A stretch of DNA of 64,000 nt from Lachnospiraceae bacterium OF09-6 (GTDB taxonomy: Bacteria > Bacillota > Clostridia > Lachnospirales > Lachnospiraceae). Below are positions 1 through 64,000 of this stretch, in pieces; the first letter of the stretch is position 1, and every line of letters begins with the position of its first letter. The position numbers were made by a program, and so were the translations under genes. The notes under the pieces are model-generated. The model ran no database searches, had not been told where the DNA came from, and was given only the letters and a program-made list of their open reading frames with translations. The DNA lies in the NCBI GenBank assembly GCA_003435055.1, contig QUMM01000007.1, positions 1 through 64,000 on the forward strand. The letters run 5' to 3'.

Positions 1-14
1 AACAGAATTCTCAT

Positions 15-110
15 AGCCGAAAGAGAAAGCCAGCGCCTTGAGACGCTGGCCTAGTAACAAGGGCTTATAGCCCTAGAGCAAACCACCCGTTGGACGGGTG
101 GTCCTGATTT
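15..110 (+). mobile_element. Three adjacent hairpins, possible IS200/IS605-type element end
   Basis: Three hairpins follow each other: CAGCG..CGCTG near 32-50, GGGC..GCCC near 61-74, and ACCACCCGT TG GACGGGTGGT near 83-104. No coding frame accompanies them. Compact stem-loops of this last type are familiar at the right ends of IS200/IS605 (TnpB) elements, where they act as transposase recognition ends or as the scaffold of the element's guide RNA. The window starts here, so any tnpB gene would lie outside it. It could equally be an unrelated terminator cluster; the assignment rests on recall of the motif only. Confidence 0.35.
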
Positions 111-221
111 TTAGTGAAACGATATTTTAAAGAATGATAAGAGTATCAACGGAAATTGCTTTATTTTAAAAACAGCCTGTGTTACAATTACTATCGCGTA
201 ATTGAATCACTGAAAGGTGAA

Positions 222-425
222 TAAGCTCCGCACAGAGAGTCGGAGTCTTATGAGAGGGAATCAGGTAAAATGCCTGAACGGTTGCGGCCACTGTATGCAG
301 ACGAAGCTTCAGAGCAGTCATTGCACAGATGTGCGAGAAGGCGAAGCGGCAAACTTGGAAAATTCGGAGAACTTCCGGAAAGACATCAGAAAGTCTGTGA
401 GTCAGGAAACCTGCCTGTCAGAAAG
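222..425 (+). ncRNA. Cobalamin riboswitch 1, upstream of btuFCD-like operon
   Basis: The conserved cobalamin-riboswitch core is readable: GAGGGAATCAGGT, a loop, then GCCTGAACGGTTGCGGCCACTG (256-296), and downstream the hallmark GAGTCAGGAAACCTGCCTG (399-419). It lies 80 bases before a cobalamin/siderophore-type ABC importer, which fits repression by adenosyl- or methylcobalamin. A weak terminator-like hairpin (GGAGCTTC 428-435 with GAAGTTCC 457-464, then GTCTTTT) separates it from the gene and could be the expression platform. A reading frame that crosses this region is not a gene. Confidence 0.92.
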
Positions 426-505
426 AAGGAGCTTCCGTAAAAAGTATCCCTTTTTTGAAGTTCCGTCTTTTCGGTTACACAAATAAAACGAAAGAGGAAG
501 AAAAA

Positions 506-1606
506 ATGAAGAACAAGTACGTATCCAGAAGAATCATGGCAGTAGTAATGGCAGCCGCAATGACGATGACAGCTGCACCGGCAGCCTTTGCAACAGACAG
601 AGCAGATGCTGATACCATCAAAGAAGATAACCAGCCAGCCGCTGATGCAGAAGAAAGTACAGAAACAGCAGAAGAGGCAACGGAGTCAGAAGGAGAAACA
701 AAGACAGAATATCCATTGACCATTACCACCTATGATTACGATGGAAATGAGATCGAAACCACTTATGAAAAAGCACCGGAAAAAGTACTTGCGGTATATC
801 AGGGAAGTATCGAGACTATGTTGTCTCTCGGACTGGAAGATCACCTTGTAGCTACAGCAGGACTGGATAATGAAGTTCCGGATAATCTGAAGGAGGCCTT
901 TTCTAAGACCGACTATCTTGATGAATTTTCCCCATCCCTTGAAACGGTTACCATGTTAGAACCAGATATGATCCTGTCCTGGGATTCTCTGTTTTCAGAC
1001 AAGAATCTGGGAGATGTCACCAACTGGATTGACAAAGGCTGCAATACCTACTATAACACCAATACCAGACCGGGTAGCAGCAGAACTCTGGAAAATGAAT
1101 TTACAGACATCCTGAATATCGGGAAGATTTTTGATGTACAGGACAAAGCAGAAGTAATTGTAGATGAAGCAAAGAATGTCATTGATACAACCTTAAGTGC
1201 AACCGCAGATATGGAAGAAAAACCAAGTGTACTGATTGTGGAACCACTGGGAGAAGATATCACCAATTATGGCGCAAGTAGCCTGGCAGGTGATATGGCA
1301 ACTAAACTCGGTGCAACGCTTGCTAATCCAGATGCATCTACCGTTGGAAAAGAGGACATCATTGCAGCAAACCCGGATGTGATCTTTGTTGTATATATGC
1401 CATATGCAGGAGATGACCCACAGACCGTTATGGACAGCCAGCTGGCAGTGATCCAGGATGACGAATCACTTCAGAGTCTGGATGCAGTAAAGAACGGACG
1501 TGTTTACCCGATCATGCTTAGCGAGTTATATGCAAGTGCAACCCGTACACAGGATGGAATCGAGACTATGGCCAAAGGTTTATATCCGGATATTACACTG
1601 GAATAA
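506..1606 (+). CDS. ABC transporter substrate-binding protein, BtuF/FecB type
   Basis: A 366-residue exported binding protein for a cobalamin, haem or siderophore-type importer. The N-terminus has a basic stretch and a hydrophobic core ending in AAPAAFA, a type I signal-peptidase site. An acidic linker rich in Glu, Ala and Thr (about residues 30-65) precedes the type III periplasmic-binding fold (PLTITTYDYDGNEIE, then KVLAVYQGSIETMLSLGL). The ATG at 506 is preferred because GAGGAAG lies just upstream; an in-frame start at 455 has no such site. There is no lipobox cysteine, unusual for a monoderm binding protein. Permease and ATPase genes follow directly, and the cobalamin riboswitch upstream points to a corrinoid substrate. 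Confidence 0.88.
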   Translation: MKNKYVSRRIMAVVMAAAMTMTAAPAAFATDRADADTIKEDNQPAADAEESTETAEEATESEGETKTEYPLTITTYDYDGNEIETTYEKAPEKVLAVYQGSIETMLSLGLEDHLVATAGLDNEVPDNLKEAFSKTDYLDEFSPSLETVTMLEPDMILSWDSLFSDKNLGDVTNWIDKGCNTYYNTNTRPGSSRTLENEFTDILNIGKIFDVQDKAEVIVDEAKNVIDTTLSATADMEEKPSVLIVEPLGEDITNYGASSLAGDMATKLGATLANPDASTVGKEDIIAANPDVIFVVYMPYAGDDPQTVMDSQLAVIQDDESLQSLDAVKNGRVYPIMLSELYASATRTQDGIETMAKGLYPDITLE

Positions 1607-1619
1607 TTGAGGAAACGAA

Positions 1620-2705
1620 GTGAAAGAAGAGAATTTACAGGAAAAAAGAAGTAAGGTTCTTCGAAAAACTTCTTACATAGCAATATTTCTGGGATTGCTT
1701 GCGTTCTTGATTTTTTCTATACTGGCGGCAATCACCTTCGGAAATGCGGATCTTTCGCTGAAAGATGTATATAGCGTAATTGCCTATAGGTTGTTCCATA
1801 TCAAAAGCCTGTCTGATTATGCAGAAGGAGCAATTCATGATGTGGTATGGCTGATTCGTCTGCCAAGAGTTCTTCTGGCTCTTGGCGTCGGAATGGCGCT
1901 TTCGGTATGTGGTGTTGTAATGCAGGCCATTGTGCAGAATCCATTGGCAGATCCGTATGTCCTCGGAATCTCATCAGGAGCATCTCTGGGAGCAACTCTT
2001 GCCATTATGCTTGGAATTGGTGGATTTCTGGGCGGAAATTCTGTTGGAGTAACTGCATTTATTGGAGCGCTGATTACTTCATTTGCCGTGATTGCAATTG
2101 CCAATATGGGAGGCAAGGCAACTTCGGCAAAACTGATTCTGGCAGGTATGGCGGTCAGTGCCGTATGTTCTGCATTTTCAAATTTTGTCATTTATATCAC
2201 GAATGATAAATCAGCCGCTACGGAAGTGATGAAATGGAGCATGGGAAGTCTGGCAGGAGCCAGCTGGAGCAGAGTAACTGTTATGCTGCCGATTACGTTG
2301 ATTGCCACAGGACTGTTCTGGACGCAGTACCGGAATCTGAATCTGATGCTGCTGGGAGATGAGGTGTCTATTACACTCGGCACAGATCTTCACAGGCTGC
2401 GTACGTCTTATTTGCTTCTGGCATCTGTAATGATTGGATTTGCAGTGTATTGTGCAGGTGTCATTGGATTCGTTGGTCTGGTGATTCCCCATGTGGTACG
2501 AATTCTTTTTGGAACAGATCATCGGAAATTGTTGCCGCTTAGTGCACTTCTTGGAGCATCTTTTCTGATCTGGTGTGATGTGGCCTGCCGTATTGTACTG
2601 AAAAATTCTGAGATGCCGATCGGTGTTCTGGTATCAATTATCGGTGCTCCATGTTTTATTTATCTGCTGGTACGTAAGTCTTATGGATTCGGAGGTGGCA
2701 GGTGA
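1620..2705 (+). CDS. ABC transporter permease, FecCD/BtuC type
   Basis: A 361-residue integral membrane permease of the FecCD/BtuC family, which forms the dimeric pore for cobalamin, haem or iron-siderophore uptake. Many hydrophobic segments are visible, together with the family motif RLPRVLLALGVGMALSVCG near residues 77-95 and QNPLADPYVLGISSGASLG near 106-124. The C-terminal coupling region reads GVIGFVGLVIPHVVRILFG. It starts at a GTG 13 bases after the binding-protein stop. Its stop overlaps the next gene's start (TGATG), indicating translational coupling. Specificity for corrinoid rather than iron is inferred from the upstream riboswitch. Confidence 0.92.
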   Translation: MKEENLQEKRSKVLRKTSYIAIFLGLLAFLIFSILAAITFGNADLSLKDVYSVIAYRLFHIKSLSDYAEGAIHDVVWLIRLPRVLLALGVGMALSVCGVVMQAIVQNPLADPYVLGISSGASLGATLAIMLGIGGFLGGNSVGVTAFIGALITSFAVIAIANMGGKATSAKLILAGMAVSAVCSAFSNFVIYITNDKSAATEVMKWSMGSLAGASWSRVTVMLPITLIATGLFWTQYRNLNLMLLGDEVSITLGTDLHRLRTSYLLLASVMIGFAVYCAGVIGFVGLVIPHVVRILFGTDHRKLLPLSALLGASFLIWCDVACRIVLKNSEMPIGVLVSIIGAPCFIYLLVRKSYGFGGGR

Positions 2706-3460
2706 TGAAGATAACCACAGAAGATATTCGGGTTTCGTTTCATGCAAGAGAGATACTGAGTGGAGTATCCATTGAGTCAGAAAATAAGGAACTGGTAGGG
2801 CTCATCGGACCAAACGGAAGCGGAAAATCCACATTGTTGAAATGCATTTACCGGATTCTGAAGCCGGATGCTGGAGCAGTCTATCTGGACGAGGAAGAAC
2901 TTCATTCTATGAGCGTCAAAGATTCAGCCAGAAAGATGGCAGTAGTAGCTCAGCACAATTATTATAATTTTGACTTTACCGTGCGGGAAGTGGTGCTCAT
3001 GGGACGAGCACCTCACAAGAAGACGCTGGAGAGGGATAACGCCAGGGACTATCAGATCGTGGATGAAGCGTTAAAGACAGTACAGATGGAACGGTTTGCG
3101 GAACGGACATTTTCCACTTTGTCAGGTGGAGAACAACAAAGAGTGATTCTGGCAAGAGCGCTTGCCCAGCAGACACCGGCATTGATCCTGGATGAGCCAA
3201 CGAATCATCTGGACATCACTCACCAGATTATGCTGATGGAACTGGTGAAAAAGCTGAATGTCACAGTGATCTCAGCCATCCATGATTTGAATATAGCAGC
3301 TGCTTACTGCGACAAGATCTACGTGTTAAAAGACGGTAATCTGGAAGGATATGGTACACCACAGGATGTATTGACACCAGAACTGATCTACCGGATCTAT
3401 AGAGTAGAATCAGAGATCGTATATGACAGCCATGGAAAAATGCACATTTTATTTTTATAG
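2705..3460 (+). CDS. ABC transporter ATP-binding protein, BtuD/FepC type
   Basis: A 251-residue cytoplasmic ATPase that powers the importer encoded by the two preceding genes. It has Walker A GPNGSGKST (about residues 35-43), a Q-loop (VVAQHNYYNFDFTVREVV), the signature LSGGEQQR, Walker B ALILDEPTNHLD and the switch histidine in AIHDLN. A GTG three bases earlier is also in frame; the ATG at 2705 overlaps the permease stop and is taken as the start. The length and motif set are normal for FepC/BtuD proteins. Confidence 0.93.
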   Translation: MKITTEDIRVSFHAREILSGVSIESENKELVGLIGPNGSGKSTLLKCIYRILKPDAGAVYLDEEELHSMSVKDSARKMAVVAQHNYYNFDFTVREVVLMGRAPHKKTLERDNARDYQIVDEALKTVQMERFAERTFSTLSGGEQQRVILARALAQQTPALILDEPTNHLDITHQIMLMELVKKLNVTVISAIHDLNIAAAYCDKIYVLKDGNLEGYGTPQDVLTPELIYRIYRVESEIVYDSHGKMHILFL

Positions 3461-3471
3461 GAGGATTCGCT

Positions 3472-3824
3472 ATGAAGAAGATAGCAATACTGACCTGTAT
3501 GCTTTCAAATAAAGTCTGTACCAGAATGAGCTGTCTGAATGCATTTCAGAATAAAAGTGATTTTTTCAGGAATATGCTGATGATACGTATCTGGCAGCTC
3601 TGATGACCTGCAACGGATGCAGATTCATAACAGAAGCAGAACCAAAAGAAGATCCGGGAATGCAGGAAAAGATAGACAGGCTCATAAAGGAAGGCGTATC
3701 TGTGGTACATGTGGGTGCATGTCGTATTATGAAAGATCAACATGAGTGCTGTCGAATCACTCAGATTTGCCAGTTGCTGGAAGACAGAGGAATTCAGGTT
3801 ATCAGAGGTACACACAGAGAGTAA
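3472..3824 (+). CDS. CGGA-domain (Cys-rich) protein, frame interrupted
   Basis: A small Cys-rich protein of the CGGA-domain family, about 117 residues if one base is restored. The first frame starts MKKIAILTCMLSNKVCTRMSC and stops early. The second frame continues with ADDTYLAALMTCNGCRF, VHVGACRIMKDQHECC and QVIRGTHRE. Adding one base at the GG at 3569-3570 joins them as DFFREYADDTYL, the usual family wording. An SD (GGAGG) precedes the ATG. The conserved cysteines suggest metal or redox chemistry, but no function is established. It is the last gene of the cobalamin-riboswitch operon, 11 bases after the ATPase. The break is probably a sequencing error, like the others in this window. Confidence 0.75.
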
Positions 3825-3935
3825 CTGAAAAAAACAGATGAAAATATGACGAAGAACTCCTCTTTTCTTTGAAAATTAGCTACACTTATTATAAGCCAAT
3901 GAAAAGAGATGTCAAACGGGAGAATCAATATCCTA

Positions 3936-3979
3936 TTGACCTAGTAGGAAAACATGCTATAATACTGGTATAGTACCAG
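3936..3979 (+). promoter_or_regulatory. Promoter with overlapping dyad, probable Rrf2 autoregulatory site
   Basis: The -35 is TTGACC (3936-3941) and the -10 is TATAAT (3958-3963), with a 16-base spacer. Directly after the -10 lies a perfect dyad CTGGTA-TAG-TACCAG (3965-3979), placed where a repressor would block initiation. It precedes the Rrf2-family gene at 4009, so autorepression is a reasonable inference. Confidence 0.6.
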
Positions 3980-4008
3980 GAAAAGTAAGAAGAAATGGAG
4001 TATCTGTC

Positions 4009-4449
4009 ATGAATTTATCAAGTCGCAGCCGCTATGGCATTCGAGCACTAATTGATCTGGCGGTGAATGCCAGAGAATCTTGTATACAGTTGGGAGATAT
4101 TGCGGTTCGCAATGATATTTCTGTAAAATATCTGGAGCAGATCTTTATGGCTCTGCGAAAGGGAGGCATGATTCGGAGCATTAAGGGACCACAGGGAGGA
4201 TATCTTCTGGCCAGGACACCGGAAGAGATCTTTCTGTCCGATGTGATTCGTCTGCTGGATGGCGACTATCTCCTGGAAAAGGAAGATCCAGGGAATGGAG
4301 AGAATCTGGCATCCAAGGTCATTCAGGAAAAGATGATTGAACCGATGAATCAGTGGATGAGTCAGTTCCTGGAGCATCTTACCTTACAGACACTGTTGGA
4401 GACTTATGAACAGGAACTTGCCAGTTCACAGGATATGTACTATATATGA
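4009..4449 (+). CDS. Rrf2 family transcriptional regulator
   Basis: A 146-residue DNA-binding regulator of the Rrf2 family (IscR, CymR and NsrR relatives). The N-terminal winged helix-turn-helix reads SRSRYGIRALIDLAVNA, then ISVKYLEQIFMALRKGGMIRS and KGPQGGYLLARTPEEI. The Cys triad that binds a cluster in IscR/NsrR is not present in the effector region, so a CymR-like cofactor-free or partner-sensing mode is possible. It is a single-gene unit with its own promoter and terminator. The regulon cannot be read from the sequence; cysteine, iron-sulfur or redox control would be typical for the family. Confidence 0.88.
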   Translation: MNLSSRSRYGIRALIDLAVNARESCIQLGDIAVRNDISVKYLEQIFMALRKGGMIRSIKGPQGGYLLARTPEEIFLSDVIRLLDGDYLLEKEDPGNGENLASKVIQEKMIEPMNQWMSQFLEHLTLQTLLETYEQELASSQDMYYI

Positions 4450-4452
4450 TGC

Positions 4453-4474
4453 AAGACCCTTCGGGGTCTTTTTT
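4453..4474 (+). terminator. Rho-independent terminator after Rrf2 gene
   Basis: Stem AAGACCC, tetraloop TTCG, stem GGGTCTT, followed by a T-run. It lies four bases after the Rrf2 stop codon. Confidence 0.93.
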
Positions 4475-4532
4475 CCTGTATAAATGTCACCGGTTTTGCA
4501 TACTATTTTAAGAAATGTTTATTTTTTTTTAA

Positions 4533-4562
4533 TTGACCGGGAATGTCTGCAAAGAATATAAT
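4533..4562 (+). promoter_or_regulatory. Promoter of citrate synthase gene
   Basis: TTGACC (4533-4538) and TATAAT (4557-4562) are separated by 18 bases, about 50 bases before the gene's SD and ATG. Confidence 0.6.
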
Positions 4563-4610
4563 GGTGAAAAAATGGAAAAGAAAAGCAGATGGCAAGAAGG
4601 AGGAGCACGC

Positions 4611-5962
4611 ATGAGACAGATAGACGACTATACGGTAAGACAGGCAGAAGTATGCCGCAGATATGACAACATTGATCTGAAGCTGTATTCCGAGCTTGGG
4701 GTAAAAAAGGGCCTGCGCGATGAGAATGGTCATGGTGTCCTGACAGGACTGACCAATATTTCTTCGGTGAGAGCATTTGACATAATAGATGGAAAACAGG
4801 TCCCATGTGACGGTGAATTGCTGTATCGTGGGATTGATGTGCAGGAACTGGCCAGAGAAAGCTTTCGAAAAAATATATTTTCGAAGAAGGTGCCTATCTG
4901 CTGTTATTCGGAGAACTTCCTACAGAGAAGCAGCTGACAGAGTTTCGGGCGAATCTTACCGACCAGATGAGTCTGCCAACGAATTTTACCAGGGATGTGA
5001 TCATGAAGGCTCCAAGTGCAGATATCATGAACTCCATGACCAGAAGTATCCTGACTCTTGCATCTTATGATCCGAAGGCAGATGATCTGGAATTATCCAA
5101 TGTCCTTCGGCAGTGCATGATGCTGATCAGCACATTTCCGATGCTGGCAGTATATGGCTATCATGCGTACAATCATTATGCCAATGATTCCAGTATGTAT
5201 ATCCACAGACCAGATCCGGAATTGTCGATAGCAGAAAACTTTTTGCGTATGCTCAGACCGGATATGTCCTATACGAAGCTGGAGGCGAGAGTGCTGGACG
5301 TAGCACTGCTTCTTCATATGGAGCATGGAGGTGGTAACAACTCGACTTTTACCACAAGAGTAGTGACGTCCTCTGGTTCTGATACCTATTCTGCAATCGC
5401 AGCGGCGATGTCTTCTCTGAAGGGGCGCAAGCATGGTGGGGCGAACCTGATGGTGATGAAGATGATGGATGATATCCGTACGCATGTATCTGATTACCAT
5501 GATGAAGAAGAAGTGGAGAGCTATCTGACCAGAATCCTTGAGAAAGAAGCCTTTGATCACAAGGGACTGATCTATGGAATGGGACATGCAGTTTATTCTC
5601 TTTCTGATCCAAGAGAAGTGGTATTTAAGAACTTCGTAGAACAGCTGGCAGAGGAAAAGGGTCGAGATGAGGACATGGCTCTTTATAATAATATCGAGAA
5701 AATAGCACCGAAGATCATTGCCGAGAAGCGGAAGATTTACAAAGGAGTCAGCCCGAATGTGGACTTTTACAGTGGATTTGTATATGAGATGCTGGGGATT
5801 CCAAGAGAATTATATACACCATTATTTGCAATTGCACGTATAGTGGGCTGGAGTGCACATCGAATCGAAGAACTGGTGACTACGGATAAGATCATTCGTC
5901 CGGCTTATAAGTCACTGGTTACGAAGCGAGAATATCAGGACAGGGAAGAACGAGGAGAATAA
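4611..5962 (+). CDS. Citrate synthase, frame interrupted
   Basis: Condenses acetyl-CoA with oxaloacetate to citrate in the cytoplasm, feeding 2-oxoglutarate and glutamate synthesis. About 450 residues when one base is restored. The start at 4611 is set by AAGGAGG six bases upstream. The first frame ends soon after LLYRGIDVQELARESF; the second carries the citrate synthase body, including LPTNFTRDVIMKAP, LHMEHGGGNNSTFTTRVV with an active-site His, GRKHGGANLMVMKMM, GMGHAVYSLSDPR and VDFYSGFVYEMLGIP. Adding an A to the A-run at 4868-4873 gives a continuous frame (FEEGAYLLLFGELPTEKQL). It is a monocistronic unit. The interruption is best explained as a sequence error in the A-run. Confidence 0.9.
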
Positions 5963-5972
5963 AAGAGATTTA

Positions 5973-6000
5973 TTGACATACGTACAGGAAATGTTAAAAT
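5973..6000 (+). promoter_or_regulatory. Promoter of galT
   Basis: TTGACA (5973-5978) and TAAAAT (5995-6000) with a 16-base spacer, 54 bases before the galT start. Confidence 0.6.
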
Positions 6001-6053
6001 GGTAACAGAACTGCGAAAATGTATCGAAGCGCAGACCGATGGGAGGATACTCT

Positions 6054-7541
6054 ATGTTATCAAAAAGCATTGCCGAGTTAGTAGAATATGGAATCAGAAC
6101 AGGATTGGTTCCGGAGTGTGAACGCATTTATACGACCAATCTGTTACTGGATATTTTTAAGGAAGACAGCTATGAAGAACCGGAAGAAGTACCGGAACGT
6201 CCACTGGAAGAGATATTGAAGGATTTACTGGATGAAGCAGTGCGCCGGGAACTGATTCCAGACAGCATCGCTTATCGAGATCTGTTTGATACCAGACTGA
6301 TGAATTGTCTGACACCGAGACCTGCACAGGTGCAGGAGACATTTCGCAGCAAGTATGCAGTGTCTCCGAAGGAAGCCACTGACTGGTTTTATAAGTTCAG
6401 TCAGGATAATGACTATATTCGTCGTTACCGCATTAAGAAGGATCAGAAGTGGAAGGCAGACAGTCCATATGGTGAGATAGATATTACGATCAATCTTTCT
6501 AAGCCGGAAAAGGATCCGAAAGCTATCGCTGCAGCAAGAACGGCAGTGAATACCGCATATCCAAAATGTCAGCTCTGTTTTGAGAACGAGGGATATGCAG
6601 GACGTCTGAATCATCCGGCCAGGGAGAATCACCGGATTATCCCGATTACGATCAATGACAGTAAGTGGGGATTTCAGTATTCTCCGTATGTATATTATAA
6701 TGAACACTGTATTGTCTTTAACGGGCAGCATACACCGATGAAGATTAACAGAGAAGCCTTCATCAAGCTGTTTGATTTTGTAAAGAAGTTTCCACATTAT
6801 ATGCTGGGATCTAATGCAGATTTACCGATTGTAGGCGGTTCTATTCTGACACATGATCATTTCCAGGGTGGAAACTATACCTTTGCTATGGCAAAAGCTC
6901 CAATAGAGAAGGAGATCAGCATACCAGGTTATGAGACCGTGAAGGCAGGTATTGTAAAGTGGCCTCTTTCTGTGATTCGTCTCAGCGGAAGAAGTACAGA
7001 ACGTATCATTGATCTGGCAGATCATATTCTGCAGCAGTGGAGAGCCTATACGGATGAGGCAGCCTTTATCTATGCCGAGACCAATGGAGAACCACACAAT
7101 ACCATTACACCGATTGCCCGTAAGAATGGAGAAAACTACGAGCTGGATCTGGTTCTGCGTAACAATATCACTACAGAGGAACATCCGCTTGGCGTATACC
7201 ATCCACATGCAGAATTGCATCATATCAAGAAAGAGAACATTGGTCTGATTGAAGTAATGGGACTTGCTGTTCTTCCGGCGCGTTTAAAGGGTGAGATGGA
7301 GCTGCTGAAAGAATATATTCTGGAAGGCAAAGACATTGCATCCAATGAGACACTGGAAAAGCATGCAAAATGGGTCGCAGAATTCCTGCCATCTTATCAG
7401 GAGATTAATGCAGAGAATATTGACGGTATTCTGGAACAGGAGATCGGAAAAGTATTTGTGAAGGTTCTGGAAGATGCCGGTGTGTACAAGGTGACACCAC
7501 AGGGCAGAGAAGCATTTATGAGATTTATTCACACACTTTAA
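6054..7541 (+). CDS. galT: UDP-glucose--hexose-1-phosphate uridylyltransferase, class II
   Basis: Leloir-pathway enzyme that exchanges UMP between UDP-glucose and galactose 1-phosphate. At 495 residues it matches the longer Firmicutes type II GalT, not the roughly 350-residue E. coli type. Recognisable stretches are MLSKSIAELVEYGIRTGL at the N-terminus, CQLCFENEGYAGRLNHPARENHR, GSILTHDHFQGGNY and GVYHPHAELHHIKKENIGLIEVMGLAVLPARL. The ATG at 6054 has GGGAGG at the right distance; an in-frame ATG at 6039 lies upstream of that site. galK and galE are not nearby. It has its own promoter and no obvious operon partner, since the next gene is a MoxR-like ATPase. Confidence 0.93.
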   Translation: MLSKSIAELVEYGIRTGLVPECERIYTTNLLLDIFKEDSYEEPEEVPERPLEEILKDLLDEAVRRELIPDSIAYRDLFDTRLMNCLTPRPAQVQETFRSKYAVSPKEATDWFYKFSQDNDYIRRYRIKKDQKWKADSPYGEIDITINLSKPEKDPKAIAAARTAVNTAYPKCQLCFENEGYAGRLNHPARENHRIIPITINDSKWGFQYSPYVYYNEHCIVFNGQHTPMKINREAFIKLFDFVKKFPHYMLGSNADLPIVGGSILTHDHFQGGNYTFAMAKAPIEKEISIPGYETVKAGIVKWPLSVIRLSGRSTERIIDLADHILQQWRAYTDEAAFIYAETNGEPHNTITPIARKNGENYELDLVLRNNITTEEHPLGVYHPHAELHHIKKENIGLIEVMGLAVLPARLKGEMELLKEYILEGKDIASNETLEKHAKWVAEFLPSYQEINAENIDGILEQEIGKVFVKVLEDAGVYKVTPQGREAFMRFIHTL

Positions 7542-7555
7542 GAAAAAATAACAGG

Positions 7556-8503
7556 ATGGGGAATATGGAGACAGAAAAGCAGATGATTACAAAGTATCTG
7601 AAGGGAATGCAGATTGGCGGGGAACTGGTTGCAGAATTATTGGCCTTTCGGGAACAGTATGAGACAGATGAGGCAGTAAAAGGGCGGATCAGCAGACCAG
7701 AGGTGCTGTTCTACGGAAAAGAGATTCTGGAGATGGCGATTGCCGCACTGCTTCACGGAGAGAATATTCTCCTCTCTGGAGCCAAGGCAACCGGAAAGAA
7801 TGTACTTTGTGAGACTTTAGCATGGCTGTTTGGAAGACCATCCTATAATGTTTCTTTCCATGTGAACACAGACAGTGCGGCACTGATAGGAACAGATACA
7901 TTTAAAAATAACGAAGTACAGCTTCGAAAAGGACCGATTTATGAGTGTGCTCAGTATGGTGGATTTGGTATTCTGGATGAGATTAATATGGCGAAGAATG
8001 ATGCGGTATCGGTATTGCATGCGACATTGGACTACCGCAGAAGCATTGATGTACCAGGGTATTCCAGAATCGTGCTGCACCCGGCGACCCGTTTTATTGG
8101 TACGATGAATTACGGATATGCGGGAACGAAAGAACTGAATGAGGCACTGATCTCCAGATTTATGGTGATTGATATGCCGCCACTGGATGCAGAGACACTG
8201 CATGTCCTGTTGTCGAAATATTTCCCGGATCTGAAGAAAGCAGCGGCAGAACAATTCGCAGGATTGTTTCAGGATCTGCAGACGAAAGCATCCAATGGTG
8301 AGATATCCACGAAATCACTGGATTTCCGTGGGCTGACAGGTGCAATCAGGACGATGCGTTCCGGCCTTTCGCCACTGCAGGCGATTCAGATGGGAATCGT
8401 GAATAAAAGCTTTGATGTATTCGAAAAAGAGATGATCGAGGATGCGGTTCTGACCAGAATACCTGAGAACTGGACGAAAAAAGATATATTTGAAGAAGGA
8501 TAA
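7556..8503 (+). CDS. MoxR-like AAA+ ATPase
   Basis: A 315-residue AAA+ protein of the MoxR/dynein-related type, a class that remodels or activates partner proteins, often together with a VWA-domain protein. Visible motifs are ENILLSGAKATGKNVLCETLA (P-loop, about residues 68-88), FGILDEINMAKNDAVSVLHATLD (Walker B and following helix) and RFIGTMNYGYAGTKELNEALISRF (sensor 1 and arginine finger). The P-loop reads GKN, not GKT/GKS, a change at the residue that contacts magnesium. No VWA gene is adjacent here. A second in-frame ATG lies at 7565. The gene sits 15 bases after galT and 3 bases before the PTS gene, so it may be co-transcribed with both. Confidence 0.8.
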   Translation: MGNMETEKQMITKYLKGMQIGGELVAELLAFREQYETDEAVKGRISRPEVLFYGKEILEMAIAALLHGENILLSGAKATGKNVLCETLAWLFGRPSYNVSFHVNTDSAALIGTDTFKNNEVQLRKGPIYECAQYGGFGILDEINMAKNDAVSVLHATLDYRRSIDVPGYSRIVLHPATRFIGTMNYGYAGTKELNEALISRFMVIDMPPLDAETLHVLLSKYFPDLKKAAAEQFAGLFQDLQTKASNGEISTKSLDFRGLTGAIRTMRSGLSPLQAIQMGIVNKSFDVFEKEMIEDAVLTRIPENWTKKDIFEEG

Positions 8504-8506
8504 AAA

Positions 8507-10344
8507 ATGGCACTAAATTGCAGAGAATGTGCGGGAAGTATCTACAGTGCTCTGGGAGAGAATGAAAACCTGATCAATATACAGCACTGTGCTACCAGAC
8601 TGAGAGTACGACTCAGAGAAATCGGTAAAGTGAACCGGGAAAAACTGGAACAGATCCCAGGTGTGCAGGGTGTCATAGAGGGAAACGGTCAGCTGCAGAT
8701 TGTTATTGGTGCTGGGACGGTAAATAAAGTTTATCACGAACTGCACCGTTTTATCCGATTATCCGAGCTGTCAGAGAGCAGGGAAGAACAAAAAAAAGGC
8801 ATAGTCAGTGCAGTGACCAGAATGATTCGGGTAGTGGGAAATGTATTCATTCCAATTTTGCCGGCTATTGTGGCATCCGGATTATTAATGGGGATCCTGG
8901 GTGCCATGAGCAGACTGGTTCCGGACTATACCACCAGTGATTTTTACAATTGGATGAATCTGGTGGCTAATACTGCCGTTACCTATCTTCCGGTGCTGGT
9001 AGCAGTCAGTGCAGCCCGTTTGTTTGGTGGCAATCTGTATCTGGGCGGTACATTAGGATTATTACTGATGCACAGAGAACTGTTGGTTTCATGGAGCGCA
9101 GCCAGTTCACCGAACATGGTCAATTATTGGAATATACTGGGATTCCATATCCGCAGAGTGAATTATCAGGGACATGTGATACCGGTGATCATTGCTGTCT
9201 GGCTGATGTGTAAAATCGAAAAATGGATGCATCGCCATGTACCGGAAATACTGGATCTGTTCGTGACGCCTCTAGTTACGATAATTGTGACAGCGTTTCT
9301 GACGATGGCAATGATCGGACCATTTTTTGTGCAAATGGAAAATCTGATTGTGGATATTACCAGATTTACGTTGCGATTGCCACTTGGTATCGGAGCTTTT
9401 TTGTGTGGAGCGGCGTATCCTCTTACCGTTGTATTTGGTACGCATCATATGTTTGGTGTACTGGAGACCGGTATGCTGGCTGAGACCGGAAAAAATATGT
9501 GGATACAGGTATCTTCCTCAGCAAATTTTGCCATGTGTATGGCATGTCTTGCTGTATTTTTCAAAACCAGAAGCAGAAAAGTAAAAGCAGTGGCGCTTCC
9601 GGCCAGTATCTCAGCAGCACTGGGGATTACAGAGCCTGCTATTTTTGGAATCAATTTAAGATTTATCCGGCCACTGATATGTGGAATGATTGGAGCAGCT
9701 TTTGGCGCAGCACGGGAAGTATGCTTGGAGTATATGGATCTTCTTATGGAGTGACCGGACTGCTGGCCATGCTGATCACACTGGACTGTACGAAGCAGTA
9801 TATACTGATGCTGATAGTTGCCGGAGGCATTTCTTTCATCCTTACCGGAATATTCTGGAAGGAACAGGATGAGAATACGGATGGAACAAGCAGCGTGGGA
9901 GCACCGGCAGAAGGGAAGATCATTCCACAGGAGAAGATACCGGATGAGACATTTTCACAGGGACTTGTGGGAAAAGGAATCGGAATTTTACCCTCTAAGG
10001 GAAAGATTGTGGCACCATTTGACGGAATGATTATTATGACTGCTCAGACAGGACATGCCATAGCCATAAAAGGAACAAATGGCGAAAAAATACTGATTCA
10101 TGTGGGTATCGATACGATAGAACTGGAAGGAAAAGGATTTCAGCTTCGTGTGGCAGAGGGAGAACAGGTAAAAAGAGGACAGGAACTGATTCGAATCGAT
10201 CTGAAGCTTCTGAAGGAAAAAGGCTATGATCCGATTACCGCAGTATTTGTGACGAACAGCAGAGAGTTCCTGGAGATTAAGATAACAGATAAAGAAGAAA
10301 TCAGGCTGGGAGAACCGGTCATGAGTATAAAAAGCAGAAATTAG
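8507..10344 (+). CDS. PTS beta-glucoside-type EIIBCA permease, frame interrupted
   Basis: A BglF-like phosphotransferase permease that imports and phosphorylates a sugar. Restored length is about 612 residues. Domain order: EIIB with phosphocysteine Cys28 in NIQHCATRLRV; a multi-helix EIIC domain with GITEPAIFGINLRF near its end; and EIIA with APFDGMIIMTAQTGHAIAIK and the phospho-His in KILIHVGIDT. The frame shifts after GAAFGAA; adding one base at the GGG at 9714-9716 restores GSMLGVYGSSYGVTG. A beta-glucoside or sucrose-like substrate is typical for this architecture but cannot be fixed, because no glycosidase or BglG-type antiterminator is adjacent. Confidence 0.9.
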
Positions 10345-10365
10345 AATGATGATTTCTGCTTTTTG
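10331..10365 (+). terminator. Terminator after PTS gene
   Basis: Stem AGCAGAAAT (10333-10341) pairs with ATTTCTGCT (10352-10360), followed by TTTTT. It overlaps the PTS stop codon. Confidence 0.85.
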
Positions 10366-10399
10366 TAACCAGAGTATGTCAACTGGAAAAGAAAAATGG

Positions 10400-10428
10400 T
10401 TGACAAATAAAAACATTACACCTATAAT
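10400..10428 (+). promoter_or_regulatory. bioY promoter
   Basis: Consensus TTGACA (10400-10405) and TATAAT (10423-10428) separated by exactly 17 bases. The BirA operator abuts the -10. Confidence 0.85.
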
Positions 10429-10461
10429 ATTGTCAACTGAGTTATATGAAAAGTTAACAAT
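10429..10461 (+). promoter_or_regulatory. BirA (biotin repressor) operator
   Basis: ATTGTCAAC (10429-10437), a 15-base spacer, then GTTAACAAT (10453-10461): an inverted repeat with one mismatch, matching the Firmicutes BirA box. Its position straight after the -10 predicts repression of bioY by biotinyl-AMP-bound BirA. Confidence 0.88.
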
Positions 10462-10485
10462 ACAAGAGCGAGGAGTAATGAAAAA

Positions 10486-11031
10486 ATGAAAACACAGAGT
10501 TCTATTCAGAAAGTGGTAATGACAGGCATGTTGGCTGCAGTGATGGCAGTCATGTCTCAGATTCAGTTTCCCCTTCCATCGGGTGTACCGGTAACCATGC
10601 AGACCTTTGCGATGGCGTTGGCAGGATATATTCTGGGATGGCGGTATGGACTGGCATCGACAGTTGTTTATATTTTACTTGGTGCTGTGGGAGTTCCGGT
10701 ATTTGCGGGATTTTCCGGTGGATTAGGATTCACAGTTAGCCCGGCTGGCGGTTATATCTGGGGCTTCCTTCCAATGGTTGCATTGTGTGGTCTTGGATAT
10801 GAGAAAAGATCTATGCCGGCACTGATCGGATTGTCTGTAGCAGGTCTGGCCTGCTGTCATATCCTTGGAGTGATCCAGCTGAGCATTGTAACCGGACTGA
10901 ATGCATGGGGTGCATTCCTGACAGGCTCCGCACCATATCTGGTAAAGGATCTGGTATCTCTGGCAGCAGCTTATGCAGTAGCAAAAGCAGTACGCAAGGC
11001 ACTGACCAGTGCAGGAGCACAGATGGCCTGA
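10486..11031 (+). CDS. bioY: Biotin transporter BioY
   Basis: A 181-residue, six-helix S component of an ECF-type biotin importer. Family wording is clear: MTGMLAAVMAVMSQIQFPLPSGVPVTMQTFAMALAG in the first third (read as overlapping segments), GWRYGLASTVVYILLGAVGVPVFAGFSGG, and PAGGYIWGFLPMV. The start at 10486 has AGGAG upstream; an ATG at 10478 gives only a three-codon peptide. No ECF A, A' or T genes are adjacent, so it either uses a shared ECF module elsewhere or works alone. The BirA box upstream supports biotin as substrate. Confidence 0.95.
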   Translation: MKTQSSIQKVVMTGMLAAVMAVMSQIQFPLPSGVPVTMQTFAMALAGYILGWRYGLASTVVYILLGAVGVPVFAGFSGGLGFTVSPAGGYIWGFLPMVALCGLGYEKRSMPALIGLSVAGLACCHILGVIQLSIVTGLNAWGAFLTGSAPYLVKDLVSLAAAYAVAKAVRKALTSAGAQMA

Positions 11032-11058
11032 GTGGTTGAAATGATATAGAATGATAAT

Positions 11059-11106
11059 ACAGAGCAGTAAAAAGTATAGATTTATACTTGCACTGCTCTG
11101 TTTTTA
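11059..11106 (+). terminator. Terminator after bioY
   Basis: ACAGAGCAGT (11059-11068) pairs with ACTGCTCTG (11092-11100), with an inner stem AAGTATA/TATACTT, followed by TTTTTAT. Confidence 0.88.
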
Positions 11107-11191
11107 TGTTATGATTAAAAAAATATGCTGTGGAAAGGGAGAAAGCAGCTGATAATACAGCAGGCAGGAAGCTGCCAGATAAGGGGGAAAA

Positions 11192-12217
11192 ATGAAACAG
11201 GGAAGAAGAATGCTATTGTTATTGCTGTTGATGTTGCTGTGTGCCGGATCGAAGGACTGTATGGCAGCAAAGAAGCCAGAATTGTCATCCAGACAGTATC
11301 TGCTGCAGATGGGGAAGTCTGTCAGATTGAGATTAAAGGGGGACAGAGCCATACAGTGGAAAACATCAAACCCGGCGGTTGCAACGGTTCAGAATGGAAA
11401 AATAAATACAAACAGTTGTGGAACAGCATGGATTACCTGCACGGGCAAGAACAAAAAAACATATAGCTGTCTGATACGTGTAGTCGGACAAAAGAAAACG
11501 GAAGAGAAACAGACATACCGGGTAGCACACAGGGGATACAGTTCCAGGGCACCAGAAAATACTATGGCATCATTTTTACTGGCAGCAGATAAAGGATATC
11601 AGTATATTGAATGTGATATTCAATTTACGAAAGATAATGTACCGGTGATTTTGCATGATGCGCAGGTAGATCGTACTTCAAATGGGCATGGGAGAGCGGA
11701 TAAATATACCTATGCACAGCTTCGGAAACTGGATGCCGGATCATGGAAGTCATCAAAGTATGCAGGGGAAAAGATACCAAGCTTAGAAGAAGTGTTGAGA
11801 TATTGTGTACAGAAGGATGTGATACCGTATCTGGAACTGAAGAATGGAAGCGGGTTGACAAAAACAAAGTTTCGCAAGGTTTATAAAATGGTGCAGGAAT
11901 CAGGATTGCAGAATCGTGTAGTGTGGATCTCTTTTAACTTTCAATATCTGAAATGGGTGAAAGAAATGGATCCGGTCGCAGAAATCGGCTATATTCCTAA
12001 ATCAGAGTCAGTGGAAGCCATGGTTCAAAAGGCAGAGAAACTGAAAAGTGGAAAAAACCGCGTATTTTTGTGCATAAAAAGGGCAAAAATGAGTGCCAAA
12101 ATATTGGAATTATGCAAACAAAAAGGAATAGGAGTATCAGTCGGAGGTATCAACAGTGAGAAAACCTGGAAAGGGCTGGATGCATATTGTATGTCAGCAA
12201 TTGGAAACGGTTTTTAA
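11192..12217 (+). CDS. Secreted glycerophosphodiester phosphodiesterase
   Basis: A 341-residue exported enzyme that should hydrolyse glycerophosphodiesters to glycerol 3-phosphate and an alcohol. A leucine-rich signal peptide is followed by a small bacterial Ig-like (Big_2-type) module (about residues 28-98; RAIQWKTSNPAVATV, NSCGTAWITCTGKNKKTYSC). The GDPD barrel begins at VAHRGYSSRAPENTMASF, then YIECDIQFTKDNVPVILHD, LDAGSW and IPSLEEVL. The catalytic HR..PENT, E-x-D and HD pattern is complete. Its own SD (AAGGGGGA) precedes the ATG. The Ig-like module may tether it to the wall or to polymers. It is monocistronic between two intergenic regions. Confidence 0.88.
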   Translation: MKQGRRMLLLLLLMLLCAGSKDCMAAKKPELSSRQYLLQMGKSVRLRLKGDRAIQWKTSNPAVATVQNGKINTNSCGTAWITCTGKNKKTYSCLIRVVGQKKTEEKQTYRVAHRGYSSRAPENTMASFLLAADKGYQYIECDIQFTKDNVPVILHDAQVDRTSNGHGRADKYTYAQLRKLDAGSWKSSKYAGEKIPSLEEVLRYCVQKDVIPYLELKNGSGLTKTKFRKVYKMVQESGLQNRVVWISFNFQYLKWVKEMDPVAEIGYIPKSESVEAMVQKAEKLKSGKNRVFLCIKRAKMSAKILELCKQKGIGVSVGGINSEKTWKGLDAYCMSAIGNGF

Positions 12218-12317
12218 AAAAGGATTCCCAGCATTATTTTTTTAGCCGGTGTTAAAAGTGATGGTTCAGTCAGAAGGCTGAACTGTCATAAAGAGAAGAC
12301 ATTTTTTATAAATACTA

Positions 12318-12346
12318 TTGACAGTTGTTTCATGAACCATTATATT
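12318..12346 (+). promoter_or_regulatory. Promoter of the second cobalamin-riboswitch operon
   Basis: TTGACA (12318-12323) and TATATT (12341-12346) with a 17-base spacer, about 30 bases before the riboswitch. The stretch 12218-12317 holds only a weak hairpin (GTTCAG..CTGAAC, about 12263-12282) and no gene. Confidence 0.72.
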
Positions 12347-12371
12347 AAAAATAATTAGATATTTGATGTAT

Positions 12372-12545
12372 GTTCTTGTCGAAATCAAGATGAAAAGGGA
12401 AACCGGTGTAAGTCCGGTACGGTCCCGCCACTGTAAGAGGGAGTCGGTTATCATAATGTCACTGCAGAGATTGTGGGAAGACGATAACAGATGCAGAACT
12501 CAAGTCAGGAGACCTGCATACGTTAGGAAATTGGTTATTTCTTAC
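12372..12545 (+). ncRNA. Cobalamin riboswitch 2
   Basis: A textbook cobalamin riboswitch core: AAAAGGGAAACCGGTGTAAG, then TCCGGTACGGTCCCGCCACTG, then GAGTCGG, and downstream AAGTCAGGAGACCTGCATACG. It is followed by a rho-independent terminator and then a transporter operon, so cobalamin should switch the operon off by premature termination. Confidence 0.96.
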
Positions 12546-12581
12546 GGTGTATAAGAGAACAATATAGTATGTTTTACAGCG

Positions 12582-12613
12582 CACCCTAAAAGCAATAAAA
12601 GGGTGTTTTTTTA
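12582..12613 (+). terminator. Riboswitch-linked terminator
   Basis: CACCCT (12582-12587) pairs with AGGGTG (12600-12605), followed by eight Ts. It sits between riboswitch 2 and the first gene at 12700, as expected for a transcription-control platform. Confidence 0.88.
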
Positions 12614-12699
12614 TTTAATTCAATTCATATGATATTGCATTTTTATTATGCGTCAGGAAGAAAAAGTGGAAATATTTTGTAGTATGGGGGCAGTTTGAT

Positions 12700-13896
12700 A
12701 TGAAAAAATGGTTAACTATGATAGCTGGAGTGATAATGCTTATTTGTATTAGTGTTACGGTTCTGGCTTCAGACACTTCAGAAACAGCAAACACAGTGAT
12801 CGGTGTTTCTGTGTATAATCTTAACGATGCAGAAGTAAGAGCATTTCGAAATTATCTGGAAAACTACATTGGCATCACGTTTAATGTAGATTTTGTCTAT
12901 TCAACAGGAATCCTCAGTGCAGAAGATGAAATTGCATTTATAGAAGAATTGCATGAAAAGGGAGTAAAGGGAATCATTTCGTTCCTTTCTACTGATCTGG
13001 AACAGGTACTTCCGGTTTGTGAAGAATATGGGATGTACTATGTCCGTGGTTCAGGAACCATCAACAACGAAATGTTTGAAAAAGTAAAAAATAATCCATA
13101 TTTTTTGGGAGTGATTGGTCCTTCAGCAGAAGAAGAACAGAAAGCAGCAGAAGATATGGCACAGTACTTTGCTTCAGAAGATACCGAAAGGAAAAATCAG
13201 TATATCATTACCAGTGGCGGTGCCGGAGTAAATAATGAAATGCACAGGCTGAGAACTGCAGGTATTTTGAATCAGCTTCAGAAAAGCTATGATTTGTCTT
13301 ATGAAAAACCGGTAGAAGAACTGGTACTGGCAACAGATACAGAAAAAATCGAAACAGGAACAGATATACAGATTACCATTGTTCCGGGCTATCCAAGTGT
13401 AGAGAATTTGAATGAAAATTTGCGAAAAGTCCTGGATGACGGAGAAAACAATGTCATTCTCAGCGTACTGAGTGTGAATAGCTTCATGGATGCCATAAGT
13501 GCATGTGAACAGGAGAAAAAAGAAGACATTCAGGTGGGAGCCATTGACTGTTTTACAGAGGAGAACTATGAACTGTTTCACACAAAAGGATATGACGGCA
13601 AAGAAAAACTGGATTACCTGGTTGGTAAATACGGAGCAATCGTGGCACCTGCTTTTGTAGCTATGGAAAATGCTTATGAAGGATATGCCGGGGATTATCG
13701 GGAAAATGGCAGTGCTTTTCAACTGCAGCAATCCTTCTGGACAGCAATATCTCCGAAAGAGTTTGACAGCCAGTATGCGTTGTCTATAGGTATGTATGAT
13801 AATACATATAGTGCCCAGAGCATGATGAAGGTTATGAAGGCTTATGAACCATCAGCAGACTTTGACTCATTTAAAGCGTTTACAGAAAAATTATGA
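12700..13896 (+). CDS. Periplasmic-binding-protein-like exported protein
   Basis: A 398-residue exported protein, first gene behind cobalamin riboswitch 2. The signal peptide ends near TVLAS. The mature part has the rhythm of a type I (RbsB/LacI-like) periplasmic-binding fold: VIGVSVYNLNDAEVRAFRNYL, then VKGIISFLSTDLEQVLPVCEEYG, GVIGPSAEEEQKAAEDMAQYF and NQYIITSGGAGVNNEMHRLR. That fold normally works with RbsAC-type transporters, whereas the genes that follow encode an Opp/Nik importer with its own SBP_bac_5 protein. Its ligand is unknown. It could be an extra corrinoid/metal-complex binder or a sensor. Exact family not recognised. Confidence 0.7.
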   Translation: MKKWLTMIAGVIMLICISVTVLASDTSETANTVIGVSVYNLNDAEVRAFRNYLENYIGITFNVDFVYSTGILSAEDEIAFIEELHEKGVKGIISFLSTDLEQVLPVCEEYGMYYVRGSGTINNEMFEKVKNNPYFLGVIGPSAEEEQKAAEDMAQYFASEDTERKNQYIITSGGAGVNNEMHRLRTAGILNQLQKSYDLSYEKPVEELVLATDTEKIETGTDIQITIVPGYPSVENLNENLRKVLDDGENNVILSVLSVNSFMDAISACEQEKKEDIQVGAIDCFTEENYELFHTKGYDGKEKLDYLVGKYGAIVAPAFVAMENAYEGYAGDYRENGSAFQLQQSFWTAISPKEFDSQYALSIGMYDNTYSAQSMMKVMKAYEPSADFDSFKAFTEKL

Positions 13897-14009
13897 AACA
13901 GATAAATTCAGTTCCATATGAATCAGAATCAGTATGAAAAGATAGAGATGTGAAAACACCGATATCATCATAATAATGCAACAAAAAGATAAGGATAAGG
14001 AGAAAGAAA

Positions 14010-15568
14010 ATGAAAAACAAAAAGAGAGAAGCAATGATGATTGCAGCTGCAACAGCAGCACTGCTGGCTATGGGAATGACTGTAAATGCAGAAGAAAAGG
14101 TATTGAACTTTGGATGTGCCATGTATACAGATGGTGTAGTAAATAGTGCCATGGATGAAAATGGTGGATGGAATGCCATGAGATACGGAATTGCGGAAAC
14201 ACTGTTTAAATTTGATGACAACATGGAAGTAACACCATGGCTGGCTGAAAGTTACGAAGTAAATGATGAACATACAGAGTGGACGATTAAGCTGAAAGAT
14301 GGTATCAAGTTTTCTGATGGCTGTGATCTGACTCCATCCAAAGTAAAAGCATACTTTGATCATATGAAAGAAGTCGGACCTTCCGGATCCGCAAAACCAG
14401 AAAAATATCTGGAATTTGAAGCAGAAGTAACTGCTGATGATGAAGCAAATACTATTTTCATTAAAACAAGTAAACCATATGCAAACCTGATGGGGCAGCT
14501 CTGTCATCCAACGATGGGTATCACAGACGTAGAGCATATCGAGAACTTCGATAATGGAATTATCGGTACCGGTCCTTACAAAATCGAAAAGTTTAATGGA
14601 GTCGGTGTTGGATATGAATTGGCTGCCAATGAATATTATCGAGAAGATGTACCTTATGACAAAGTAAATCTGATGTTTATGGGAGACAATTCTGCAAAGG
14701 CAATGGCACTTCAGAGTGGACAGGTAGACCTGGTAGAAAATATTACGAACGTAGCAGATATTCAGAGCTTTCAGGAAAACGATGCGTATACAGTAGATAT
14801 TGCATCTGGTGTGCGCTGCGGATTTTCATGGATGAACTTTAACGGAGTGCTGGGCAACAAAACACTGCGTCAGGCGATACTGATGGCAATTGACAATGAC
14901 ACAATTTGTAACTCCAAGACAATTGGAGGACTTTATACTCCAGGTTTCTCAGTTCTGCCATCTACACTGAACTATGGTTATGATGAACTGGTAAATCCAT
15001 ATACCTATGATCCGGAAAAGGCAAAACAGATCCTGGATGAAGCAGGAATCGTGGATACAGACGGAGATGGAATTCGCGAACTGGATGGTCAGAACATCAA
15101 TCTGAGATATATTCTTACGAAAACCGTCTGCTGAATGATTTCTCAGATGCTCATGCACAGTATCTGGCAGAAATTGGTATCGGTGTGGTTCCGGAATACG
15201 GCAGCTCTGATGATCAGTGGAGCAAACTGGCAGCTCTGGATTATGACTTTAATAATAATAACTGGATTACAGTTGGTACCGGAGATCCTCTGGCCTATAT
15301 GGCGAACTGGGCAACGGATACATCCTACTGTGCATACTCCAATCCGGAATATGATGAATTATATAAGGAATTACAGAGTGAAATGGATCCGGAAAAGAGA
15401 AAAGATATCATCTTCCAGATGCAGCAGATCCTGATCGATGATGCAGCTGTTTTGGTTGACGGATACTATAACTCATCTATGATTTATAACAACGCAAAAG
15501 TCGGATCAGCACATATCCACACAGCAGATTACTACTGGCTGTCTACTGAAATTGTACCGGCTGAATAA
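14010..15568 (+). CDS. ABC substrate-binding protein, Opp/Nik (SBP_bac_5) family, frame interrupted
   Basis: Extracytoplasmic receptor of an oligopeptide/nickel-type importer, about 519 residues when repaired. The signal peptide ends MTVNAEEK. Family landmarks are YGIAETLFKFDDNMEVTPWLA, TEWTIKLKDGIKFSDG, GTGPYKIEKFN and NKTLRQAILMAIDND. The first frame runs into a stop after INLRYI; adding one T at TT 15112-15113 continues it as SYENRLLNDFSDAHAQYLAEIG. There is no lipobox cysteine. It heads the permease and ATPase genes downstream. NikA-like and peptide-binding members cannot be told apart by eye; the cobalamin riboswitch favours a cobalt, nickel or corrinoid-related ligand. Confidence 0.88.
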
Positions 15569-15594
15569 CAGTAAAGCAAAAAGGAGTGTTCATT

Positions 15595-16533
15595 TTGAGC
15601 AAAAAACAAATAGCAAAACGTCTTTTGCAGATTGTAATTGTATTGCTGGGAATCAGTTTTATTACATTTGCATTGACGTTCATGTCACCGGGTGATCCTG
15701 TGCGTAACATGTATACGGCAACCGGCGTGATGCCATCAGAAGAGATGATTCAGGAGACAAGAGAGGAAATGGGATTAAACGATCCATTTCTGCAGCAGTA
15801 TACCAGATGGCTTGGAAATTGCCTGAAGGGAGATTTTGGAAAATCCTACAGTCTGAACAGACCGGTAACAGAACTGCTGGCAGAAAGACTCTGGCCGACC
15901 CTGAAACTGACATTGATGTCTATGGTCATGATGTTGATTCTGTCCGTGCCACTGGGAATGTTATCTGCACTCTATAAAGATAAATGGATTGATTATCTTG
16001 TCCGTGGAATTACATTTCTGGGGTGCGCTATGCCAAACTTTTGGGTAGGCTTATTATTGATTCTGGCATTTTGTGTATACATCCATGCATTTCCGGTAAT
16101 CAGTTCAGCAGGAGACTTTAAGAGCTTATTTCTTCCTGCGCTGACACTGGCGATTGCAATGTCATCCAAGTATACCAGACAGGTACGAACAGCAGTATTG
16201 GATGAATTAAGCCAGGATTATGTCATTGGTGCAGAAGCCAGAGGTGTAAAAAGATCTAAAATTATCTGGCAGAATGTTTTTCCGAACTCCTTACTTCCAC
16301 TGATTACCATGTTTGGTCTTTCCATTGGTTCCCTCCTTGGGGGAACCAGTGTAGTAGAAGTCATCTTTTCTTACCCGGGACTGGGAAATCTGGCAGTTTC
16401 AGCAATCACATCCAGTGATTATAATCTGATTCAGGGATATGTATTATGGCTTGCACTGATCTACATGGTAATTAATCTGATTGTAGATGCATCTTATGTG
16501 TACATTGATCCTCGTATGCGTTTAAAGGAGTAG
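15595..16533 (+). CDS. ABC transporter permease, OppB/NikB family
   Basis: First inner-membrane permease of the importer, about 312 residues with six helices. Visible are the N-terminal helix after SKKQIAKRLLQ, FMSPGDPV, GDFGKSYSLNRPV and the cytoplasmic EAA loop region YVIGAEARGVKRSKIIWQNVFPNSLLPLI. The TTG at 15595 is chosen because AAGGAG lies about eight bases upstream; a GTG at 15586 is in frame but overlaps that site. It follows the binding-protein gene by a short gap and precedes the second permease by six bases. Confidence 0.9.
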   Translation: MSKKQIAKRLLQIVIVLLGISFITFALTFMSPGDPVRNMYTATGVMPSEEMIQETREEMGLNDPFLQQYTRWLGNCLKGDFGKSYSLNRPVTELLAERLWPTLKLTLMSMVMMLILSVPLGMLSALYKDKWIDYLVRGITFLGCAMPNFWVGLLLILAFCVYIHAFPVISSAGDFKSLFLPALTLAIAMSSKYTRQVRTAVLDELSQDYVIGAEARGVKRSKIIWQNVFPNSLLPLITMFGLSIGSLLGGTSVVEVIFSYPGLGNLAVSAITSSDYNLIQGYVLWLALIYMVINLIVDASYVYIDPRMRLKE

Positions 16534-16539
16534 AGAACT

Positions 16540-17370
16540 ATGAAGAAAAACAGATTTTTACAGAATAAAACGTTTGTCGTGTTTTCTATTCTTGCACTGC
16601 TTATTATTCTGGCAGCAATATTTGCCCCTGTTGTAACAGGTGGTGTGGATCCGTTGAAAGGATCTCTGGTAGATGCATTGCTTCCGCCGAGTAAAGAGCA
16701 CATTTTTGGAACAGATAAGATGGGGCGCGACATTTTTGCAAGAGTGATTTATGGTGCCCGTGCATCTTTGACAGCCACATTTGGTGTAGTTGCGTTAATT
16801 TTTCTGGTTGGAACAGTAACAGGTGTTATTTCTGGCTATTTTGGAGGAATCGTGGATGCTGTAATCATGCGAATTGCAGACATGATGCTTGCTTTCCCTG
16901 GACTGGTACTTGCCCTTGCGGTTGCCGGTATTATGGGGGCCAGTATCAAAAATGCGATTATTGCAATTGTAGTAGTGAGCTGGACCAAATATGCCCGTCT
17001 GGCACGAAGCCTGGTTTTAAAGATTCGTGACCGCGATTATGTATCTGCTGCAATCGTAACAGGTTCTAAGACTCCGTATATGTTGCTTCGCTATATGCTT
17101 CCGAATGCATTGCCAACTTTGATTATTACAGCAGCGACAGATGTGGGATCTATGATGCTGGAGCTGGCAGCAATGTCCTTTCTGGGATTTGGTGCGAAGC
17201 CTCCTGCACCGGAATGGGGCTATATGCTGAATGAGGGAAGAGCCTGTATGCAGTCAGCACCATGGCTGATGATCTTTCCGGGACTTGCAATTTTTATCGT
17301 CGTTGTTGTATTCAATATGCTTGGAGATTCCATCAGGATATCCTGGATCCAAAGAGTGAATAGGAGGTAG
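16540..17370 (+). CDS. ABC transporter permease, OppC/NikC family
   Basis: Second permease subunit, 276 residues. It has a short cytoplasmic N-terminus, a first helix (VFSILALLIILAAIFAPVV), the FGTDKMGRDIFARVIYGARASL motif typical of OppC/DppC/NikC, and the coupling loop VLKIRDRDYVSAAIVTGSKTP. The C-terminal SFLGFGAKPPAPEWGYMLNEGR is also diagnostic. It pairs with the product of the preceding gene. The ATPase gene starts four bases after its stop. Confidence 0.93.
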   Translation: MKKNRFLQNKTFVVFSILALLIILAAIFAPVVTGGVDPLKGSLVDALLPPSKEHIFGTDKMGRDIFARVIYGARASLTATFGVVALIFLVGTVTGVISGYFGGIVDAVIMRIADMMLAFPGLVLALAVAGIMGASIKNAIIAIVVVSWTKYARLARSLVLKIRDRDYVSAAIVTGSKTPYMLLRYMLPNALPTLIITAATDVGSMMLELAAMSFLGFGAKPPAPEWGYMLNEGRACMQSAPWLMIFPGLAIFIVVVVFNMLGDSIRISWIQRVNRR

Positions 17371-17374
17371 AACG

Positions 17375-18156
17375 ATGCTTGAATTAAAAGATGTGACCAT
17401 CTCCTATAAAAACGTCCCGACGGTTCAGCATTTTAATATGAGTATGAAACAGGGACAGATTATTTCGCTGGTAGGAGAATCCGGAAGCGGAAAAACCACG
17501 GTGATTCGTGCAATTTTGGGATTACTCCCTGGTGGCGGAAAGGTAACAGCAGGACAGATCACATTAGAAGGAGAGGATCTTCTGGCTTATAATTCTGAAA
17601 AATGGAGAAAACTGCGTGGTACAGATATTTCCATGATTTTTCAGGATAGTGGGGCTATGATGAATCCTACGAAAAAGATTGGAAGTGTATTTACAGAATA
17701 CATTCTGACACATGAAAAGATTTCCAAAAAGGAAGCATGGAACAAAGGAATTATGATGCTGGAGCGTATGAGACTTCCGGCAGCAGATAATATTATGAAT
17801 TCCTATCCGTTTCAGTTGTCCGGTGGTATGAGACAGCGTGTTGGAATTGCTATGGGGATGACTTATCAGCTAAACTGTTACTGGCAGATGAACCGACTTC
17901 GGCACTGGATGTGACGACGCAGGCTCAGATCGTGCGTCAGATGATGCAGCTGCGAGATGATTACCATACCAGTATTATCGTAGTAACGCACAATCTTGGT
18001 GTGGCTGCATATATGTCGGATTATATTATTGTTATGAAACAGGGAATAATAGAAGATCAGGGAACAAGAGAGTATATTCTGAAGGAATCCCAAAACGAAT
18101 ATACCAGAAAGCTTCTGGATGCTGTTCCGTCTCTTGGAGGTGAACGTTATGTCTGA
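17375..18156 (+). CDS. ABC transporter ATP-binding protein, OppD/NikD type, frame interrupted
   Basis: Cytoplasmic ATPase of the importer, about 260 residues when repaired. Walker A is GESGSGKTT, the Q-loop lies in DISMIFQDSGAMMNP and the signature is LSGGMRQRVGIAMGM. The frame breaks just before Walker B: one extra C at 17870 turns the sequence into PKLLLADEPTSALDVTTQAQIVRQM. The C-terminal half then reads normally with VVTHNLGVAAYMSDYIIVM. It is somewhat shorter than many OppD proteins and lacks the long C-terminal Cys-containing extension. It overlaps the next ATPase gene by eight bases. Confidence 0.9.
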
Positions 18157-19117
18157 AAAAAGAGAAGTAATATTGGAAGCAAAGCATATAACCAGAAAAT
18201 TTCCGGCTTCCCATGGGAGAACACTGCTGGCAAATAATGATATCAATCTGAAAATGTATAAAGGTGAAACACTTGGTCTGGTAGGAGAATCCGGATGTGG
18301 AAAAAGTACGTTTATGAGATTTCTGGTTTCTTTAGATAAGCCGTCGGAAGGAGAAATTCTTTATCGCGGTACAGATATTACAAAGTTACATGGAGAGGAA
18401 CTTCGTCAGAGCCGCCAGAATATACAGATGGTATTTCAGGATCCTACGTTATCATTTAATCCAAAGATGATCATCCGGGATATTGTATGTGAACCATTGA
18501 TGAACTTTAAGAGAATCAAAAAATCTGAAAAAGATGCAGTGTGCAGAAAGCTTCTGGAAATGGTAGAACTTCCGGGAGATTTTGCAGATCGATATCCACA
18601 TAATATGAGCGGCGGACAAAGACAGCGTGTTGCCATTGCAAGAGCGCTGGCTCTGGAACCTGAAATTGTGGTGTTGGATGAAGCAACGTCTGCACTGGAT
18701 GTATCTGTTCAGAAAACGGTCATTGAACTGATTACCAAACTTCAGAGAGAAAAAAATATTACGTTTGGATTTATTTGCCATGACATTGCATTGGTTCAGC
18801 AGGTTTCCCATCAGATCGCAGTGATGTATCTGGGAAATCTGGTAGAAACACTTCCGAGTGCAGAATTGTCTTCCAAAGCCATGCATCCCTATACAAAAGC
18901 ATTAATGGGAGCTGTATTTGATATTCATATGGATTTTTCAAAACCAATTGAAAGCATCGAAAGTGAGGCGCCAAGTCCGCTGGATTTGCCGAAAGGATGT
19001 CCATTCCAGGGAAGATGTGAACAATGCATGGATATCTGCAAAAAGGAACCGCCTCAGATGACAGAAGTAGAGCCGGGACACCAGGTGGCCTGCCATCTCT
19101 ATGGCGGAAAGAAGTAA
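18149..19117 (+). CDS. ABC transporter ATP-binding protein, OppF/NikE type
   Basis: Second ATPase of the importer, 322 residues. Walker A GESGCGKST, Q-loop NIQMVFQDPTLSFNPK, signature MSGGQRQRVAIARAL, Walker B IVVLDEATSALDVSVQ and H-loop FICHDIALV are all intact. The C-terminal oligopeptide/dipeptide extension is present, with the Cys-rich CPFQGRCEQCMDIC that in some members holds an iron-sulfur cluster. GGAGG upstream sets the ATG at 18149. Its stop overlaps the start of the MATE gene (TAATG), so importer and exporter are co-translated. Confidence 0.93.
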   Translation: MSEKREVILEAKHITRKFPASHGRTLLANNDINLKMYKGETLGLVGESGCGKSTFMRFLVSLDKPSEGEILYRGTDITKLHGEELRQSRQNIQMVFQDPTLSFNPKMIIRDIVCEPLMNFKRIKKSEKDAVCRKLLEMVELPGDFADRYPHNMSGGQRQRVAIARALALEPEIVVLDEATSALDVSVQKTVIELITKLQREKNITFGFICHDIALVQQVSHQIAVMYLGNLVETLPSAELSSKAMHPYTKALMGAVFDIHMDFSKPIESIESEAPSPLDLPKGCPFQGRCEQCMDICKKEPPQMTEVEPGHQVACHLYGGKK

Positions 19118-20436
19118 TGAAGAATACGAATTTAACCGAAGGAAGTATTGCAAAAGGGTTTATCTTATTCGCATTGCCACTGTTTTTGGGCAGTCTGTTC
19201 CAGCAATTATACGGCACCGTTGATTTGATTTTTGTGGGAAATTATATGGGAAAAACAGAGGCTGCAGCAGTGGGCGCAAGTGGAATTCTTGTAACTTGCC
19301 TGATTGGTCTCTTTACCGGTATATCTGTCGGTGCAGGTGTAATAACAGCTCAGTATTGGGGCGCAAAGAATAGAGAAAATGTGCGAAAAAGCATGGAAAA
19401 TGCGTTATTTCTTGCATTAGCCGGAGGAATTCTTCTAATGGCAGCAGGTCAGCTGCTGGCGTATTGGGCACTTCGAGCTTTGAATACGCCGGCATCCATA
19501 CTGGCGCAGGCTCTTGTATACATCCGGATTTATCTGTTGGCAATTATGTCTATGATTGTTTACAATATGTGCGCCGGAATTTTAAGGGCCATGGGAGATT
19601 CCAGAACACCGTTTCTGGTATTGGCTGCCGGTGGCTTTTTAAATGTGTGTATGGACTGGTGCTTTATCGCAATGCTTGGCTGGGGTGTGGCAGGTGCAGC
19701 TCTGGCAACTGTCGTATCACAGACTTTTACGGCAGTATTTTTAATGGTATACATTTTCCGAAAAGAAAACTTACTGAGACAGAGATGGAAGATAGAAAGA
19801 AAAATGAGCGGAAAGATTATAAAAATCGGAATTCCGCTGGGAATACAGGCGATGATTCTTACATTGTCTAATCTGGTAGTGCAGTACTATATCAATGGAT
19901 TTGGAGAGGACGCAGTAGCAGCATTTACGGTCTACTTCCGTGTGGAAACCATACTGTATCTTCCGATTGTTGCCTTTGGACAGAGTATTGTAACCTTCGT
20001 CGGACAGAACTACGGAGCTGGAAAATATGAGAGAATCAAGAAAAGTGCGATGGTATGTAATGTAATTTCTGCATCTGTCATAATGATACTTTCAGCTGTC
20101 ATTCTGATGTTTGGAAGAACGGTTTTGGGTATTTTCTGTCGGGATGAAAATGTAATCCGTCTGGGATTGCAAATCATAGGTGTATCTTTCCCGTTTTATT
20201 TCATCTATTCGATCATGGAAGTAACAGGTGGTCTGGTAAGAGGCCTTGGAAAAACAATTCAGTCCATGATAATTGTAGTTGTGACACTTTGTATTTGCAG
20301 AATTGGAATCTTGAAATTATTTGTAGATCAGTTCCATAGTCTGCGGATGGTGGCAGCAGTATATCCTATCACCTGGTGTCTGGCTATGCTCGCATTTATT
20401 ATTTGTTTTGTGGACGTAAGCAAGAAAATGTTATAG
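19117..20436 (+). CDS. MATE family efflux transporter
   Basis: A 439-residue, twelve-helix multidrug/toxic-compound extrusion protein (NorM/DinF-like), which exports organic cations or other small molecules using an ion gradient. Family pattern: FALPLFLGSLFQQLYGTVDLIFVGNYMG at the start (read as adjacent segments), AAVGASGILVTCLIGLFTGISVGAGV and RAMGDSRTPFLVLAAGG. It shares a start/stop overlap with the importer ATPase, so it is part of the riboswitch-controlled unit. This suggests that something taken up or modified by the operon is also exported, for example an emptied carrier molecule. That role is inferred, and MATE specificity cannot be read from sequence. Confidence 0.9.
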   Translation: MKNTNLTEGSIAKGFILFALPLFLGSLFQQLYGTVDLIFVGNYMGKTEAAAVGASGILVTCLIGLFTGISVGAGVITAQYWGAKNRENVRKSMENALFLALAGGILLMAAGQLLAYWALRALNTPASILAQALVYIRIYLLAIMSMIVYNMCAGILRAMGDSRTPFLVLAAGGFLNVCMDWCFIAMLGWGVAGAALATVVSQTFTAVFLMVYIFRKENLLRQRWKIERKMSGKIIKIGIPLGIQAMILTLSNLVVQYYINGFGEDAVAAFTVYFRVETILYLPIVAFGQSIVTFVGQNYGAGKYERIKKSAMVCNVISASVIMILSAVILMFGRTVLGIFCRDENVIRLGLQIIGVSFPFYFIYSIMEVTGGLVRGLGKTIQSMIIVVVTLCICRIGILKLFVDQFHSLRMVAAVYPITWCLAMLAFIICFVDVSKKML

Positions 20437-20465
20437 CAACAGTAAGAAAAAGTAAGGAGAGACTT

Positions 20466-21521
20466 ATGGAACAAGTTACAATTGGCGGACTTACTGCAAA
20501 AAGAGGAGAAAAAGTCAACGGATTCATATCGGTAGAAGGAACTCGCATACAGCTTCCGGTGACACTGATCTGCGGAACACAGGACGGCGAAACGGTATTG
20601 ATTTCAGGTGGTGTGCACAATGCAGAATATGTGGGAATTCAGTCTGCGATTCAATTATCTCATGACCTGGAACCAGACAAGATCAAAGGACAGGTGATCA
20701 TCATTCACCTGATGAATCCAAGTGGGTTTGAGCACCGCACCATGAGCCTTGTATATGAAGATGGCAAGAACCTGAACCGGGTATTTCCGGGAAGTATGCT
20801 TGGCACAACAGCGGAGCGTATCGCCTATACAGTAGAACGGGAATTTTTTCCATTAGCGGATTATTATATTGATCTGCATTGCGGAGACGGATTTGAAGGT
20901 CTGGTTTCCTATGTATATTGTCTGGGGAATGCCAGTGAATATGTGGTAAAAAAGAGCCGTGAGATGGCAGAGATTGCCCATGTGGATCTTCTGGTGGAAT
21001 CCCAGTGCAATACAAGCGGTGCGTATAATTATGCAGGATCATTGGGAATTCCAAGTATTTTACTGGAACGTGGATACAGCAGTCAGTGGTGTCAGAGTCT
21101 TGTGGATGAAGATGTGCATGATGTGAAAAACATACTGCGCTATCTTGGAGTATTTAAGGGACAGGCACATCGTCATGAAAAGACACCGATTGATGTCAGT
21201 CCTGCCATTTACGAAGATGCTCCGGTAGAAGGATGCTGGTATCCGACAAAGCAGCCGGGAGAAACTTTCCGGGAAGGTGATGTGCTGGGATATATCAAAG
21301 ACTATTTCGGCAATGAATTATTCCGATGCATTGCAAGACAGGACGGCATTATTCTTTACGAAACTATCAGCCTCTGCATTATGAAAGACAGTCCGATGGT
21401 GGCCTATGGAATCTGGGACTTTACGAAACATGGGGAAATAGTGAAGAACTGCATTGTCTGCGGAGAAGCAGAACATAAGAGACATCATCATCATAAAAAA
21501 TCAGAGATTGACGAAGATTAA
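20466..21521 (+). CDS. Succinylglutamate desuccinylase/aspartoacylase (M14) family protein
   Basis: A 351-residue zinc hydrolase of the AstE/AspA branch of M14, which cleaves N-acyl amino acids or related amides. Zinc-site wording is intact: ISGGVHNAEYVGIQSA supplies H and E (about residues 40-43), and YYIDLHCGDGFEG supplies the second His (about residue 142). The C-terminal beta domain follows (GCWYPTKQPGETFREGDVLG). The protein ends in a His-rich tail (KRHHHHKKSEIDED). It is the last gene of the operon, 29 bases after the MATE gene and closed by a strong terminator. It may deacylate an imported ligand; that is inference. Confidence 0.82.
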   Translation: MEQVTIGGLTAKRGEKVNGFISVEGTRIQLPVTLICGTQDGETVLISGGVHNAEYVGIQSAIQLSHDLEPDKIKGQVIIIHLMNPSGFEHRTMSLVYEDGKNLNRVFPGSMLGTTAERIAYTVEREFFPLADYYIDLHCGDGFEGLVSYVYCLGNASEYVVKKSREMAEIAHVDLLVESQCNTSGAYNYAGSLGIPSILLERGYSSQWCQSLVDEDVHDVKNILRYLGVFKGQAHRHEKTPIDVSPAIYEDAPVEGCWYPTKQPGETFREGDVLGYIKDYFGNELFRCIARQDGIILYETISLCIMKDSPMVAYGIWDFTKHGEIVKNCIVCGEAEHKRHHHHKKSEIDED

Positions 21522-21577
21522 AAAAGTTTGGGGATCCTATTTGTCAGAATGACAGATAGGATCCCCAAACTTTTTTA
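21519..21577. terminator. Bidirectional terminator between convergent operons
   Basis: A 22-base left arm (21519-21540) pairs perfectly with 21556-21577, with an inner TGTC/GACA stem. A-runs and T-runs flank both sides, so it can terminate both the importer operon (+) and the AraC gene (-). Confidence 0.93.
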
Positions 21578-21646
21578 AAATTTTAGTGTAAAAAAACACT
21601 ATTTTTATGAAAAACAAACCATTTCCATAAAAATAAAAATATAGTA

Positions 21647-22637
21647 CTATGCTTCTATAGACTGCGAAAGTTTTTTCGCAGATTGGTATTTTTTTCGATA
21701 CTGATAAGGAGTAATCGAAAAGTTACGTTTGAACAATTTGATAAAATAGGTCAGATCGTGATAGCCAACCAACTCTGCAATATTCTGAACAGAAAGGTCA
21801 CTTTGTTCCAGAAGACTTCGAGTATGCTGAAGCCGGATTTCCTGAATGACTGTGGTAACGGTAGTACCGTTTTCGTGAAATAGTTTGCAGAGATAAGACT
21901 GACTGATATGGAAATATTCTGCAATTTCTCTGGCGGAGGTCAGAGAATAGTTATCACAGATATAAGAATAGATCTGATCATAACGCACCAGCGGAGTGGG
22001 TTGGAAGGTGAGACAGAGATCTGGCTGAGTAACTGCCGTTCCATAAGTGTAAAAAACATACCGGAAGAATAATAAAGCATATTTTGATGAAAAATCTGTT
22101 TATGATGGAATTCTTCGTACATTTCAGCCAGCAGGGCATCCAGTCTGTCAGAGTAGGAGACTGAAAAATAAAGATAATTCCAGTAATGTGTATGATACAG
22201 TATATTGGAACAAAAAAGAAGAAGGGTATTATTCGCTGAGATAAGATCGGAATAATGGCTTCTCAGAGAATCCAGTTTGAAAAAAATATGCAGGATCTGG
22301 CAGTCTTGATCAGGAGAAAAAGAATGAATTACCTGATGAGGGATCATACAAAAGGAATGCCTGGATAAAAAGACAGATTCCGGTGAGACAGTCAGATCTG
22401 TTTTATAAAATTTACAGGTGCAGTTCCCTTTAACAACAAACAGAACATCCACAAAATCCTGCTTACACAGACGATTTTTAAAATCAGGATCCTGCAAAAT
22501 ACTGCGATTTCCTCATTGCAGCGAAAAACGTCAGATTCTGTGATACAGCGAACAGAATTCTGGCTGCAGTTTTTGGAAATATCAGGAAAAAGCGCAGCAT
22601 CAGATGCAGTTAAGATAGATTGTAATGTCTGTTTCAT
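21647..22637 (-). CDS. AraC family transcriptional regulator, frame interrupted twice
   Basis: About 330 residues when two single bases are restored. The middle part (VLFVVKGNCTCKFYKTDLTVSP and following) looks like an AraC-type cupin sensor. The C-terminal part has two helix-turn-helix motifs: TSAREIAEYFHISQSYLCKLF and SVQNIAELVGYHDLTYFIKLF, ending SITPYQYRKKYQ. The frame breaks at the A-run 22496-22499 and near the GGGTT at 21998-22002; adding one base at each gives a continuous protein. It is divergent from the third riboswitch operon, so that operon is its likely target. AraC regulators that sense siderophore complexes (YbtA-like) are a known precedent. Confidence 0.82.
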
Positions 22638-22721
22638 AGCAAGCCTCCATTATGATGTACTGACAGTCATTATAACAGATGATGCAGGGAAGATACAGAC
22701 CAGAAACTAAAAAAACTGAAT

Positions 22722-22885
22722 AGTCGGAAAGGTGTACAAAGTACTTAATAAGGAATTTGGTGAAATGCCAAAACAGCCACCGCTACTGTGACAGGGACGA
22801 AAACCAAAAAATCACTGGAGAAATCCGGGAAGATGGTTAGTAGGAAGAACTGGAGTCAGGAGACTTGCCTTTCGTACAGAAAGAT
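22722..22885 (+). ncRNA. Cobalamin riboswitch 3
   Basis: A diverged but recognisable cobalamin riboswitch: AAGGAATTTGGTGAAATGCC, then AAAACAGCCACCGCTACTGTG, and downstream GGAGTCAGGAGACTTGCCT. The core deviates from consensus (CAGCCACCGCTACTG, where riboswitch 2 has CGGTCCCGCCACTG). A strong terminator follows at 22948. The region 22638-22721 between it and the AraC gene should hold the divergent promoters; only weak -10-like sequences are visible. Confidence 0.88.
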
Positions 22886-22947
22886 TCTGATTCGGATGGG
22901 ATACAGAAGACATAAACTCTGCCAGAGATGGCGAGATATTATTTATG

Positions 22948-22980
22948 CTGATATGATACCGAATCATATCAGTTTTTTTA
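22948..22980 (+). terminator. Riboswitch-linked terminator
   Basis: CTGATATGAT (22948-22957), loop ACCGA, ATCATATCAG (22963-22972), then seven Ts. It is the off-state terminator of riboswitch 3, 37 bases before the first permease gene. Confidence 0.93.
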
Positions 22981-23016
22981 TGTAAAATCCACAAATGAAA
23001 AAGAGGAGAAATGAAG

Positions 23017-23946
23017 ATGGGAAAGGTAATTGCAAAACGTTTTATATTTATGATTCCGGTAGTTCTGGCGGTTACATTTATTATTTTTATATTGAGTTTT
23101 ATATCGGCAGGTGATGCGGCCAGAGTACTGGCGGAGCAAAAATATGAACATCCGTCTCCGGAGCAAGTAGAAGAAGTGCGGCATGCGGAAGGATTGGATC
23201 AGTCGGTGTTGGTGCAGTATGGAAAATGGCTGAATCAGGCATTGCATGGTGATTTTGGAAAATCATATTCCACCAGAAAACCGGCTTTTGAGGAATTAAA
23301 AAGATATTTTCCACAGACGTTTAAACTGGCGGTTACGTCGTTTTTATTGCTGCTGATTGTATCGATTCCCCTTGGAATTCTGTCGGCAATGTATGAAAAC
23401 AGATTTCTGGATAAAGTCGTTCGTATTTTATCGTCACTCAGTGTATCAATGCCATCCTTCTGGATTGGCCTGATGCTGCTTTATATATTTGGAGTAAAGT
23501 TAAAAGTCATCTCTGTAATCGGAGGAAATGCCGGAGGCATCCCGATTCTTGCGGCATTTGCCATGGACATCAGTTCTTTTGGAATTATGACAAGACTGAT
23601 CCGGACAAATATGATACAGGTACTGAAGCAGGATTACATACGTGCCAGCAGAGCAAAGGGCTTGTCCTCTGTCAATGTGATTTTGCGTCACGGGTTGAAA
23701 AATATTCTGATTCCTGTGATGACACGTCTGGTATCGATGGTAATCGGGTTTTTTTGCGGATCTGCTGTGATAGAAAGCATTTTTTCCATTCAGGGAATCG
23801 GAAATCTTGCATTGAAATCCGTGACCACAAAAGATACTCCGGTGTTGCAATGTTTTATCTTTATTCTGGCAGTGGGTATTGTGGTACTGAATTTCCTTGT
23901 GGATATCGCCTATTCTGCGATTGACCGGCGAATTCAGTTAAAGTAA
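23017..23946 (+). CDS. ABC transporter permease, OppB/NikB family (second system)
   Basis: About 309 residues with six predicted helices, paralogous to the permease at 15595. Landmarks are GKVIAKRFIFMIP, FISAGDAAR, GDFGKSYSTRKP, SVSMPSFWIGLMLLYIFGVKL and the coupling loop DYIRASRAKGLSSVNVILRHGLKN. An in-frame ATG at 23011 is only two bases from AGGAG; the ATG at 23017 has normal spacing and is preferred. In this operon the permeases come first and the binding protein last, the reverse of the first system. Confidence 0.9.
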   Translation: MGKVIAKRFIFMIPVVLAVTFIIFILSFISAGDAARVLAEQKYEHPSPEQVEEVRHAEGLDQSVLVQYGKWLNQALHGDFGKSYSTRKPAFEELKRYFPQTFKLAVTSFLLLLIVSIPLGILSAMYENRFLDKVVRILSSLSVSMPSFWIGLMLLYIFGVKLKVISVIGGNAGGIPILAAFAMDISSFGIMTRLIRTNMIQVLKQDYIRASRAKGLSSVNVILRHGLKNILIPVMTRLVSMVIGFFCGSAVIESIFSIQGIGNLALKSVTTKDTPVLQCFIFILAVGIVVLNFLVDIAYSAIDRRIQLK

Positions 23947-23961
23947 AGGAGAAGGCATAGA

Positions 23962-24825
23962 ATGGGAAGCAGAAGAGCGCAAAAAACAGAAAAAAGCATG
24001 ATACAAAATCTGTATTGGAAACAGGTATTCCAGTCATCAAAAACAAAAATAGGATTCATCGTAGTAATCATTTTTGCAGTGGCAGCTATTTTGGCACCTG
24101 TGCTGGCACCGCATGATCCACTGTTGGTGGATGTTGCGATAAAACTAAAAGGTCCGTCTGCGGCATATCCTTTAGGTACGGATCAGCTGGGACGATGTAT
24201 TTTATCAAGACTTCTCTGGGGCAGCCGCTATTCACTGAGTTACAGCTTCACAGTACTTATGATTACGATATGTGTTGGTGTGCCGATCGGGCTGTTTGCC
24301 GGATATGTAGGTGGAAAAATTGATTCTGTGATTATGAGAATCATTGATGTATTTATGGCTATGCCGGTTTTTATAGTGGCACTTGCCATAGCAGGAACTA
24401 TGGGAGCCAGCGGCGTACATCTGATCCTGTCCTTATCGGTTGTATCCTGGGCAGAATATGCCAGACTTGCCCGTGCATTGACGCTTCAGGAAAAAAATAA
24501 AAATTATATGACTGCATTAAAAGCCGGCGGCTGTGGTCATGCCAGAATTATATTCAGACATATATTAAGAAATATCCTGCCGTCTGTGATTGCCCTGGCA
24601 ACCATGGAAATCGGTTCGATTATTCTGTCTATCGCCGGCTTTTCCTTTATCGGTCTGGGTGTGCAGGCACCGACACCGGAGTGGGGGATCATGCTCAGTG
24701 ACAGTAAAAGTTATATCCAGACTTATCCAAGTCTGATGTTTTATCCGGGCATACTGATTATGATCATTGTGCTGGCATTTAATTATCTGGGGGAGGGAAT
24801 ACAGAATGGAACAGCCGAAAAATGA
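23962..24825 (+). CDS. ABC transporter permease, OppC/NikC family (second system)
   Basis: 287 residues. It has a cytoplasmic N-terminus, a first helix (IGFIVVIIFAVAAILAPVLA), LGTDQLGRCILSRLLWGSRYSL, the EAA-like loop KNYMTALKAGGCGHARIIF and the terminal SFIGLGVQAPTPEWGIMLSDSK. AAGGAG precedes the ATG. It forms the channel with the preceding permease. The ATPase gene begins inside its 3' end (overlap of 20 bases), so expression is coupled. Confidence 0.92.
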   Translation: MGSRRAQKTEKSMIQNLYWKQVFQSSKTKIGFIVVIIFAVAAILAPVLAPHDPLLVDVAIKLKGPSAAYPLGTDQLGRCILSRLLWGSRYSLSYSFTVLMITICVGVPIGLFAGYVGGKIDSVIMRIIDVFMAMPVFIVALAIAGTMGASGVHLILSLSVVSWAEYARLARALTLQEKNKNYMTALKAGGCGHARIIFRHILRNILPSVIALATMEIGSIILSIAGFSFIGLGVQAPTPEWGIMLSDSKSYIQTYPSLMFYPGILIMIIVLAFNYLGEGIQNGTAEK

Positions 24826-25596
24826 TGTCCTGAAGGTAAAAGGATTGCATGTGGAGTTTCAGACCTCTCACGGAATGGTGCATGCAGTAAAAGATGTCAG
24901 TCTGGAAGTAAAAAGGGGAAGGATTCATGCATTGGTAGGAGAAAGCGGAAGTGGAAAGTCGGTTACGTCTCTGACCATTATGAATCTGCTTGCAGGAAAT
25001 GGAAGGGTGATATCCGGAGATGTGACACTGAACGAAAAGAGTCTTCTGAAGTTGCCGGGAAAAGAAAAGCGACAGTTATACGGAGACAAAATCGGAATGA
25101 TTTTCCAGGATCCGACGGCAGCGCTTGATCCTCTTTTTACAGTGGAACAATTGCTTCTGGAAGGTTTAAGAAAACATCACAGAATGAGCAAGAAACAGGC
25201 AAGAGAAATTGCCTGGAGAATCTAAGGATGATGAATCTGCGGGATCCGGAAGAACTGATGAACAAAAAACCATACGAATTGTCAGGAGGCATGTGTCAGA
25301 GGGTTATGATCGCTATTGTCATGTCCATGAAACCGGATTACCTGATTGCAGATGAGCCGACGACGGCATTAGATGTAACTGTGCAGAAGCAGATTCTGGA
25401 AGAAATCTATCAGTTATCCAGAAAAGAAAATCTGGGTGTGTTATTTATTACCCATGATCTGGGTGTGGTGGCAGAAATCGCAGATGATGTTTCGATTATG
25501 AAAGACGGTGAAATTGTGGAAAACGGAACAGTCGAAAATATTTTTTATCATCCACAGCATCCATATACAAAAAAACTGCTGGATGCTGTTTTATAG
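24806..25596 (+). CDS. ABC transporter ATP-binding protein, OppD/NikD type (second system), frame interrupted
   Basis: About 263 residues when repaired. Walker A GESGSGKSVT, Q-loop KIGMIFQDPTAALDP, signature LSGGMCQRVMIAIVM, Walker B LIADEPTTALDVTVQ and H-loop FITHDLGVVAEIADD are all present across the two frames. The break is after KQAREIA: one more C at 25212-25213 gives LENLRMMNLRDPEEL. GGGAGG lies upstream of the ATG at 24806. It lacks the long C-terminal extension seen in its partner. Confidence 0.9.
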
Positions 25597-25605
25597 GGGA
25601 AAAGT

Positions 25606-26544
25606 ATGAGTACGTTACTAAAGACAGAACATTTAAAAAAATATTATGGCAAGAAAAAAATTGTGAAAGCAGTGGACGATGTAAGTCTGGGAATCCATGC
25701 CGGATCATCCATGGCTCTGATCGGTGAAAGTGGAAGTGGAAAAACGACATTTGGAAAACTGATTGCCGGTCTGGAAAAGCCGACAGATGGAAAATTTTGG
25801 TTCCAGGGACAGGAAATGCAGGATTTTTCCGAAAAACAGTTCCGTCCATATCGCAAGAATCTTCAGATGATTTTTCAAAGCAGCAGCGGTGTATTTGATC
25901 CTGGATACACGATCGGGGAAAACATTCTGGAAATCCTGAAATTACATGAAAAACTGGAAGCAGATGAGTATGAAGATCGGGTAAAGGAAGCATTGATTCA
26001 GACGGGGCTGGATCCTGATATTCGCAACCGTTATGTCAGACAGATTTCAGGCGGACAGTGTCAGAGAGCTAATATTGCAAGAGCATTGGTATTAAAACCG
26101 AAACTTGTGATCTGTGACGAACCGGTATCCAGTCTGGATTATTCGATACGAAAGCAGATACTGCATCTGTTAAATGAACTGCAGGAAAAATATGAGATGA
26201 CCTATTTACTGATCACTCACGATTTGTCCAATGTTCCATATCTCTGCAAAGAGGTGGCAATTATGTATCAGGGACGAGTGGTTGAATTTATTGATCATAC
26301 GGACAGATTAAAAGAGACAGCAATACATCCGTATACAGTAGATCTGTTTGATTCCATTCCTGTGAAAGAACCGAGAATGCGAAGAATCGGATTACAGGAA
26401 AAGAAGATGTTTTCCGATACCATTCCGGAACAGGGCTGTCCATATCAGAGCAGGTGCAGTAAATGTACAAAGATATGCAAAGAGCAGATACCGGAACTGA
26501 CAGAAATTGAGAAAGGACATTTTGCGGCATGTCACATGCTGTAA
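25606..26544 (+). CDS. ABC transporter ATP-binding protein, OppF/NikE type (second system)
   Basis: 312 residues. Walker A GESGSGKTT, Q-loop NLQMIFQSSSGVFDPG, signature ISGGQCQRANIARAL, Walker B LVICDEPVSSLDYSIR and H-loop LITHDLSNVPYL are intact. The C-terminal oligopeptide-transporter extension carries CPYQSRCSKCTKIC and CHML, a four-plus cysteine cluster similar to the first system's OppF. It begins nine bases after the preceding ATPase. Q-loop and Walker B wording differ from consensus (QSSSG, CDEPVSSLD) without losing key residues. Confidence 0.92.
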   Translation: MSTLLKTEHLKKYYGKKKIVKAVDDVSLGIHAGSSMALIGESGSGKTTFGKLIAGLEKPTDGKFWFQGQEMQDFSEKQFRPYRKNLQMIFQSSSGVFDPGYTIGENILEILKLHEKLEADEYEDRVKEALIQTGLDPDIRNRYVRQISGGQCQRANIARALVLKPKLVICDEPVSSLDYSIRKQILHLLNELQEKYEMTYLLITHDLSNVPYLCKEVAIMYQGRVVEFIDHTDRLKETAIHPYTVDLFDSIPVKEPRMRRIGLQEKKMFSDTIPEQGCPYQSRCSKCTKICKEQIPELTEIEKGHFAACHML

Positions 26545-26576
26545 AAATAGAAAACAAACATAAAGGAGAGGAAGAA

Positions 26577-28144
26577 ATGAAGAAACGAAACGTAGTAAAA
26601 CTGGTATCATTGGGCGTGCTGGCAGCAGCTTTGATGGCAGGCAGCAGTGTACAGGCAGAAGGAGAGAAAGTGGTTACAGCAATGACGTCCCTTGGTCTTA
26701 CTCCTGAACTTTGTGACCCTGTAAAGAGCGGCGGGGACTTCCGTCTTTATGAAATGATCTATGATCACTGGTACGCTATGGAGAAAACGGGGAAATTGAA
26801 CCTGCACTTGCAGAATCCTGGGAGATCAGTGAAGATGGCACAACCTATACATTCCATTTAAGAAAAGATGCAAAATTCTCAGACGGCACAGAGTTTAATG
26901 CAGATAATGTGATCTGGAATTACAATAGATGGGTAGAACAGGATGTAACCGGCAACTTTTCAACAAAACTGGAAAGTGTTACAAAAGTAGATGATGATAC
27001 TGTGGAATTTAAGTTTGCAGAACCTTGCTATACACTGCTGATTGAATTTACTTATCCAAGACCATTCCGTTTCACCTGTGAAAGTGCACTGGATGAAGAC
27101 GGAGAATTTTATCAGGAAGTGGGTACCGGAATGTGGATGATCGACAGCTATGAGAGTGGTCAGGAGGTCGTTCTGGTACCAAATCCAAATTATTATGGTG
27201 AAAAACCAAAGATTGATAAAGTTGTTCTGAAACAGGTGACTGACGGAGATGCCAGAGTGATGGCACTTCAGAGTGGAGAGGCAGATCTGAACCTCCAGGA
27301 TATCCCATCTGAAAGTTACAGTATTATTCAGGCAGATGAGAACTTATCTACAGAACAGCAGATTTCTACTTTGTCATTTTATTTAATCGAGAATTATGAT
27401 ACACCGGCGCTCCAGGATATAAACGTACGTCAGGCACTGAATTATGCAACAAATAATGAAAGTATTGTAAATGACCTGTTAGATGGTTATGGCAATCCGG
27501 CAACTGGTCTGCTGTCTCCGACCGTTCCTTATGTGACAGAAGAAAACAGTAAAGGTTATCCATATGATGCAGATAAAGCAAAAGAATTGTTAAAAGAAGC
27601 GGGATATGAAGATACAGACGGAGACGGTATTGTAGAAAAAGATGGAGAACCGCTGACGCTCAGACTGGTATTCCAGACAGAAGAATACGCTTCCTGGAAA
27701 TCCCTGTGTGAATTCCTAAAATCAGAATATGAAAAGATCGGCGTGGGAATTGAACTGGTAGAAGAAGAATCCGCAGCTTACTATGATGCTATCTGGACCA
27801 CAAGAGATTACGATTTATGTATCTACCGCAGCTATGAAGATTCCTGGATGCCTCATGGTTTCCTGAAAGGTATGTTCTATGCACCGGATGGAGCAAAGGC
27901 AGTAAACTGGTATGACGAAGAACTGAACAATGATCTCGGAGAAGTATTAAAAACGCAGGATGAAGAAGAACGTACTGCATTATACGATAAGATTCTGACA
28001 CGTATCAATGATCAGGCAGTCACGATACCGCTGTATTATCCAAACCGTGATTATATCTATAACAATACCAGACTGACGAATGTGGAACTTGCACCGACTG
28101 CCTATGAAGGTGTTAACTGGGCAGCGATGGATGTAGTGGAGTAA
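26577..28144 (+). CDS. ABC substrate-binding protein, Opp/Nik (SBP_bac_5) family (second system), frame interrupted
   Basis: About 522 residues when repaired. The signal peptide ends AGSSVQAEG, with no lipobox. The first frame covers the start ([21 protein letters not shown] in the N-terminal lobe). After a G-run (26789-26792) that needs one more G, the protein continues [21 protein letters not shown]. Later landmarks are [56 protein letters not shown] and [25 protein letters not shown] precedes the ATG. This is the receptor of the second importer. The ligand is unknown. Confidence 0.88.
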
Positions 28145-28147
28145 ACT

Positions 28148-28900
28148 ATGTTTGAGGAAATAGAAAATAAATGGACAGAAGCGTCCGATGATTATGATGA
28201 TATCATTCAAAGACAATTGAGCAGCAAAAGAACGGTATCTTACTGGACAAAAGAGCTGAAAAGACTTCTTGGACCTGAGCCCCTTCGTATTTTAGAAGTG
28301 GGCTGTGGACCGGGGTTTATGAGTATTATAGCGGCGCGCCTGGGCCATGAGGTGAGGGCAGTCGATGGCTCAGCAGGAATGGTGGAAAAAGCCAGAAGAA
28401 ATATGCAGCATTATCATCAGGCGGTGGAAATCTGTCAGGAAGATGGCGTCACTCTGCCATTGGAACAGAAAAAAAGCTATGATGTGATACTTTCCAGAGA
28501 TGCGGTATGGACGCTGTATGACCCGGAAAAAGCTTTCAGGCGCTGGAAAGATGTATTGAAACCGGGCGGAAAGATTATTTATTTTGATGGAGATTATCGC
28601 ACCACAGAACCCACATTAAAAAATAATATCCGTATGAAAATTGCTGATTTTCTTATTTATGTTACAGAAAGAAAAACATATGAATCTGATGAAAAAGAAA
28701 GCAGCGGAATCTATGAAAAATTGCCATTTACATCGCAGAAGCGCCCGGAAGCGGATTTTCAGATATTGAAAAAGGTACGCTTTGCAAGAATCCGGATCAG
28801 AGAGAACCGATGGCTGAACAGCCCATGGACAATGGATTTCTGGAAATACGGATACCAGGGAAAAAAATTTATTGTAGTAGCCACAAAGAAGGAGGAGTGA
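28148..28900 (+). CDS. Class I SAM-dependent methyltransferase (first of tandem pair)
   Basis: 250 residues, Rossmann-fold methyltransferase. Motif I is ILEVGCGPGFMSIIAARLG (about residues 42-60), the acidic residue after it is in RAVDGSAGMVEKARRNM, and motif IV/V reads YDVILSRDAVWTLYDPEKAFRRW then LKPGGKIIYFDGD. It starts three bases after the binding-protein stop, so it belongs to the riboswitch operon. Both this protein and the next share the unusual post-core phrase W-T-L-x-D-P and are probably duplicates. The substrate is unknown; methylation of an imported or exported ligand is the natural guess. Confidence 0.87.
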   Translation: MFEEIENKWTEASDDYDDIIQRQLSSKRTVSYWTKELKRLLGPEPLRILEVGCGPGFMSIIAARLGHEVRAVDGSAGMVEKARRNMQHYHQAVEICQEDGVTLPLEQKKSYDVILSRDAVWTLYDPEKAFRRWKDVLKPGGKIIYFDGDYRTTEPTLKNNIRMKIADFLIYVTERKTYESDEKESSGIYEKLPFTSQKRPEADFQILKKVRFARIRIRENRWLNSPWTMDFWKYGYQGKKFIVVATKKEE

Positions 28901-28901
28901 C

Positions 28902-29648
28902 ATGCAAAACGATAAGATCAAAGAGTACTGGGAAGGGGAAGCCGGTATTTACAGTGAAGGAATCAAAGCAGAATTACAGAGTGAAACGGCAGAAAACTGG
29001 AAGAATCTGATTCTGGAACATGCGCCGGAAAAAGAACATCTGGAAATACTGGATGTGGGATGCGGACCGGGATTTTTTGAAGTGACACTGGGAAAAGAAG
29101 GACATCACGTGACAGGAATCGATATTACGGAAAATATGATTCATGAAGCCAGGGAAAATGTAAAGGCAGCCGGTTTATCTGCGGATCTGATGACCATGGA
29201 CTGCCACAATCTGCAATTCCCGGATGAGACATTTGATATGGTGATTTGCAGAAATATTACATGGACGCTGGATGACCCGCAGAAAGCTTACAGAGAGTGG
29301 CTGCGTGTACTGAAAAAAGGTGGACGTCTCCTGGTATCGGATGCCTGCTGGTATCTGCATCTTTATGATGAAGAAAAGAAAAAACTTTATGAGGCACACG
29401 ATGCTGCCATGTGGAAAAAATATGGAAGAGGCATTCATGCTCACGAAGATGTGGAAACAGGGAAAGAACTTAGCAGAAAGCTGTTTATGAGTGACAAAAA
29501 GCGTCCTGCATGGGATCTGGATTATATGATGGAAATCGGATTTTCCAAAGTGTTCGCACTGCCGGATATCAGTGAAATTTCCAGAGCAGCCATGGAACGA
29601 GAGCTGAACAAACTGACACCTCAGTTTTTGGTAGGCGGAGAAAAGTAA
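28902..29648 (+). CDS. Class I SAM-dependent methyltransferase (second of tandem pair)
   Basis: 248 residues. Motif I is ILDVGCGPGFFEVTLGKEG, followed by VTGIDITENMIHEARENV, DMVICRNITWTLDDPQKAYREW and LKKGGRLLVSDACWYLHL. GGAGG at the end of the preceding gene provides the SD; the two stop/start sites are one base apart. The C-terminal region (KKRPAWDLDYMMEIGFSKVFALPDISE) is longer in loops than in simple UbiE-like enzymes and may form a substrate lid. It is paralogous to the preceding protein. No known metallophore synthase (nicotianamine-synthase-like CntL or NRPS) is present. Confidence 0.87.
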   Translation: MQNDKIKEYWEGEAGIYSEGIKAELQSETAENWKNLILEHAPEKEHLEILDVGCGPGFFEVTLGKEGHHVTGIDITENMIHEARENVKAAGLSADLMTMDCHNLQFPDETFDMVICRNITWTLDDPQKAYREWLRVLKKGGRLLVSDACWYLHLYDEEKKKLYEAHDAAMWKKYGRGIHAHEDVETGKELSRKLFMSDKKRPAWDLDYMMEIGFSKVFALPDISEISRAAMERELNKLTPQFLVGGEK

Positions 29649-29649
29649 G

Positions 29650-31376
29650 ATGAACCAGTTTTTTCGATTAGTATATTTTCTGAAATATGCAAAAAAAGAA
29701 ACCGCAATCCGGATTTTACTGGGACTGGGCATAGTGGGTGCCCAGTTTTCCCAGACCTGGTTTCTTGCAAAAATGGTTATAGCAGTATGCGAGAAAAGAA
29801 ATATGAAAGAAATTCTACTGTACTTTCTGGCAGAATTTCTTTCTCTTTTTATCAGAGCAGGATTGATAAAGTATCAGGAGTATTTTCTGAAAAAATATGC
29901 GGCGAAAGTGAAGAATGAGATCCGCAGTCAGATTCTGGATAAGATTATGATTCTTGGACCATCCTTTAAGAATGACCAGAGAACCGGCAATCTTCAGTCA
30001 TTGATTACCGATGGCGTGGAATCACTGGAAGCCTTTTTGACTCAGTATATACCACAGATTGCGGTGGTTGTTTGTACCACAATATTTGTTACCACTTTTA
30101 TGTGCCGACTGGATCGGACGGTAGGGCTTCTGATTCTTTTTATGTCGGCGGTGACGGTCATAGTACCGCATATATTTATGCCGGCAGTATCAGATGTCAT
30201 GGTACTGTACTGGAAAGAATATGCACAGTTAAATGCACAGTACATCGATGATATGCAGGGATGAGTACCTTGAAATCGTTGGGAGTCAGCAAGAAAGAGG
30301 GAAAAAGGCTGAAAACCCAGGCCATTGGATTTGCGGCAGAATCCATGAGAAATCTGGGAATATCACTTTCAGATTCTACGTTAATTACGATCTGCATTAC
30401 GGCAGGAACCAGTATCAGCATCCTGTTGTCTGCCATTCATGTGGCACAGGGAAAGATTCCTTATGCAGTACTGATACAGGTGCTGTTTCTGGCAGGTGAA
30501 TGTCTGCGGCCGATGAATGATTTAAGTATTTACTGGCATAACAGTTATACAGGATTATCCGTTGCTGAGGAATTAATGTATGTTCTGGACTATCCGGTTT
30601 CGGAAAAGCCAAAAGAGAATTTGCAGAATACAGGAATTGGCAAGAAGCCGGAGATTGTATTGCAAAATCTGTCATTTCAGTATGAAAAGGATGGGGCAGA
30701 TGTCTTAAAAAATGTGGATATGGTGTTTGAGTCTGGTAAGGTTACTGCAATTGCAGGAAAGTCAGGATCCGGAAAATCCACAATTGTAAATTTACTGCTG
30801 GGATTTTATGAAACAGAAAAAAACAGAATTCAGATCGATGGGAAAACGTTGGAAAGCTTCGAACCGGATTATCTGAGAAGCCAGATTTCGGTAGTATTTC
30901 AGGATAGTTTTCTGTTTTATGGTACGGTAAAGGATAATATTCGGATGGCCAGACCAGAGGCAACGGACGCAGAGATCATGCAGGCGGCCATGGCGGCGAA
31001 TGCCCATGAATTTATTGTAAACCTTCCAAATGGGTATGATACATTGGTGGGAGAACGTGGAGCTACTCTTTCCGGAGGAGAAAGACAAAGGATTGCCATT
31101 GCCAGAGCGATATTAAAGAATGCGCCAATTCTGATTCTGGACGAGGCAACTTCCAGTGTGGATTGCAAAAATGAACAGGAAATACAGAATGCGCTGAAAG
31201 AAGCAATGAAGGATCGCACAACTTTGGTGATTGCACATCGTATGACGACAATTGAAGATGCAGATAAGATCTACGTTATGCAAAATGGACACGTAGAGGG
31301 ATGTGGAACGCATGAGGAATTACTGCAGAAAGATCAAATTTATCAGAATCTGGTGAGGGCACAAAGTTATGAATAA
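29650..31376 (+). CDS. ABC transporter, exporter-type fused membrane/ATPase subunit A, frame interrupted
   Basis: About 575 residues when repaired. The N-terminal six-helix ABC-exporter domain (AIRILLGLGIVGAQFSQTWFLA onward) is followed by an ATPase domain with AIAGKSGSGKSTIVNLLLG, VVFQDSFLFYGTVKDNI, LSGGERQRIAIARAIL, ILILDEATSSVDCKNEQ and VIAHRMTTIEDAD. The frame breaks at AQYIDDMQG; one more G at 30258-30260 restores GMSTLKSLGVSKKEGKRL. It overlaps the next subunit gene by eight bases, giving a heterodimer like YbtP/YbtQ or CydDC. YbtPQ-type pairs import metal-siderophore complexes despite an exporter fold, so direction is open. Confidence 0.88.
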
Positions 31377-33126
31377 AGAAGAACAGAAATTTGCAAGACT
31401 GAAAAATGTCATACGGCTCTCGAAGAGGCTGAAAAAATATCGTTTGCGTATGGTAGCTGCAGTTGCGGCTGGTGTGGGAAATCAGTTATCGATTGTGGCG
31501 GCATCTGTGCTTGGGGCATGGACGGTGGGATTGGCAATTGATAGAAAATTGATGCAGGAACTGAATTATGTAATCGCGGCTACGATAGCAGCAATTATTA
31601 TTCGGATTGTGTTTTATGCATTGGAAATGTGGATTTGTCACGATGTGGCATTTAAGGTACTTGCTGATTTTCGAATACAGCTGTTCGATTCCATTGAAAG
31701 AGTATCACCGGCAATTTTGCTGAATATGCGTTCCGGGCAGCTGGCATCTACATTAATGGGTGATGTGGAGATTATGGAATGGTTTTTTGCACATACCTTC
31801 GGAAGTGTTTTAGTGGCAATCATTACACCGCTTATTTTAATGATTATTTTATGGCAGATACTTCCGATTCTGGATCTGGTGATGCTTCTTTTTGCGGTGG
31901 TAGCAGTGCTTATACCAATATGGATGAAAAAGAAAGCAGATGAGCAGGGCCGGGAAGTCCGGGAAGCTCTTGCAGATGCCAATGCGGTAACATTGGAAGG
32001 CGTGCAGGGGTTAAAAGAAATATTGACTCTGAATTATCGAACAGGGTACGAGGAAAAGAACAGAACATACCTGGAACGTATGTATAAAAAGCAGTTTTCA
32101 TACAGTAAACGGCTGGGTACAGAAGGAATGCTGCTTCAAATGGTGCTTGGAGTATCCGGACTTGTGGCGGCGTTGATAGCGGCATGGTATGTAGGAAAAG
32201 ACGGAATGGCAGCTTCTATGTATACAATTATTGTAGTGTTGTCTGCAATGATTCTGGGACCAGTCATTGAAATCTGCAATACGGCGAGAAATTTTGGGTT
32301 GATTTTTGCAGCAGCAGACCGGATTTACCGGGTGCTGGAGGCAAAGCCTCTGGTAGAGGATACAGGAAAAGATGTAGAAGTAGAGAAACTGACACCGGAG
32401 ATTTGTTTTGAACATGTAAGTTTCCGATACAGAGAGGATCTGGATCCGGTAGTGGAAGATATTTCGTTTCAGATTCAACCGGGGGAACATGTAGCCATTG
32501 CAGGTGCTTCCGGCGCAGGAAAAACAACTTGTATTCAGCTGCTGCTTCGAAATTGGGATCCTGAAAAGGGATGTATTCGTATTGGGGGAAAAGATATACG
32601 AGACATATCTTTAAGGAGCTTGAATGAAATGTATGCCACAGTATTACAGGATGTGTATTTATTCCAGATACCGATATTGGAAAATATTCGTCTCGGAAGA
32701 AGCAGTGCAACGGATGAAGAAGTCATAGAGGCAGCAAAGAAAGCCTTCGCCCATGAATTCATTACAGAACTCCCGGATGGTTATCAGACGATTGCAGGAG
32801 AAGGTGGAGTGAAACTATCCGGTGGTCAGAGACAGAGGATCGCGATAGCGCGGGCGTTTCTAAAGGGTTCTCCAATTCTGGTCTTTGATGAGGCAGTATC
32901 GAATCTTGACACGGAAAATGAAAGAAAGATTCAGGAATCCATAGAGCAAAGTGCCCAAAACTGTACGGTCGTGATGATTGCACACAGATTATCTACGATT
33001 AAGTCCGCAGATCGGATTATCTGTATGGATCATGGAAAAGTGGCTGAGATGGGAACGTTTGAAGAATTAATGAAGAAAAACGGATATTTAAAAAAGTTAC
33101 TGGAAAATAGTGAAGACATGAAATAA
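31369..33126 (+). CDS. ABC transporter, exporter-type fused membrane/ATPase subunit B
   Basis: 585 residues. The six-helix membrane domain (VVAAAVAAGVGNQLSIVAAS-like start, EWFFAHTFGSVLVAIITPLI) precedes an ATPase with AIAGASGAGKTTCIQLLLR, TVLQDVYLFQIPILENI, LSGGQRQRIAIARAFL, ILVFDEAVSNLDTENERK and MIAHRLSTIKSADRI. Walker B ends DEAVS and the signature is intact, so both sites of the heterodimer look catalytic. It is the last gene of the riboswitch 3 operon. It ends ten bases before the stop of a convergent Rrf2 gene, with a shared hairpin in between. Confidence 0.92.
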   Translation: MNKEEQKFARLKNVIRLSKRLKKYRLRMVAAVAAGVGNQLSIVAASVLGAWTVGLAIDRKLMQELNYVIAATIAAIIIRIVFYALEMWICHDVAFKVLADFRIQLFDSIERVSPAILLNMRSGQLASTLMGDVEIMEWFFAHTFGSVLVAIITPLILMIILWQILPILDLVMLLFAVVAVLIPIWMKKKADEQGREVREALADANAVTLEGVQGLKEILTLNYRTGYEEKNRTYLERMYKKQFSYSKRLGTEGMLLQMVLGVSGLVAALIAAWYVGKDGMAASMYTIIVVLSAMILGPVIEICNTARNFGLIFAAADRIYRVLEAKPLVEDTGKDVEVEKLTPEICFEHVSFRYREDLDPVVEDISFQIQPGEHVAIAGASGAGKTTCIQLLLRNWDPEKGCIRIGGKDIRDISLRSLNEMYATVLQDVYLFQIPILENIRLGRSSATDEEVIEAAKKAFAHEFITELPDGYQTIAGEGGVKLSGGQRQRIAIARAFLKGSPILVFDEAVSNLDTENERKIQESIEQSAQNCTVVMIAHRLSTIKSADRIICMDHGKVAEMGTFEELMKKNGYLKKLLENSEDMK

Positions 33127-33127
33127 A

Positions 33128-33148
33128 GGGGAACCTTAATAGTTCCCC
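33128..33148. terminator. Hairpin between convergent genes
   Basis: GGGGAAC (33128-33134) pairs with GTTCCCC (33142-33148). It overlaps the last codons of the Rrf2 gene. No long T-run follows on either strand, so it is at best a weak terminator. Confidence 0.45.
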
Positions 33149-33543
33149 TCAAGCAAATCCTTTAATGAAATATGAAAAAAGAAATCATGGACCATGGTAT
33201 CATACTTCTGCCACAGCGGAAGTGTGATGCACTGGTCTTTTCTTTTGCACGGTTTTGCATCGGGCAGATTGCAGGCTACAGAAATCAGTGGACCGTCAGT
33301 CAGTTCAATGATTTCGCCGATCAGGTATTCTTCCGGTTTTTTTGTCAGCATATAGCCGCCGCCTTTTCCACGGACTCCCTTCAGAAACTGGGCTTTCACA
33401 AGATTTTTCAAAATAATCTCCAGATACTTTTCAGAAATATTTTGTCGCTCGGCAATGGCTTTCAAAGGAATATACTGGTCAGAAGGCTGCAGTGCCAGGT
33501 CCAGCATAACGCGGAGCGCATAACGTGCTTTTGTAGATATCAT
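33136..33543 (-). CDS. Rrf2 family transcriptional regulator
   Basis: 135 residues, a second Rrf2-family regulator in the window. The winged helix-turn-helix reads ISTKARYALRVMLDLALQ, IPLKAIAERQNISEKYLEIIL, then FLKGVRGKGGGYMLTKKPEEY. The effector loop has cysteines at CNLPDAKPCKRKDQC, close to the three-Cys spacing that holds an iron-sulfur cluster in IscR/NsrR-like members, so redox or iron sensing is plausible. The start at 33543 is set by AAAGGAAG upstream; longer in-frame starts lie beyond it. It converges with the methyltransferase/ABC operon. Confidence 0.88.
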   Translation of the reverse strand: MISTKARYALRVMLDLALQPSDQYIPLKAIAERQNISEKYLEIILKNLVKAQFLKGVRGKGGGYMLTKKPEEYLIGEIIELTDGPLISVACNLPDAKPCKRKDQCITLPLWQKYDTMVHDFFFHISLKDLLEGNY

Positions 33544-33627
33544 AAGTAGTCTTCCTTTCATGAAAATTTCTTTACGTGTTAAAACGAAAGAAAACAAGTA
33601 ATATTATTATATCGTGAAATGATTAGA

Positions 33628-33657
33628 TTGTACACCGAAAAAGATTCGTGATACAAT
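33628..33657 (+). promoter_or_regulatory. Promoter of N-acetyltransferase gene
   Basis: TTGTAC (33628-33633) and TACAAT (33652-33657) with an 18-base spacer, 37 bases before the ATG. Confidence 0.5.
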
Positions 33658-33694
33658 AACAGCATATGGAATTCTGGAAGAATGGGGTGGAATT

Positions 33695-34465
33695 ATGAAT
33701 GAAGTGCAATGTAGAGAATATTTAGCGAGAATCGGATTTGACGGTGAGGTGACACATACAGCAAAATGTCTGGATGAACTGATTCTGGCACATTTGAAGA
33801 CGGTACCTTTTGAAAATCTGGACGTGAGTCAGGATCATAAGGTTCCATCTTTAAAAGAGGAGGACTTATTTGATAAAATCGTTATCCGTAGAAGAGGTGG
33901 ATGGTGTTTTGAATTAAATAAACTGTTTTATGAGCTGCTGAAAGCATGTGGATTTGATGCAATTCCTATAGCGGTGAGAATTATCTGGATGAAGCCGGAG
34001 TTGCCGCCTTATCTGCATCGTGCGACAGTGGTGCGACTGAATGGAAAAGAATATCTCTGCGACGTGGGATACGGAGGACCGGGACCAAAGGGACTGGTAG
34101 AACTCGCAGACGGAGAATATCAGATTCAAAATGCACAGTTTCGTGTGCAGATGCATCGACCTGATACCAAAGGGGCAATTATAATAGAAAAGCTTCATGA
34201 CGGTGAATACCATGAAATGCTCAGATTCTACAGCAGAGAAACAGAAGATGTGGATTATTCCCTGATGAATCTGTATTGTGCACGGGCAGACGGTGCTTTT
34301 TTTGCTAATCGTGATGTGGCAAATCTTTACCGGGAAGACGGTGGAAATGCTCTGATGGAGAATGAATTAAAGCTGACACGAAATGGCATGGTCACGGTGA
34401 TGGAATGCCACAGTGACGAAGAGAAAAAAGAGTGGCTGAAGCAGTACTTTGGTATCAAAAAATAG
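33695..34465 (+). CDS. Arylamine N-acetyltransferase
   Basis: 256 residues. Transfers the acetyl group of acetyl-CoA to arylamines, hydrazines or related amines in the cytoplasm. The Cys-His-Asp catalytic triad is visible: Cys71 in RRRGGWCFELN, His108 in PPYLHRATVV and Asp123 in LCDVGYGG. The N-terminal KTVPFENLDV is also family-typical. Gut bacterial NATs inactivate drugs such as 5-aminosalicylate; the native substrate here is not evident. It has its own promoter and may be followed by the GDPD gene 17 bases downstream. Confidence 0.93.
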   Translation: MNEVQCREYLARIGFDGEVTHTAKCLDELILAHLKTVPFENLDVSQDHKVPSLKEEDLFDKIVIRRRGGWCFELNKLFYELLKACGFDAIPIAVRIIWMKPELPPYLHRATVVRLNGKEYLCDVGYGGPGPKGLVELADGEYQIQNAQFRVQMHRPDTKGAIIIEKLHDGEYHEMLRFYSRETEDVDYSLMNLYCARADGAFFANRDVANLYREDGGNALMENELKLTRNGMVTVMECHSDEEKKEWLKQYFGIKK

Positions 34466-34482
34466 GATGAGACAGATTCAGA

Positions 34483-36306
34483 ATGCGAAAAAAGATCAGA
34501 CTTGTATTATTATTGTTAAAATATAACTGGAAATCACTGATAGGGTTCGAGCTTCTTTATAAGCTGCTGGGAGCTGCCATTGTGGTACCTGCTGTTTACC
34601 GGACGAGTCAGTTTATTATGAAGCTGATGGGCTATCATTATCTGACATTGGAGAATCTGAAGCGCTTTCTGCGCAATCCGCTTACTTTTGTAGTGTTCAT
34701 TCTGGTATTGCTGGCGATCTGTCTGTATCTGATGTTTGATGCCAGCGCACTGTTGTTTCTGGCAGCGCATTCCTATGAGCAGGAGAAGGTGACGGTTCTG
34801 CAGACCACCCGATTTGCATGGAGAAATATGAAACGGGTATTTCAGAAGGGAAATAACAGAATTATCCGTGAACAGATGATTCTATTTCCGTATTTAAGTG
34901 CAGGCGTGATTGTGAATATTCTGGGTACCGTTACGCTTCCGAATTTTATCAAAAGCGGACTGCGGGCATTTAGACTGTATTTGCTGATTTTACTGACGGT
35001 GTTGGTTCTGATTGGAATATGGAGACTGCAGTATCTTTTTACGTTCCCTTATTTTACGCTGGAGCATTGTACCAGCAGAGAAGCCAGAGAAAAGAGCCAG
35101 GCGTTAAGCAGAAAGAATAAATGGAAAGACGGCATGGTGCTGGTCTGGGTGCAGTTGATCTTTTATGCCAGCTATTTTGTGCTGGCAGCAGTGGGAATCA
35201 TCATTGTACTTGGGGTGGCTAAGATCTTTTCCCAGCTGCATATTCTGAATTATGTCTATACTTCTGCAGTATGGGGACTGCTGGAAGCCATCATGCTGAT
35301 TGTGGCGGCAGTAGGAACACCGATAGGTTATATTACCATCAGTTGTCTCTATTATCTTCATAAAGAAGGAAATGGAGAGCCGGTCTGTCATAAAGACATT
35401 GATATCCAGCCAGTCGATGCCAAAAGCCGCAGAAAAGTGCGTATGACAGAAGGGCTGATTCTGATTGCAGCGCTAAGTGGATGTACGATGCTGATCTATA
35501 ATTCGGCAACGGAGCACATGAATCCGCAGGTGGAATATCTGCGCACCATAGAGGTGACGGCTCATCGTGGCGCATCTGCCTTTTATCCGGAAAATACCAT
35601 GGCTGCTTTTCAGGGCGCCATTGACTTTGGAGCAGACTGGATAGAACTGGATGTACAGCAAAGTAAAGACGGAAAGATCTTTGTCATGCATGACCACAGC
35701 TTTTACCGGACTACCGGACTGCGGGAATTCAGCTGGAACCTGACCTTTGATGAGATTGAACAGCTGGATGCCGGAAGTTTTTTCAGCGATACGTACGCCG
35801 GAGAAAAAATTCCGAGTCTGGAAGAGGTAATTGAACTGGCAAAAGAGAATTATATTCGGTTGAATATCGAGATCAAGCCATCTGTAAATGATAAGGACAT
35901 TGAAAAACATGTGGTAGATCTGGTGCGGGAAATGGATTTTGCAGATTCCTGCGTGATCAGTTCCCAGATGTACTCTTCGCTGCAGAAAGTGAAGGAGTAT
36001 GATCCGGAGATCTCTACGCTGTATGTCATGAGTCTGGCATATGGAAATATCAATCGCCTGAAAGCAGCGGACAGCTTCAGTATGGAAGCGGGCAATGCCA
36101 CACCATCCATGGTGTCCAGAATTCATAACGCAGGAAAACAGATCTATGTATGGACAGTAAATAACCGAAAAACCATTAACCGGATGATTGACCTGAATGT
36201 GGATAATATCATTACAGACCGTGTGTCACTGGTGCAGGAGTGCATCTATGCAGGAAAGACCAACGATGTGATCAGTCAGTATGTAAAATTCCTGCGAGAG
36301 TTGTAA
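34483..36306 (+). CDS. Membrane-anchored glycerophosphodiester phosphodiesterase
   Basis: 607 residues. The N-terminal half (about 1-340) is a multi-helix membrane domain of the GDPD-membrane type. The C-terminal catalytic barrel starts at VTAHRGASAFYPENTMAAFQ, then WIELDVQQSKDGKIFVMHDHSF, LDAGSFF, IPSLEEVIELA and NIEIKPS. It ends with TVNNRKTINRMIDLNVDNIITDRV. It should cleave glycerophosphodiesters or lipoteichoic-acid-type polyglycerol phosphate at the outer membrane face. A second, secreted GDPD lies at 11192 with a different architecture. Confidence 0.9.
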   Translation: MRKKIRLVLLLLKYNWKSLIGFELLYKLLGAAIVVPAVYRTSQFIMKLMGYHYLTLENLKRFLRNPLTFVVFILVLLAICLYLMFDASALLFLAAHSYEQEKVTVLQTTRFAWRNMKRVFQKGNNRIIREQMILFPYLSAGVIVNILGTVTLPNFIKSGLRAFRLYLLILLTVLVLIGIWRLQYLFTFPYFTLEHCTSREAREKSQALSRKNKWKDGMVLVWVQLIFYASYFVLAAVGIIIVLGVAKIFSQLHILNYVYTSAVWGLLEAIMLIVAAVGTPIGYITISCLYYLHKEGNGEPVCHKDIDIQPVDAKSRRKVRMTEGLILIAALSGCTMLIYNSATEHMNPQVEYLRTIEVTAHRGASAFYPENTMAAFQGAIDFGADWIELDVQQSKDGKIFVMHDHSFYRTTGLREFSWNLTFDEIEQLDAGSFFSDTYAGEKIPSLEEVIELAKENYIRLNIEIKPSVNDKDIEKHVVDLVREMDFADSCVISSQMYSSLQKVKEYDPEISTLYVMSLAYGNINRLKAADSFSMEAGNATPSMVSRIHNAGKQIYVWTVNNRKTINRMIDLNVDNIITDRVSLVQECIYAGKTNDVISQYVKFLREL

Positions 36307-36348
36307 TGATAAGAAGAATCAAGATCAGAGAAAAGGAAACAAGAAAGT

Positions 36349-37179
36349 ATGAATGAGAATATCAGAGTGATTGCTCTGGATCTGGACGGAACAGCGCTGA
36401 ACAGCCAGAAGCATCTGACCCTGCGGACAAAAGAAGCCATTCTGGCAGCTGTCAGAAAACAGATCAGGGTCATTGTGGCAACAGGACGCACATTTTCGTC
36501 CCTGGCACCGGAGATTCTCGCCATGCCGGAGATTGCCTGTGCGATTACATCGAATGGGGCTGTGGTAAACCGCATTTCAGATGGAAAAGTACTGTTACAT
36601 AATTATCCGGATCCGGAAACAGTGACAGAGATTGCCAGGCTGATTCGTGATGAGAAGGTGGATACGGAGGTCTGCACAGGAGGACAGGCTTATATCGGGC
36701 AGGAATATTACAGCCGTGTCCTGGACGGAAAAACAAACCGGGATGTGCACTATGTGAAGACTACCAGACATCCGGTGCCGGATATTTATCAGTTCCTGAT
36801 GGAGCACAGAGAAGTCATTGAAAATATCAATCTGAATTTTACTACGCCAGAGGAAAAAGCGTTGTGGCGGGAAAGATTTCTGAAGTATCCGGGAGTGACA
36901 CCGACCTCCTCATTTTTGTTTAATGTGGAACTGGGAGGTGCAGCGACCAGCAAAGCCCATGCACTGCAGGAACTGTTGAACGAATGGCAGGTGACAAGCC
37001 GGCAGGTAATGGCTTTTGGAGACAGTGAAAATGATCTGGATCTGATTCAGATGGCGGGAATCGGAGTCGCGATGGCCAATGGATCGGAAACAGTAAAGCA
37101 CGCAGCCGATCTGATAGCGGAAAGCAACGATGAAGATGGTGTGGCAAAGATCATAGAACAGCTTATCAGGGATAGTTGA
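36349..37179 (+). CDS. Cof-type HAD-IIB family hydrolase
   Basis: 276 residues, a sugar-phosphate or FMN-type phosphatase of the Cof/YidA branch. Motif I VIALDLDGTALNSQ, motif II VATGRTFSS, Lys motif in SKAHALQEL and motif III AFGDSENDLDLIQMAG are all present, with a C2B cap in between. A weak SD (AAAGGAAA) precedes the ATG. Substrate specificity cannot be predicted by eye. It lies between the GDPD gene and the MoxR/VWA unit. Confidence 0.9.
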   Translation: MNENIRVIALDLDGTALNSQKHLTLRTKEAILAAVRKQIRVIVATGRTFSSLAPEILAMPEIACAITSNGAVVNRISDGKVLLHNYPDPETVTEIARLIRDEKVDTEVCTGGQAYIGQEYYSRVLDGKTNRDVHYVKTTRHPVPDIYQFLMEHREVIENINLNFTTPEEKALWRERFLKYPGVTPTSSFLFNVELGGAATSKAHALQELLNEWQVTSRQVMAFGDSENDLDLIQMAGIGVAMANGSETVKHAADLIAESNDEDGVAKIIEQLIRDS

Positions 37180-37194
37180 AAGAAGGCAGATCAT

Positions 37195-37625
37195 ATGCGG
37201 GAAAAAAGCAGATATCAGATGAATGTGTCAGTAGTGACGGAGAGTCTCAGAATGAGGGCAGGGAAAGATGCCCCAGAAGAGGAGGCTGCCAGAGTATGGA
37301 AGAAGTTCTCTGAGACCCGGCAGGAACCGGTGAAGATGGCCATGGCATTGTGGGGATATTTCTAAAAGAAGGGATATCTGTACAGCAGCGCCAGGAGATG
37401 GCTGCCTATCTGAAGCCGCGGGTGCGCAATGCAGTGGAGGCACTGATTGAGGAAGATGAACCGGAAAAAATTGCCGTGTTGGAGCAGGCGGGCTGGTTTG
37501 GTGAAAAAGAACTGGATGACTTTATCCGAACAGCCAGAGAACGTCAGAAGCTTCAGGCATTGGTATATCTGATGAAAGAAAAAGATACCCATTATGGGTA
37601 CCGGGAAGAGATGCTGGAATTATAA
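37195..37625 (+). CDS. Uncharacterised protein preceding VWA/MoxR pair, frame interrupted
   Basis: About 143 residues when repaired, family not recognised. The first frame starts MREKSRYQMNVSVVTESLRM and stops after ETRQEPVKMAMALWGYF. The second carries EGISVQQRQEMAAYLKPRVR, EEDEPEKIAVLEQAGWFGEK and MKEKDTHYGYREEMLEL. One extra G at the G-run 37352-37355 fuses them as ALWGIFLKEGISVQQ. No signal or membrane segment is seen; it is charged and probably helical. Its stop overlaps the start of the VWA gene, so it is likely a functional partner of that unit. Confidence 0.6.
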
Positions 37626-38884
37626 TGGAAGAACAGAAAAAAGCCAGACTATGTATTGAAATTCTGCAGAATTGCAGAAATGAATTATATCATGATTTCC
37701 CTTATCTGGACGGGGCATTTGCCAGCGTGGGCTATCGTTGCGTAGAAAAGCCGGTGGGAATTTCCACAGATGGGGACTATTTTCGGACAGAATGTGGATA
37801 TCTCATCAATCTCTATCGGGAGAATCCGGCCAGAGTGACAAGAGGGTATCTGCATATGCTGCTACACTGTCTATATCTGCATATTTTCCCAGAAAAAGAT
37901 GTGAAACCGTATCTGTGGAATCTTGCCTGTGATATTGCAGTAGAACTGGTGATCGAGGGAGAAGGAGTCCGGGAGCTGGCGCTGCCGGAGGATCTGGCAA
38001 GGAATCGTTTCATCTATCGCTTTGGCGGAAAAAAGTGCAGTGCCCAGCAGATCTATCAGATGCTGGGAAAGCAGGATTTTCATGAATCAGTGGAGCAGAT
38101 GCAAAAGTGGTTTGCTTTCGATCTGCATGATGACTGGTATACAAACGGATCCGGAGAACATCGGGCAAAGACAAAGCGGAAATGGGAGAAGATATTAGCT
38201 TACACCGGGCAGAACAGGCAGGATCAGAAGAAAAAGCGGGGTTCCCGAAAGGGAGAAAAAGAAGAGTATCTGACACCGATGGCGAGGAGCCGTTATGATT
38301 ATAAGAAGTTCCTGAAGCAGTTTACTGTACCGAGAGAAGAAGTGGAACTGGATCTGGAAAGCTTTGATTATATTTTTTATCATTTTGGAATGGAAGAATA
38401 TGGAGATATGCCTCTGATCGAACCACTGGAATACAAAGAAGTGAACCGGATGGAAGAACTGGTGATTGCCATTGACACTTCCGGCTCCTGCAGCAGTGAG
38501 ATTGTGCAGCAGTTCCTGGCAGAGACATACAGTATTTTAAGTAACCGGGAAAATTTTTTCCACAAGATGAAAGTATATATTATTCAGTGCGACTGTTGTA
38601 TTCAGGATGTGGTTGTGATACATTCAGAAGAAGAGTGGAAGGCGTATAGTCGGAATATCCGGATACAGGGCAGAGGAGGAACGGATTTTCGCCCGGTGTT
38701 TACGTATGTGCAGGAACAGCGCCAGAAAAAGGAACTGAAGAATCTGAAGGCACTGATTTATTTTACAGACGGGGACGGCATTTATCCCAGAAGTGCGCCA
38801 GATTACAAAACGGCATTTGTATTTCTGGAACGGACACAGAAGATGGATCTGGTACCGCCATGGGCGGTAAAACTGCTGGTGTAG
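37625..38884 (+). CDS. VWA-like domain protein (DUF2201, putative metallopeptidase)
   Basis: 419 residues. The N-terminal region contains HMLLHCLYLHIFP, a His-x3-His pattern typical of the DUF2201 putative metallopeptidase domain, followed by LWNLACDIAVELVIE. A charged linker with a KKRGSRKGEKEE stretch leads to the C-terminal VWA-like domain, with the metal-site motif AIDTSGSCSSE (MIDAS) and LIYFTDGDGIYP. It is encoded directly before a MoxR-like ATPase, the usual pairing of this family, suggesting a chaperone or cofactor-insertion complex. The cellular target is not known. Confidence 0.85.
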   Translation: MEEQKKARLCIEILQNCRNELYHDFPYLDGAFASVGYRCVEKPVGISTDGDYFRTECGYLINLYRENPARVTRGYLHMLLHCLYLHIFPEKDVKPYLWNLACDIAVELVIEGEGVRELALPEDLARNRFIYRFGGKKCSAQQIYQMLGKQDFHESVEQMQKWFAFDLHDDWYTNGSGEHRAKTKRKWEKILAYTGQNRQDQKKKRGSRKGEKEEYLTPMARSRYDYKKFLKQFTVPREEVELDLESFDYIFYHFGMEEYGDMPLIEPLEYKEVNRMEELVIAIDTSGSCSSEIVQQFLAETYSILSNRENFFHKMKVYIIQCDCCIQDVVVIHSEEEWKAYSRNIRIQGRGGTDFRPVFTYVQEQRQKKELKNLKALIYFTDGDGIYPRSAPDYKTAFVFLERTQKMDLVPPWAVKLLV

Positions 38885-38896
38885 GGAGAAAAGAAC

Positions 38897-40423
38897 ATGA
38901 ATATTAAAGAAGCAAAACAGGAGATCAGTCATACATTAAAAGCATATCTGGAAAAGGATGAGCTGGGAAATTACTGCTACGCCCTGGTACGTCAACGGCC
39001 GATTCTTCTGATGGGACCTCCTGGAATCGGAAAAACAGCGATTATGGAGCAGGTGGCCAGGGAAAATCAGGTAGGACTTGTGTCTTATACGATTACTCAT
39101 CATACCAGACAGAGTGCCATCGGTCTGCCACGGATCAGGGAGAAGCTCTATGATGGAAAACCGATGAGCGTTACGGAATACACCATGAGTGAAATCATTG
39201 ATTCGGTCTATGCCTGTATGGAAAAGACCGGGAAAAAAGAGGGAATTCTCTTTATTGATGAGATCAACTGTGCCTCAGAGACACTGGCACCGACCATGCT
39301 GCAGTTCCTGCAGAATAAGACGTTTGGAAGTCATAAGGTTCCGGATGGCTGGATGATTGTGGCAGCAGGGAATCCACCGGAATATAACAAATCTGTCAGG
39401 GAATTCGATATTGTAACCCTGGACCGTGTGAGAAAGATTGATATTGAGGCAGACTGTGATATCTGGATGGAATATGCCTGGAAACATCAGGTGCACGGGG
39501 CGATTTTATCCTATCTGAATATTCGAAAGGAAGATTTTTACCGGGTGGAAAATACGGTGGATGGCAAGTTCTTTGTGACGGCCAGAGGCTGGGAGGATTT
39601 ATCAGAGCTGTTGAAAAGTTATGAGCGGCTTGACATTCCGGTTTCGAATCAGCTGGTGATCCAGTTCCTGCAGCAGGAGGAAGTGGCAGGAAGATTTACC
39701 GCCTATTATCAGCTGTATACCAAATATGGACAGGACTATGGCATCTGTGCGATTCTGGATGACAGTCTTTCCAAAGAGGACAGAGAACAGAAGCTGGATC
39801 TGGCAAAAGCGGGCGGTTTTGAGGAAAGGTTTACCGTAACAGGACTTCTTCTGGATGCGTTAAATGGCCGGTTTGAGATCTGCGCCGAATGGGAAAAACA
39901 GATCCATATGCTGTATGAAGCACTGAAATTCTGGAAAAACTATCAGCCAGAACAGAATACAACAGATAGTCTGACAGAGTTTATACAGGAACGGAAGAAT
40001 CAGAGACAGGTACGGCAGGATGCAGGAATGCTGACCGTGCAGGAGGCGAAGAGGGAGCACTGGCTGATCCGGCAGCTGGAGACTTATGAACAGCGGCTAA
40101 AGGAAGCACACATTCGTAATCGGGAAGAAGGATTTACCCGGATTAAGGCCTGGTTTGCCGAAGAAGTAGAGGCTCGCAATGCCATTGGAGCCAAATCAGG
40201 GGATGCATTGAAATGCGGATTCGCATTTCTGGAAGAAGCCTTTGGAGACGGGCAGGAAATGGTGTTGTTCGTCACAGAACTGTCAAAAAATGAGCGTATT
40301 ATGGAATATGTCAGCAGTCATGGATGTGAGCCATATTTCCGCTACAGTGACAGGCTGCTGTATCGCAGAAGACAGGAAGAACTGCAAAAAGACTGTGAAG
40401 AACTGAGTGCAGATCAGAAATAG
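38897..40423 (+). CDS. MoxR-like AAA+ ATPase paired with VWA protein
   Basis: 508 residues, longer than simple MoxR proteins. The AAA+ core has ILLMGPPGIGKTAIMEQVA (Walker A, about residues 35-53), GILFIDEINCASETLAPTMLQFLQ (Walker B) and WMIVAAGNPPEYNKSVREFD (sensor 1). The C-terminal 200 residues are helical and rich in charged residues (QRLKEAHIRNREEGFTRI), with no recognised domain. It begins 12 bases after the VWA gene. Its P-loop is canonical GKT, unlike that of the isolated MoxR-like protein at 7556. Confidence 0.88.
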   Translation: MNIKEAKQEISHTLKAYLEKDELGNYCYALVRQRPILLMGPPGIGKTAIMEQVARENQVGLVSYTITHHTRQSAIGLPRIREKLYDGKPMSVTEYTMSEIIDSVYACMEKTGKKEGILFIDEINCASETLAPTMLQFLQNKTFGSHKVPDGWMIVAAGNPPEYNKSVREFDIVTLDRVRKIDIEADCDIWMEYAWKHQVHGAILSYLNIRKEDFYRVENTVDGKFFVTARGWEDLSELLKSYERLDIPVSNQLVIQFLQQEEVAGRFTAYYQLYTKYGQDYGICAILDDSLSKEDREQKLDLAKAGGFEERFTVTGLLLDALNGRFEICAEWEKQIHMLYEALKFWKNYQPEQNTTDSLTEFIQERKNQRQVRQDAGMLTVQEAKREHWLIRQLETYEQRLKEAHIRNREEGFTRIKAWFAEEVEARNAIGAKSGDALKCGFAFLEEAFGDGQEMVLFVTELSKNERIMEYVSSHGCEPYFRYSDRLLYRRRQEELQKDCEELSADQK

Positions 40424-40483
40424 ATGCCGGAGCGGGCAAAATAAATTGCAGGTTCTGGATATAATAAAAACGGGAGGATACCG

Positions 40484-41002
40484 ATGAATATATTAGTGGT
40501 AGTAGATATGCAGAATGACTTTATTGATGGGGCGCTGGGCACACCAGAAGCGGTAGCCATTGTGCCGAAGGTCATGGTGAAGATGATGAATTTTGACGGG
40601 CTGGTGCTGGCCACCAGAGATACCCACGGGGAGGATTATCTGGAAAGACAGGAAGGAAAGAAGCTTCCGGTGGTGCATTGCATCAAGGGAACTCATGGAT
40701 GGGAGATCAAAGACGAGATTCAGCAGCTGCTGATCTCACAGCCAATTGACAAACCGACGTTCGGCAGTGAGGCACTGGGAAAAGTATTGAAAGACTTGAA
40801 CAATGATGTGGAGCCGATAGACAGTATTACTCTGGTGGGACTGTGCACAGATATCTGCGTGATTTCCAATGCCATGCTGTTAAAGGCATTTCTGCCGGAG
40901 GTGCCGATCATGGTAGATGCATCCTGTTGTGCAGGAGTCACACCGGAGAGTCATGAACGGGCACTGGAAGCCATGAAAGCCTGTCAGATCGAAATCATCT
41001 GA
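40484..41002 (+). CDS. Isochorismatase-family cysteine hydrolase (nicotinamidase-like)
   Basis: 172 residues. The catalytic pattern is VVDMQNDFIDGALG (Asp), KPTFGSEALG (Lys region) and VGLCTDICVISNAMLLKA (catalytic Cys in the second Cys position). The length and motif spacing match nicotinamidase/pyrazinamidase-like hydrolases, which release ammonia from nicotinamide for NAD salvage, but other amidases in the family share the same pattern. GGGAGG precedes the ATG. It is followed by a redox pair. Confidence 0.85.
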   Translation: MNILVVVDMQNDFIDGALGTPEAVAIVPKVMVKMMNFDGLVLATRDTHGEDYLERQEGKKLPVVHCIKGTHGWEIKDEIQQLLISQPIDKPTFGSEALGKVLKDLNNDVEPIDSITLVGLCTDICVISNAMLLKAFLPEVPIMVDASCCAGVTPESHERALEAMKACQIEII

Positions 41003-41023
41003 TAGAAAGAAGGTGTGTAAGAT

Positions 41024-41923
41024 ATGGACAGATATGATATTGCGATTATCGGTACCGGTCCGGCGGGGATCTCTGCTGCGATCACAGCGAAGGTGCGCAA
41101 TAAGAATATTCTTCTCTTTGGATCCAGAAAAAGCAGCGAAAAGGTATATCGGGCCACGCAGATCCAGAACTATCCGGGACTACCCCAGATCAGTGGGGAA
41201 GAACTGGCAGAGCAGTATCAGAAGCAGCTGGATCAGCTGGGAATTGCAGTGACGGAAGAACGAGTCAGTGCCGTATATGCCATGGGATCTTATTTCGTCA
41301 TTCAGGCATCCGGGAAGATGTATGAAGCATCCAGCGTGATTCTGGCCGCAGGCGTGGTACAGGGAAAGACATTTCCGGGAGAAAAAGAGCTTCTGGGAAG
41401 AGGCGTCAGCTACTGTGCAACCTGTGATGCAATGTTGTATCGTGGGAAAACGGCAGCAGTGATTGGCTATACAAAAGAAGCCGAGGGGGAAAGTGAATTC
41501 CTGGCGGAGCTGGCAGAAAAGGTGTATTATCTGCCAATGTACAAGGAGGAGCCAGAGATCACAGAGGAAACCGGAAAGATCCAGATTATCAGGGAAAAGC
41601 CACAGGCCATTACCGGAACTGATCAGGTAGAGATACTTCAGACCGATAAGAGGGAATATCATGTAGATGGTGTCTTTATTCTGCGGGACAGCATCTCAGC
41701 AGAACAACTGGTTCCGGGACTGGAGATCGAAGATGGTCATGTGAAAGTCAATCTGCAGATGGAGACTAATATTCCGGGATGTTTTGCCTGTGGAGACGTG
41801 GCTGGCAAGCCATATCAGTATGTGAAAGCAGCCGGACAGGGAAATGTGGCAGCATTGTCTGCCGTGAACTGGCTGACCAGGCAGAGACTGGAAAAGCAGC
41901 AGAGTGGAATCATTACAAAGTAG
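41024..41923 (+). CDS. Thioredoxin reductase-like FAD/NAD(P) oxidoreductase
   Basis: 299 residues. The FAD-binding GTGPAGISAAITA lies at the N-terminus, the redox pair C131-A-T-C134 in GVSYCATCDAM, and the C-terminal FAD motif in GCFACGDVAGKPYQYVKAAGQGN. The NADPH-binding Gly-rich motif after the CxxC is degenerate (AVIGYTKEAEGESEFLAEL), where typical TrxR reads GGGDSA, so the electron donor may differ, for example ferredoxin as in some clostridial enzymes. Thioredoxin is encoded 34 bases downstream, so they probably form a system. An SD (AGAAGG) precedes the start. Confidence 0.85.
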   Translation: MDRYDIAIIGTGPAGISAAITAKVRNKNILLFGSRKSSEKVYRATQIQNYPGLPQISGEELAEQYQKQLDQLGIAVTEERVSAVYAMGSYFVIQASGKMYEASSVILAAGVVQGKTFPGEKELLGRGVSYCATCDAMLYRGKTAAVIGYTKEAEGESEFLAELAEKVYYLPMYKEEPEITEETGKIQIIREKPQAITGTDQVEILQTDKREYHVDGVFILRDSISAEQLVPGLEIEDGHVKVNLQMETNIPGCFACGDVAGKPYQYVKAAGQGNVAALSAVNWLTRQRLEKQQSGIITK

Positions 41924-41957
41924 AAATGAATCAGAATAAGATACAGGAGGAATTATC

Positions 41958-42269
41958 ATGGTAAAGATTATTTCAAATAACGATTTGAGTGAAGCAAAGA
42001 AAGAAAAACTGGCACTTTTGGACTTTTCTGCAACCTGGTGCGGACCATGCAGTATGCTGGCACCGGTTCTGCAGGAACTGTCAGAAGAACTGGACGGAAA
42101 GGTCGGTGTCTACAGCATCGATGTGGATCAGAATCCAAGTCTGGCTATCGACTACAAGATCATGAACATCCCGGCACTGGTACTGCTGAAAGATGGAGAA
42201 AAGGTCGGCATGACCGTAGGATTCCAGCCCAAGGCAAGCCTGCAAAAGTTCATTGAGGAACACCGATAA
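41958..42269 (+). CDS. Thioredoxin
   Basis: 103 residues, with the active site in SATWCGPCSML (Cys28, Cys31), cis-Pro in IMNIPALVLLKDGEKVG and the usual C-terminal helix. It reduces protein disulfides with electrons from the preceding reductase. AGGAGG lies upstream. The next gene starts on its last base. Confidence 0.94.
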   Translation: MVKIISNNDLSEAKKEKLALLDFSATWCGPCSMLAPVLQELSEELDGKVGVYSIDVDQNPSLAIDYKIMNIPALVLLKDGEKVGMTVGFQPKASLQKFIEEHR

Positions 42270-42517
42270 TGATTGAACGGGTATTACCATTTCAGTTTAT
42301 TAAAAAATCACCCTTATACGGCAGCTATCAGGGTATGAACTATCGGGTGACAGAGATGAAGGGACAGCTGGAGGTCTGCACTTTTCCAGGTCCTTTTGCC
42401 TTCTGGCATACTCCGGAAGAAAAAAAGACCTATCAGTATTTTGATTATACAGAAGAGGGATATGAGCAGGCCATCCAGTATCTGAATGAAGCCTGGGAAG
42501 CAAAAGACTGGCGGTAG
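42269..42517 (+). CDS. Uncharacterised small protein
   Basis: 82 residues, start overlapping the thioredoxin stop (TAATG). The sequence is rich in aromatic residues (PLYGSYQGMNYRVTEMKGQLE, CTFPGPFAFWHTPEEKKTYQY) and ends EAWEAKDWR. No signal, helix-rich membrane part or known motif is visible. Translational coupling with thioredoxin and the absence of frame disruption support a real gene. Function unknown. Confidence 0.7.
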   Translation: MIERVLPFQFIKKSPLYGSYQGMNYRVTEMKGQLEVCTFPGPFAFWHTPEEKKTYQYFDYTEEGYEQAIQYLNEAWEAKDWR

Positions 42518-42530
42518 GCCATTGGGCAGC

Positions 42531-42584
42531 CATTGGGGACGGAGTTTTCTGGCTTTGCAAGGCCAGAAAACTCCGTCCCCAATG
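42531..42584. repeat. 23-base perfect palindrome (REP-like)
   Basis: Arm 42531-42553 (CATTGGGGACGGAG...) is the exact reverse complement of 42562-42584, with an 8-base loop. No T-run follows, so it is not a standard terminator. Palindromes opening with TTGGGGACGG are reminiscent of REP-type elements mobilised by RAYT transposases; none is encoded in this window. Confidence 0.7.
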
Positions 42585-42614
42585 ACACTCACGAAAGAGA
42601 GGAACAGGAAGTAT

Positions 42615-43337
42615 ATGACATTGATTTTTGACCTGGACGATACCTTATATGATCGGTGCGCACCTTTTGTGAAAGCACTGGAAATGGCGCTTGGAAAAGA
42701 GATTCCGGGTAACAAAAGGGAATGGTATCATATCTACAGTATCTGCAGCCAGGAGATGTTTGAGGCACAGGCCAGAGGAGAAGTCTCTCTGGCAGATTCC
42801 CGTATTTTACGAATTCGCAAGGCCATGAAATATTTTGAAGTTCCTTTTTCAGAAGAACAGGAACAGGCCTATCAGGATGCGTATGCAAAGGAACAGGGAA
42901 ATGTGTGGATGAGCGATACCATAAATGAACTGATGGATCTTGGCATGCAGATGGGAATTACCATGGCAGTGCTGACCAATGGACCAGTGGACCATCAGCT
43001 GAAAAAAGCAGCAACTCTGCATCTGGAAAACTGGATTCCCAGGGAGAAGTTGTTTATCTCGGAAGAGATCGGGTATACAAAACCAGATGTGGGAGCATTT
43101 CACTGCGTGGAGCGAGTGATGAACCAGAATCCAGGGGAGCTCTGGATGATCGGAGATTCCTTTTCCAGCGACATGGAAGGAGCCAAAAAAGCGGGATGGA
43201 AGACCATCTGGCTGAATAAGAATCTGGAGACCGTACCGGAAGGGAAAGAAGCACCGGACTACATAGCACAGACCGAAGAGGAACTTCTGGAGATTGTAAA
43301 GATACTGGTGATGAAGGAGAGCAAAGATGAGCAATAA
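42615..43337 (+). CDS. HAD superfamily hydrolase (pyrimidine 5'-nucleotidase-like)
   Basis: 240 residues. Motif I IFDLDDTLYDRC, motif II VLTNGPVDHQ, motif III in EIGYTKPDVGAFHC and motif IV IGDSFSSDMEGAKKAGW are all complete, with a helical C1 cap. A longer frame runs upstream through the palindrome but has no ribosome site; the ATG at 42615 begins the fold exactly. It probably dephosphorylates a nucleotide or small phosphate ester. The next gene overlaps its 3' end by 11 bases. Confidence 0.87.
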   Translation: MTLIFDLDDTLYDRCAPFVKALEMALGKEIPGNKREWYHIYSICSQEMFEAQARGEVSLADSRILRIRKAMKYFEVPFSEEQEQAYQDAYAKEQGNVWMSDTINELMDLGMQMGITMAVLTNGPVDHQLKKAATLHLENWIPREKLFISEEIGYTKPDVGAFHCVERVMNQNPGELWMIGDSFSSDMEGAKKAGWKTIWLNKNLETVPEGKEAPDYIAQTEEELLEIVKILVMKESKDEQ

Positions 43338-43704
43338 AACAGTACTGGGATTTTGCATCGGTGGAGGAAAGGAAAAACTGATTCGTCAGTGCTGCAGATC
43401 AGCCTGTGCGGAGTATCGCAGTATGGTACCATCTGATTCTAAAAAGAGTCTGGGAAGCCTGGCCGGAATTGCCGGTATTTCACCTAAAGCAGTTGTAGCC
43501 GCAGAGGGAGAAAAGATACAGAGCGAAATGCTGGTATTCTCTGGATTTGACCAGGAAGCACTGGATGAATTTCTGGATCTGTATCGGACGATGGGGATCG
43601 AGAAGATTGATTACAAGGCCATGGTAACCATGCATAATATTTTCTGGACACCGGAAAGCTTATATCAGGAACTGAAAAAAGAACATGCAAGTATGAAGCG
43701 GTAA
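43327..43704 (+). CDS. DUF3783 family protein
   Basis: 125 residues. The C-terminal half (MLVFSGFDQEALDEFLDLYR, then IEKIDYKAMVTMHNIFWT) matches the DUF3783 family as recalled. The N-terminal part has GFCIGGGKEKLIRQCCRSAC. No signal peptide. It overlaps the HAD gene and is closed by a terminator. Function unknown. Confidence 0.72.
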   Translation: MSNKTVLGFCIGGGKEKLIRQCCRSACAEYRSMVPSDSKKSLGSLAGIAGISPKAVVAAEGEKIQSEMLVFSGFDQEALDEFLDLYRTMGIEKIDYKAMVTMHNIFWTPESLYQELKKEHASMKR

Positions 43705-43714
43705 TGCTGTCATA

Positions 43715-43747
43715 AAAAGACCTTCGTGAATTTCACGAAGGTCTTTT
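43715..43747. terminator. Bidirectional terminator between convergent genes
   Basis: AAAAGACCTTCGTGAA (43715-43730) pairs with TTCACGAAGGTCTTTT (43732-43747); A-run and T-run flanks serve both strands. Confidence 0.93.
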
Positions 43748-43763
43748 GGAAATCACAGGATAC

Positions 43764-44666
43764 TTAAACCATAGGATTGACATGAATCATGATGTGCTTG
43801 ATATTATTAAAGTGTTTTTCCACCTGAGTATGAACGCTCTCTGCAATCTCATGAGCATCTGTGAGGGACTTATCTCCATCGACGGAGATCTCTGCATCAA
43901 TATAGATCTTATTGCCGAACATTCTGGTATGAAGCACATCTAGCCGGTCTACCCCATCCTGAGCAGAAATAAAATCTGCCAGTTTTTTCTCGTATTCACT
44001 GCTGCATGCGGTATCCAGCATTTTGGAAACAGCATCTTTTAAAATATCATAAGCAACTTTGATGATACATACGGCAATCGCTACACTGGCCAGTGGATCC
44101 AGAATCGGGAATCCCAGCATGGCGCCGCCGATACCGATCAGAGAACCAATGGAAGACAGAGCATCGGATCTGTGATGCCATGCATCTGCCATAAAAGCTG
44201 CGGAGTTCAGAACTTTGGCATAATGTCTGGTGTACCAGAACATGCCTTCTTTCGTGGCAATCGATACGACTGCGGCAATCAGCGCAATACATTCAGGAGC
44301 CTGAAGTTCTTCATAATGTCCTGCCAGGATGGTTTTTAGTCCACTGAGACCGATCATGAGACCAGTACCGAAGAGAATTGCGCCCAGAAGCAGGGAAGCT
44401 ACACATTCCAGACGTTCATGTCCGTAAGGATGCTCCCGGTCCGGAGCCTGCATGGAAAGCCTGATGCCAAGCCAGGCGATAAAAGTAGCCAGTACGTCTG
44501 ACAGTGAATGAATCGCATCGGATACCATAGCGCTGGAATGTCCGAAGATTCCTGCCAGGAATTTAAATAAAGATAAGATGACGTTACCAATAATACCAAT
44601 CGAGGTAACGCGGTTTACAATAGTCTGTGGATTCTGCCTGGAATCCTGTGTCATCGTGTTTGTCAT
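43764..44666 (-). CDS. Cation diffusion facilitator (CDF) family metal exporter
   Basis: 300 residues. Six membrane helices followed by a cytoplasmic metal-binding domain. Metal-site residues are visible in SDAIHSLSDVLATFIAW (helix 2: D, D) and FMADAWHHRSDALSS (helix 5: H, D). The cytoplasmic tail reads DAVSKMLDTACSSEYEKKLADF and ends IKHIMIHVNPMV. It exports divalent cations (Co, Ni, Zn, Fe or Mn) by proton exchange. The NiCo riboswitch upstream points to cobalt/nickel. GGAGTC precedes the ATG. Confidence 0.92.
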   Translation of the reverse strand: MTNTMTQDSRQNPQTIVNRVTSIGIIGNVILSLFKFLAGIFGHSSAMVSDAIHSLSDVLATFIAWLGIRLSMQAPDREHPYGHERLECVASLLLGAILFGTGLMIGLSGLKTILAGHYEELQAPECIALIAAVVSIATKEGMFWYTRHYAKVLNSAAFMADAWHHRSDALSSIGSLIGIGGAMLGFPILDPLASVAIAVCIIKVAYDILKDAVSKMLDTACSSEYEKKLADFISAQDGVDRLDVLHTRMFGNKIYIDAEISVDGDKSLTDAHEIAESVHTQVEKHFNNIKHIMIHVNPMV

Positions 44667-44756
44667 AGATAAGACTCCTTTTTTATAGTTGATTCATACA
44701 ATAGTGGGTGATACTCTTTTGTGTCACATTCGCTTTCGCAGAATTATTTCAAAAAG

Positions 44757-44786
44757 AAAAGCTGGAATCCATCTCCCAGCTAAAAA
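44757..44786 (-). terminator. NiCo-riboswitch expression-platform terminator
   Basis: On the minus strand AGCTGG...CCAGCT is followed by TTTTCTTTTT. Upstream and downstream CGCAGAAT/ATTCTGCG segments could form an alternative antiterminator. Confidence 0.72.
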
Positions 44787-44805
44787 AATTCTGCGGAACC
44801 GTATC

Positions 44806-44915
44806 TACTGTCCCACAGATATCGAAGTTTATCTATCGAATGATCTGTTGCCGCATCAGCGGCCCGGCTTTCTGAACACGAATGAATCATGCTTCAGTGC
44901 CTGCTCAGTTTGTAC
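44806..44915 (-). ncRNA. NiCo (czcD) riboswitch
   Basis: Read on the minus strand, conserved segments follow in order: GAGCAGGCACTGAAG, TTCAGAAAGCCGGGCCGC, GCGGCAACAGATC and ATCTGTGGGACAG. They form a four-stem junction (CTGAA/TTCAG, GCCGC/GCGGC, CAGAT/ATCTG). This matches the nickel/cobalt riboswitch that controls CDF exporters, placed about 140 bases before the gene with a terminator between. The rest of 44916-45259 holds no supported feature. Confidence 0.75.
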
Positions 44916-45259
44916 TGTTGATCGCGCATTTCATAAGAAATGTAATGCAGTGCAAAGAGATCTTCTATAAAATAGCACAGACGAAAAGTGATGTCAACAG
45001 CTTCAAAAACTAATCTTTCTTATGATATTCTGACAAAAAATTGCAGGTGCTAACTATGGATAGAGAACATGAAATCGCGAAGAAACTACATGAAAAACAG
45101 ATTGTAATATTCCAGCTGTTCTTATATACTAGTACATCATACTGCAAATAACTGTACCATATTACTTGCGTGAATTTTCATTCTGCGTTATTAGTCCAGT
45201 TAATTTTTGTATGCTGTACTGGCTGTTAAGTGACAAAAATAAAAAGAAAGGTTTGAACT

Positions 45260-45943
45260 ATGAATACACAAAAGATTACACTGCCAGATCATGATGCAGT
45301 GATTTTTGATATGGACGGAACCCTGGTAGATTCCATGTGGATGTGGAAGAAGATCGATATCGAATATCTGAAGCGCTATGGGGTGGACACACCTCATGAT
45401 CCATGTCAGATCGAGATCATTCAAAAAGAGATCGAGGGAATGAGCTTTACTGAGACCGCCATATATTTTAAAGAAAAGTTCCAGATCAGCGATTCACTGG
45501 AACAGATTAAGCAGGATTGGAACGAAATGGCATATGAAATATACTGCACAAAGGTACCTTATAAAAAAGGCGCACTGGAGTTCCTGAAATATTGCAAAGC
45601 ATATGGCAAAAAGCTGGGGGTGGCTACCAGCAATTCCAGAGAACTGGTGGATGCAGTAGGAGAGATCCTTCACTTTGATGAATATTTTGACTGTATTATG
45701 ACTTCCTGTGAAGCCAGGAGGGGCAAACCGGCACCGGATGTGTATCTGGCGGTGGCAGAGCGTCTTGGAGTAGAGCCGTCTCGTTGTCTGGTATTTGAAG
45801 ATATTCCGGCTGGTATTAAAGCGGGAAATGCAGCAGGTATGACTGTGATTGCCATAGAAGATGATTATTCCAAAGAGATGAAAGCAGAGAAACAGGAACT
45901 GGCCAGATATTTTATCAATGACTATGAGGATCTGAGATTATGA
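45260..45943 (+). CDS. HAD superfamily phosphatase, beta-phosphoglucomutase-like
   Basis: 227 residues. Motif I VIFDMDGTLVDSMWMW, motif II VATSNSRELV, motif III in CEARRGKPAPDVYLAV and motif IV VFEDIPAGIKAGNAAGM are complete, with a helical cap. This is the beta-PGM/phosphoglycolate branch. AAAGG precedes the ATG. It overlaps the next gene (ATGA), an integral membrane protein. Substrate not predictable by eye. Confidence 0.9.
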   Translation: MNTQKITLPDHDAVIFDMDGTLVDSMWMWKKIDIEYLKRYGVDTPHDPCQIEIIQKEIEGMSFTETAIYFKEKFQISDSLEQIKQDWNEMAYEIYCTKVPYKKGALEFLKYCKAYGKKLGVATSNSRELVDAVGEILHFDEYFDCIMTSCEARRGKPAPDVYLAVAERLGVEPSRCLVFEDIPAGIKAGNAAGMTVIAIEDDYSKEMKAEKQELARYFINDYEDLRL

Positions 45944-47232
45944 CATATACGGGGTACCAATTGCTATGGTTTTTCCTGATCTATTCCTTTATGGGATGGT
46001 GCGGTGAGGTCGCTGTTTCTGTCATCAAACAGCATAAGTTTGTAAACCGTGGATTCGTCACAGGACCGTTGTGTCCGATCTATGGAATGGGAGCATTTGC
46101 ATTTGCTATTTTCCTGCCAGATCTGAAAAATGACTGGATCTTCCTGTTCCTGGGTTCTATGATTCTGGCTTCTTTTATTGAATACATAACCGGAAAATGT
46201 CTAACTGCGATAACCGGAAAAATGTGGTGGGACTATTCCAGATATCATTATAACTTAAATGGTACCATTTCTCTGCCGACTTCTCTCTTGTGGGGAGCCT
46301 GCGGTGTGTTTGCCATCAAGATGGGAAACGGACTGCTGATTCACCTGATCCATCTGCTTCCGAAACCAATCGGCTGGATCTGTGTCTGGACGTTACTTGG
46401 TATTCTGGCTGCAGATTATCTTGGATCCTTTACCGCCATATTAGGACTCCGTAGAAATGCACAGATCGACAACATTAAAGAAGGACTGAGCAAAACCTCC
46501 AGGTTGCTGGAGAATGCCCTGACCCGTCAAATTCAGCGGCGTATGCTGAAGGCATTCCCGGAAGTAAGAGAGAAAGATGCTTCCGTATTTGGCTCAAAAT
46601 GCGGAATTTACAAGTTATTTCTGATTTTTCTAATTTCCTCTTTTCTTGGGGACATTGTGGAAACCATCTTCATGTTGGCCACTACGGGAAAACTGGTATG
46701 CCGAAGCAGCGTAGTGTATGGACAGTTTAGTATAGTATGGGGGCTGGCCTGTGTGCTGGCAACGATCTTTCTCTATCAGTTTCGGGAGAAAAGCGACCGG
46801 TATGTGTTCCTGTGGGGAACTGTTCTGGGAGGAGCCTACGAATATGTGTGCAGCGTATTTACCGAAGTGGTATTCGGCGCGGTATTCTGGAACTACAGCA
46901 AGCTGCCGTTCAACCTGGGCGGACGAATCAATCTGCTGTTCTGTTTCTTTTGGGGCATTGCCAGTGTGGCATGGATCAAAGGTGTCTATCCGAGGCTGTC
47001 TGATCTCATCGATCGGATCCCGAAAAAGGCAGGACATATCTGCGCCTGGCTGCTGGCGGTATTCATGATCATGAATATGGTCATCTCATCGGCGGCGGTG
47101 ATTCGTTATACAGAAAGAAACTGTGAACCAACAGCAACGGTAACAGATAATAAAATGGCACAGCTGATAGATGAACGATTTCCGGATGAACGGATGGTGA
47201 AGCGGTACCCATATATGAGATTTCGAAGATAA
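45940..47232 (+). CDS. CmpB-like putative ABC transporter permease (PF06541 type), duplicated domain
   Basis: 430 residues, about ten hydrophobic segments. Two copies of the same domain are visible. The first begins LLWFFLIYSFMGWCGEVAVS with VNRGFVTGPLCPIYGMGAF and GKCLTAITGKMWWDYSRYHYN. The second begins LFLIFLISSFLGDIVETIFM with VYGQFSIVWGLACV and FTEVVFGAVFWNYSKLPFN. The name reflects the family; transport has not been shown. It is co-translated with the HAD gene. C-terminus ends PDERMVKRYPYMRF. Confidence 0.82.
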   Translation: MTYTGYQLLWFFLIYSFMGWCGEVAVSVIKQHKFVNRGFVTGPLCPIYGMGAFAFAIFLPDLKNDWIFLFLGSMILASFIEYITGKCLTAITGKMWWDYSRYHYNLNGTISLPTSLLWGACGVFAIKMGNGLLIHLIHLLPKPIGWICVWTLLGILAADYLGSFTAILGLRRNAQIDNIKEGLSKTSRLLENALTRQIQRRMLKAFPEVREKDASVFGSKCGIYKLFLIFLISSFLGDIVETIFMLATTGKLVCRSSVVYGQFSIVWGLACVLATIFLYQFREKSDRYVFLWGTVLGGAYEYVCSVFTEVVFGAVFWNYSKLPFNLGGRINLLFCFFWGIASVAWIKGVYPRLSDLIDRIPKKAGHICAWLLAVFMIMNMVISSAAVIRYTERNCEPTATVTDNKMAQLIDERFPDERMVKRYPYMRFRR

Positions 47233-47244
47233 AAAAATTCATAC

Positions 47245-47273
47245 TTGACAAATGGGTTAGTTCGTACTATATT
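47245..47273 (+). promoter_or_regulatory. trp operon promoter
   Basis: TTGACA (47245-47250) and TATATT (47268-47273) with a 17-base spacer, directly before the T-box leader. Confidence 0.75.
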
Positions 47274-47289
47274 ATGGTAAAGCGTTGAA

Positions 47290-47580
47290 TTGAAAAAGAA
47301 CAAACCGTTGAAGCGGAGATAAAAGCAGCAAATGCGCACACAGAGATTCCGGGGTGCTGAGAGCCGGATTGAGATGTAGGCAGCTAAATGGACCGCTGAG
47401 GGCATAGTCAAAGATCAGATTGGATCGAGTATTCTATGACGTAGGGCATACGTTAGTTGCCAGAGATATGTTAGTATCTTGGAAAGTGCACGGCTTGCCG
47501 TGAATCGAGGTGGCACCACGGGATTAGAATTTTACCCGCCCTTGACAGAATCAGAGGATTTTGTCGAGGGCGGGTTTTTG
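47290..47580 (+). ncRNA. tRNA-Trp T-box leader
   Basis: The leader shows the T-box layout: a long stem I with the specifier codon TGG (47389-47391, in AAATGGACC), then the T-box TGGCACCACG (47511-47520). A downstream terminator overlaps the antiterminator. The TGG specifier and the following trpE gene agree on tryptophan: uncharged tRNA-Trp should let transcription continue. Confidence 0.92.
47534..47579 (+). terminator. T-box terminator
   Basis: ACCCGCCCTTGACA (47534-47547) pairs with TGTCGAGGGCGGGT (47562-47575), followed by a T-run. It is the off-state hairpin of the leader. Confidence 0.9.
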
Positions 47581-47614
47581 TATTTGTAAATACCCAGAAA
47601 AAGGAGGTTCAGAT

Positions 47615-49126
47615 ATGTATCCATCTTTGGAAGAAGTAAAGGTGATTGCATCACAGGGAGAGTACCGGCGGATCCCGGTTTGCAGGGAACTTTATGCAGA
47701 CCGTTTTACTCCGGTAGAAGTTATGAGAACATTACGGGCAGCCAGCAGGCATTGCTATCTGCTGGAAAGTGCAGAGAATGATCAGAAATGGGGACGCTAT
47801 TCCATGCTTGGATATGAACCGATTCTGGAGTTGTCCTGTCTGGACGGAAAGGTGCGGATACGAACGGAAGAAGAACGGATTGCCCCGTCTATGAAGGAAT
47901 CTTTCTTAAAAGAGGAATATACCGAGGTGACCCATCCGGGCGAGCTGATCCGAAAGATTCTGGCAGAGTATAAGAGCCCGAAGATCAAGGGAATGCCCCC
48001 ATTTATCGGTGGCATGGTGGGATATTTTTCCTATGATTATCTGAAATATGCAGAGCCAACATTAAAAAAATATCTGTCAGGAAGTGAAGACTTCCGGGAT
48101 GTGGATCTGATGCTGTTTACGAAAGCACTGGTATTTGATCATTATCGTCAGAAGCTGATTCTCATTTCAGGTGTAGATACTTCCGATATCGAAGCCTCCT
48201 ATCAGAAGGCAAAAGAAGAACTGGAAGAGATGAAGAAGCTGCTGAACAGCGGCGCCAAAGCCATTTTCAAGCCGATTCGTCTAAAGGAAGAATTGACACC
48301 GGATTTTTCACAGGAACGTTACACGGGGATGGTGAACAAAGCAAAACAGTACATCCACGAAGGTGATATTTTCCAGGTGGTGTTATCCAATCCTCAGACC
48401 GCCAAAGCAGAAGGAAGCCTGTTTGATACCTACCGGGTACTGCGGACCAGCAATCCGTCCCCGTATATGTTTTACTTCTCCAGTGATGATGTGGAGATTG
48501 CAGGAGCATCCCCGGAGACATTGGTGAAACTGGAAGATGGTAAGTTATTCACATTTCCATTGGCCGGAACCAGACCAAGGGGGAAAACAGAGGAAAAGGA
48601 TCTTCAGTTGGAAAAAGAACTGCTGCAGGATGAAAAAGAACTGGCAGAGCATAATATGCTGGTGGATCTGGGAAGAAATGACATTGGAAAAATCAGTCAG
48701 CTGGGCAGTGTGAAAGTGGAACAGTATTGTACGATTCATCGTTATTCCTGTGTGATGCACATCGGATCTACGGTATCGGGCAAGATTCGGGAAGATATGG
48801 ATGCGGTGAATGCAGTGGATTCTATCCTTCCGGCAGGTACCCTTTCCGGGGCACCGAAGATCCGGGCATGTGAGATTATTCAGGAACTGGAAGGAAGAAA
48901 GAGAGGCATCTACGGAGGAGCTGTGGGATACCTGGACTTTACCGGCAACCTGGATACCTGTATTGGCATCCGGCTGGCTTATAAGAAAAACGGAAAGGTA
49001 TGCGTTCAGTCAGGAGCAGGAATCGTGGCGGACAGTGTACCGGAAAAGGAATATCAGGAATGCTGCAACAAAGCAAGAGCCGTGGTACAGGCAATCCGGC
49101 TGGCAGAAGGAGGACTGGACGAATGA
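47615..49126 (+). CDS. trpE: Anthranilate synthase component I
   Basis: 503 residues. Converts chorismate to anthranilate using ammonia from the TrpG subunit. Visible are the N-terminal LLESAENDQKWGRYSMLG (tryptophan-feedback region), GMVGYFSYDYLKY, DIFQVVLSNPQ, SNPSPYMFYFSSDD, TFPLAGTRPRGK, HNMLVDLGRNDIGKI, PAGTLSGAPKIRACEII and QSGAGIVADSVPEKEYQE. AAGGAGG lies upstream of the ATG at 47615; longer in-frame starts reach into the terminator. The stop overlaps the trpG start (ATGA). Confidence 0.97.
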   Translation: MYPSLEEVKVIASQGEYRRIPVCRELYADRFTPVEVMRTLRAASRHCYLLESAENDQKWGRYSMLGYEPILELSCLDGKVRIRTEEERIAPSMKESFLKEEYTEVTHPGELIRKILAEYKSPKIKGMPPFIGGMVGYFSYDYLKYAEPTLKKYLSGSEDFRDVDLMLFTKALVFDHYRQKLILISGVDTSDIEASYQKAKEELEEMKKLLNSGAKAIFKPIRLKEELTPDFSQERYTGMVNKAKQYIHEGDIFQVVLSNPQTAKAEGSLFDTYRVLRTSNPSPYMFYFSSDDVEIAGASPETLVKLEDGKLFTFPLAGTRPRGKTEEKDLQLEKELLQDEKELAEHNMLVDLGRNDIGKISQLGSVKVEQYCTIHRYSCVMHIGSTVSGKIREDMDAVNAVDSILPAGTLSGAPKIRACEIIQELEGRKRGIYGGAVGYLDFTGNLDTCIGIRLAYKKNGKVCVQSGAGIVADSVPEKEYQECCNKARAVVQAIRLAEGGLDE

Positions 49127-49698
49127 TACTTCTGATTGATAATTATGACAGTTTTACTTACAATCTGGTGCAGTATATCGGAGCGTTGGAACCGGATATC
49201 CGGGTCGTTCGAAATGATGTCTGCACCCTGGCAGAGATCGAAGAGATGCATCCACAGGCGATAGTGATATCGCCGGGACCGGGGAAACCGTCTGATGCAG
49301 GTATCTGCATTGAGACAATCCGGTATTTCAAAGATAAAGTGCCAATTCTTGGTGTGTGTCTGGGACATCAGGCCATCTGTGAAGCCTTTGGAGGAACGGT
49401 TTCTTATGCAAAAGAGCTGATGCATGGAAAAAGCTCTGTGGCAAAAATTTTGTCAGAGTCACCACTTTTCCAAAATATGGGAACAGAAATGCAGGTGGCA
49501 AGATATCATTCACTGGCTGCTATCCGGAATACACTCCCAGATGAGTTAAAAGTTACCGCAGAGACAGCTGACGGAGAGGTGATGGCAGTAGAACACAGAG
49601 ACTATCCGGTGTATGGATTACAGTTCCATCCTGAATCCGTACTCACACCGAAAGGCATGACGTTAATTGAAAACTTTTTGAATATCAGTAAAGAATAA
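49123..49698 (+). CDS. trpG: Anthranilate synthase component II, glutamine amidotransferase
   Basis: 191 residues. Class I amidotransferase: oxyanion region ISPGPGKPSDAG, nucleophile Cys in GVCLGHQAI, and His/Glu in GLQFHPESVLTP. Supplies ammonia to TrpE. The start at 49123 gives MILLIDNYDSFTYNLVQY and overlaps trpE. Not fused to TrpD, unlike in enterobacteria. Confidence 0.96.
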   Translation: MILLIDNYDSFTYNLVQYIGALEPDIRVVRNDVCTLAEIEEMHPQAIVISPGPGKPSDAGICIETIRYFKDKVPILGVCLGHQAICEAFGGTVSYAKELMHGKSSVAKILSESPLFQNMGTEMQVARYHSLAAIRNTLPDELKVTAETADGEVMAVEHRDYPVYGLQFHPESVLTPKGMTLIENFLNISKE

Positions 49699-49716
49699 TA
49701 GCAGGAGGAAAAGATC

Positions 49717-50726
49717 ATGATCAAAGAAGCAATTATCGAACTGGCGAAGAAACAGGATTTAACTTATGAACAGGCTGAAAAAGTCATGGATGAGATTATG
49801 AGTGGGGAGACCAGCCAGATTCAGATGGCATCTTACCTGACGGCACTGGCGCTGAAGGGAGAAACCATTGATGAAATCACTGCTTCTGCAGCGGCTATGA
49901 GAGCACATGGAACGAAGCTTCTTCATGACATGGATGTGCTGGAGATCGTAGGAACCGGCGGGGACGGATCTAATTCTTTTAACATCTCCACCACATCTTC
50001 ACTGGTCATCGCAGCAGGCGGTGTGCCGGTGGCCAAACACGGAAACCGTGCTGCATCTTCAAAGAGCGGGGCAGCAGATGTACTGGAAGCCCTTGGCGTG
50101 AAGATTACACTGGAGCCTGAGGAGAGCCTGGCCTTATTGAAAAATATCAACATTTGTTCCTGTTTGCACAGAAATATCATACTGCTATGAAGTATGTGGC
50201 TCCGGTTCGAAAAGAACTGGGTATCCGTACTGTATTTAATATCTTAGGTCCACTGTCCAATCCGGCAGGTGCCAACATGGAACTGATGGGTGTCTACGAT
50301 GAACTGCTGGTAGAGCCTCTGGCACAGGTCATGGCAAATCTTGGTGTAAAACGCGGCATGGTAGTTTTTGGAAAAGAAAAGCTGGATGAGATCTCCGCCT
50401 GTGGACCGACAGTTGTATGTGAAATCAAGGATGGAGGATTCACTTCTTATGAGATTACACCGGAACAGTTCGGTTACGCAGCAGGCAAACCGGAAGAGCT
50501 GACCGGAGGCACACCACAGGAAAATGCAGAGATTACAAAAGCCATTTTAAATGGAACGGAAAAAGGAACCAGGAGAAATGCCGTCTGCATGAATGCGGGA
50601 GCAGCATTATATATTGCCGGAAAAACAGAGACACTGGAAGAGGGCGTGCGCATGGCAGAACAGCTCATTGATAGTGGTGTAGCGATGAAGAAACTGGAAG
50701 AATTTATTGCCAAAAGTAACGCATAG
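49717..50726 (+). CDS. trpD: Anthranilate phosphoribosyltransferase, frame interrupted
   Basis: About 336 residues when repaired. Couples anthranilate to PRPP. The PRPP/magnesium site reads [18 protein letters not shown], followed by [21 protein letters not shown]. The frame breaks after LLKNIN; one T added at 50157-50158 restores [20 protein letters not shown] and [11 protein letters not shown]. The remainder is normal ([20 protein letters not shown]). AGCAGGAGG precedes the ATG. A knockout here would stop tryptophan synthesis, yet all neighbouring trp genes are intact, which favours a sequence error. Confidence 0.94.
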
Positions 50727-50740
50727 CAGAGGAAAGCAAT

Positions 50741-51562
50741 ATGAATATTTTAGACGAGATCGCAACAAAGACCTGTGAACGTACCGAGGCAGAAAAGAAA
50801 AAGGTACCACTGGAGACGGTCAGACGGATAGCAGAAGAGAAGGCGGCTGCTGAAAAAGCAGCCGGGAATGGGAAGTTTTCCTACCGTTTTCAACAGGCAC
50901 TGGCAGGGGAAGACATTTCCTTTATCTGTGAGGTAAAGAAAGCATCTCCATCCAAGGGGATTATCGCAGAGGATTTTCCGTATCTGCAGATTGCCAGAGA
51001 ATACGAACAGGCAGGAGCGTCAGCCATTTCCTGCCTGACCGAACCATTCTGGTTTCTGGGAAAGGATGCATATTTAAAAGAAATCACAGACCAGGTACAG
51101 ATCCCGGTACTGCGGAAGGATTTTACTATTGATGAATATATGATCTATCAGGCTAAGAATCTGGGAGCCTCAGCCATCCTGCTGATCTGTGCAATCTTAG
51201 ATGATGGACAGCTTGCAGCATGGCATCAGCTGGCAGCAGAACTTGGGCTGTCCGTACTGACAGAAGCACATACGGAAGAAGAAATCGATCGTGCTTTGAA
51301 AGCTGGGGCAAAGATCCTGGGAGTCAATAATCGCAATTTGAAAAATTTTACCGTAGATGTGGAGCAAAGCAGAAGACTGCGCAGTATGGTGCCGGCAGAT
51401 GTACTTTTTGTATCGGAAAGTGGAATCAAAAATCACGGAGATATCCAGGCACTGCGTGAAAACGGCACCGATGCGGTACTGATCGGGGAAACACTGATGA
51501 GAGCCGCGGACAAGAGAGCGATGCTGGATGAACTGAAAAATGGCAAACAAGGATGCTTGTAA
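50741..51562 (+). CDS. trpC: Indole-3-glycerol-phosphate synthase
   Basis: 273 residues, TIM barrel. Converts carboxyphenylaminodeoxyribulose phosphate to indole glycerol phosphate. Catalytic stretches are FICEVKKASPSKGIIAEDF, ISCLTEPFWFLG, VLRKDFTIDEYMIYQA, GVNNRNLKNFTVD and FVSESGIKNHGD. It is a stand-alone TrpC, not fused to TrpF. The next gene is trpB, with only 28 bases between. Confidence 0.96.
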   Translation: MNILDEIATKTCERTEAEKKKVPLETVRRIAEEKAAAEKAAGNGKFSYRFQQALAGEDISFICEVKKASPSKGIIAEDFPYLQIAREYEQAGASAISCLTEPFWFLGKDAYLKEITDQVQIPVLRKDFTIDEYMIYQAKNLGASAILLICAILDDGQLAAWHQLAAELGLSVLTEAHTEEEIDRALKAGAKILGVNNRNLKNFTVDVEQSRRLRSMVPADVLFVSESGIKNHGDIQALRENGTDAVLIGETLMRAADKRAMLDELKNGKQGCL

Positions 51563-51590
51563 ATGGCGATAAGAAGGAGAGTAACAGAAA

Positions 51591-52784
51591 ATGGATAATA
51601 ATAAAAAAGGAAGATTTGGCGTCCACGGCGGACAATACATTCCAGAGACACTGATGAATGCAGTGATTGAACTGGAAGCAGCCTATGAACATTATAAAAA
51701 AGACCCACAGTTCCAGGCAGAACTGACACAGCTGCTAAATGACTATGCGGGAAGACCATCCCGTCTGTATTATGCAGAACGTATGACAAAGGATCTGGGC
51801 GGGGCAAAGATCTATCTGAAGCGAGAAGATCTGAACCATACCGGAGCACATAAAATTAATAACGTGCTGGGACAGGCACTGCTGGCTAAGAAGATGGGAA
51901 AGACCCGTCTGATTGCAGAGACCGGAGCCGGTCAGCATGGTGTGGCTACCGCAACCGCAGCAGCACTTCTGAATATGGAATGTGTGGTATATATGGGGGA
52001 GGAAGATACCATTCGCCAGGCATTGAATGTATATCGTATGAGACTTCTGGGAGCAACGGTTATCCCGGTCAAATCCGGTACCGGAACTCTGAAGGATGCG
52101 GTATCAGAAGCATTCCGTGAATGGACCAACCGTATTGATGATACGCACTATTGTCTGGGATCAGTTATGGGTCCTCATCCATTCCCGACCATTGTGAGAG
52201 ATTTTCAGGCGGTGATTTCCAAAGAGATCAAAGAACAGATGCTGGAAAAAGAGGGCAGACTTCCGGATGCTGTACTGGCCTGCGTGGGCGGCGGCTCCAA
52301 TGCCATTGGAACATTTTATAACTTTATTGAAGATAAAGATGTGCGTCTTATCGGTTGTGAGGCAGCAGGAAGAGGTGTCAATACCGCAGAGACAGCGGCT
52401 ACGATTGCTACCGGTCGTCTGGGCATCTTCCATGGTATGAAGTCCTACTTCTGTCAGGATGAATATGGACAGATTGCTCCGGTTTACTCTATTTCCGCAG
52501 GACTGGATTACCCGGGTATCGGACCGGAACATGCACACCTTTATGATATCGGAAGAGCGGAATACGTGCCAGTGACAGATGATGAAGCAGTGGAAGCATT
52601 TGAATATCTTTCCAGAACCGAAGGAATTATTCCAGCCATCGAGAGTGCTCATGCCGTAGCTTATGCAAGAAAACTGGCACCGACCATGAGCAAAGATCAG
52701 ATCATTGTCATTACGATTTCAGGAAGAGGAGATAAGGACTGTGCGGCAATCGCCAGATACAGAGGGGAGGATATCCATGAGTAA
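51591..52784 (+). CDS. trpB: Tryptophan synthase beta chain
   Basis: 397 residues, PLP enzyme joining indole and serine. The PLP lysine lies in [16 protein letters not shown], the phosphate-binding loop in [15 protein letters not shown], with [16 protein letters not shown] and [17 protein letters not shown]. It is the TrpB1 type that partners TrpA. The trpA start lies inside its last codons. Confidence 0.97.
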
Positions 52785-53547
52785 CGTAAAAAAAGCATTT
52801 GAAAACGGAAAAGCATTTATTCCATTTATTACCTGTGGAGATCCGTCTCTGGAAGTAACCGAGCAGCTGGTCTATGCAGCAGAAGAAGCAGGTGCAGATC
52901 TGGTGGAACTGGGCATTCCATTCTCCGATCCGACCGCAGAAGGCCCGGTTATTCAGGCAGCTAATATCCGTGCTTTAAGCGGCGGCGTGACCACCGACAA
53001 GATCTTTGATATGGTACGGAAAATCCGTAAAAACACGCAGATTCCACTGGTATTTATGACCTATGCCAACGTGGTCTATTCCTACGGAACCGACCGATTC
53101 CTTCAGACAGCTGCTGAGATCGGTATGGACGGACTGATCCTTCCAGATGTGCCATTTGAAGAAAAAGCAGAGTTTGACGAACCGTGTAAAAAATACGGTC
53201 TGGATCTGATCTCTCTGATAGCCCCGACCTCCCATGAGCGCATCTCCATGATTGCGAGAGAAGCCAGTGGATTCGTTTACTGTGTATCCTCTCTGGGGGT
53301 AACCGGCGTGCGAAAAGAGATCACTACCGACATCGGTGCCATGGTGAAGCTGGTAAAAGAAGCAAAAGACATTCCATGTGCCATCGGATTCGGGATCTCC
53401 ACACCAGAACAGGCGGCCCAAATGGCAGCTGTGTCAGACGGAGCTATTGTGGGAAGCGCAATCGTCAAACTGTGCGGACAGTATGGAGAAGACTGCGTAT
53501 CGTATGTGAAGGAATACATCAGGGGAATGAAGGATGCTCTGATATGA
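52777..53547 (+). CDS. trpA: Tryptophan synthase alpha chain
   Basis: 256 residues, TIM barrel. Releases indole from indole glycerol phosphate to TrpB. Active-site Glu in [17 protein letters not shown] and Asp in [12 protein letters not shown], plus [15 protein letters not shown] and [13 protein letters not shown]. An eight-base overlap with trpB and GGGGAGG upstream set the ATG at 52777. It is the last gene of the operon. Confidence 0.97.
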
Positions 53548-53676
53548 GAAGGAGTGTATTGTAACAATATAGGGTGTTGTGATTTGCAGAGGGCGGATAG
53601 TAAATTTAGAAGAGTGAAAAATAATAAGTACAACTATTTTAGGTACACCATTGATTAAATTGCATTATTTTGAGAT

Positions 53677-53720
53677 AAAACTTCCGGAAATATGATAGTT
53701 ATCATGTTTCTGGAAGTTTT
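53677..53720 (+). terminator. Terminator downstream of trp operon
   Basis: AAAACTTCCGGAAATATGAT pairs imperfectly with ATCATGTTTCTGGAAGTTTT. The flanks are A- and T-rich, so it may work both ways. The rest of 53548-53788 is AT-rich with no gene. Confidence 0.75.
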
Positions 53721-53788
53721 GTTGTGAAAGTGGTAATTTGGGAAAAATATGAATTTTTGTAAATAAGTGCAAAGTTTGAGCAATAAAG

Positions 53789-53818
53789 TTGCCTCTTTTT
53801 TGTACATACTGATATAAT
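53789..53818 (+). promoter_or_regulatory. Promoter of two-component operon
   Basis: TTGCCT (53789-53794) and TATAAT (53813-53818), 18-base spacer, 53 bases before the kinase start. Confidence 0.5.
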
Positions 53819-53871
53819 GGAAAAAATGGTGTATTATTCACAGTATGGGGAACAAAAGGGAGAGAAACAAG

Positions 53872-55647
53872 ATGAGCAGTGAAAAACATAGAAAGTTAAA
53901 ATTGACTGTATTCAGTATACGAATGCAGGTAATTACGATGTTTATATTGTTAACGGTATTGCTAGTAGGGATTATTACGCAGATTTATACAGGGTATTAT
54001 CGACGAATAATGGAAAATGAAGTAATTCGTCAAACGATAAATACAGGAGAGCAAATCAGTACAAAAGCAGAAATGTTTTTAGATGAAGCAAATAAAATAT
54101 TACAGTGGGGAAACAGTACAGACGCATATGATTTCCTAAATGCAGAAGGAACCAGACGTGAGGAGACGCTGCAGTTGATCAATGATATTAAAATGTATCG
54201 CACATCGATGCTGATAGATAAAACTGTACAGAATGTTTATTTATTTGATATTGACGGAACAACGTATAATGAAAAAATAGGAATTTATCAGCGGGAAAAG
54301 TATAGAAAAAGTATATATATTTATGAGAAAATCATGCAGCAACAAGATTGTCTGATATTTGTTTCTAAAAACGAAGCGGAAGAGGATATGATATTATATG
54401 GAACGAGTCTGTGTCAGCCTGCTACAGGTAAGATTATAGGTTATATAGTGATTGAATTTAAAAATAAGGCTTTTGAAAAGATATTAGATGATGTAGAACT
54501 TGGTGATAGTGGATCTTTTTTTATGATCAATGATGAAAATCAGGAAATTTTGCTTGGAGAAAATCGTATTTACAATAATTTAAAAGGAAAGATTACATTT
54601 GAAAATGGGAATGGATACATGCAGGTAATCTCCGACAAGAAAAAAGTGTTGATGGTTTATTGTAAAATACCACATACAAGAGCAATACTTGGAGGATGTG
54701 TATATTTGTCAGAACTTACTCAGAGCATTAGAAATATGACGAAAATATTTTTGATCATATCGGTGTTTTTAACAATACTTTTTGGACTTGGATGTTTTAT
54801 CGTAGCAACGCATATCACAAAACCAATTTGGATGTTAAAAGAAAAAATGTTAGAAACGGCAGAGGGTAATCTGAATGCATATATAGAAGAATATCACGAA
54901 AATGAATTTGGAATACTTGAGAGACAGTACAATACAATGCTTAAAGAGATTCGAGAACTATTGAAGAAAAGTACAGAAGATCAACAGAATTTGAAAAAAG
55001 CAGAATTAAAGGCATTGCAATCTCAGATCAATCCGCATTTTCTTTATAATACTTTGGATACTATTATGTGGCTTGTAGCGGTTAATGAAAATGAAAAAGC
55101 AATTGAAATGATTGAAAGTTTATCTGTTTTTTTTAAAACTGGTCTCAGTAAGGGGATGGATTGGATACCAGTGGAACGGGAAATCGAACATGTAAAGAGT
55201 TATCTCTATATTCAGCAAAGCCGTTATAGTGATATTTTGCAGTATGTCATAGATATTTCGCCAGATATGATACAGTACGATATGTTGAAAATGACATTAC
55301 AGCCGATCGTTGAAAATGCCATTTATCATGGTATTAAAAACAAAGAAAATGGGGGAAGCATTATAATAAAGGGAAATATGGATGGAAAGTTCCTGTCATT
55401 TTTAATCAGCGATACAGGTGTAGGGATGGAAGCGGAGGCTGTTACTAAGCTGAATGAGAGAATGCAGGAAAATAAAATATCATATGAAGAGTGTGAAAAT
55501 GGATTTGGACTTTATAATGTAAATCGCCGGATAAAATTATATTGCGGGGAAGAAAGTGGAATTACGGTAGAAAGTCAGATAGAAGAAGGAACGAAAGTTC
55601 ATATTCGTATGCTGGCGATCAGGAGGGAAGAGCATAAGAATGTATAA
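53872..55647 (+). CDS. Sensor histidine kinase, YesM family
   Basis: 591 residues. Two membrane helices (about residues 16-40 and 285-310) flank a large extracytoplasmic sensor domain. Next come HAMP (THITKPIWMLKEKMLETAEGN), the His-kinase box QSQINPHFLYNTLDTIMW (His near residue 388) and an ATPase domain with MTLQPIVENAIYHGI and SDTGVGMEAEA. It phosphorylates the AraC-type response regulator encoded next. The ATG at 53872 has GGGAG upstream; a longer start at 53845 does not. YesM/YesN pairs usually control adjacent carbohydrate uptake, here the sugar ABC genes. Confidence 0.92.
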   Translation: MSSEKHRKLKLTVFSIRMQVITMFILLTVLLVGIITQIYTGYYRRIMENEVIRQTINTGEQISTKAEMFLDEANKILQWGNSTDAYDFLNAEGTRREETLQLINDIKMYRTSMLIDKTVQNVYLFDIDGTTYNEKIGIYQREKYRKSIYIYEKIMQQQDCLIFVSKNEAEEDMILYGTSLCQPATGKIIGYIVIEFKNKAFEKILDDVELGDSGSFFMINDENQEILLGENRIYNNLKGKITFENGNGYMQVISDKKKVLMVYCKIPHTRAILGGCVYLSELTQSIRNMTKIFLIISVFLTILFGLGCFIVATHITKPIWMLKEKMLETAEGNLNAYIEEYHENEFGILERQYNTMLKEIRELLKKSTEDQQNLKKAELKALQSQINPHFLYNTLDTIMWLVAVNENEKAIEMIESLSVFFKTGLSKGMDWIPVEREIEHVKSYLYIQQSRYSDILQYVIDISPDMIQYDMLKMTLQPIVENAIYHGIKNKENGGSIIIKGNMDGKFLSFLISDTGVGMEAEAVTKLNERMQENKISYEECENGFGLYNVNRRIKLYCGEESGITVESQIEEGTKVHIRMLAIRREEHKNV

Positions 55648-56770
55648 TATGATTATAGTGGAGGATGAAAAATCAATTCGTGAAAATCTGCAAAAAGGAA
55701 TATTGTGGGAAAAATATGGATTTCACATAGTAGCAGAAGCGGCAAATGGAGAAGAAGCATTGGAAAAAATAGAAAAACTGCATCCAGATGTATTATTAAC
55801 AGATATTAAGATGCCTTTCATGGATGGATTAGAACTGGCAAGGATAGTCCACAGTCTTTATTCTAATATAAAGATTGTGATAATAAGTGGATATACAGAA
55901 TTTACCTATGCGAAAGAAGCAATTACAATAGGTGTCGAAGAATACCTGGTAAAACCAGTTACACCGATGAAAGTAGTACGCACTTTTACAAATTTAAAAC
56001 AGAAGATGGATGAAGAAAGACAAAAGTCGGAAAGCTATGATGCTATGATGACAGATCTGATTGCAATGGAAGAAAAACTGGAAAAATATCATGAAATGCC
56101 GAAGATCAAAGCAGAAGATTTGATAGAAGAAGGGAACAGAGAAGAGATACTAAATTATTTTCTTCAGTATGGCAAAATAGAGGATATTCAGGAATTCACA
56201 GAAAAGTATATTCACAGTTGCAATCAGAGTTTATTAAATTCTTTGTTGTATTGTTCTTACTTTCTAGTGCAGACGATTGTAATATGTATGAAAACAGTAG
56301 AACTGTTAGGGGGCAATTCGTCAGATGTATTTGTGAATATAACAGATATTGACTCCTATGTATCGAAAGTTTCATCATCTGAAAAGGCAGAAAAAGAGAT
56401 CGGTCTGGTGATTGAAAAAGTAATTGAGTTCAGAGAAAAAACAATTGATTCCTCTTCAGATATGGTACAGAAAGCAAAAAGAATCATAAAAGAACAATAT
56501 ACACAACAAAATCTTATGATAGCGAATGTGGCAGCGGAGATTGGAGTTAGTCCGAATCATTTAAGCTGTATTTTTAAACAGAAAACGGGAAAAGGTTTTG
56601 CAAAATATCTGACAGAGATGCGAATTGAAAAGGCAAAAGAGTTGTTGAAAAATACAGAATTTACAAATGCAGAGATTTCAGAAAAAGTGGGTTACGGCAA
56701 TCCAAACTATTTTAGTACTGTTTTTCACAGAACGGTGGGAATGACAGCGAAAGAATACAGGGAATCGTAG
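55640..56770 (+). CDS. AraC-type response regulator, YesN family
   Basis: 376 residues. Receiver domain with phosphoacceptor Asp55 in VLLTDIKMPFMDG, and the acidic pair in VEDEKSIRENL. C-terminal AraC domain with NVAAEIGVSPNHLSCIFKQK and NAEISEKVGYGNPNYFSTVFHR. The middle stretch (about 140-270) is an unassigned linker. Overlaps the kinase gene by eight bases. Likely activates the sugar transporter operon at 56916. Confidence 0.93.
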   Translation: MYNMIIVEDEKSIRENLQKGILWEKYGFHIVAEAANGEEALEKIEKLHPDVLLTDIKMPFMDGLELARIVHSLYSNIKIVIISGYTEFTYAKEAITIGVEEYLVKPVTPMKVVRTFTNLKQKMDEERQKSESYDAMMTDLIAMEEKLEKYHEMPKIKAEDLIEEGNREEILNYFLQYGKIEDIQEFTEKYIHSCNQSLLNSLLYCSYFLVQTIVICMKTVELLGGNSSDVFVNITDIDSYVSKVSSSEKAEKEIGLVIEKVIEFREKTIDSSSDMVQKAKRIIKEQYTQQNLMIANVAAEIGVSPNHLSCIFKQKTGKGFAKYLTEMRIEKAKELLKNTEFTNAEISEKVGYGNPNYFSTVFHRTVGMTAKEYRES

Positions 56771-56915
56771 AAAAGTGAAGATTGTGTCGTAGAAATTTAA
56801 AATGACAAAAAAAATACAATTGAAATTATAAGAAAATGAAGGAGTATGTGGATTTTCATTTATGAAATAATTATTATAATGATCTTATAAAGATTACTTC
56901 ATAAAGGGAGGATAA

Positions 56916-57866
56916 ATGAAGATGAAGAAAAAATTGGTGGGTTTGATACTTGGAACAGTAATGACAATTACTACATTAGGTGGAATGAGCGTAATGGCAG
57001 CAGATGACGGACTGACATTTGCAATTGTTTATCCGAATATTCATCCATTTTTTGATGCGATTGGAAATGGTGCAGAGGATAAGATTGAAGAAATGGGACA
57101 GAATATTACCTTAATTAAAGAAGGCGCACAGAACGGAGATGTTTCCCAGCAGATTCAGGTAATGGAAGATTTGATTAATCAGAAGGTAGACGGAATCGCA
57201 ATCGGACCGTGTGATTCAGAAGCGTTAACACCATATATTGATAAAGCAGTGGATGCAGGAATTCCGGTACTTTGTTTTGATACAGACGCACCAGATTCCA
57301 AACGCGTTGGATATGTGGGAACAGATAATTATGAAGCAGGAAGAGCAATGGGTGAGGAACTTGGCAAGGCACTGGATGGAAAAGGAAGTGTTATCTGTGA
57401 AACCGGAGTTGTATCACAGGCTGGATTGATTGCCCGTTTGGAAGGCGTGGAAGATGTTTTAAAAGAAAATTACCCGGATATTGAAATTGTTCAGACCACA
57501 GCTCATGGCGGTGATACTACGAAAGGTTTGTCGGATATTGAAAATATGATTACTTCTTATCCAGATTTCGATGCACTCATTCAGGTGGATGCAGCAGGAG
57601 AAGCAGGAGTGACTGCATTCAAATCCCATGGATGGACAAAAGAAGACAAGGTATTGATTGTATTTGATGATCTTGAACCTGTCATTAACGGTGTGAGAGA
57701 CGGACAGGTATATTCTACTGTTACACAAGGACAGAAAAACTGGGGGGCAGCAGCAGTAGAAGAATTATATGCGCTTACACAGGGAGAGGAAATACCAGAG
57801 AATACGGATACTGGTTTTGTGATTGTAAATTCTGATAATGTAGATGAATTGTATCCAGAAGAGTAA
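56916..57866 (+). CDS. Sugar ABC transporter substrate-binding protein, RbsB type
   Basis: 316 residues. Signal peptide ends GGMSVMAADD, again without a lipobox. Type I periplasmic-binding fold: FAIVYPNIHPFFDAIGNGAED, KVDGIAIGPCDSEALTPYIDKA, VLCFDTDAPDSKRVGYVGTDNYEAG and ALIQVDAAGEAGVTAF. GGGAGG precedes the ATG. Ribose, galactose or a polyol are typical ligands; the actual one is unknown. Its mRNA is followed by a partial terminator, giving the binding protein more message than the permease. Confidence 0.9.
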   Translation: MKMKKKLVGLILGTVMTITTLGGMSVMAADDGLTFAIVYPNIHPFFDAIGNGAEDKIEEMGQNITLIKEGAQNGDVSQQIQVMEDLINQKVDGIAIGPCDSEALTPYIDKAVDAGIPVLCFDTDAPDSKRVGYVGTDNYEAGRAMGEELGKALDGKGSVICETGVVSQAGLIARLEGVEDVLKENYPDIEIVQTTAHGGDTTKGLSDIENMITSYPDFDALIQVDAAGEAGVTAFKSHGWTKEDKVLIVFDDLEPVINGVRDGQVYSTVTQGQKNWGAAAVEELYALTQGEEIPENTDTGFVIVNSDNVDELYPEE

Positions 57867-57878
57867 TCTGTAGAGGAT

Positions 57879-57907
57879 AGGCTGCTCATCCAGGGCAGCC
57901 TGTTTTT
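57879..57907 (+). terminator. Attenuating hairpin between binding protein and permease
   Basis: AGGCTGC (57879-57885) pairs with GCAGCCT (57895-57901), followed by GTTTTT. It lies inside the operon, so partial termination would raise the ratio of binding protein to membrane components. Confidence 0.7.
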
Positions 57908-57929
57908 ACAAAAAAGTGGGGACAGCGAA

Positions 57930-58880
57930 ATGGAAAAAAAATCTTTTATAAAAGTATTTAGTAAACAAAGAGAAACCGGACTGGCACTCATTCTGCTTGT
58001 ATTATGTGTCATCCTTTCTGTAACAACAAAAAGTTTTCTTACGGTAGATAATTTTTTTAATATTTTAAAACAGGCAACCTTGGTGGCAATTATTGCCATT
58101 GGACAGACTTATGTCATTATTGCAGGGGGTATTGACCTGTCAGTTGGATATTCTATGACACTTTGCAGCATGATACTGGCATATTCTTTGCAAGCAGGCA
58201 TACCAGTATCAGCAAGCAGTGTTTTTGGAATTGGATGTAGTGTTTTGGTTGGTTTGGTAAATGGAATACTAATTACCACTTTAAATATTCCTCCATTTAT
58301 TATCACTCTTGGAATGTCCAATATTGTAAAGGGGATCATTCTTGTTATGTCAGAGGGATATATCTGTTCTCTGTCAGAACCATTGATTGTCAATATAGGT
58401 CAGGGAACTGTGGGTCCAGTGCCGATCATGGTTATTATACTGATTTTTTTAATTGTAATATTTGCATTTATTCTTTCGCAAACTGTATTTGGAAATCATG
58501 TAAAAGCAGTTGGGGGAAATGAACTGGCAGCAGAATTGTCAGGGATCAAAAAAAATAAAATTCGAATCTATGTATATCTTCTTTGTGGATTACTTTGTGG
58601 TATTGCAGGTATCATTATAACTGGTCGCTTGAATGGTGGAAATCCAAATGCAGCAGGAACCTATGATATGGATTCGATTGCAGCTGTAGTAGTAGGAGGA
58701 ACCGCAATGACAGGAGGTTCGGGATCGATTGTAGGGACTATGTTGGGTTCATTGTTGATGATTTTGATCAGAAACGGTTTAGTTTTATTGCGGGTAAATA
58801 TGTACTGGCAAACAGTTGCAGTAGGAGCAGTCATCATTGTTGTTTGCGCAATTGATGCAATGTCCAGAAGGAAAAAGTAG
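57930..58880 (+). CDS. Sugar ABC transporter permease, RbsC/MglC type
   Basis: 316 residues, about ten helices. Family wording: TFVIIAGGIDLSVG-like YVIIAGGIDLSVGYSMTLC, NIPPFIITLGMSNIVKGI, GGNELAAELSGIKKNKI and MDSIAAVVVGGTAMTGGSG. It would form a homodimeric pore with the RbsA-type ATPase encoded next. GGGGAC upstream is a modest SD. The substrate is not determined. Confidence 0.93.
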   Translation: MEKKSFIKVFSKQRETGLALILLVLCVILSVTTKSFLTVDNFFNILKQATLVAIIAIGQTYVIIAGGIDLSVGYSMTLCSMILAYSLQAGIPVSASSVFGIGCSVLVGLVNGILITTLNIPPFIITLGMSNIVKGIILVMSEGYICSLSEPLIVNIGQGTVGPVPIMVIILIFLIVIFAFILSQTVFGNHVKAVGGNELAAELSGIKKNKIRIYVYLLCGLLCGIAGIIITGRLNGGNPNAAGTYDMDSIAAVVVGGTAMTGGSGSIVGTMLGSLLMILIRNGLVLLRVNMYWQTVAVGAVIIVVCAIDAMSRRKK

Positions 58881-58895
58881 AGAGGAGAATGGAAG

Positions 58896-60410
58896 ATGTC
58901 TGAAAAGATTCTCCAAATGAATCATATTATAAAAGAATTTTCTGGTGTTAGAGTTCTGAAAGATGTCAGCTTTGATTTAAAAGCAGGAGAAGTGCATGCG
59001 TTAATTGGGGAAAATGGAGCAGGGAAAAGTACGTTGATTAAGGTTCTTGGAGGTGTGTATTTTCAGGAAAATGGAGATGTAGTCATCGATGGACAGATTC
59101 AAAAATTTACCTGTGCACAAGATTCTATTAAGGCCGGTGTCGGAATTATTTATCAGGAATTTAATCTGGTTCCTACCTTATCCATAGCAGAAAACATTTT
59201 TCTTGGGAAAGAAATGAAAAAGCCGGGGAAAAGATTAAATCGCAGCGAAATGATTCGTCAGGCGCAGGAACTTATGAAAACCCTGGGCTTTGAAAATATG
59301 GATTGTAGTAAAAATGTTCAGACGTTAAGTGTGGCACAGCAGCAGATGGTTGAGATCGGCAAAGCTATTTTTAATGATTCCAAGATTCTTGTAATGGATG
59401 AGCCGACAGCTGTTTTGACAGATAAGGAAAGCAAGTATTTCTTTGATATGGTAAAAAAGTTAAAAGAAAAAGGTGTTGGAATTATTTATGTGTCACATCG
59501 CCTAGAAGAAGTATTGGAATTGTCAGATCGAATCACGGTACTGCGTGATGGGGAATGTATTACAGAACTAGATAATTCCAAGAAAACCGTGACAAAAGAA
59601 AAACTGGTAAATCTGATGGTAGGAAGAACACTGGAACAGTATTATCCAAACCGAGAGTCATGCACTTCAGAAGAAATCGTCTTAAGTGTAGAAGAACTGA
59701 CCAGAAAAGACAGTTATAGAGAGGTATCCTTTCAGGTAAAAAAAGGAGAAATACTCGGAATCACTGGTCTGGTTGGTGCAGGCCGAACAGAAGTGGTAAA
59801 AAGTATCATTGGTGCAATGAAATATGACAGTGGGGAAGTAAAATTGAATGGGAAGCCAGTGCATTTTCTGTCACCTCATGATGCAATACAGGAACATATT
59901 GCTTTTATACCGGAAAACAGAAAAGAAGAAGGGTTATTTTTGGACACAAGTATTGCGAACAATATGTTTATGGCAAATTATAATAGAATTTCCAGAAAAG
60001 GTATATTGAGAAAAAAATTAAAGAAGAATTTTTTGAATACATTTTTTTCAAAATTGGATATCAGACCCAATGATCCGGAGAAGCCAGCAAGAGATTTCAG
60101 TGGCGGAAATCAGCAAAAAGCAATTCTCGCAAAATGGATGGCAATTGAACCGACAATCATGATTTTGGATGAGCCGACTCGTGGTATCGATATTGGTGCA
60201 AAAGCAGAGATCTATAAGCTTATGGATGATTTGTCGAAAAAAGGATGCAGTATTATTATGGTTTCTTCAGAAATGACAGAGATTATCGGCATGTGTGACC
60301 GTGTCATTGTTATGGCAGAAGGAAGGGTAACAGCAGAGTTGGATAGAACCGAATTTTCTCAGGAAAGAATTATGGCAGCCAGTTCAGAGACCACGCAGAA
60401 GGCTGGATGA
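58896..60410 (+). CDS. Sugar ABC transporter ATP-binding protein, RbsA/MglA type
   Basis: 504 residues, two fused ATPase domains. First domain: GENGAGKSTLIKVLGG, VGIIYQEFNLVPTLS, LSVAQQQMVEIGKAI, LVMDEPTAVL. Second domain: GITGLVGAGRTEVVKSI, degenerate Walker A as usual, FSGGNQQKAILAKWM and MILDEPTRGIDIGAKAE. AGAGGAG precedes the start. It is the energy unit of the sugar importer; the esterase gene follows 12 bases later. Confidence 0.94.
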   Translation: MSEKILQMNHIIKEFSGVRVLKDVSFDLKAGEVHALIGENGAGKSTLIKVLGGVYFQENGDVVIDGQIQKFTCAQDSIKAGVGIIYQEFNLVPTLSIAENIFLGKEMKKPGKRLNRSEMIRQAQELMKTLGFENMDCSKNVQTLSVAQQQMVEIGKAIFNDSKILVMDEPTAVLTDKESKYFFDMVKKLKEKGVGIIYVSHRLEEVLELSDRITVLRDGECITELDNSKKTVTKEKLVNLMVGRTLEQYYPNRESCTSEEIVLSVEELTRKDSYREVSFQVKKGEILGITGLVGAGRTEVVKSIIGAMKYDSGEVKLNGKPVHFLSPHDAIQEHIAFIPENRKEEGLFLDTSIANNMFMANYNRISRKGILRKKLKKNFLNTFFSKLDIRPNDPEKPARDFSGGNQQKAILAKWMAIEPTIMILDEPTRGIDIGAKAEIYKLMDDLSKKGCSIIMVSSEMTEIIGMCDRVIVMAEGRVTAELDRTEFSQERIMAASSETTQKAG

Positions 60411-60422
60411 AGGAGGAGAACT

Positions 60423-61394
60423 ATGGATAAGAATACTAAATTTAAGATGATCAAGACCGTAGAGAGAGGGAAATTGAATGCAGGTTTGACATTTGGCTAT
60501 GTAGATGTTCCGAAAGTTATTACAGAAGAACATCGACCTTTTCTTAATGAGTTAACAGCAGCATCTCTTGCTTTGCAAAAAGAAATCCGAGAGGAATTAC
60601 ACACAGAAACCAGGGATGTTGAAATACCGTGTGAATATGGAAATATAAAAGCAAGAGTCTATATCCCGGAAGGTGAAGGTCCATTTCCATTGATTTTACA
60701 TTATCATGGGGGTGGATTTGCAATTCGTGATATCGAATGTTTTGAGTTTATCAGTCAATATTACTGTATTCATACACCAGCAGTGATTGTTACACCGGAA
60801 TATGATCTGACACCAGAGAAAAAGTTCCCGACTCAGGTAGAACAGTGTTACGCGGCTTTGTTATGGGCCAGAGATCATGCAGAAGAATACCAAGCGAATC
60901 CAGAAAAAGATGTGGTTGCAGGGGACAGTGCCGGAGGTAATTTATCCACAGTTATTTCCATGATGTGTCGGGACAGAGGTGTGCGGATGCCAAAGCTTCA
61001 GATACTGGCTTATCCAGTGGTTGACAATCGAATTGGCATGAATAGGGAATCTGAAAAATTATATGGAGAACATTACAATTTAGATTTGAAACATATGGAA
61101 TCCTATACACTTGCCTATGTGGAAAAGGAAGAAGATATCTACAATCCGTACGCTTCTCCATTATTGGCTGAATCATTGGAAGACCTTCCGCCATGTAAAA
61201 TAATTTTTGCACAATGTGACTGTCTGGTAGATCAGGGAATGGAGTATGTGATGAGATTAAAAGAAGCAGGAGTTCCGGTAGAATATGTGGTGTATAAAGG
61301 TGTTCCACATGATTTTATGTTCTATGGATTTCCGGAATCTTATGCAGCGTATGGACAGGTGTGTAAATGGATAAATGAATCAGTGAACAAGTAG
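60423..61394 (+). CDS. Alpha/beta hydrolase, hormone-sensitive-lipase-like esterase
   Basis: 323 residues. The oxyanion HYHGGGFAI (about residue 96), nucleophile Ser in VAGDSAGGNLS (about 168), acidic residue in IIFAQCDCLVDQG and His in VPHDFMFYG are all present. It is probably cytoplasmic, with no signal. It could deacetylate or de-esterify the sugar or glycoside imported by the preceding transporter. GGAGGAG precedes the ATG. Confidence 0.9.
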   Translation: MDKNTKFKMIKTVERGKLNAGLTFGYVDVPKVITEEHRPFLNELTAASLALQKEIREELHTETRDVEIPCEYGNIKARVYIPEGEGPFPLILHYHGGGFAIRDIECFEFISQYYCIHTPAVIVTPEYDLTPEKKFPTQVEQCYAALLWARDHAEEYQANPEKDVVAGDSAGGNLSTVISMMCRDRGVRMPKLQILAYPVVDNRIGMNRESEKLYGEHYNLDLKHMESYTLAYVEKEEDIYNPYASPLLAESLEDLPPCKIIFAQCDCLVDQGMEYVMRLKEAGVPVEYVVYKGVPHDFMFYGFPESYAAYGQVCKWINESVNK

Positions 61395-61397
61395 ACG

Positions 61398-61431
61398 ATA
61401 AAACCTGCAGAAATTTTTCTGCAGGTTTTAT
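61398..61431. terminator. Terminator after esterase gene
   Basis: ATAAAACCTGCAGAAA (61398-61413) pairs with TTTCTGCAGGTTTTAT, almost without loop. The A and T flanks allow action on both strands. Confidence 0.9.
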
Positions 61432-61441
61432 CTTGAAACTC

Positions 61442-61867
61442 TAAATAGATCTCTCTGCTGAGCCAGTGAAAGGTTTTATCAATAAGAAGAAAACCGATCA
61501 GGTAATGCAGGAAATGATCAAGGCATATGCGATTAAGATCGGAGCACCGGATGATATGATTCTGACATTGAGTGGAGGAAATCAGCAAAAGGTTGTTATT
61601 GCAAAATGGATTGGAAACCATCCGGAAGTGTTGCTTTGCGATGAACCGACAAGGGGAATTGATGTCGGTGCAAAAGCAGAAGTGTACGCAATTCTGAGAA
61701 AGATTGCATCTCAGGGAATCGGAATTGTAATGGTATCATCTGAATTGCCGGAACTATTATCCTTATGCGATCGAATTCTTGTTATGCATGAAGGAAAAAT
61801 GACCGGTGAAATTATGCGAGAAGAGGCAACGGAAGAATTAGTTATGAAGTATGCTGCGGCTATTTAA
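61442..61867 (+). pseudogene. C-terminal fragment of a sugar ABC ATPase (RbsA-like)
   Basis: The readable frame (from an upstream TAA at about 61443) gives DLSAEPVKGFINKKK, then LTLSGGNQQKVVIAKWIG, LLCDEPTRGIDVGAKAE and IVMVSSELPELLSLCDR. This is only the last quarter of a two-domain sugar ATPase. The rest, including all Walker A motifs, is absent, and an intact but clearly different RbsA lies just upstream. A GTG at 61466 could start a 133-residue product. It looks like the remnant of another transporter left by a deletion, not a frameshift. Confidence 0.82.
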
Positions 61868-61875
61868 CAATAATG

Positions 61876-61919
61876 AAATGAATGGGATCGGTCTTTGTGG
61901 CAGATCCCATTCATTTTTT
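61876..61919 (+). terminator. Terminator after ABC ATPase fragment
   Basis: AAATGAATGGGATC (61876-61889) pairs with GATCCCATTCATTT (61903-61916), followed by TTTTTG. It is still intact downstream of the fragment. Confidence 0.92.
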
Positions 61920-61929
61920 GTGTCACAAA

Positions 61930-61972
61930 AAAAATTCGCAGAAGTACTTGCAACCAGGGATAAAGGAATGAT
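61930..61972 (+). repeat. 43-base yqeY-derived fragment
   Basis: This stretch matches 63661-63703 inside the intact yqeY gene with three mismatches; the first 27 bases are identical (AAAAATTCGCAGAAGTACTTG...). It reads as the yqeY codons KFAEVLAT but has no continuing frame. It marks a partial duplication or recombination scar upstream of the Rpn gene. The remaining stretch to 62298 carries one promoter and no gene. Confidence 0.8.
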
Positions 61973-62050
61973 AAATAGGTGTACTCTATAAAGAGTGGAA
62001 GAAAAAGAAATACAACAAATACAAAAAGATAAATAATATTGCAAAAAGAG

Positions 62051-62079
62051 TTGACAAATAGAAACAATGCAATTAAAAT
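62051..62079 (+). promoter_or_regulatory. Promoter upstream of Rpn-like gene
   Basis: TTGACA (62051-62056) and TAAAAT (62074-62079), 17-base spacer, leaving a leader of over 200 bases before the ATG. Confidence 0.6.
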
Positions 62080-62298
62080 AATATTAAAGTCAAATAACTG
62101 ATACTATGATAAAGCATATATTCAATCAAGGATTCATACGCCATCTGAACTTCTAACATCACTTCAGGAATCTATGCTTTCATAAAAACAAAATTCAAAA
62201 GCAAAGAGTCCTGAAAAGAGGTACTGTGTGAACACATCATAACACGGTTATTGCGTCTGCTTTAGGCTCTTAAAAAAGGAGGAGTTACTGCACCGCAA

Positions 62299-63249
62299 AT
62301 GACGAAAAATGGGAGTACAGAAATAAAGCATACCATTTTTACGACAGATAAAGAAGCACAGTATGATAAGAATGCAAAACAGATACTTGGACAGAAGCAG
62401 ATTCTGGCACATATTCTGGTATACACAGTAGAAGAATTCAAAGGGATGAAACCAGAGGAAGTGATTCCCTATATAGAAGGAGAACCATATATAGGAATTG
62501 TGCCTGTGAATCCGGGACATACAAATGCTTCCAGTAAGAAGAACGGGAAAATCTATGGATTAAATACGGAAAACATGGAACTCAACGAAGGGGAAATATG
62601 TTTTGATGTATTCTTTTATGTGCGTACAAGAGACGGCTTATCCAAGATCATAATTGATATCGAAGCGCAGAAAGATGAGCCGTTTGGGTATGATATAATG
62701 AATCGGGCAGTCTTCTATGTGAGTAGAGAAATTTCAGCACAAAAGAACCGGGAATTTGTAAAGTCTGAATATGACAATATAAAACAGGTTTACACCATCT
62801 GGTTGTGCATGAACCAAAAAGAGAATACAATGGAATGGTATCATCTGACAGGAGAAAGTATAATCGGAAATCAGAAGTGGAAGGGACGTGTAGATCAGCT
62901 TAATATAATTATGATCGGACTGGCTGAGAATCCACTGGAAGAGCAGGAAGGAAAGAAACTACACCGGTTGCTGGGGGTATTATTTTCTCAGCATATAAAT
63001 GTGGAAGAAAAAAGCAGAATACTGAAAGAAGAATACAAGATCTCAATGGAAGAAGGATTCGGAAAGGATGTGGAAGCAATGTGTAATCTGGGACAGGGAA
63101 TTAAAGAAGCTGGAATAAGAGAAGGAATAGAGCTTGGACGTAGAGAAGAACGAAAATATACGGAAAGAGAAAAGAGACGCGCGGATGAACTGGAGAGGAA
63201 AAATGCCTGGTTAACAGAGCTGCTGGCAGCACATGGAATTCAAGTGTAG
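62299..63249 (+). CDS. Rpn family / PD-(D/E)XK nuclease-type putative transposase
   Basis: 316 residues. It resembles the Rpn (recombination-promoting nuclease) and PD-(D/E)XK putative-transposase proteins common in gut Clostridia. Nuclease core: ICFDVFFYVRTRD (Asp) then SKIIIDIEAQKDEPFG, where E-x-Q replaces the usual D/E-x-K. The central part reads YDIMNRAVFYVSREI. The C-terminus is a charged helix (ERKYTEREKRRADELERKN). The ATG at 62299 is about 15 bases from AGGAGG, an unusually long spacing. The biological role is unsettled in this family; it may act in DNA cleavage or be a domesticated mobile gene. Confidence 0.82.
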   Translation: MTKNGSTEIKHTIFTTDKEAQYDKNAKQILGQKQILAHILVYTVEEFKGMKPEEVIPYIEGEPYIGIVPVNPGHTNASSKKNGKIYGLNTENMELNEGEICFDVFFYVRTRDGLSKIIIDIEAQKDEPFGYDIMNRAVFYVSREISAQKNREFVKSEYDNIKQVYTIWLCMNQKENTMEWYHLTGESIIGNQKWKGRVDQLNIIMIGLAENPLEEQEGKKLHRLLGVLFSQHINVEEKSRILKEEYKISMEEGFGKDVEAMCNLGQGIKEAGIREGIELGRREERKYTEREKRRADELERKNAWLTELLAAHGIQV

Positions 63250-63347
63250 AAGATAAATTCATGAAGATTTTATTGGTCAGTATTGAAATGCTCAAAAACC
63301 TGTGATAGATTAAGTTCAGAACACATTGAGAAAAGAGGTTATGTGAA

Positions 63348-63785
63348 ATGGAATTAGCAACATTACAGTCTGCAATGATCGCAGCAATGAAAGCAAAGGA
63401 CAAGCCAAGAAAGGATGCTATTTCCGCACTGGTATCAGCAGTAAAGAAAGCAGGCATTGATGCAGGATGCAGAGATGATATCCCGACAGCTATGGTGGAT
63501 CAGGTGATTTTAAAGGAACTGAAGTCTGTAAAAGAACAGATTGATACCTGTCCGGACAGCAGAGCAGACCTGAAAGAAGAATACCAGTTCCGTTATAATG
63601 TAATGCAGGAATTTGCACCACAACAGATGTCAGCAGAAGAAGTAAAAGCAGTGCTGCAGGAAAAATTCGCAGAAGTACTTGCAACCAAGAACAAAGGAAT
63701 GATTATGAAGAACGTTATGGCTGAATTAAAAGGTAAGGCAGACGGAAAAGTCATCAATCAGGTAGTTGCAGAACTTTGTAAATAA
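63348..63785 (+). CDS. yqeY: GatB/YqeY domain-containing protein
   Basis: 145 residues. YqeY family, related to the tail domain of the GatB tRNA amidotransferase subunit. Landmarks: MELATLQSAMIAAMKAKDK, RKDAISALVSAVKKAG, YNVMQEFAPQQMSAEEVKAV and LKGKADGKVINQVVAELCK. The exact role is unknown; tRNA-related function is inferred from the domain. A short piece of the gene is repeated at 61930. Confidence 0.92.
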   Translation: MELATLQSAMIAAMKAKDKPRKDAISALVSAVKKAGIDAGCRDDIPTAMVDQVILKELKSVKEQIDTCPDSRADLKEEYQFRYNVMQEFAPQQMSAEEVKAVLQEKFAEVLATKNKGMIMKNVMAELKGKADGKVINQVVAELCK

Positions 63786-63796
63786 AGGCATAGTTT

Positions 63797-63831
63797 AGAG
63801 GGCGTGCGGTTTAGACAACCACACGCCCTCT
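63797..63831. terminator. Bidirectional terminator after yqeY
   Basis: AGAGGGCGTG-C-GGTT pairs with AACC-A-CACGCCCTCT. It lies between yqeY (+) and a convergent gene (-). T-run is weak on both sides. Confidence 0.72.
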
Positions 63832-63851
63832 TCAAGAGAGAAGCTATGTTG

Positions 63852-64000
63852 TTAGAACATGATGATTTCCGGTAAACGGGCTGCTTCGATATCTTCTTTT
63901 TTGAGGCCGAAGTGTTCGCAGTTATAGCTGTCGATTTCTTCACCAAGTGTTGCGTATACGCCTTTGAATACAGAACCAGGACCACCCTGTGCGATACATG
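63852..64000 (-). CDS. C-terminal end of an unidentified protein (partial)
   Basis: The last 49 codons of a minus-strand gene running off the window. Readable segments are CIAQGGPGSVFKGVYATL, GEEIDSYNCEHFGLKKED and IEAARLPEIIMF followed by TAA. The open frame over the whole remaining length and the shared terminator with yqeY support a real gene. The family is not recognised from this tail. Confidence 0.6.
   Translation of the reverse strand, partial: CIAQGGPGSVFKGVYATLGEEIDSYNCEHFGLKKEDIEAARLPEIIMF

Follow-up and report, generated by a model that had tools for sequence, protein, structure and literature searches.

A cobalamin riboswitch-led Nik-type importer with tandem methyltransferases: a conserved cassette and candidate cobalt-chelate uptake system

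The staphylopine system Cnt consists of CntKLM, CntE and CntABCDF, and it resembles the locus described here in that an importer of the same family adjoins SAM-using enzymes and an exporter. Other systems share parts with this locus: YbtPQ, an exporter-fold siderophore importer, a pair of exporter-type ABC half-transporters, and NikABCDE two permeases, two ATPases and a binding protein of the NikA kind. The riboswitch-led NikABCDE of two clostridia is treated in the available part of Zhang et al. (2009, PMC2667541) as an exception to nickel specificity, and the same text places riboswitch-led NikABCDE in Clostridium tetani and Desulfitobacterium hafniense, under a control like that of our cassette. 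The cassette differs from NikABCDE in its additional methyltransferases, MT1 and MT2, and sometimes an ABC pair, of which that part of the article makes no mention. No enzyme-equipped cobalt uptake cassette was found among titles and abstract openings or in the available parts of PMC2667541 and PMC4285132. Here, we describe a locus that, at roughly even chances, encodes a B12-repressed importer of a cobalt chelate and two enzymes that are predicted to act on the chelator as methyltransferases. The observed core of this proposal is a riboswitch with its hairpin, the gene content of the operon, and the conservation of the importer with the methyltransferases.

The window, by which we mean the whole 64,000-nt stretch of DNA analysed, comes from a relative of gut Blautia and contains three cobalamin riboswitches. 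One of these, RS3, has its aptamer at 22713-22886 on the + strand (Rfam RF00174, 108.3 bits, E 3.5e-26) and stands ahead of the importer operon, as the first-pass annotation had proposed; that annotation began the unit at 22638, whereas the RNA element actually begins at 22713. The aptamer is followed at 22947-22973 (+) by a terminator-like hairpin with an 11-pair stem and a T run after it, presumed to be the RS3 expression platform, and the stem is kept at the equivalent place, between riboswitch and permB, in three related loci (L001, L002 and L003). With aptamer and presumed expression platform both ahead of the operon, the arrangement is that of B12-riboswitch control, in which transcription would stop at the hairpin when cobalamin is bound and the operon would be read when cobalamin is low. 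A B12-box consensus pattern in the DNA was uninformative (3 matches against 1.1 expected).

The gene content is as first annotated, namely two permeases, an ATPase pair, a binding protein, tandem paralogous methyltransferases and two exporter-type ABC half-transporters, and the open reading frame coordinates bear out the tiny or overlapping intergenic gaps. On the + strand, the Nik/Opp-family permeases permB (23011-23946) and permC (23962-24825) are followed by importer ATPase 1 (24767-25596, in two frames, 24767-25225 and 25228-25596), importer ATPase 2 (25606-26544, with ABC_tran and oligo_HPY domains) and a NikA-like family-5 substrate-binding protein (26529-28144, in two frames, 26529-26861 and 26909-28144). 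MT1 (28148-28900, +; Methyltransf_11; alignment A1) and MT2 (28902-29648, +; Methyltransf_11; alignment A2) are class I SAM methyltransferases and paralogues of each other (26% identity over 215 aa, E 5e-27), with models of pLDDT 87.7 and 94.1, respectively. Fold comparison matched both models about equally well to many small-molecule methyltransferases, and because phosphoethanolamine, glycine-sarcosine and natural-product methyltransferases fall within about 3 Z units, neither enzyme can be assigned a substrate. CpaM, the corrinoid-protein-associated methyltransferase, is the best NCBIfam match of MT1 and the second-best of MT2, but the scores with NF043040 (61.2 bits for MT1, 70.0 for MT2) lie far under its cut-off of 180. 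ABC1 (29650-31376, +, in two frames, 29650-30264 and 30261-31376) and ABC2 (31369-33126, +) each carry ABC_membrane and ABC_tran domains with intact ATPase motifs. The description of this pair as YbtPQ-like found no support: ABC2 scores 238 bits with YbtQ against 256 with Sav1866, and for ABC1 no chain named Ybt appears among the best 60 of 258 matches (down to 232 bits), with Sav1866 at 284. The divergent AraC-type regulator was found as annotated (21647-22637 on the - strand, HTH_18 in 21647-21988), split between three frames in this assembly; a single-frame relative, also divergent, is present in L002.

Several genes of the window are split between frames: ATPase 1 (25225/25228), the binding protein (26861/26909), ABC1 (30264/30261) and the AraC gene, as well as a citrate synthase, a PTS component and trpD, the last three identified by eye. 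Since housekeeping-type genes are split too and all tested + strand breaks (6/6) shift in one direction, the breaks look like sequencing or assembly indels. Gene decay was rejected as their origin, the housekeeping genes, named by eye, being broken in the same direction. Uninterrupted counterparts of ATPase 1 and the binding protein occur in L001-L003, where ATPase 1 is a single frame, and those of ABC1 and the AraC gene in L002.

The importer is of the Nik type, with mixed scores against the nickel models. PermC passes the Opp2C nickel permease model (302.6 bits, cut-off 300) and falls below the NikC model (332 bits, cut-off 358), whereas permB scores under every family-model cut-off listed, including that of the Opp2B nickel permease (297 bits, cut-off 350). 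The longer piece of the binding protein reaches 246.6 bits with the NikA model TIGR02294, and uninterrupted relatives reach 359 (L001), 352 (L009) and 363 bits (L015), all short of the cut-off of 393; for NikA, NikB and NikC alike, the equivalog cut-off is not reached. Among solved structures, NikA proteins are the best-scoring relatives of the binding protein, with 9pl3, a chain named as peptide-binding, nearly level at 330 bits. The position of NikA Arg137, which we take to be the carboxylate contact, is invariant in 14/14 alignment rows, the position being taken from the printed alignment. The positions of Arg97 and of His416, presumably a metal ligand of NikA, are not kept, with different residues at the aligned places. 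The likeness to Cnt has similar limits: the CntA model gives 245.7, 243.9 and 281.1 bits, below its cut-off of 800, and among the top candidates per genome neither CntL/NAS-type (PF03059) nor opine-dehydrogenase (PF10100) enzymes were found in any of eight genomes (G001-G008), in agreement with the first-pass statement that no known synthase is present. Across all 20 genomes, at E <= 0.001, PF03059 matches occur in at least five and PF10100 matches in at least three.

The first-pass annotation had proposed a neighbourhood search, and had regarded conserved neighbourhoods lacking the methyltransferases and the ABC pair as evidence against its model. The search was run from both sides. Among 24 MT1 loci (L001-L024) from Lachnospiraceae, Paenibacillus, Treponema and Methanosarcina, which are not independent (10/24 are Paenibacillus-like, P. 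tyrfis strains accounting for three), Nik permeases adjoin MT1 in 22, a NikA-like binding protein in 20 and MT2 in 20, and two of the four misses (L006 and L013) are on contigs of 5.1 and 4.3 kb. From the other side, the binding-protein profile A4 at E <= 1e-110 matched nine of the 398 phylum genomes and four of the 397 family genomes, G001 being in both (12 genomes in total). Seven of the eight matches at or above 695 bits have an adjoining methyltransferase of the MT family; the sole exception, G522, is on a 7.5 kb contig. At 371-389 bits a methyltransferase neighbour was found in 0/4 and an AstE-type gene in 1/4. The background is 171 NikB-type matches in 20 genomes (about 90 Mb). In 98 loci, Nik permeases number 14.3 per 100 kb at up to 5 kb from an MT and 1.3 at 5-10 kb. 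The locus scan covered the best 80 of 376 and the genome tallies the top candidates per genome, making both sets of counts lower bounds. The importer and the methyltransferases are a conserved cassette. The ABC pair is an accessory part, and its place in the core was given up: it is present in only 4/24 MT1 loci and missing from most neighbourhoods, whereas the methyltransferases stay with the importer. In the 98 loci, 41 ABC-pair pieces lie within 5 kb of an MT and 5 at 5-10 kb. This optional pair is a further difference from YbtPQ. A search of viral contigs with A2 gave seven weak partial matches and nothing more.

A neighbouring operon (12353-21521), absent from the first-pass annotation, is relevant to the same question. 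It is led by a second cobalamin riboswitch, RS2 (12353-12535, +; RF00174, 125 bits), behind which lie a second Nik-type importer (14010-19117, +; binding protein and ATPase 1, each in two frames, permeases and ATPase 2; only the binding protein was run against family models) and, as the last gene, an AstE/DoeB-type amidohydrolase (20376-21521, +; PF24827, 91.8 bits). The latter retains HxxE and a later His, which we take to be zinc-site motifs, but at 78.2 bits is far under the cut-off of the DoeB model TIGR02994 (402.7). Relatives differ from DoeB in being fused to methyltransferases: among wider MT relatives, 15 fused MT-AstE-MT, AstE-MT or MT-MT frames occur in 20 loci that were fetched partly for long fused frames, while AstE is labelled in 0/24 of L001-L024. 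In the 98 loci AstE lies within 5 kb of an MT 14 times and at 5-10 kb 0 times, with 12 of the 14 from loci fetched partly for fused frames. In L156 and L158, Nik operons led by a riboswitch have AstE as a neighbour. Other riboswitch classes were sought ahead of the MT-AstE fusion loci, and only a tRNA was returned (8 of 20 loci given). A MATE gene lies beside AstE in the RS2 operon, and L001 has one upstream of its operon; MATE was rejected as part of the module, its near/far ratio being just 1.3, with no enrichment near MTs.

The case for cobalt is confined to the riboswitch-bearing lineage. The riboswitch precedes the importer in 6/24 MT1 loci (L001-L006; in L006, MT1 is upstream of the riboswitch), and all six of the riboswitch-bearing MT1 genomes (G001-G006) contain CbiD, a marker of corrin-ring synthesis. 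The cobalt importers CbiM and NicO were not found among the top candidates of G001, G003 and G005; G003 and G005 are metagenome assemblies, in which absences are weak. These observations argue against a nickel-chelate importer under B12 control, which we regard as improbable. Acetogens use nickel CODH together with a corrinoid protein, which would give such control a rationale, and the best family models are nickel ones. Also in favour of nickel, the motif scan, which recovered 18/20 Rfam-confirmed aptamers, found no riboswitch in 18/24 MT1 loci, including those of Paenibacillus and Methanosarcina, and CbiD was found in just 7/14 of G007-G020 (top candidates per genome). On these last two counts the metal may differ outside the riboswitch-bearing lineage. 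Of the two metals first proposed, cobalt is favoured within that lineage only. By the motif scan alone, a riboswitch also precedes a row of importer and MT genes in L186. Motifs lying 6-7 kb ahead of the MT pairs of L068, L070 and L071 were discounted; in L068, other genes intervene.

Two further readings give the importer another kind of ligand. Salvage of cobinamide or a corrinoid fragment, on which the MTs would act, accords with cobalamin control, with a riboswitch-led row in L162 (Acetitomaculum) in which a Nik-type importer stands with a BtuFCD-like set and a weakly scoring MT relative (60 bits), and with L186, where a second riboswitch motif, downstream of the importer, is followed by a BtuC/BtuD-like pair. 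The binding protein, however, matches NikA best, and in the window RS1 already precedes a BtuFCD-type importer (455-3460, named by eye); we therefore disfavour the corrinoid ligand suggested in the first pass and hold this the least probable reading. Scavenging of amino acids or peptides when B12-dependent methionine synthase fails, with MTs unrelated to metal, is very unlikely: many family-5 binding proteins bind peptides, as the name of 9pl3 implies, but NikA chains score best, the Arg137 position is kept and MT relatives repeatedly adjoin Nik-type importers. Another reading is that a foreign cobalt chelate is taken up, that methylation by MT1 and MT2 frees the metal and that the spent ligand leaves the cell through the ABC pair. 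The gene anatomy fits this equally well, no opine-type synthase was found in G001-G008 and the ABC pair is accessory, but a release step needs less than two different methyltransferases and an amidohydrolase, and the enzymes of metal release are generally reductases or hydrolases. We consider it unlikely.

The predicted B12-controlled importer of a metal chelate with ligand-modifying enzymes, first proposed for this DNA, is supported by the Nik permeases of 22/24 MT1 loci, the MT neighbours of 7/8 close binding-protein relatives and the NikA best matches. On this model, a small carboxylate-bearing metal complex would be caught by the binding protein and then imported. Least certain are two further steps: MT1, MT2 and the amidohydrolase of the RS2 operon may complete a home-made chelator derived from a common metabolite, and the ABC pair, where present, may export it for retrieval with cobalt. 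The enzymes may make the chelator or may instead act on one that is imported; against a home-made chelator, no backbone synthase is known, which leaves such a pathway without its first step. A wider and doubtful version is a new cobaltophore pathway in which MT1, MT2 and an AstE-type amidohydrolase make a methylated chelator out of an ordinary metabolite, needing neither nicotianamine synthase nor opine dehydrogenase, with ABC export, Nik-type retrieval with cobalt and B12 switching, and in which reshuffled MT-AstE-MT fusions serve other metals in Lachnospiraceae, Paenibacillus and methanogens.

The cassette is a candidate answer to how corrin-building anaerobes without CbiM and NicO obtain cobalt, and it bears on at least one species of the human gut, Blautia massiliensis (G001), in which CbiD was found and CbiM and NicO were not. 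Should the methyltransferases turn out to make or alter a chelator, theirs would be a metallophore chemistry invisible to homology searches for known synthases and common to bacteria and methanogenic archaea.

The genes from the permeases to the ABC half-transporters behind the third cobalamin riboswitch of the window follow one another almost without spacing, which bears out the near-gapless operon described in the first-pass annotation. Four riboswitches in the window pass their Rfam cut-offs, three of the cobalamin class and one of the NiCo class. The third cobalamin aptamer (22713-22886, Rfam) has on its 3' side a hairpin of 11 base pairs that leads into a T run (22947-22973), and since this stem lies at the same place in loci L001, L002 and L003 of relatives, riboswitch 3 is likely a termination-type switch. 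The genes after the hairpin encode a pair of Nik/Opp permeases, a pair of ATPases, a family-5 binding protein, the tandem paralogous methyltransferases MT1 (28148-28900, + strand) and MT2 (28902-29648, + strand), and two exporter-type ABC half-transporters, the ABC pair. An AraC-type gene diverges from the operon, and an Rrf2-type regulator (33136-33597) is convergent with its end. At 198-3460, cobalamin riboswitch 1 is followed by an apparent BtuF/BtuC/BtuD-type importer (named by eye), and directly behind riboswitch 2 is a 398-aa protein (12700-13896) with a signal-like start and no Pfam match. Frame breaks interrupt the first ATPase, the binding protein, ABC1 and AraC, and likewise genes that by eye look like citrate synthase, a PTS component and trpD. 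All six + strand breaks tested shift in the same direction; the first ATPase and binding protein are single frames in L001-L003, and ABC1 and AraC in L002. The breaks were taken as sequencing indels and left unmended in the sequence analysed.

An MT1-family scan of species genomes yielded 376 candidates, of which the best 78 loci were kept; the first 24 (36-90% identity) form the MT1 set. The hosts include Blautia massiliensis, Faecalicatena faecalis, other Lachnospiraceae and Clostridia, and Acetitomaculum, and further Methanosarcina, Treponema, Propionicicella, and Paenibacillus or Bacillus. MT2 and a NikA-like binding protein (>300 bits) are each present in 20/24 of these loci. No importer gene of the Nik kind was found at L012 and no permease is in view at L021; by eye, an upstream frame at L012 (Propionicicella) resembles a FecB-type binding protein. 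Against a background of 171 NikB-type permeases in 20 such genomes (~90 Mb), the density of Nik permeases across 98 loci (L001-L078 and L136-L155) is, within 5 kb of a methyltransferase, 10.7 times that at 5-10 kb; the ratio is 5.3 for pieces of the ABC pair and 1.3 for MATE. In these counts the pieces of one gene may score twice. The pair lies on the opposite strand at L009 and L011. MT1 itself is rare (4/398 phylum genomes at E <= 1e-50), and the wider family occurs in 57/397 Lachnospiraceae genomes at E <= 1e-20. Two Thermoplasmata/Methanomassiliicoccaceae contigs (L028, L030) carry two methyltransferase relatives and exporter-type ABC genes, with no Nik importer in view.

Conservation was also counted from the importer side with the binding-protein profile A4, which was built mostly from MT1 loci and is biased towards them. 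At E <= 1e-110 it matched 12 genomes (9/398 of the phylum and 4/397 of the family, with Blautia massiliensis G001 in both), whose scores form two groups. Among the eight at >=695 bits, a methyltransferase of the MT1/MT2 family adjoins the binding protein in seven (G001, G002 and G008, at L001, L002 and L008; G436, G442, G635; and G531, at L186); G522 has none on its 7.5 kb contig. None of the four at 371-389 bits has a methyltransferase beside the binding protein, and AstE, an AstE/DoeB-type amidohydrolase, is found in one (L190). There the AstE gene closes a Nik-type importer row, with no methyltransferase and no riboswitch motif found. At L186, two unlabelled genes separate a first riboswitch motif from the binding protein, the importer and a single methyltransferase relative; a BtuC/BtuD-like pair follows behind a second riboswitch motif. 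The importer-side search strengthens the importer-methyltransferase link and leaves the odds of the readings unchanged. As a conserved neighbourhood, the proposed unit held for importer and methyltransferases (Nik permeases in 22/24 MT1 loci; 7/8 from the importer side) and failed for the ABC pair (>200 bits in 4/24), with a riboswitch before the importer in only 6/24.

Many matches of the wider methyltransferase family lie inside long open frames. Twenty loci, fetched partly for such frames, hold fused frames of the kinds MT-AstE-MT (5), AstE-MT (7) and MT-MT (3), and the AstE portion of these frames has a homologue in the window, the gene (20376-21521) that stands last behind riboswitch 2. 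That window gene retains HxxE and a later His; its closest named family is DoeB, at a score far under the cut-off. The five MT-AstE-MT frames at L136-L140 (820-856 aa) all have a Nik-type permease in view; a LysR-like gene occurs at some of them. AstE was labelled in none of L001-L024; across the 98 loci it occurs 14 times within 5 kb of a methyltransferase versus 0 at 5-10 kb, 12 of these 14 loci having been fetched partly for long frames. Among eight riboswitch-Nik places picked regardless of methyltransferases (one each in L156, L157, L158, L160, L161 and L162, two in L159), three have AstE or a methyltransferase: AstE directly precedes another riboswitch-led Nik operon in Blautia massiliensis (L156) and ends one in a second Blautia genome (L158), and in Acetitomaculum (L162) a weak methyltransferase relative (60 bits) has a BtuFCD-like set on one side and a Nik-type importer on the other.

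Among solved relatives of the binding protein, NikA chains score best (342 and 339 bits); below them come 9pl3, named peptide-binding (330 bits), 4wed (302) and CntA chains (5yhe, 286). The position of NikA Arg137 is kept in 14/14 A4 rows and those of Arg97 and His416 are not, all three being presumably functional residues of NikA. The riboswitch-bearing MT1 loci are L001-L006 only, as found by a motif scan that recovered 18/20 Rfam-confirmed aptamers and gave one match in 7.1 Mb of shuffled sequence, with Rfam giving the places; at L006, MT1 precedes the riboswitch. CbiD is encoded in all six of their genomes, and neither CbiM nor NicO was found in G001, G003 and G005, the latter two being metagenome assemblies. 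CbiD occurs in 7/14 of G007-G020, and the cobalt reading is therefore limited to the riboswitch lineage. In Zhang et al. 2009 (PMC2667541), two riboswitch-led NikABCDE members are treated as exceptions to nickel specificity. The B12-controlled Nik importer core is of an already known kind; our literature search met no tie of a Nik importer to the methyltransferase set, which is conserved in bacteria and archaea. At 43764-44918, the NiCo riboswitch stands before a cation-efflux gene, which suggests that an excess of cobalt or nickel is also sensed by the cell.

MT1 and MT2 retain the SAM motif, and their predicted structures are good (pLDDT 87.7 and 94.1) and resemble amine and natural-product methyltransferases equally. 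Nicotianamine-synthase and opine-dehydrogenase matches are absent from G001-G008; across all 20 genomes they occur in five and three, respectively. We therefore read the cassette as most likely serving cobalt-chelate uptake with ligand tailoring. Judged by its gene anatomy, the cassette would likely form part of a cycle in which a chelator is made, exported and retrieved.
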